DNA of 20,818 bases from the IMG/VR virus record IMGVR_UViG_3300009423_000044, positions 1 through 20,818 of that record. One strand, 5' to 3'. Both the position numbers and the translations under genes were made by a program. Within the stretch, counting starts at the first letter, position 1. Each line of letters starts with the position of its first letter. This document shows, one piece after another, positions 1 through 20,818 of the stretch. The stretch is from a virus. The notes under the pieces were generated by a model that saw only the letters and a program-made list of their open reading frames with translations, made no database searches and had not been told where the DNA came from.

Positions 1-549
1 GTTTCCGCAGCAGAACAAGCAAATACTGATTTTACAATCGGTGGAACAGATACTTCTGGCGGTGTAGCTACATTTACAGCAGCAAGAATAATTACTTGCA
101 CTACAGCTGGTACTGGAGATAATGGCAAGACTGTTACTATTACTGGTACTGATGTTAATGGCTCTGCACAAACAGAAGTTATTACTTTAACAGGTTCAGC
201 TACTACAACCTCTGGTACTAAATTCTTTAGAACTGTCACAGCAGCAGCAGCTTCTGCACAACCAGCAGCAAATGTTTCAATAGGACATGCAGCAAGTTGT
301 GCAGATGTGATATTTGCTGGTAGATCTAGATTCAGAGGTATTAATGTGGTTTGTAGTGGTACAGCTGGCATACTTGATTTTGTAACTACATCTCCACTTG
401 GTTCAAGTACATTCAAACTAGGCACTGTTGCAAGTGCAACAGCAACTAGAGATATTACAATCCCAGATGAAGGTGTTCTTTTCGAATCAGGTATATTTGT
501 TTCATACACTGTAAGCACGTTTGGAACGCTTACTGTGTTTCATGCTTAG
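1..549 (+). CDS. Phage structural protein, 3' part only
   Basis: The reading frame is open from the first base and ends at TAG 547-549, so the 5' end lies outside the window and 182 residues are visible. The visible part is rich in Thr, Ser, Ala and Gly, with alternating beta-type stretches (GKTVTITGTD, EVITLTGS, DITIPDEGVLFESGIFV) and no obvious catalytic motif. This composition is typical of phage virion surface or tail proteins. It lies directly before a head-tail connector gene and a hairpin, which fits an abundant virion protein such as a decoration or tail component. The ATG at 307 is internal, because codons upstream of it continue in frame without a stop. Exact virion role is not determinable. 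Confidence is high that it is a real coding region and moderate that it is structural. Confidence 0.8.
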   Translation, partial: VSAAEQANTDFTIGGTDTSGGVATFTAARIITCTTAGTGDNGKTVTITGTDVNGSAQTEVITLTGSATTTSGTKFFRTVTAAAASAQPAANVSIGHAASCADVIFAGRSRFRGINVVCSGTAGILDFVTTSPLGSSTFKLGTVASATATRDITIPDEGVLFESGIFVSYTVSTFGTLTVFHA

Positions 550-554
550 AAAAC

Positions 555-590
555 TGGCTCATCAAATTTTTAGACGGGTTTGGTGAGTCA
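555..590 (+). terminator. Hairpin after the first structural gene, possible weak terminator or attenuator
   Basis: Bases 555-566 (TGGCTCATCAAA) pair with 579-590 (TTTGGTGAGTCA) over 12 positions, two of them G-U, around a 12-base loop. It starts six bases after the stop codon. The following bases (CTTTCTT) are only a broken T-run, so termination would be partial. That would allow the upstream virion protein to be made in excess of the connector genes downstream. It could instead be an RNA-stabilising 3' hairpin. Confidence 0.4.
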
Positions 591-612
591 CTTTCTTAAC
601 TTGTGAGGTAAT

Positions 613-1308
613 ATGGCAACATCGAATAGTAAAAATTTTGAACCTGATGTTGGTGAGTTTATAGAAGAAGCATTTGAAAGATGCGGAATTGAGCTGCGCA
701 CAGGGTATGATCTGAAATCAGCTCAAAGAAGTTTGAATCTTATGCTTGCAGAATGGTCTAATCGTGGTCTTAACCAATGGACTGTAGCATCAAAAAGTGT
801 AACGATGGTTAAGGATATTGTGACTTACAATATCGATACCACTAACGCAACAGCACCTATAGATGTTTTAGATGCATTTATTCGTGAAACAACAAACAAT
901 GTAAACACTGACATATCACTTACCAGAATAAGCAGATCCCAGTATTCTGGACTTGCTAGTAAAGGATCGACATCAAGACCTAATCAATATTTTGTTGATA
1001 AACAAAATACACCTACTGTTACTGTATATCCAGCACCAGATAAATCTTCAACTTATACTTTGATAATGAATGTTCTGACAAGAATTGATGATGCTGATGC
1101 TGGAGAAAACACTATGGATATGCCATATCGATTTTATCCATGTCTAGCTGCTGGGTTGGCTTACTACATTTCTTTAAAAAGAGCACCAGATAGAACTGGT
1201 CTTTTAAAACAACTCTATGAAGAAGAATTCCTACGTGCTATGAATACTGACGAAGAACGCGCTAGTTACAGAATTAGACCTGATTTAAGAAGTTACAATA
1301 GAGCATAA
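613..1308 (+). CDS. Head-tail connector, P22 gp4-like packaged-DNA stabilisation protein (putative)
   Basis: This 231-residue protein begins with a helical segment (about residues 9-55) containing SAQRSLNLMLAEWSNRGLNQW. That resembles the N-terminal region of P22 gp4-type proteins, where a conserved LNxMLxxWxxRG pattern precedes a beta-rich middle. In P22, gp4 binds the portal after packaging and closes the head before the tail needle is added. Here the gene leads a run of connector-sized proteins, which supports a head-completion role. GAGG at 605-608 gives a ribosome site four bases before the ATG. The stop codon overlaps the next ATG (TAATG), suggesting coupled translation. The similarity is recognised by eye at motif level; another adaptor class such as T7 gp11 is an alternative. 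Confidence 0.65.
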   Translation: MATSNSKNFEPDVGEFIEEAFERCGIELRTGYDLKSAQRSLNLMLAEWSNRGLNQWTVASKSVTMVKDIVTYNIDTTNATAPIDVLDAFIRETTNNVNTDISLTRISRSQYSGLASKGSTSRPNQYFVDKQNTPTVTVYPAPDKSSTYTLIMNVLTRIDDADAGENTMDMPYRFYPCLAAGLAYYISLKRAPDRTGLLKQLYEEEFLRAMNTDEERASYRIRPDLRSYNRA

Positions 1309-1622
1309 TGGTTAGATACAGTAACAAAAAATCAGCTTATGGAATTTGTGACATAACTGGCTTTAGATATAATCTAGTCGATATGAAAAAAACTTGGAAT
1401 GGTTTGATGGTTGGAGCAGATCAATTTGATCCCAAGCATCCACAGCTTAGTCCTAGATTAGCACCAGTAGAAGAAAGAGCATTACCAGATGCAAGAGTAG
1501 ATACTTCAGATGATAATAACTTTTTTGTGGTATATACTAATGTTGGATTAGGTAAGCTAGGTAAACAATTAACTACTTTTGAATCTACATTCAGTGTAGG
1601 AGAGGTTTCGATAACAACATGA
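1308..1622 (+). CDS. Conserved small phage protein next to adaptor genes
   Basis: The product has 104 residues and no membrane segment or signal peptide. Its N-terminus (SNKKSAYGICDITGFRY, then a Trp-containing WNGLMVGADQFDPKHPQ stretch) has the look of a small protein often found among head-tail genes of tailed phages, but I know no assigned function. The Cys is single, so a zinc site is unlikely. The start overlaps the stop of the upstream connector gene (TAATG), and its own stop overlaps the start of the adaptor gene by four bases (ATGA). It is therefore locked into a translationally coupled trio. A virion accessory role is inferred from position only. Confidence 0.6.
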   Translation: MVRYSNKKSAYGICDITGFRYNLVDMKKTWNGLMVGADQFDPKHPQLSPRLAPVEERALPDARVDTSDDNNFFVVYTNVGLGKLGKQLTTFESTFSVGEVSITT

Positions 1623-2266
1623 GTTGGACTTTAAGCACATTAAAAACAGCAATTGGTGATTATTTGGAGTCTAGCGAGACAACATTTACAAATAATTTAA
1701 ATAATTTTATTAAAGAATCAGAAAATAGAATTTTAAATTTGGTTGAAATTACAGATCAAAGAAAAAATGTACAAGCGACTGCAACTCAATCAAATAGATT
1801 TTTAGCTTGTCCTACTGATTTTCTTGCACCTATGAGTTTAGCAATTGTTTCAAGCAACACATATGATTATCTTGATTTAAAACATCCAAGTTTTTTAAGA
1901 GAATATTCGCCAACTACAACTTCGACAGGTAAGCCAAAGTATTATTCTGTTTTTAGTCAGACGTCTTTTTCTTTAGCACCAGTACCAGATAGTGCTTATG
2001 TGTTCGAGTTACATTACTTGCATAAACCAGCAAGCCTAACAGTTGGAGCTGATAGTGGTTCAACTGTATTAAGTCAAGATTATCCAGATGCATTACTATA
2101 TGGAAGTTTGGTTGAAGGAGCTATCTTCTTAAAAGAAACAGAACAAAATATTGCTATGTTCGAAACCAGATTCAAAGAAGCTATAGCAAGAATGAAAAAT
2201 AATTCAGAAGGTCGTGACACCAGAGATGAATATAGGTATGATTCTTTAAGACAGAAAGTGACATAA
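1619..2266 (+). CDS. Phage adaptor protein, SU10-type (head-tail adaptor)
   Basis: The 215-residue product shows the pattern of the adaptor family known from podoviruses such as SU10. An opening WTLxxLKxxIGDYLE segment is followed by a helix with FIKESENRIL (about residues 29-39). Then comes a beta-rich middle with GKPKYYSVF and SLAPVPD, and a C-terminal helical bundle starting YPDALLYGSLVEGAIFL. Members sit between portal and tail nozzle. The gene overlaps the previous one by ATGA, and GGAG lies around 1599 but far from the start, so coupling rather than a strong ribosome site probably drives translation. It is consistent with the nozzle gene downstream at 3762. Family assignment rests on motif recognition without a search. 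Confidence 0.72.
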   Translation: MSWTLSTLKTAIGDYLESSETTFTNNLNNFIKESENRILNLVEITDQRKNVQATATQSNRFLACPTDFLAPMSLAIVSSNTYDYLDLKHPSFLREYSPTTTSTGKPKYYSVFSQTSFSLAPVPDSAYVFELHYLHKPASLTVGADSGSTVLSQDYPDALLYGSLVEGAIFLKETEQNIAMFETRFKEAIARMKNNSEGRDTRDEYRYDSLRQKVT

Positions 2267-2288
2267 AATAAATAGATAGGACATAAAA

Positions 2289-3008
2289 ATGGAGAGAATA
2301 GAGTCTTTAGAAGGCAAACGCATAGCTTTGCTTGGTCTAGGCATATCGCAAATAGATTACCTTATAAGTTTGGAAAACTCCAAAGAGTGGGATGAAACTT
2401 GGGGTATAAATTCTGTTGCTGGTGCATTGAAATGTGACAGAGTTTTTATGATGGATCCAGCTTCACGTTTCCTTGATGGTGAAGACGCTGGTAAGCAGAC
2501 AAAGGTAATGAGAAAGATTTTACCTAATATAAAAGTTCCCATATATTCTTGTGAACTTGATGAGCGTGTACCCAGTATTGTTGATTACCCACTTCAAGAA
2601 GTATGTAATGCTACGAAATGCGCATATATGAATAATACAGTAGCATATGCATTAGCTTTTGCTATGTGGAATAAAGTTGGTGCTATAGACCTATTTGGTA
2701 TAGATTTTAGTTATCGTAACGATTTACATTTTGCCGAAGCTGGTCGTGCTTGCGTTGAATTTTGGCTTTGCAAGCTAATGGAATCAGGAATTACAGTAGG
2801 TGTATCGCCAAGATCTACAGTTTTAGATGCTGATGTTCCAGCTGATGAAAGATTGTATGGCTATCACAGATTAGAAAAACCCTTGGTTGCAATACCTCAT
2901 AAAGATTCTTGGATAATTGCGCCAAATGATAAGATAGAAGATTTACTAAAAGAACATAACATGGAAATAATTCAAGAAGCTAAACCACCAGAGCCATACA
3001 AAGGATGA
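2289..3008 (+). CDS. MptE/MAF-like protein (glycosyltransferase-related fold)
   Basis: The 239-residue protein has a Rossmann-type start, RIALLGLGISQIDYL (residues 11-25), then WGINSVAGALKCDRVFMMD (38-56). Later comes AIDLFGIDFSYRN (132-144), followed by HFAEAGRACVEFWL (147-160). A Gly-rich first strand, WGIN, a D at the next strand end and GxDFxY is the signature I associate with the MptE-like/DUF115 group. That group includes motility accessory factors that modify flagellin with nonulosonic acids, and a pterin diphosphokinase. Here the gene sits inside a virion-assembly run, so modification of a virion or host surface component is a reasonable guess, not shown. AGGA about ten bases before the ATG is the ribosome site. 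The stop overlaps the next start (ATGA). Confidence 0.6.
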   Translation: MERIESLEGKRIALLGLGISQIDYLISLENSKEWDETWGINSVAGALKCDRVFMMDPASRFLDGEDAGKQTKVMRKILPNIKVPIYSCELDERVPSIVDYPLQEVCNATKCAYMNNTVAYALAFAMWNKVGAIDLFGIDFSYRNDLHFAEAGRACVEFWLCKLMESGITVGVSPRSTVLDADVPADERLYGYHRLEKPLVAIPHKDSWIIAPNDKIEDLLKEHNMEIIQEAKPPEPYKG

Positions 3009-3292
3009 GTGATGGCTTCATACAACTAGGACAAGTAATGGTTTCAACCACAGAGAATCGTGGACATACACCAGAATTTTGGGCAGAGCAAATTACTAAA
3101 AAAATATGTTCTATTAGTGATAATGCGCCTGATCATATTAGACAACAAGCACATGCTTTTCAAAATAATGTTTATACTGTAGTATTGAATGGTGTCAAAA
3201 GTGCAATTGACAGCGACCGGGTGACAATCAGAGGTCTTCTCGATTCGCAAGGGCACAAAGACATGGCAGATATTATTAAACAATTAAAATAG
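3005..3292 (+). CDS. Small conserved phage protein, function unknown
   Basis: This is a 95-residue soluble protein with an N-terminal GFIQLGQVMVSTTENRG stretch, then TPEFWAEQITKKIC, and otherwise helical sequence. It has no membrane segment, no Cys cluster and no recognised catalytic motif. I recognise the N-terminus as recurring in marine phage virion clusters, without a function. Its ATG overlaps the stop of the MptE-like gene, and AAAGG directly abuts the start, so it is likely translated by coupling. It may act with the MptE-like protein or be a small assembly factor; position is the only support. Confidence 0.6.
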   Translation: MSDGFIQLGQVMVSTTENRGHTPEFWAEQITKKICSISDNAPDHIRQQAHAFQNNVYTVVLNGVKSAIDSDRVTIRGLLDSQGHKDMADIIKQLK

Positions 3293-3302
3293 AGGTATAA
3301 AC

Positions 3303-3728
3303 ATGGCTATTACGAGTGCGATAGCAAATTCATTCAAGCAAGAGGTTCTTGTGGAGGCCCATAATCTTACCAATGGCGCAGACAGTATTAAGTTAGCTCT
3401 TTTTACAAGTAGCGCAACAATGGGAGCTGGCACAACTGCTTATGGAACAGGTCAAGAATCATCAGGAACCAATTACAATGCTGGTGGTAATGCTTTAACT
3501 AATGTTACACCAGCTCTTTCTGGTTCTGTAGCAGTAGTTGATTTCGCAGATTTGACTTTTGGTACAGCTACAGTGACAGCTAGAGGTTGTTTGATTTACA
3601 ACTCAACCAACAGTAACAAAGCGATTGCAGCGATTGATTTTGGCGGTGATAAAACGAGTACAGCAGGGGATTTTACAGTAGTGTTCCCCTCCGCCACAGC
3701 TACTGGTGCGATTATCAGATTAGCTTAA
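3303..3728 (+). CDS. Small beta-rich phage structural protein (putative)
   Basis: The 141-residue product contains IKLALFTSSATMGAGTTAY (about residues 25-43) followed by Gly/Asn/Thr-rich sequence and repeated short strands (ALSGSVAVVDFADLTF, TVTARGCLIYN, AIAAIDFGGD). This layout occurs in small phage proteins next to tail genes, where they are usually called structural or hypothetical. There is no catalytic motif. A good GAGGT ribosome site lies seven bases upstream of the ATG, so it has its own translation start, unlike its neighbours. A 33-base gap with a hairpin separates it from the nozzle gene. Virion location is likely; precise role is unknown. Confidence 0.6.
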   Translation: MAITSAIANSFKQEVLVEAHNLTNGADSIKLALFTSSATMGAGTTAYGTGQESSGTNYNAGGNALTNVTPALSGSVAVVDFADLTFGTATVTARGCLIYNSTNSNKAIAAIDFGGDKTSTAGDFTVVFPSATATGAIIRLA

Positions 3729-3734
3729 TTCGTG

Positions 3735-3760
3735 GTAAACTTTTTACTATAGGAGTTTAC
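3735..3760 (+). promoter_or_regulatory. Hairpin overlapping the ribosome binding site of the nozzle gene
   Basis: GTAAACT (3735-3741) and AGTTTAC (3754-3760) form a perfect 7-bp stem with a 12-base loop. The AGGAG ribosome site of the gene at 3762 spans the loop-stem junction (3751-3755), and the stem ends one base before the ATG. Folding would hide part of the site and hinder initiation. The short AT-rich stem means a modest effect. Confidence 0.4.
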
Positions 3761-3761
3761 T

Positions 3762-5642
3762 ATGCCATTAAGTAAAATTGAGTTCAAAGCTGGTATCAAC
3801 AAAGAAGAAACTGACTACGCAAACGAAGGTGGCTGGGTAGATGGTAACTTTGTAAGATTCAGAAAAAATCGTGTTGAAAAAATTGGTGGATGGGTAAAAA
3901 GCACATCCAATACAATTACTGGCTTGCCCAGAGCTTTACATGCTTGGATATCACTAGCTGGTACAAGGCTTTTGGGTGTTGGATCTACTGTTAAGTATTA
4001 CATAGAAACTGGTGGTTCATTCAACGATGTAACTCCTGTTCGCGCAACCACCACAAATGGTATTACCTTTGCAGCAGTTGATGGCAGTTCAACTATTACT
4101 GCTACAGATTCATCTCATGGTGCTATAAAGGGAGATTATGTAACACTATCAGGAGCTGCAACGCTTGGTGGTAACATAACTGCCGATGTTTTAAATCAAG
4201 AATATCAAATTGATTCTGTTCCAAGCACAAATACTTATACATTTACAGCTACAGCGACAGCTAACGCAAGTGACTCAGGCAATGGCGGTGCTGGTGTAGA
4301 TGGCGCATATCAAATCAATGTAGGATCTGACTTTTATGTCCAAGGCACTGGATGGGGTATCAATGCATGGGGTTTCTTTACCTTTGGATCTGTTTCTGCA
4401 TTAAGTTTTACCAACCAGCTCAGGCTTTGGACACACGACAACTTTGGAGAGGATCTTGTAATAAACCCTAGAGGTGGTGGTATTTTCTATTGGGAAGAAG
4501 ATAATGGGTTATCAACCAGAGCAGTAAATATAACTTCGTTGTCAGGCGCAAATAAAGCTCCAACTGCTGGGTTACAAACCTTAATATCAGAAACAGACAG
4601 GCATGTTATTGTTTTGGGCGCAGATCCACTATCTGGTGGCTCAAGAACTGGAGCAATCGATCCCATGTTGATAGCTTTTAGCGATCAAGAATCTGCTACA
4701 GAATGGGAAGCATTGAGCACAAACACAGCTGGATCTCTGAGATTATCAAGTGGTTCTGCAATTATAGGTGGTTTAAAAGCAAGACAAGAGATACTTATTT
4801 GGACTGATTTAAGTATTTACTCTATGCAATTTATAGGACCACCACTTACATTCGCAGTGAACTTGATAAACGAAGGTGCTGGATTGATAGGACCAAAAGC
4901 TGCTGTGAATACACCAAATGGTGTTTACTTCATGTCAAAGAATGGATTTTATTACTACAATGGCGCAGTTAAAAAACTTGCATCATCTGTACAAGATTAT
5001 GTTTTTTCTGATATTGATCTAGAACAAGCATTCAAATGCCATGTTGGTCACAACGCAAAATTTGCAGAAATTTGGTTTTTTTACCCATCAATAATTGACG
5101 ATACTAGAGAAATATCCAGATACGCAATCTACAATTATGAAGAAGGTTTATGGTCGATAGGGAGTATAATTAGGTATGCTTGGATCGATTCAGGTGTTAG
5201 AAACTTCCCACAAGCAGTTGGTATAAATAGCTCATCATCGTATTTACTATACAACCATGAGAGTGGTTTTAATGATGATGATAGTCCGATGGATAATGTG
5301 TTTGTTGAATCTGGTGATTTTGATATAAGCGATGGCGATAGATTAGCTTTCATAAAAAGGATTTTACCAGATGTTAAATTTATAAATGACACAGGTTCGT
5401 CACCAGATGGTGCTGTAAACATAGTATTGAAAAAAAGAGATACTAATGGCAACACACTGTCTATCGACAGTACAAGCCAAGTAAAATCTACAACTGAACA
5501 AAGTTTTGTTAGAGCAAGAGGTAGGCAGTTTGCATTTAGAGTTGAATCTGATGATGACAATAACCTAAGTGATAGAAAAGATTTTAAATGGAGACTTGGA
5601 TCAACAAGATTCGATATACAGCCTTCTGGTAGGAGAGCATGA
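3762..5642 (+). CDS. Tail nozzle / tail tubular protein B-like hub
   Basis: This 626-residue protein starts with KIEFKAGINKEETDYANEGGW and VRFRKNRVEKIGGW, the opening seen in podovirus nozzle proteins (functional equivalents of T7 gp12 and P22 gp10). The body carries repeated propeller-like strands (LRLWTHDNFGEDLVINPRGG, SDQESATEWE, EILIWTDLSIYSM, GVYFMSKNGFYYYNG, RYAIYNYEEGLWSIG). Residues about 95-186 form an inserted beta domain with GDYVTLSGAATLGG and LNQEYQIDSV, resembling the FCCH-type insert found in some phage proteins. The nozzle forms the distal tail and gates DNA exit. TAGGAG upstream is a strong ribosome site, partly in a hairpin. The gene overlaps the next by four bases. Size and order after the adaptor fit well. 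Confidence 0.78.
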   Translation: MPLSKIEFKAGINKEETDYANEGGWVDGNFVRFRKNRVEKIGGWVKSTSNTITGLPRALHAWISLAGTRLLGVGSTVKYYIETGGSFNDVTPVRATTTNGITFAAVDGSSTITATDSSHGAIKGDYVTLSGAATLGGNITADVLNQEYQIDSVPSTNTYTFTATATANASDSGNGGAGVDGAYQINVGSDFYVQGTGWGINAWGFFTFGSVSALSFTNQLRLWTHDNFGEDLVINPRGGGIFYWEEDNGLSTRAVNITSLSGANKAPTAGLQTLISETDRHVIVLGADPLSGGSRTGAIDPMLIAFSDQESATEWEALSTNTAGSLRLSSGSAIIGGLKARQEILIWTDLSIYSMQFIGPPLTFAVNLINEGAGLIGPKAAVNTPNGVYFMSKNGFYYYNGAVKKLASSVQDYVFSDIDLEQAFKCHVGHNAKFAEIWFFYPSIIDDTREISRYAIYNYEEGLWSIGSIIRYAWIDSGVRNFPQAVGINSSSSYLLYNHESGFNDDDSPMDNVFVESGDFDISDGDRLAFIKRILPDVKFINDTGSSPDGAVNIVLKKRDTNGNTLSIDSTSQVKSTTEQSFVRARGRQFAFRVESDDDNNLSDRKDFKWRLGSTRFDIQPSGRRA

Positions 5643-5950
5643 GTAAACTTTTACAAACCAACTTGCCCTTGGCTCAAGGTGTAGAGATTACACCTGAACT
5701 GTTTAATCGTTTGGTAAGAATTTTAGAAATAAACCTTAGCGCAATAGATCCAGAAAAAACACCTAGTTTCAACGCTACAGAGATTTCTGAATTGCAATTT
5801 GCGACAGGTGCTATAATATATAATACAACAGATAGAATACATCAGGCTTTTGATGGAACAAGGATGAGAAGTCTTTATGTTCAACAAACTCATCCATCAG
5901 GTCTAGGTGTCACCACAGCAATAGGGAGCGTTACAGTAACGATTACTTAA
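5639..5950 (+). CDS. Small conserved phage protein after the nozzle
   Basis: The 103-residue protein has an N-terminal helical half (EITPELFNRLVRILEINLSA) and a C-terminal beta half ending in Thr/Val alternation (TTAIGSVTVTIT). FATGAIIYNTTDRIHQAFDG resembles the short strand pattern seen at the ends of tail-attached proteins. It starts on the last bases of the nozzle gene (ATGA), and AGGAG (about 5631-5635) lies a few bases upstream, so both coupling and direct initiation are possible. No function is recognised. A small tail-associated or chaperone role is inferred from position only. Confidence 0.58.
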   Translation: MSKLLQTNLPLAQGVEITPELFNRLVRILEINLSAIDPEKTPSFNATEISELQFATGAIIYNTTDRIHQAFDGTRMRSLYVQQTHPSGLGVTTAIGSVTVTIT

Positions 5951-5951
5951 T

Positions 5952-7979
5952 ATGGCAATAAGCGAAGAATTACAAAGAAGAATAGCTGGGTTCACAGGAA
6001 TGAATGTTGATCCAATGACAGGCTCTATTTCAAACCAAGAAATGTCTGATTTCAATCAAATGTCTGCAACTAATGCCATGGACATGGTTGAAAAAAATCT
6101 GCCATTTTATGGATCTCAGAAGATGGTAGATCCTAGAGATTTAGCCAAACCACAGCCTTTTATGTCATCTGGAGAGCCATTTACAGAGGATATGTTACAA
6201 AAATTAGGTGTTGGACAAACCAAAGGTGCTATTTCTGATGCTGAGATGCAAGTGCTGGAACAAGCACAGGTAGAAGCTGGTGAGACATTTACACCTGAAG
6301 AAAAAGAAATGGCTTTGCAAAAAATTAGAGAGTTATCACAAAAAAGCGAAGCACCTTTATTTGAACAAGCAGAACAATTAAGAATGGAAGGTGAAGGTGA
6401 CGATACTGAAATAGGTCACTTAAAACCCGGTGAAGTTATAATAGATCCTCAGATGTTAGAAGATCCACAATTCGAACAAGTGTTGCAAAGAAAATTCGAT
6501 GAGTTTGGAGTTCCTATAGAAGTAGCAACTGTTGGTGGATTGAACTCTATTAACCCAGTTACAGGTGTTGCTCAATTTGGTTTTCTCAAGAAAGTAGGTA
6601 AATTTTTAAAGAAAGTTGTAGCACCAATAGCTAAGGTTGCACAGTTTGTGCCCGGTCCTTGGATGGCTCCAGCAGCTATTATAGCTAAAGCAGACACAGT
6701 AAGAAATGTAGTTAGAGGGGATGCAAATCCACTTTCTCTATTGACTGTGGCTGGACCTTTAGCTGTAGGTGGTAAATTAACTGATAACATAGCTGGCATT
6801 AAAGCTGCTGGTGATGGCAGTTTTCTTAAAGGATTAGGAAGTTTAGGTGGTAAAACAGTTAGCAGTATTGGTAATGCTGTTATGAATCCTATCGATGCTA
6901 TTAGAGGCATACCTAGTCTATTAAGTGGCGCAAACATGACAGGCAATAATCCTAATTTTCCTACAGATTTTGCAAGCACACCAGCAGATGCCATGATGGA
7001 TTATCAAAAAGCATTAAAATTAGATCCTTCATTAGCTAACAATCCCATGGCTACACTGACAGGTGGAATGACACCAGATCAAATTGCTAACATGGGTGTT
7101 CCAAACATGGGTGTTCCGAACCCATCAAATGTAATGGATTACGATCAAATGATTGCTAAGATGGCTGGAGGCATGTCAGGACAACCACAAACAGAAACAG
7201 AGCAAGGTACACAGCAAGGCACACAAACAGGTAAGCAACCAACAATGATGGATAGATTATCAGGTGCTATATCAGGAACTAGCGGTGGCTTGGGTAACTT
7301 GGGCGATTTAGCTAGGATAGGTGTTACTGGTGGTTTGGCTGGAGCATTAGCTAAATTAGCTTATGATGAAACTAACAAAGATACAGGTGTACCACTTACA
7401 CCTTTAACACAAATGGATGCTACAGGAAGATACAACATAGAAGCAGAAGTAGCCAGAAGGATGGGACAACAAGCTCCTAATCCAGTTGAATTTGGTTTAT
7501 TACCAGCAAACACATTCCCACAATTAAGTGGTGGACAGCCAATGCAAGCCAGATATGGTGGTGAAGTAATGGGTTTTGCAGATGGCGGTTCGTCTTACCC
7601 AAACAAAGGCTTAGAAGCATTAGCTCAGGTAGCACCTCAAGTTGTTGATCGTATGGGTTACAATCATGGTGGCATGGTAATGCCAATGGCATACGCTGAA
7701 GGTGGCAATGTCGCTATGGAAGATTTTAACAGAATGAATGGCGGTATCAATGGTCAAGGCACAGAAACCAGTGATGATATACCAGCCATGCTTTCTGATG
7801 GTGAATTTGTTATGACAGGTCAGGCTGTAAGAGGTGCTGGCAAGTATGAGATGCAAGCTGGCGAAGGTGGTATTATGACATTGATACCATCTTTAGAAGA
7901 AGATAGAGAGCGTGGTACTAATTTAATGTATAGTATGATGGATGCATTTGCTGGACAAGCAGTGCCATCACAAGGATAA
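5952..7979 (+). CDS. Internal virion / DNA-ejection protein (putative)
   Basis: The 675-residue protein has a polar helical N-terminus with GQTKGAIS at 88-95. A GHLKPGEVIIDP motif follows (about 155-166), then a hydrophobic and basic stretch (FLKKVGKFLKKVVAPIAKV and GPWMAPAAIIAKA, about 208-246). The middle is low-complexity Gly/Met/Gln. The C-terminal part has repeated GGEVMGFADGG/GGMVMPMAYAEGG units and DDIPAMLSDGEFVM (608-621). These GE-V-hydrophobic motifs recur in injected or tape-measure-like phage proteins. Proteins of this size following the nozzle in podoviruses are stored in the capsid and form a conduit through the cell envelope. The start follows the previous stop by one base with no clear ribosome site. 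Role is inferred from motifs and order. Confidence 0.62.
   Translation: MAISEELQRRIAGFTGMNVDPMTGSISNQEMSDFNQMSATNAMDMVEKNLPFYGSQKMVDPRDLAKPQPFMSSGEPFTEDMLQKLGVGQTKGAISDAEMQVLEQAQVEAGETFTPEEKEMALQKIRELSQKSEAPLFEQAEQLRMEGEGDDTEIGHLKPGEVIIDPQMLEDPQFEQVLQRKFDEFGVPIEVATVGGLNSINPVTGVAQFGFLKKVGKFLKKVVAPIAKVAQFVPGPWMAPAAIIAKADTVRNVVRGDANPLSLLTVAGPLAVGGKLTDNIAGIKAAGDGSFLKGLGSLGGKTVSSIGNAVMNPIDAIRGIPSLLSGANMTGNNPNFPTDFASTPADAMMDYQKALKLDPSLANNPMATLTGGMTPDQIANMGVPNMGVPNPSNVMDYDQMIAKMAGGMSGQPQTETEQGTQQGTQTGKQPTMMDRLSGAISGTSGGLGNLGDLARIGVTGGLAGALAKLAYDETNKDTGVPLTPLTQMDATGRYNIEAEVARRMGQQAPNPVEFGLLPANTFPQLSGGQPMQARYGGEVMGFADGGSSYPNKGLEALAQVAPQVVDRMGYNHGGMVMPMAYAEGGNVAMEDFNRMNGGINGQGTETSDDIPAMLSDGEFVMTGQAVRGAGKYEMQAGEGGIMTLIPSLEEDRERGTNLMYSMMDAFAGQAVPSQG
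7089..7118 (+). repeat. Two tandem 15-bp copies inside the first internal virion gene
   Basis: Bases 7089-7103 and 7104-7118 differ only in the last base and encode NMGVP twice. They lie in the low-complexity middle of the protein and look like a recent in-frame duplication. Confidence 0.85.
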
Positions 7980-7982
7980 GTT

Positions 7983-9737
7983 ATGGCAATAGATCCTGTT
8001 ACTGGGTATCAAATAGCTAAAAAATTACCTATTGTGGGGGAACCAATAGGGAATCTTGTTGGTGGTTTAACTAATCTCATGAAAAGTGGTGTCGAAAAAA
8101 TGCCTTTTGGAGAAGAAATTATTGATCTATTGCCCGGTGATAAGAAAAGAGAATATCTCTCTATTATAAAAAATTACACAGGAGATCCTGACAGTGCTTT
8201 ACAAATGTTAGAGCAAGCTAGGATGAATGGCTCAATTGATAGTGATACTTATAAACAAGCTACTGTGTTGTTAAAAATAAAAAAACAAAACAATAATGAT
8301 ATGCCATCACAGGGCAGACAAAATATAGATACAGCTAAAAAAAGTTTAGAAATGGCTATGGAATCTGCATTGAATCAAGGTAATATAAATCAATACAGTG
8401 AACTTTCAGAAGAATATAAAAAATATTCAGGTCTAAATACAGGATTAAATATGATTCCTAAATTCGATATGGGTGGTGATGTTAGCGGTTACGATGGGAT
8501 GGACACATTTTTTAGACCAAATTCTCGATATAAGCAAATGGGTGAATATAATATGTTGATGCCAGCTGGAACGCCACCTCAAATGGCAACTGTAAATCAA
8601 CCACAGATGCCAGCTGGAACACCAATTCAAAGTGCGATGGCAAACTTTAATCAGCAGTTACCACAAAGGGTAGCTCCATACAATCCTATGAATACTGGTG
8701 CTGGACAAGCACCACCAGCTGGATTTACACAGCCTACAGTTACTACACCTGTTGCACAAGCTCCTTCACCTGTTGCACAAGCTCCTTCACCTGTTGGAGC
8801 AACTTACACTGGTGCTGGTACAGCTCCAATGCCTTATGCATCAGGGATTACAAGTATTGCAACAGGATTAGATCCAACAACAAAACAAATGTTATTTGGT
8901 TTAGATGGACAAGGTGGTTTCATACCGGGTGCAATGCAAGCAGCTGAGAGTACATTTTTCAATCCAGATGGTACACCAAGAGTTGTCGATCAAACTGTTG
9001 CTGGATTAACTGATGATCAAAAACAAGCTATGGAAATGGCTAGATCTAATGTAGGTGCGCTAGATCCATATATAGGTGAAGCTAGTGGGTTATTTAGAGA
9101 CACCACTGGCGGTTTTGATAGAAGTCAAATAGATAAATTTAACGATCCATTTGAAGATAAAGTAGTCCAACAAGCTATTGAAGATATGAGAAAGTATGGA
9201 GCACAAGAAGATATATCTGATACAGCCAGTGCAATAAGATCAGGTGGTCTTTCTGCTTTTGGCGAAAGAGCTGGTAAGTTTGCTGGCGAAAAAGCAGCTG
9301 GTCGTGAAAGAGGTATGTTAGAAGCAATAGCTGGCATCAGATCTGGCGGTTTTGATAGAGCTAGAACTTTAGCCATGACAGAACAAGCGAGAATGAACGA
9401 AGCTAAAAGACAAGCTGCCTCTGGATTGTTAGGTATAGGTGGTATAGAACAAAGAGGCGGTGCTTTTGATATCAATCAATTGTTAGGCTCTGGTGGATTA
9501 CAGCAGACACAATCACAAGCTCAAGCAGATGCAATAAGAGCTAATGCAATGGCGAGACAACAAGCTCCATTAGCACAGTATCAAGCACTTGCGCCATTTA
9601 TAAGCATGGCTCCAGCTGGTACATATCAAACACAAACACAATATGCACCAAAACCAAGTCCATTACAGGCTGGTTTAGGAACTGGACTAAGCGCATTTGG
9701 CGCAATAGGCAATCTTCTAAATCCAAAGACAACATAA
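7983..9737 (+). CDS. Internal virion protein with Pro/Gln-rich linker (putative)
   Basis: The 584-residue product has a helical N-terminal third (EEIIDLLPGDKKREYLSIIK, SALQMLEQARMNGS). A long Pro, Gln, Ala and Met linker with short repeats covers about residues 185-285. The C-terminal half is Ala/Gly/Arg-rich and helical, with FNDPFEDKVVQQAIEDMRK and SGGLSAFGERAGKFAGEKAAG. The DP-F/Y...V...I segment followed by AFGxRA and long Ala/Arg helices is a pattern I know from phage internal or tail-associated proteins. It lies between two similar large genes, which supports membership in the ejected protein set. AAGGA precedes the ATG by about six bases. The stop overlaps the next start (TAATG). Exact function in ejection is unknown. 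Confidence 0.6.
   Translation: MAIDPVTGYQIAKKLPIVGEPIGNLVGGLTNLMKSGVEKMPFGEEIIDLLPGDKKREYLSIIKNYTGDPDSALQMLEQARMNGSIDSDTYKQATVLLKIKKQNNNDMPSQGRQNIDTAKKSLEMAMESALNQGNINQYSELSEEYKKYSGLNTGLNMIPKFDMGGDVSGYDGMDTFFRPNSRYKQMGEYNMLMPAGTPPQMATVNQPQMPAGTPIQSAMANFNQQLPQRVAPYNPMNTGAGQAPPAGFTQPTVTTPVAQAPSPVAQAPSPVGATYTGAGTAPMPYASGITSIATGLDPTTKQMLFGLDGQGGFIPGAMQAAESTFFNPDGTPRVVDQTVAGLTDDQKQAMEMARSNVGALDPYIGEASGLFRDTTGGFDRSQIDKFNDPFEDKVVQQAIEDMRKYGAQEDISDTASAIRSGGLSAFGERAGKFAGEKAAGRERGMLEAIAGIRSGGFDRARTLAMTEQARMNEAKRQAASGLLGIGGIEQRGGAFDINQLLGSGGLQQTQSQAQADAIRANAMARQQAPLAQYQALAPFISMAPAGTYQTQTQYAPKPSPLQAGLGTGLSAFGAIGNLLNPKTT
8747..8797 (+). repeat. In-frame 21-bp tandem repeat, about 2.4 copies
   Basis: Two identical 21-base units (8747-8767 and 8768-8788) and a partial third encode PVAQAPS repeats in the Pro-rich linker. 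Another dispersed identical 15-base pair (8558-8572 and 8606-8620, encoding MPAGT) lies just upstream. The linker seems to grow by small duplications. Confidence 0.88.
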
Positions 9738-11320
9738 TGGCTATCAGTAGATCACAAATTCCTTCCTTGATCGATCCATTTGCTACAGGTGGTGATGTAA
9801 CATCTCCAAGTACAATGCGTTACTCGCCAAAACTAGAAGAAGAAATTAAAATGTTGTTGCAGAAAAAAATTGCTGACGAACAAGCAAATAATCCTGAATT
9901 TCAACTTGGGAAAAGTTTAGCAGAAGCTAAAGATTACGATGCAAACAAACAAAAATATTATGAAAGATTGAATGCAGTTGCACCAGTTGCAAGAGATAGC
10001 AGAAATATTTATGATTTAGCTTCTGATTTAGGAGCTGGTTTATTATCCACACCAAATACAGGTGGTGCATCAGCGTTTACAGGACTAGGTGTTGGCTTTA
10101 ATAAATATTCAGAAAGAATAAGACAAGAAGATGCTATTAATAGTAAACAAAAACAACAAGTAGCAATGCAAGCAGCTCAAATGGCAATGCAAGATGAACA
10201 GACAGCTAATAATTATTTGCGTGAATATGGATTTAAACAATTAGCAGCACAGAACAAAGATTTAAAAACCATAGATTTAGAGTGGACTGATCCAGAATCA
10301 GGAGAAGTAAGACAAGGAACTCTACCTTTATCTGGAGCATTTGCACAAACCATTTTGAATAATCCTAATGTATATAATGCCAGACCTATTCCAAGCTCAG
10401 CTTTAGTAAATATTGAAGGTGATAATAACCAAGGTGATGGCATGAAAAAATACATGGAAGGTATGGGAAATAATATGGCAGCACTAGAAGGTGAATGGAA
10501 TACAGCAGCTGATGCTGGAGCAGTTACCATTGACCAAGTAAATTCAGCCTTAGCATCAGCTAATGAATTAACTCAAAACGGAGAAGATATTAGTAAATTT
10601 GGTTTAATGAGTCTTTATACTATGGGTATAAAAAGTTTTTTAACCAGTGTTGGCATGGGTGCATTAGTCAACCAAAAAGATTTAGCTAATCAAGCAAATA
10701 TAAACCAGATTGGAGTTGGCTTTGCAATGGGATTAGTAGGTCAAACAAAAGGTGCTATTTCTAACAAAGAGATGGATTTATTTTTGAAAGCTACTCCAAA
10801 TTTAGGTCAAACATATGAATCTTTTTTGAAAATGACAGGCTATTTAAAAAAAATAGCACAAAGAAATCAACAGTTAAACATTTCTTGGAAAGAAAAAAGA
10901 ACTGAATTATTATCTCAAGAAGGTATATCAGTAGCTAAAATAGATGCTGAAATGGCATCACACAAAGCACAATTTTTAGAAGAAAATCCATTGTTTGAAG
11001 GTGGCGATGGGGGTTATCGTGACGATAAAAGTTTAGCTTGGAACAAAGAAAATATGGATAAAAATAGTGAAGCCTATAAATTTCTTATAGATAATGTTGA
11101 TGAAGATAGTATTAAGACTTACAACACTGTATCTGGTAGGCACACAAAAATACAAACAAGCGCAAGGGTAGAACAATTAAGAAAATTAACCCCATCTGCT
11201 GTAGGATTAGAAGATAAGTTTGGAATACCAGATGGTGCAACATTTGAATATGAAGATGCTAATGGAATAAAGTATTATCGTGATGCACAAGGTCAATTGT
11301 ATAACACTACACCAGTATAA
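9737..11320 (+). CDS. Internal virion protein, helical, with QTKGAIS motif (putative)
   Basis: This 527-residue, mostly helical, charged protein has a low-complexity Gln/Ala coiled stretch at about 130-160 (KQKQQVAMQAAQMAMQ). A central helical domain ends in GQTKGAISNKEMDLF (335-349). A Lys/Glu-rich coiled region and a C-terminal beta segment (ATFEYEDANGIKYYRDAQGQ) follow, the last being typical of a small terminal SH3-like or hairpin domain. The QTKGAIS motif is shared with the protein encoded at 5952. No catalytic residues are recognised. The start overlaps the previous stop (TAATG) with no separate ribosome site. Its position between two other large virion genes suggests a stacked ejection assembly. 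Confidence 0.6.
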   Translation: MAISRSQIPSLIDPFATGGDVTSPSTMRYSPKLEEEIKMLLQKKIADEQANNPEFQLGKSLAEAKDYDANKQKYYERLNAVAPVARDSRNIYDLASDLGAGLLSTPNTGGASAFTGLGVGFNKYSERIRQEDAINSKQKQQVAMQAAQMAMQDEQTANNYLREYGFKQLAAQNKDLKTIDLEWTDPESGEVRQGTLPLSGAFAQTILNNPNVYNARPIPSSALVNIEGDNNQGDGMKKYMEGMGNNMAALEGEWNTAADAGAVTIDQVNSALASANELTQNGEDISKFGLMSLYTMGIKSFLTSVGMGALVNQKDLANQANINQIGVGFAMGLVGQTKGAISNKEMDLFLKATPNLGQTYESFLKMTGYLKKIAQRNQQLNISWKEKRTELLSQEGISVAKIDAEMASHKAQFLEENPLFEGGDGGYRDDKSLAWNKENMDKNSEAYKFLIDNVDEDSIKTYNTVSGRHTKIQTSARVEQLRKLTPSAVGLEDKFGIPDGATFEYEDANGIKYYRDAQGQLYNTTPV

Positions 11321-11325
11321 ATTTT

Positions 11326-13863
11326 ATGGCTAAACTTACTCAACAAGAAACAGAAGATTATGAATCAATGTTGGCTACCAGAGGTGAATTAACTGGCGAG
11401 CAAAGTGGTTTGGGTGATGCTATTCTTTCTGGATTGACCAATAGCGAAACCGCTAAAACAAGATGGTTGGCAAATAAAAGATTTCCAAATTATGCAGCTG
11501 AAGGAAAAGATCCTGTTGATTTGCATTATTATGTTGATGGTGATGGTGATATTGCTTTTATAGATCCTACAACAAACAAACCTAGAAAAGAATTTAGAGA
11601 ACTATCAAAAAAAAATAAAGATGGTGGGTACGATTTTTTTAGCTTACGAGGATTAGATACTGGAGATATTGGTGGTAATGTTTTCCCACTATTACAATTT
11701 GTTAGTGAAGTAGTACCAAGCACAATAGCTTTTACTGCTGGTTCTGCATCACCCGGTGGCATACCAGCTGGGATGGGGGCTGCTGCTGCAGCTAACTATG
11801 TTAGTGGTTCATTGATGTATGGTGTCAGAGATGGGATCAGTCAATTAGTAGATGGTCCAGTTCTTGATACAGAACAAGCAATTAATGATTTAAATGTGGG
11901 TTCTATTTTTTCTTTAGCACCTTTGGGTGGTGGCAAAAAAATTGCGCAAGGAAATAATTTTTTAAAAGATATAAGCACTAAATTTGGTGGAAAAGATGGC
12001 AAGAAACAATTACATGACATTTTAACATTAGGTGGAGAAAGTGTTGATAAAAAAATAGCTTATGCAAAAGAAAAGTATGGTATAACTTTGACTAGACCAG
12101 AAGCTATGAATATGCAAACTAACTCAGCAGCTCTACAGCATTATTTGCAAATGCAACCAAGATCACAAAAGTTATGGGATTTTTACCATGAAAGAAATAG
12201 TCAACTAGAAGAATATACAGAGTTATTTTTTCAAGAAGTAAGAAATTCAAAACTTGCAAGACCTTCTATTCAAGAAGCTGTTGAAGCTGGTGGTAAAACA
12301 TCTTTTGGTGACATTGATAAATCAATAGCAGAAATATCAGAAAGAGTTTTAAAACAAATTGCAGAAAAAAGGAAAGCCAGAGCTGGAGAAATTTTTGAGG
12401 CTTCCTATGAACAATTTAGATTAGAAGGAAATAGCATAGATGTTACAGACATATTGACAAATATTGAAAAACAATTAAGCGATAAAAATGTTAAAGGTGG
12501 TTTTAGGTCAGCACTTGAAAAAGTAAAAAAAGGTTTAATAAATCAAAATACTGGCGAACCAATGACTGATTTAAAGATGTTGCATGATAGTTTAAGAATG
12601 GATTTTGGACCTTTACTTGAATCTTTAACTAAGGGTGGTGTTGACACCTCAGCTTCAAAAATTATTAAACGAGATATTTCAAAAATTAGAGATGCTGTTA
12701 GCAAAAAATTAAAAGCTAGTAGTCCAGAGTTTGCTAGAGCTAATGAAATATTTGATCCCACAAAAGGACATTTACAATTATTTGAACATGGTTTAATTAA
12801 TACTCTTGCACAAACAGTAAAAAAAGGTGGTGCTGGAGCTGAAAGAACAATAAAGAGAATGTTTACAGGTGAAACTATACCAGTAAAAGATATAAAAACA
12901 TTAAGGAGAGCTTTACAAACTGATCCTGATGGCAGACTTGCTTGGCAAAATTTAAAAAGTGCTTATTTACAAAGAAATTTTAATGAATCTATTGTTCAAA
13001 CAACCAACCCATTAGGAGTAGCTAATAAATTTTTAAGCAGACTTGGTTTCAAAGGTGATATAAAACGAGCCTTTCCACAAAGTAACCCAATGCTTAGAAC
13101 TCAAGCTGGATTAGATGAAGCGGCTCAAACTAAGGTTGCTTATGATGCAGTTAGCCAAAGAGCTAAAATATTAAAAGAAATATTAGAGCCAGAAGAATTA
13201 GCTAACTTTGTTGATTTATCAGACATGATGCAGACTATTTATCAAATTGCTCGTAAGTCTGGATCACCTACTGAAAGTTTTCAAAACATGGGTAAAATAT
13301 TAGCAAATGAAAGTATTACAGGTGGTCGAAAATACGCTAGATATGCATTAAGTATGCTAAATACAATACCTAGAATAATTAATAAAGGTTTTAGCGATGT
13401 ATCAGAAAACATTCTAGCAACTCAAAAAGAACTTTATGAAGATACATTAATTGATGCTCTAATAGATCCAAAAAAAGCATTAGAGTTAAGTGAGTATCTA
13501 AACGCTGTAAAACCATTTACATATTTAATGTCACAAACTTTTTTAAGATCAGGAGATGCTGGCTTAGAAGCATTAGCAAATTCTACTGAAGGTGGTATAG
13601 ATGAAAGAAATGCAGACATAAAAGACGAAATTGATGCGTTCAAAGGAAAACAGATTGAAGAAGAATATAGGCAACAACAAGAAAATAAAAGTATAAACAA
13701 TCAAATAGACAGCGTTAATCCAGATACAACATCATCTCTAATGAATGTACCAGCATTCCCAACACAACCTGACATAAACACAGCTATGTCACCTACTGTA
13801 TTGCCTAACCCACAGGATCGTGAGTTAGCAATGAGAAGATCAGGACTCGCTGGTTTGGTCTAA
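11326..13863 (+). CDS. Largest internal virion protein of the cluster (putative)
   Basis: The 845-residue protein is the last gene of the rightward virion block. The N-terminus contains VDLHYYVDGDGDIAFIDPTTNK (about 65-86). A hydrophobic Gly/Ala-rich segment follows (about 128-180: FPLLQFVSEVVPSTIAF, GGIPAGMGAAAAANYVSG) that could insert in a membrane. A long charged helical region runs to about 760, with a polar tail at the end. No lysozyme or transglycosylase motif was found. One large, partly hydrophobic last protein in a podovirus ejection set is usual (T7 gp16 is the functional parallel, not a claimed homologue). No ribosome site is visible before the ATG. The 3' end overlaps the convergent gene at 13840 by 24 bases without a visible terminator. 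Confidence 0.6.
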   Translation: MAKLTQQETEDYESMLATRGELTGEQSGLGDAILSGLTNSETAKTRWLANKRFPNYAAEGKDPVDLHYYVDGDGDIAFIDPTTNKPRKEFRELSKKNKDGGYDFFSLRGLDTGDIGGNVFPLLQFVSEVVPSTIAFTAGSASPGGIPAGMGAAAAANYVSGSLMYGVRDGISQLVDGPVLDTEQAINDLNVGSIFSLAPLGGGKKIAQGNNFLKDISTKFGGKDGKKQLHDILTLGGESVDKKIAYAKEKYGITLTRPEAMNMQTNSAALQHYLQMQPRSQKLWDFYHERNSQLEEYTELFFQEVRNSKLARPSIQEAVEAGGKTSFGDIDKSIAEISERVLKQIAEKRKARAGEIFEASYEQFRLEGNSIDVTDILTNIEKQLSDKNVKGGFRSALEKVKKGLINQNTGEPMTDLKMLHDSLRMDFGPLLESLTKGGVDTSASKIIKRDISKIRDAVSKKLKASSPEFARANEIFDPTKGHLQLFEHGLINTLAQTVKKGGAGAERTIKRMFTGETIPVKDIKTLRRALQTDPDGRLAWQNLKSAYLQRNFNESIVQTTNPLGVANKFLSRLGFKGDIKRAFPQSNPMLRTQAGLDEAAQTKVAYDAVSQRAKILKEILEPEELANFVDLSDMMQTIYQIARKSGSPTESFQNMGKILANESITGGRKYARYALSMLNTIPRIINKGFSDVSENILATQKELYEDTLIDALIDPKKALELSEYLNAVKPFTYLMSQTFLRSGDAGLEALANSTEGGIDERNADIKDEIDAFKGKQIEEEYRQQQENKSINNQIDSVNPDTTSSLMNVPAFPTQPDINTAMSPTVLPNPQDRELAMRRSGLAGLV

Positions 13864-14082
13864 GTTATCAGCTTCAATCAAAGCACCATTCACTTCAAAA
13901 TTCATTTCATATCCCATAGCACTCTCACCATTTATGGTGACTACTAAGTTTCTTGATATCAAACGAAGTAATGCAGTTTGATGATGTAAGTTGAGCTTAC
14001 CAAACAAATCTACTACTTCACTAGGGTGAGCGATCTCATAAGAAACAGGTGTTTGTTTCTTGACTTCTTTTTTATTAAACAT
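13840..14082 (-). CDS. Unknown small protein, second gene of the leftward pair
   Basis: The 80-residue protein has a Lys-rich start, a helical middle (HPSEVVDLFGKLNLHHQTALLRLISRNLVVTI) and an acidic C-terminus. It has no membrane segment or known motif. It begins two bases after the stop of the ribbon-helix-helix gene and probably shares its transcript. Its 3' end overlaps the 3' end of the rightward virion gene by 24 bases. The regulator-plus-small-partner order resembles some antitoxin or co-repressor pairs, but nothing in the sequence identifies it as a toxin. Coding status is supported by tight spacing and lack of another gene in the interval. Confidence 0.55.
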   Translation of the reverse strand: MFNKKEVKKQTPVSYEIAHPSEVVDLFGKLNLHHQTALLRLISRNLVVTINGESAMGYEMNFEVNGALIEADNLDQTSES

Positions 14083-14084
14083 AT

Positions 14085-14276
14085 TTATCCAGTAGCTATT
14101 TTTTTATCTGAAGCAGTTAACTCATTGTGCTTAACTTCAATCATCAATCTAAGTTGATCAACTTTTGATCTACGCTCCATAGAACAAATCTCTTGCAATA
14201 GATTATATGTATCTAAATCAACAGCAAGACTTTTTCTACCTTTCGGATATTGTTTTTGTCTTATAACTTCTTCCAT
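14085..14276 (-). CDS. Ribbon-helix-helix (Arc/MetJ-like) DNA-binding protein
   Basis: The 63-residue protein has the compact RHH layout. A basic lead (RQKQYPKGRK) is followed by a strand KSLAVDL (15-21), helix A (DTYNLLQEICSMER, 22-35), a short turn (RS) and helix B (KVDQLRLMIEVKHNEL, 38-53). Such proteins dimerise and insert the paired strand in the major groove of palindromic operators. The gene faces the seven-gene rightward operon across 231 bases of AT-rich control DNA that holds a 14-bp palindrome on a promoter. It is therefore the natural candidate regulator of that operon and of itself. AGG about ten bases before the ATG is a modest ribosome site. Fold assignment is by pattern and length. 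Confidence 0.65.
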   Translation of the reverse strand: MEEVIRQKQYPKGRKSLAVDLDTYNLLQEICSMERRSKVDQLRLMIEVKHNELTASDKKIATG

Positions 14277-14311
14277 AACATAGCCTATTTTTTTTATATA
14301 AGTTTGCGCAT

Positions 14312-14340
14312 ATTTTATAAAAATTTCGACACATTTGCAA
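14312..14340 (-). promoter_or_regulatory. Possible sigma70-type promoter for the leftward pair
   Basis: Read on the minus strand, TTGCAA (14340-14335) and TAAAAT (14317-14312) are separated by 17 bases, about 35 bases before the RHH start codon. Matches to consensus are four and five of six. The AT-rich context makes chance hits likely, hence low confidence. Confidence 0.35.
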
Positions 14341-14353
14341 CTATAAACACAAG

Positions 14354-14365
14354 ATTATGCATAAT
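14354..14365. promoter_or_regulatory. 12-bp perfect palindrome in the divergent control region
   Basis: ATTATGCATAAT reads the same on both strands and lies 14 bases upstream of the putative leftward -35 box. It could be an autoregulatory operator, but its sequence differs from the palindrome at 14448, and AT-rich DNA produces such matches by chance. Confidence 0.3.
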
Positions 14366-14436
14366 ATATTAAAAATACTATATAAAACAATAACTTATAA
14401 AAATGTATAAATATTGATATATTAATGTACTAATAG

Positions 14437-14465
14437 TTGTACTTCTTTACAAAATTTTGTACAAT
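14437..14465 (+). promoter_or_regulatory. Sigma70-type promoter of the small-gene operon
   Basis: TTGTAC (14437-14442) and TACAAT (14460-14465) are spaced by exactly 17 bases. The predicted start, near 14472, gives a leader of about 36 bases carrying AAGGAG before the first small gene. TTGTAC and GTACAA are also inverted copies of each other. An extra inverted repeat (TATTA...TAATA, 14420-14435) lies immediately upstream of the -35 box. This is the best promoter in the interval, and the operon orientation supports it. Confidence 0.6.
14448..14461. promoter_or_regulatory. 14-bp palindromic operator candidate within the promoter
   Basis: TACAAAATTTTGTA is a perfect palindrome covering the spacer and the first bases of the -10 box. 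A protein bound here would block RNA polymerase. The divergently encoded RHH protein is the obvious candidate. Binding is not shown. Confidence 0.45.
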
Positions 14466-14507
14466 AGTTATGTGGAAAGTATATTTAAAAACAAAAAGGA
14501 GCAAAAA

Positions 14508-14612
14508 ATGAAATACAAAGCTGAGATTCAAGCGTTTGTAAATTTCTTCAAACTTGTAATCCTACCCCAGTTGGTAGCTTTTTCAGTAATCGCAATAAGT
14601 GAGGTATCGTAA
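14508..14612 (+). CDS. 34-residue single-pass membrane peptide
   Basis: The frame reads MKYKAEIQAFVNFFKLVILP and continues to SEVS before TAA 14610-14612. Residues about 10-30 are hydrophobic (Phe, Leu, Val, Ile) with a central Pro, fitting one membrane helix, with a basic N-terminus. It has the strongest ribosome site in the region (AAAAAGGAG, six bases before the ATG), is the first gene behind the promoter, and its stop overlaps the next start (TAATG). These features make it a real gene despite its length. Short phage membrane peptides can alter host membrane proteins or block superinfection, but no function is recognisable here. Confidence 0.68.
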   Translation: MKYKAEIQAFVNFFKLVILPQLVAFSVIAISEVS

Positions 14613-14797
14613 TGGAAATTAAATACTGTGATATATGTAATGGTCCTATCGAAATAGAAAGAGACTTTAATGGCAAACCATTTTGGAATGGTGGACATAA
14701 TGCTCAACCAATTGTGGATGGTAGATGTTGTGATGGTTGTCACATGGCAGTGTTGGCTGAGAGAATGAATAGAGCAATTAATAGAGAGGCATCGTAA
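14612..14797 (+). CDS. Small Cys-rich, probably zinc-binding protein
   Basis: The 61-residue protein has CDIC (Cys6, Cys9) and RCCDGCH (Cys39, Cys40, Cys43, His44) flanking a conserved-looking WNGGHNAQPI stretch. Two CxxC-type pairs about 30 residues apart form a typical zinc-ribbon arrangement. Proteins with CDIC...GHNA.P...GRCC...C recur in marine phages as unknowns. It may bind nucleic acid or a host protein; neither is shown. It is coupled to genes on both sides through TAATG overlaps. A short helical basic tail (ERMNRAINREAS) closes the protein. Confidence 0.72.
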   Translation: MEIKYCDICNGPIEIERDFNGKPFWNGGHNAQPIVDGRCCDGCHMAVLAERMNRAINREAS

Positions 14798-15051
14798 TGA
14801 TTGTATATCATGTAGATGAAGGTAGTAATACTAATGAATGCCCTAGAAGATATGTGGCAACACTAAAAGAAGCTAGAATGTTACAAAAGAAATATCTTAT
14901 GAAGCACTTTTTAGAATATGGCGATCTTGAAACTGCTGATACTTTTTATGTAACGATTGAAAAAGTAAAAATAGATACAAGCAAAGAAACAATATTAAGA
15001 ATGTTAAATTATGAAGGTGGGTATGAAATCTCATCTGAGGAGATAGCGTAA
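14797..15051 (+). CDS. Unknown small operon protein (84 aa)
   Basis: The sequence begins MIVYHVDEGSNTNECPRRYV, followed by a helix (LKEARMLQKKYLMKHFLEY) and a strand (TFYVTIEKVKI). This strand-helix-strand order would suit a small alpha/beta fold. There is one Cys and no catalytic motif. The ATG overlaps the stop of the zinc protein, and its stop overlaps the next ATG (both TAATG), so it is part of a coupled chain. No family is recognised. It shares size and overall order with the next gene (strand, helix, strand), so an ancient duplication is possible but not evident at residue level. Confidence 0.6.
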   Translation: MIVYHVDEGSNTNECPRRYVATLKEARMLQKKYLMKHFLEYGDLETADTFYVTIEKVKIDTSKETILRMLNYEGGYEISSEEIA

Positions 15052-15338
15052 TGCCTAAAAGAAAAATTAGAGTTTATATTGTAAGTGATGGAGTTGATAA
15101 GCAAGCATTTCTTGAAATGGATCAAGCACAAGTTTTCCTTCAAAAACTAGAGAACAAAGAATTTGTCGGATATCGACCTCAGATAGAGACTAGAGTTTGC
15201 AGAAATAAGAGACAAGTCGATTCTGTTTTAGAATATTACAATCGAAATTATATTGATGATATGTACCATGAACAAAAAGCCATCAACGATGATATGAATT
15301 GGGATGAAGGTGATGGCTGGAATAATACTGTCAATTGA
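15051..15338 (+). CDS. Unknown small operon protein (95 aa), acidic C-terminus
   Basis: It opens with a basic PKRKIRVYIVSDGVDKQAF, then a helix (MDQAQVFLQKLENKEF) and a strand (PQIETRVCRNK). The helical C-terminus ends in an acidic Asp/Asn/Trp-rich tail (INDDMNWDEGDGWNNTVN). The charge polarity, basic at the start and acidic at the end, is the only notable trait. The start overlaps the previous stop. The stop lies inside a 14-bp palindrome that precedes the next gene's ribosome site. Function is unknown. Confidence 0.6.
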   Translation: MPKRKIRVYIVSDGVDKQAFLEMDQAQVFLQKLENKEFVGYRPQIETRVCRNKRQVDSVLEYYNRNYIDDMYHEQKAINDDMNWDEGDGWNNTVN

Positions 15339-15341
15339 CAG
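15328..15341. promoter_or_regulatory. 14-bp perfect palindrome between two operon genes
   Basis: CTGTCAATTGACAG is a perfect palindrome containing the TGA stop (15336-15338) of the upstream gene and ending one base before AAAGGAG. It could be a protein site or a small RNA stem limiting read-through. It is unrelated in sequence to the promoter palindrome. Confidence 0.35.
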
Positions 15342-15354
15342 AAAGGAGAAAGTG

Positions 15355-15618
15355 ATGGAAAAAAATGTTTATGAGTCTGCTTTAGACAATTACAACAATG
15401 GATTATTTTTAAAGCTAGAGGGATCATCAGGAAGGTGGTTTGTAAACACATTTTTAGATTCAGGAATCATCAAGACATTAGAGGAAAAAGGTAATGAGGT
15501 TATTGATGGTTATGGTAGAACTACGATTCTAAAAAAAGCCACGATTGACTATGATCGTATTGATGAATTATGGGATATAAATCCAGAGTTTATGGAAGAA
15601 ATAGAAGGAGAAGCATAG
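15355..15618 (+). CDS. Unknown small operon protein (87 aa)
   Basis: The start at 15355 is chosen because AAAGGAG (15342-15348) sits six bases upstream. An in-frame ATG at 15304 would overlap the previous gene by 35 bases and lacks a comparable site. The protein begins MEKNVYESALDNYNNGLFLK, has GRWFVNTFLDSG and an acidic C-terminus (ELWDINPEFMEEIEGEA). It has no Cys and no membrane segment. The TAG stop overlaps the GTG start of the DUF2958 gene (TAGTG). I do not recognise a family. Strong ribosome site and coupling support it as real. Confidence 0.62.
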   Translation: MEKNVYESALDNYNNGLFLKLEGSSGRWFVNTFLDSGIIKTLEEKGNEVIDGYGRTTILKKATIDYDRIDELWDINPEFMEEIEGEA

Positions 15619-15944
15619 TGAAACTAATCACTAAAGAGATAATGGGTAAGCTCAAAAGTAACCCAAGAGATAACGCTGATAATAAACCATGGCTGAAGTT
15701 ATTTAATCCAGCTGGTAGTGGTACTTGGTTAATATCAGAAATCAAGAATGATCATGACACTTTGTTTGGCTTGTGTGATTTAGGTCATGGCTCACCAGAG
15801 TTAGGCTATGTCAGTTTGAAAGAACTGGAGTCACTTAAACTACCATTTGGTTTGAGCATTGAGCGTGATATCTCATTCACTCCAGATAAAACTTTGAGTG
15901 AGTATGCTGATGAAGCCAGATCAAACAGATATATAATCTCATGA
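15618..15944 (+). CDS. DUF2958 family protein
   Basis: The 108-residue protein shows the family's order: WLKLFNPAGSGTWLISE (25-41), TLFGLCDLGHGSPELGYVSL (48-67), ELESLKLPFGLSIERDISF (69-87). The TWxxxE, FGL, ELGYxSLxEL and GLxIERD blocks are diagnostic to my eye. DUF2958 proteins occur on plasmids, mobile elements and phages with no settled function. GTG at 15618 is taken as the start because GGAG (15607-15610) is seven bases upstream and the codon overlaps the previous stop. An in-frame ATG at 15570 would add 16 residues inside the upstream gene. The stop overlaps the next ATG. Confidence 0.78.
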   Translation: MKLITKEIMGKLKSNPRDNADNKPWLKLFNPAGSGTWLISEIKNDHDTLFGLCDLGHGSPELGYVSLKELESLKLPFGLSIERDISFTPDKTLSEYADEARSNRYIIS

Positions 15945-16072
15945 TACAAGAAGAAATTTATCTTCTTGATCTGATAGCCAGAGAAGCATGGATAATTGAC
16001 ATGCAAGAAATGGCATTTGGTCTTAGTTTTTATTTCTTCATAGCTTTATTTATTTACAACAAGATTAAATAA
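15941..16072 (+). CDS. 43-residue single-pass membrane peptide
   Basis: The frame starts MIQEEIYLLDLIAREAWIID and carries a hydrophobic segment at about residues 25-40 (AFGLSFYFFIALFIYN) before a basic KIK end and TAA 16070-16072. An acidic amphipathic N-terminal part, one membrane helix and a short positive tail suggest the N-terminus faces outward if the positive-inside rule holds. It overlaps the DUF2958 stop by four bases (ATGA) and is the last gene before the terminator. It mirrors the membrane peptide that opens the operon. Function is unknown. Confidence 0.6.
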   Translation: MIQEEIYLLDLIAREAWIIDMQEMAFGLSFYFFIALFIYNKIK

Positions 16073-16098
16073 ATTGTAAAATAAACCAGTATAGGTTT

Positions 16099-16163
16099 CC
16101 CCCAGACAACTTGTAGATTGCTCCTTCAATCTTTCCACACCAAGTTGTTCTGGGGTTTTTTTT
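16099..16163 (+). terminator. Branched intrinsic terminator with a CUCCUU loop
   Basis: The outer stem pairs CCCCAGACAACTTG (16100-16113) with CAAGTTGTTCTGGGG (16141-16155), 14 bp with one bulged A, followed by eight T (16156-16163). Inside its 27-base loop is a second perfect hairpin: AGATTG (16115-16120), loop CTCCTT (16121-16126), CAATCT (16127-16132). The outer stem and T-run are a classic rightward terminator. The inner hairpin is unnecessary for termination and displays a perfect anti-Shine-Dalgarno sequence. The structure could therefore also be the 3' part of a regulatory RNA. The reverse strand lacks a T-run, so it is one-directional. Confidence 0.85.
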
Positions 16164-16190
16164 GTCTAAAAAAATGCTATCATAATTTCT

Positions 16191-16901
16191 GTGACAAAAC
16201 ATAACATAAAAAATTATATGCTATCAATGCAATCTCATTGGTGTGTGAATCAAAATACTTATGATAAAGTTCAAGATTCATTGCCGATGATAACCAAGTT
16301 CAATGCCAGTCTTGGCACAGATAAACTTGCAAAAACTCCAGTCAATAAAATAATAAAAAAGATTCACCCTGATATTTACAAAGTTCCTTTATTCAGGAGA
16401 CAGTTTTGCAGAATGCTAGTGGATGAAATTAAAAACATGGATTTCAAAACTAATGATTCAGAAGATACTTTGAGACAAATACCAGAAGTTATATTGCATG
16501 AGAAATTACCAGATCTATACAGGAACATGTGGTACATAGTTCAAACAGTTTTGAATCCTATATTTTTTAGTTTGTGGCAAAGACATTGTGCAAACATTGG
16601 AACTATACAATTAGCAAACTACAATCTCAAAGATAAATCACAGGGTGCGTTTCATCATGATGATTCATCAGATATAACTGTTGTTGTTCCACTTAACACT
16701 GGAGAATATAAAGGTGGTGGTACAGAGTTTCATAACTATGGAAAGATAGATCCATTGCCCACTGGACATGCATTGATGTTTCCATCCTTTCATATGATGC
16801 ATAAAGGTTTACCAGTAGAATCAGGTGATCGATATCTTTTAGTATTCTGGTTGTATGATAGAGCTAGAGTAGAATATCTACATCAAAATGGCTTACCATA
16901 A
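16191..16901 (+). CDS. 2-oxoglutarate/Fe(II)-dependent oxygenase
   Basis: With the GTG at 16191 the product has 236 residues. The iron triad is visible as an HxD within FHHDD (His155/Asp157, or His156/Asp158) and His204 in MHKGLPV. Arg214 in GDRYLLVFW would bind 2-oxoglutarate. GGGTEF (175-180) fits the prolyl-4-hydroxylase-like subgroup. Such enzymes hydroxylate proteins, nucleic acids or small molecules and are common in marine phages; the substrate is not evident. The start is uncertain: neither GTG 16191 nor ATG 16218 has a ribosome site. The gene lies only 27 bases after a strong terminator, so it needs read-through or its own promoter, and no convincing one is seen. Its 3' end overlaps the convergent exonuclease gene by nine bases. 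Confidence 0.8.
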   Translation: MTKHNIKNYMLSMQSHWCVNQNTYDKVQDSLPMITKFNASLGTDKLAKTPVNKIIKKIHPDIYKVPLFRRQFCRMLVDEIKNMDFKTNDSEDTLRQIPEVILHEKLPDLYRNMWYIVQTVLNPIFFSLWQRHCANIGTIQLANYNLKDKSQGAFHHDDSSDITVVVPLNTGEYKGGGTEFHNYGKIDPLPTGHALMFPSFHMMHKGLPVESGDRYLLVFWLYDRARVEYLHQNGLP

Positions 16902-17666
16902 TTGATCTAAATCAATAGTTTGCACACCTGATATATTGTATGGCTCATAAATACCATTTTCTTTTGCTGTAAGGATTTTACTCAGTGCTTGTTCATTTTT
17001 AGATTGACCATACATCAATGCTTCAGGTGTAAGATCATAAACAGCATATGGGTATGGATGTATTTTTTCTTGTGCTAGGAATGAAAAGCCATCAGCTGGC
17101 AACCCAACTGCTCTACAAGCATCGACATACAAAGATGCTTGCATATGATATCTAAAGCCATTGATAGCACTTTTAAATCCTCTTGGTGAACCATCACGAC
17201 AGGTTTTTAGATCCCAAGGTCTGACTCCATCATACCAATCCAATCTGGATTTGAATGGATGTCCATTCCACATAAAGCAAATTGTCAGCTCGACTTTGTG
17301 TTCTGGCTTGGGTATGAACTCACTCACTACTTCTCTGCGCTCCATACAATTGTCATACATGGTTTGTGTGATGGCAGTGCGATTACCTATACTATTTTCA
17401 AAATCCTCGAACTCTTGCTTACCTAGTTTAGTTCTACGATCAAATTTAGGCGAGATTACAAACTCTTTATCAAAGTTATGTAGCTCAAGAAATACAGTGT
17501 GCTGTACTCTGCCTTCGAGTAATGCTGGTGATTCACTAAAGCCTTTTTTGTGCTTCCATGTAAACATACAGCGGTCAGCTTCTTTTAAATCAGAAGCACG
17601 ATAAGCTGGTATCTCATTGTATTCCTCGAAAGGTAAATCTTCGTAAACACCTTCTTTAAAGTCCAT
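16893..17666 (-). CDS. RecE/YqaJ-like PD-(D/E)XK exonuclease
   Basis: The 257-residue protein carries the RecB-type nuclease motifs in order: GRVQH (His56), VELTICF (Glu126), SRLDWYDG (Asp143), WDLKT (Asp152, Lys154) and QASLY (Gln176, Tyr180). Exonucleases of this group resect double-stranded ends to start phage recombination. The start at 17666 (MDFKEG) is preferred over in-frame ATGs up to 17702 because GAGG lies six bases upstream and the family normally begins with a short G-x-Y-x-xx-xxEY segment. It overlaps the end of the DUF3310 gene by 11 bases, so the two are coupled. No annealing protein gene is seen beside it, but the ssDNA-binding protein is in the same cluster. Confidence 0.82.
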   Translation of the reverse strand: MDFKEGVYEDLPFEEYNEIPAYRASDLKEADRCMFTWKHKKGFSESPALLEGRVQHTVFLELHNFDKEFVISPKFDRRTKLGKQEFEDFENSIGNRTAITQTMYDNCMERREVVSEFIPKPEHKVELTICFMWNGHPFKSRLDWYDGVRPWDLKTCRDGSPRGFKSAINGFRYHMQASLYVDACRAVGLPADGFSFLAQEKIHPYPYAVYDLTPEALMYGQSKNEQALSKILTAKENGIYEPYNISGVQTIDLDQLW

Positions 17667-17898
17667 TATCATCCTCATTATAATCTTGGCAATACTCATC
17701 AATTAACTTTTGCAAGTACCACTGCGCTTTCTTTAAATCAGTAATTGAATTATTTTTATGTTTATGGCGATGAATGTATTTCACCACACATGCTTCTAAA
17801 TGATATTTAAAATTATCACCAAGCTGTTGTTTGATGTAATCAATACATTCTACTTTTTCCTGAGTGTAATGCTCAGGATGATTAATCTCATCACTCAT
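17656..17898 (-). CDS. DUF3310 protein (T7 gp1.7-related type)
   Basis: The 80-residue product has HPEHYTQEKVECIDYI near the start and LEACVVKYIHRHKHKNN followed by DLKKAQWYLQKLI. This is the DUF3310 core, in which a conserved YxxR helix precedes DLxKAxWYL. T7 gp1.7, in the same family, phosphorylates thymidylate-type nucleotides; whether this short version is catalytic is unknown. AGGA about six bases before the ATG (17896-17898) is the ribosome site. It sits between the ssDNA-binding and exonuclease genes, consistent with a DNA metabolism role. The final codons overlap the exonuclease start. Confidence 0.82.
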   Translation of the reverse strand: MSDEINHPEHYTQEKVECIDYIKQQLGDNFKYHLEACVVKYIHRHKHKNNSITDLKKAQWYLQKLIDEYCQDYNEDDNGL

Positions 17899-17917
17899 AA
17901 ATTTTCCTAAATAAAAT

Positions 17918-17972
17918 GTTAGGGATAGCTCTAGGTACTCGGAGAAATGTGATGATTCAAGCTATCCCCAAC
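17918..17972 (-). ncRNA. Long-loop intercistronic hairpin after the ssDNA-binding gene
   Basis: GGGATAGCT (17922-17930) pairs with AGCTATCCC (17960-17968), extended after one mismatch by GTT/AAC, giving 12 bp around a 29-base loop. On the transcribed (minus) strand the loop contains ATTTCTCC, the exact complement of GGAGAAAT in the ribosome site of the upstream ssDNA-binding gene. The following T-rich stretch (ATTTTATTT) is too broken for a firm terminator call. It may be a processing site, a partial terminator or a feedback RNA element. No known riboswitch class is recognised. Confidence 0.5.
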
Positions 17973-17977
17973 AAAAA

Positions 17978-18661
17978 CTAAAATGGTATGTTGTCTTCCT
18001 CATCATCTTTAACCAATCCAGATAATCCACCACTCGCTGTTGGTGATGGTTCTGCTTTAGCTGGTGCTTTTGCACTTGCTGATTTGTACTCGATACTTTC
18101 TTTAACTATCTCTTGTAGCCATTCTGGTATTTTGTCAAAGACTTCACTCATACCAACTGTTTGTTCGTTGGTTGTACCAATTACATACTCACAATAAACA
18201 TCCAGATCAAACACGACAGGATCGTTTATTGTTTTGGTAATCTTGAATTCATCTGGCTTGAATATTGCTTTGATACCAGCTCTGGTTTTACCATCTTGAG
18301 TTTCGTAATGTTCGATGTGTAAGTTAGCTGGTGCTCCAACCATTTTACTTACATCGAATCCACTCAACTCATCACTACTAAATGGCTTCCCTCGCCATGT
18401 TACAAGATCTTTATAAAGAGCAGAGTTTTCATTCAATGATGCAGTATATTTTTTACCTGTTACTAATGGACCACTGCCATCATCCATTTGCTGAGTCGGA
18501 ACTTCCCAAGTTACATAAATTACTTTGCGCAACTTTGGTGGGTTATCCATGTACTGTTCTTCTCTTGTACCAGCATCGACAATGCTGTAACAGATACCAA
18601 GATGTTCACCAGCTTCAAGTATTTGAAACTGTGTAGAATTTTCACTGACTTTTAATCCCAT
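17978..18661 (-). CDS. Phage single-stranded DNA-binding protein (putative, OB-type)
   Basis: This 227-residue protein has a beta-rich N-terminal domain (FQILEAGEHLGICYSIVDAG, KVIYVTWEVPT, KYTASLNENSALYKDLVTWRG). KMVGAPANLHIEHYETQDG follows, the order seen in phage DNA-binding proteins encoded near RecE-type nucleases. After a low-complexity Ala/Lys/Pro/Ser linker it ends in DDEEDNIPF. That acidic tail with a terminal IPF-type tip is the hallmark by which SSB proteins recruit partners. Its role would be to coat ssDNA during replication and recombination. GGAG eight bases before the ATG is the ribosome site, and a promoter is visible upstream. It is the first gene of the leftward replication cluster. 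Closest family may be DUF669-like; not verified. Confidence 0.72.
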   Translation of the reverse strand: MGLKVSENSTQFQILEAGEHLGICYSIVDAGTREEQYMDNPPKLRKVIYVTWEVPTQQMDDGSGPLVTGKKYTASLNENSALYKDLVTWRGKPFSSDELSGFDVSKMVGAPANLHIEHYETQDGKTRAGIKAIFKPDEFKITKTINDPVVFDLDVYCEYVIGTTNEQTVGMSEVFDKIPEWLQEIVKESIEYKSASAKAPAKAEPSPTASGGLSGLVKDDEEDNIPF

Positions 18662-18683
18662 TTTATTTCTCCATTTTTAAGAT

Positions 18684-18712
18684 TTGATTATGTTGATATA
18701 TTTTTGTATGAT
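18684..18712 (+). promoter_or_regulatory. Possible sigma70-type promoter for the primase-helicase gene
   Basis: TTGATT (18684-18689) and TATGAT (18707-18712) are separated by 17 bases, with the start codon 39 bases further on. It overlaps the putative leftward promoter, so the two would compete. The AT-rich background lowers confidence. Confidence 0.4.
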
Positions 18713-18738
18713 TATACATCTTTTTATAAATATAACAA
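18711..18738 (-). promoter_or_regulatory. Possible sigma70-type promoter for the leftward replication cluster
   Basis: On the minus strand TTGTTA (18738-18733) precedes a perfect TATAAT (18716-18711) with a 16-base spacer. The expected start lies about 40 bases before the ssDNA-binding gene. It shares its -10 bases with the rightward promoter. Confidence 0.45.
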
Positions 18739-18751
18739 TAGTGATGATATT

Positions 18752-20818
18752 ATGGCTTTAAAGATAAGTGGTAAAAAAGCCAAGGTTTTTGATAGACCTT
18801 TAAGTTCAGATGTTCAACAACAATTCCTAAGTTTCATGTCAGAGAATGGCATGGAAGCTGATCCCAAAAAAGGTTTGGTGATTGATGGTAGCATAGGTCG
18901 TGCTTATGTCAATCTAGGTGGTGAAAGAAAGCTGTCAGGCTGGTATCAATTGTGGCTCGATCAACAAGTACCCTTCGGGAGAGTAGGTGACTATAGAGTT
19001 TCAATGGACCAGCCTACAGCGATCTGGAAGCCTGAGAACAGAAAAAGGCAAACGATTACCAAGGCAGAAAGAGAAGAAATTAAACGATTGCAGAAAGAAG
19101 TAGAGATCAAGAAAGCAATTAAGTATTCCAAATCAGCAAAACGCTCACAGAATCTCTGGGAAGGATATAAAGACTGTGAAGTGCATCCTTACCTAGAAAA
19201 GAAAAAAGTCCTTTCATATGGGCTCAGGATTGACGATAAAGATAGGTTAGTAATCCCACTCATGGATATAGATTTATCGATAGTCGGATTACAGTACATC
19301 GATCCAGAAGGCAAAAAGTTATTCCTTACTGGTTCTAAAAAAAGCGGTAGCTTTTTTATTCTTGGGCAAGAGATCCTAAAATCATCTGACAAGATATATT
19401 TCTGTGAAGGATATGCAACTGGCGCATCTATATATAAAGACATGGAGCAACCAGTGTTTGTAGCTTTTGATGCATACAATCTATTGCCAGTGGTAGAAAA
19501 AGTATTTGAAGTAATGAAGGATCGTAAGTTTGTATTCATTGCAGACAATGATGACAGTAAGACTGGCGAGAAAGAAGCAAAGAAAGCCTGTCAATACATC
19601 ATAAAGAATAAAGGCAGAGCTGAAGTTCTTATGCCAGAAACACAAGGTGATTACAATGATCATGCAAACTCAGGTGAAGGTGAGCTGATGCCACCAGCAC
19701 TACAGGTGCTCGATGTGGCTAAAGAAGTTGATTTTGTTAAGTCTGAGAAAGGTAGGATGCTCAACAACAAAGACAATGTACAGGCTGTCATGCATTTGAA
19801 CTCGATAGAAGCGCATTACAATGTAATTAAAAAGAAGATGGAAATCCTGATACCCAATATGAACTTTATCGCTGACATGAAGGAAGAAGCGAGTTTGATT
19901 GAGATCGAAGATCGTTGTATCAATATGGGTGTGCCACACACTAGGGTGAGAGACTATCTCAAGATCCTATCGAAAGAATATAATCCTGTAAAAGAATGGA
20001 TCGATAGCAAGCCTTGGGATGGCAAGACCAGATTACAGGACTTTCTCAATACCATTGAGTCTAGGAACTCCGATGTTCTGAAAGACATGTTGCTCAAGAA
20101 ATGGTTAATTAGTTGTGTGGCAGCTTGTTATGAGCAGAATGGAGTCGAACTGGAAGGAATATTAGTATTCCAAGGTGCACAAGGTTTAGGTAAAACATTA
20201 TGGTTTAAGAGATTGTGTGATTACAATAAAGGCTGGCTGTTGGAAGGCGCAACATTGAACCCTAGTGACAAAGATAGTGTGAAGCGAGCAGTATCACATT
20301 GGATTGTGGAGCTGGGTGAGATCGAATCAACATTTAAGAAGTCAGACATCGATCAGCTGAAAGCCTTTGTAACAGCCAAGACTGATGAACTTAGGTTGCC
20401 ATACGATAGGGCATTTACCACATATCAAAGACGCACAGCATTCTTCGCATCAGTTAATGGCAGAGAGTTTCTAACAGATAACACTGGTAATCGAAGATTC
20501 TGGGTGATATCTACCAAAGCAATTAATTTCAATCATGGCTTGGATATGCAACAAGTATGGGCAGAAGTAAAAGAGACTTTGTATGTTGCTGGACAGAAGA
20601 ATTGGTTCTTATCCCCAGATGAAAGAAATTTACTACAGGACAGTAACGAAGGGTATAGAACCCAGTCCACAGTAGAGGATTTAGTTTTAGAACATGTCAA
20701 TTTTGAATCGAAGATTACTTCTCCAGTACAAATGACGAAGTTCTTGAGAGATTTAGGTATCAGTAACCCAAGGATGCCAGACTTCAAAGATGCAAACAGA
20801 ATATTGCATGAGAGAGGA
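18752..20818 (+). CDS. TOPRIM primase fused to VapE-like SF3-type helicase, 3' end missing
   Basis: The frame is open from ATG 18752 to the window edge (689 residues). An N-terminal region (about 1-95, with WYQLW and AIWKPE) precedes a charged linker. A TOPRIM domain follows, with Glu219 in FCEGYATG and the Asp265/Asp267 pair in IADNDD. After about residue 390 comes a VapE/DUF5906-type ATPase: Walker A GAQGLGKT (475-482), Walker B-like WIVELGE (Glu520), then TGNRRFW with Arg581/Arg582. Such fusions prime and unwind phage DNA. No CHC2 zinc motif is visible in the N-terminal part, unlike DnaG-type primases. The ribosome site is weak (only GTGATG-type sequence). It is divergent from the ssDNA-binding gene, and a DNA polymerase probably lies beyond the edge. 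Confidence 0.85.
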   Translation, partial: MALKISGKKAKVFDRPLSSDVQQQFLSFMSENGMEADPKKGLVIDGSIGRAYVNLGGERKLSGWYQLWLDQQVPFGRVGDYRVSMDQPTAIWKPENRKRQTITKAEREEIKRLQKEVEIKKAIKYSKSAKRSQNLWEGYKDCEVHPYLEKKKVLSYGLRIDDKDRLVIPLMDIDLSIVGLQYIDPEGKKLFLTGSKKSGSFFILGQEILKSSDKIYFCEGYATGASIYKDMEQPVFVAFDAYNLLPVVEKVFEVMKDRKFVFIADNDDSKTGEKEAKKACQYIIKNKGRAEVLMPETQGDYNDHANSGEGELMPPALQVLDVAKEVDFVKSEKGRMLNNKDNVQAVMHLNSIEAHYNVIKKKMEILIPNMNFIADMKEEASLIEIEDRCINMGVPHTRVRDYLKILSKEYNPVKEWIDSKPWDGKTRLQDFLNTIESRNSDVLKDMLLKKWLISCVAACYEQNGVELEGILVFQGAQGLGKTLWFKRLCDYNKGWLLEGATLNPSDKDSVKRAVSHWIVELGEIESTFKKSDIDQLKAFVTAKTDELRLPYDRAFTTYQRRTAFFASVNGREFLTDNTGNRRFWVISTKAINFNHGLDMQQVWAEVKETLYVAGQKNWFLSPDERNLLQDSNEGYRTQSTVEDLVLEHVNFESKITSPVQMTKFLRDLGISNPRMPDFKDANRILHERG

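Follow-up and report, generated by a model that had tools for sequence, protein, structure and literature searches.

The transcript of an operon of seven small genes in an uncultured marine phage genome probably ends in a 3'-UTR small RNA, predicted to repress operons with a common leader by pairing with both their ribosome site and their mRNA 5' end. The probability of this reading is put at roughly 60%.

Genome context

The window, which is the whole stretch analysed (20,818 nucleotides), corresponds to a 20.8-kb virus record. Besides the operon, it carries virion genes at 307-13863, minus-strand genes, and a gene for a 2OG-Fe(II) oxygenase at 16191-16901. The closest cultured phages are the Pelagibacter phages HTVC023P and HTVC027P, phage 023Pt_psg01, and DSL-LC04. 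Their capsid and terminase are about 57–63% identical to those of a relative (L159), and one virion protein of the window is about 33–39% identical to their counterpart. The oxygenase gene has an apparent GTG start immediately 3' of a -10-like TATCAT, without a ribosome site (16170-16195); its mRNA may be leaderless, and relatives show a similar layout. Within the first small gene, a terminator-like hairpin, CTACCCCAGTTGGTAG, is followed by CTTTTT (14562-14577), and a similar sequence is present in L140. Contigs bearing the terminator element belong to clades A (the window, L001, L002), A' (L003-L006), and B (L007-L012). The operon, its leader, and the element consist of the following features.

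14437-14465, plus strand: sigma70-like promoter of the operon, TTGTAC-17-TACAAT, read from the sequence
14471-14479, plus strand: leader site 1, TGTGGAAAG, exact complement of 16131-16139, predicted mRNA 5' end
14496-14504, plus strand: leader site 2, AAGGAGCAA, exact complement of 16118-16126 and ribosome site for the first gene of the operon
14508-16072, plus strand: the seven small genes that form the operon; gene six (15618-15944) encodes a DUF2958 protein
16053-16082, plus strand: TTTACA-18-TAAAAT, a weak candidate for a promoter from which the small RNA might itself be transcribed, such matches being no commoner than chance
16083-16098, plus strand: 5' hairpin AAACC-AGTATA-GGTTT, which folds in clades A and A'
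16100-16163, plus strand: intrinsic terminator, with a 14-bp outer stem (16100-16113 / 16141-16155) and T8 at 16156-16163
16115-16132, plus strand: inner hairpin AGATTG-CTCCTT-CAATCT from fold prediction, with CTCCTT as its loop
16118-16126, plus strand: pairing part 2, TTGCTCCTT, complementary to the ribosome site
16131-16139, plus strand: pairing part 1, CTTTCCACA, the strand 3' of the inner hairpin, complementary to the predicted mRNA 5' end

Fold of the element and its predicted pairing with the leader

The sequence and coordinates originally given for a terminator that presents CTCCTT in an inner hairpin are correct, and the fold was confirmed (minimum free energy of -23.8, z -3.9, with 0 of 200 shuffles as good). 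Melting of the inner hairpin costs 4.1 kcal/mol. The element has the G+C-rich stem followed by a T run of an intrinsic terminator. The stem interior does not vary freely as it would in such a terminator: CCACA and the loop core are kept, and the other inner bases change along with the leader. At the place of the possible small-RNA promoter, relatives carry the -10-like TGTAAAATA, TGTACAATA, or TGTATACTA.

Because leader site 1 begins 6 bases 3' of the promoter-like TTGTAC-17-TACAAT, the operon mRNA probably starts right at this site. Leaders of relatives have the same layout upstream, consisting of TTGTACTT and a -10-like hexamer directly before TATGTGG. TGTGG is kept in all leaders found, across three operons.

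As first predicted, the loop strand is an exact 9-nt complement of the ribosome site. This 9-mer has no further occurrence in the window, and two or more copies are found in 8 of 100 shuffled windows; since AAGGAG is moreover a usual ribosome site, the match taken singly is only mildly unusual and constitutes weak evidence. AAGGAG is also found at 15343-15348 and 15605-15610. Its reported absence from the virion genes holds for the 13 gene starts that were checked, three of which have AGGAG. The second exact 9-nt complement, that of part 1 with leader site 1, was absent from the original prediction. Taken singly, it is equalled in 99 of 5000 dinucleotide shuffles, and is thus only moderately unusual by that measure; among mononucleotide shuffles, 5 of 5000 equal it. 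The part-1 9-mer has three matches in the window, a number reached by none of 100 shuffled windows. A third copy of TGTGGAAAG lies on the minus strand at 13071-13079, inside a virion gene.

The two matches are antiparallel in order and form one bipartite duplex (9+9 bp) with an asymmetric internal loop, at -23.1 kcal/mol. When the interaction was compared with shuffled controls, as had been proposed, none of 5000 dinucleotide shuffles of either partner was as good; the two matches combined are far beyond chance. Among 21 start regions ranked in the window, that of the first operon gene came out best at -23.0, the next being at -16.2. Co-folding with crossing pairs forbidden brought little gain, since contacts made within the outer stem have a pseudoknot-like arrangement. 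Duplex energy is no proof by itself, as a site within a virion gene (2091-2131 in the gene at 1619-2266) is predicted to pair with the terminator RNA at -28.5, more strongly than the leader. With the A' RNA, the site at the same place in this gene is strong in L162 and L167, and weak in L174. This pairing is possibly a matter of chance in a G-rich coding stretch.

Conservation in relatives

All nine relatives whose contigs cover the complete operon together with its leader (L001, L003-L009, L011) keep the element. The original prediction was to be abandoned if relatives kept the outer stem and lost the loop, a loss that was not observed: CCACA is kept in every relative, together with TCCTT or its like in all. 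These two segments are fixed while adjacent bases change. Two pairs of the outer stem are altered on both sides in clade B, and one pair of the inner stem changes from G-C to C-G in A'. Clade B has a shifted, weaker inner hairpin, absent from the minimum-energy fold in L007, and carries another hairpin, ACTAC-CTTA-GTAGT, in place of the 5' hairpin. A covariance model matched the element in those members that were searched; more distant loci gave no match. A further stem-loop is found 5' of the element in L006 (2405-2440) and L009 (7828-7862), with a changed stem (TATAGC/GCTATC in A', TGCGAC/GTCGCA in B) and an A-rich loop; it is absent from the window, where a 43-aa ORF stands.

Part 1 of leader and element reads TGTGGAAAG/CTTTCCACA in the window, TGTGGAAAC/GTTTCCACA in A', and TGTGGAT/ATCCACA in B. 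In a shorter comparison, the pairs are GTGGAAAG/CTTTCCAC, GTGGAAAC/GTTTCCAC, and GTGGAT/ATCCAC, respectively. Ribosome site and loop are AAGGAG/CTCCTT in A and A' versus AAGGAA/TTCCTT in B. Three positions are altered on both sides, in a comparison of three lineages with few and related sequences, hence few events. Pairing is broken at part-1 positions 8 and 9 in clade B, at positions 6-9 in L011/L050 (leader GTGGTAAC), at position 7 with the helicase leader of L164, and, in L003, at the final base of the ribosome-site match. A strict claim of covariation across the three clades was dropped, given the misfit of L011/L050 and L164 at some positions. Predicted binding of clade A RNAs to the leaders of clade B is weak (-9.5 to -12.5). 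With six pairs, same-contig combinations outperformed swapped ones, 8 of 720 permutations being as good or better; this advantage is suggestive only, because the pairs are related by descent.

The part-1 complementarity could be the by-product of one protein-binding motif, TGTGGAWA, placed in two orientations at promoter and terminator, for instance as a DnaA box. Against the DnaA consensus, which we take to be TTWTNCACA, TTTCCACA and CTATCCACA fit at 8 of 9 positions. This explanation is very improbable: in none of the leaders found does the final base (G or C) agree with the consensus, and neither the ribosome-site match nor the place of the element in a conserved RNA hairpin is accounted for.

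The leader on other operons

In relatives, the same leader stands before an SNF2-helicase operon, 3' of the capsid gene. L164 belongs to the window's own phage species, with proteins 99–100% identical over genes 307-7983. Its helicase leader, TGTGGATAG...AAGGAGCAA, has the full 9-nt loop match and one part-1 mismatch, for -19.8. In L006, a third operon with the same leader lies immediately 3' of the element and ends in a plain terminator. No element of their own was found for the helicase operon or the third operon of L006, which points to an action of the element in trans.

Leader and element are also the two ends of one transcript, and their pairing would serve equally to close the mRNA into a loop, with translation or stability altered in cis and no free small RNA. 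That the leader occurs on the helicase operon and the L006 third operon makes this cis action unlikely.

It is about as improbable that the element is an ordinary terminator with a C/T-rich loop, in which case the leader would be kept for its promoter and ribosome site, and the matches would have no function. A match to CTCCTT is cheap, AAGGAG being a common ribosome site, and the plain terminator of the L006 third operon would also fit chance. So would another type of phage in which two operons (L059 7966-8001, G001 817-844) share a different leader, GGGAAATTTAATT..AAAAAGGAG, for which a pattern scan found no partner RNA, only the leader's own complement. However, chance does not readily give two 9-nt matches to a single leader at a level that no shuffle attained, nor CCACA and a loop core that stay constant amid changing neighbours, nor three co-changes. 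In a more distant phage (L069 6207-6245), the leader is TGTGGATAGTAAATTT..AAAAGGACG; the L069 and L070 contigs end before the operon end.

Beyond close relatives, reading, folding scans, and the covariance model yielded no element among distant relatives of the oxygenase (L024-L048) or of the DUF2958 protein (L052-L119). A pattern scan for the outer stem retrieved, besides the known elements, only unrelated terminators. Cultured-phage DNA gave no match to 14000-17000, and only chance-level matches to the element. Neither leader nor element is present in the stretches examined of HTVC023P, HTVC027P, 023Pt_psg01, and 5 kb of DSL-LC04. Bacterial genomes yielded no relative of either the oxygenase or the helicase.

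Proposed function

The idea from which the analysis started, that the terminator RNA can bind the ribosome site of its own operon, gains support at the sequence level from the second pairing region, the three co-changes, and the presence of the leader on other operons. In the proposed mechanism, the 3'-terminal part of the transcript (about 16083-16163) would become a regulatory RNA, either by processing or from its own promoter. The loop TTGCTCCTT would bind the ribosome site, and the strand CTTTCCACA the mRNA 5' end. Predicted targets are mRNAs beginning with TGTGG-(A-rich)-AAGGAG, that is, those of this operon and of the SNF2-helicase operon. The ribosome site would be covered by the duplex, and translation repressed. 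From the place of the element at the operon end follows a possible feedback role, in which repression would grow with transcription of the operon. We infer the separate RNA molecule, its processing, its action in trans, and its repressive effect from these sequence features.

Repression is the simplest predicted outcome, since the ribosome site lies within one half of the duplex. Activation by unfolding is unlikely, as the RNA would itself sit on the ribosome site it had opened. Since part 1 pairs with what is predicted to be the very 5' end of the mRNA, the RNA might instead protect that end, so that the operons are activated or stabilised; this is highly improbable, as the other half of the duplex should block translation.

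A broader proposal extends the repressor reading to a regulon defined by a 5' tag. At least two operons (that of the small genes and that of the SNF2 helicase, with a third in L006) start with one leader, and the terminator of one of them would be a small RNA that reads the tag twice and silences all, as a feedback timer in marine phages. This is advanced tentatively, at somewhat less than even odds. Should such control be real, the terminator would have a second role, regulating operons of its own phage in trans. Its two-part target code would be directly legible in the sequence, simple to test with a reporter, and open to searches in other phages.

Comparison with known systems

To our knowledge, uncultured environmental phages have so far provided few small RNAs, and no papers on pelagiphage small RNAs were found in the open-access literature searched. 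RNAIII and other anti-Shine-Dalgarno RNAs present a C/U-rich loop complementary to ribosome sites. The element has such a loop; unlike these RNAs, it is encoded by a phage and also matches the mRNA 5' end specifically, with a second segment. In Rfam, 15940-16200 showed no sequence relation to them.

The sar RNA of P22 and the OOP RNA of lambda are small phage antisense RNAs acting on phage mRNAs (PMC12197685). They are cis-encoded with long complementarity, whereas the element is complementary, over two short stretches, to leaders located at other places in the genome. The C4 antisense RNA of P1 and P7 binds around a ribosome site (PMC12197685). Like C4, the element would be a phage RNA with loops predicted to base-pair, around the ribosome site, with an mRNA of the same phage. 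The genes controlled differ, the target of C4 being an antirepressor gene in the same transcript, and C4 is located upstream in the transcript that it controls. No match to C4 or another Rfam family was found at the gathering score over the window, or at E up to 10 for 15940-16200.

In Vibrio cholerae, the 3'-UTR small RNAs OppZ and CarZ repress their own operon (PMC7398697; also PMC9438474). The element likewise stands at an operon 3' end, terminates in the intrinsic terminator of the operon, and is predicted to pair with and repress a translation start of its own transcript; the likeness is one of position and predicted pairing, OppZ and CarZ being defined by a short RNA made by RNase E and by Hfq dependence. 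Unlike them, it is phage-encoded, carries its pairing strand and loop inside the terminator stem, and matches two sites (5' end and ribosome site), and other operons share its target. The original view that no phage RNA of such a form had been described needs softening, as C4 binds around a ribosome site and bacterial 3'-UTR RNAs repress their own operon. The element is predicted by analogy to work like OppZ and CarZ or like C4, without sequence relation to C4.
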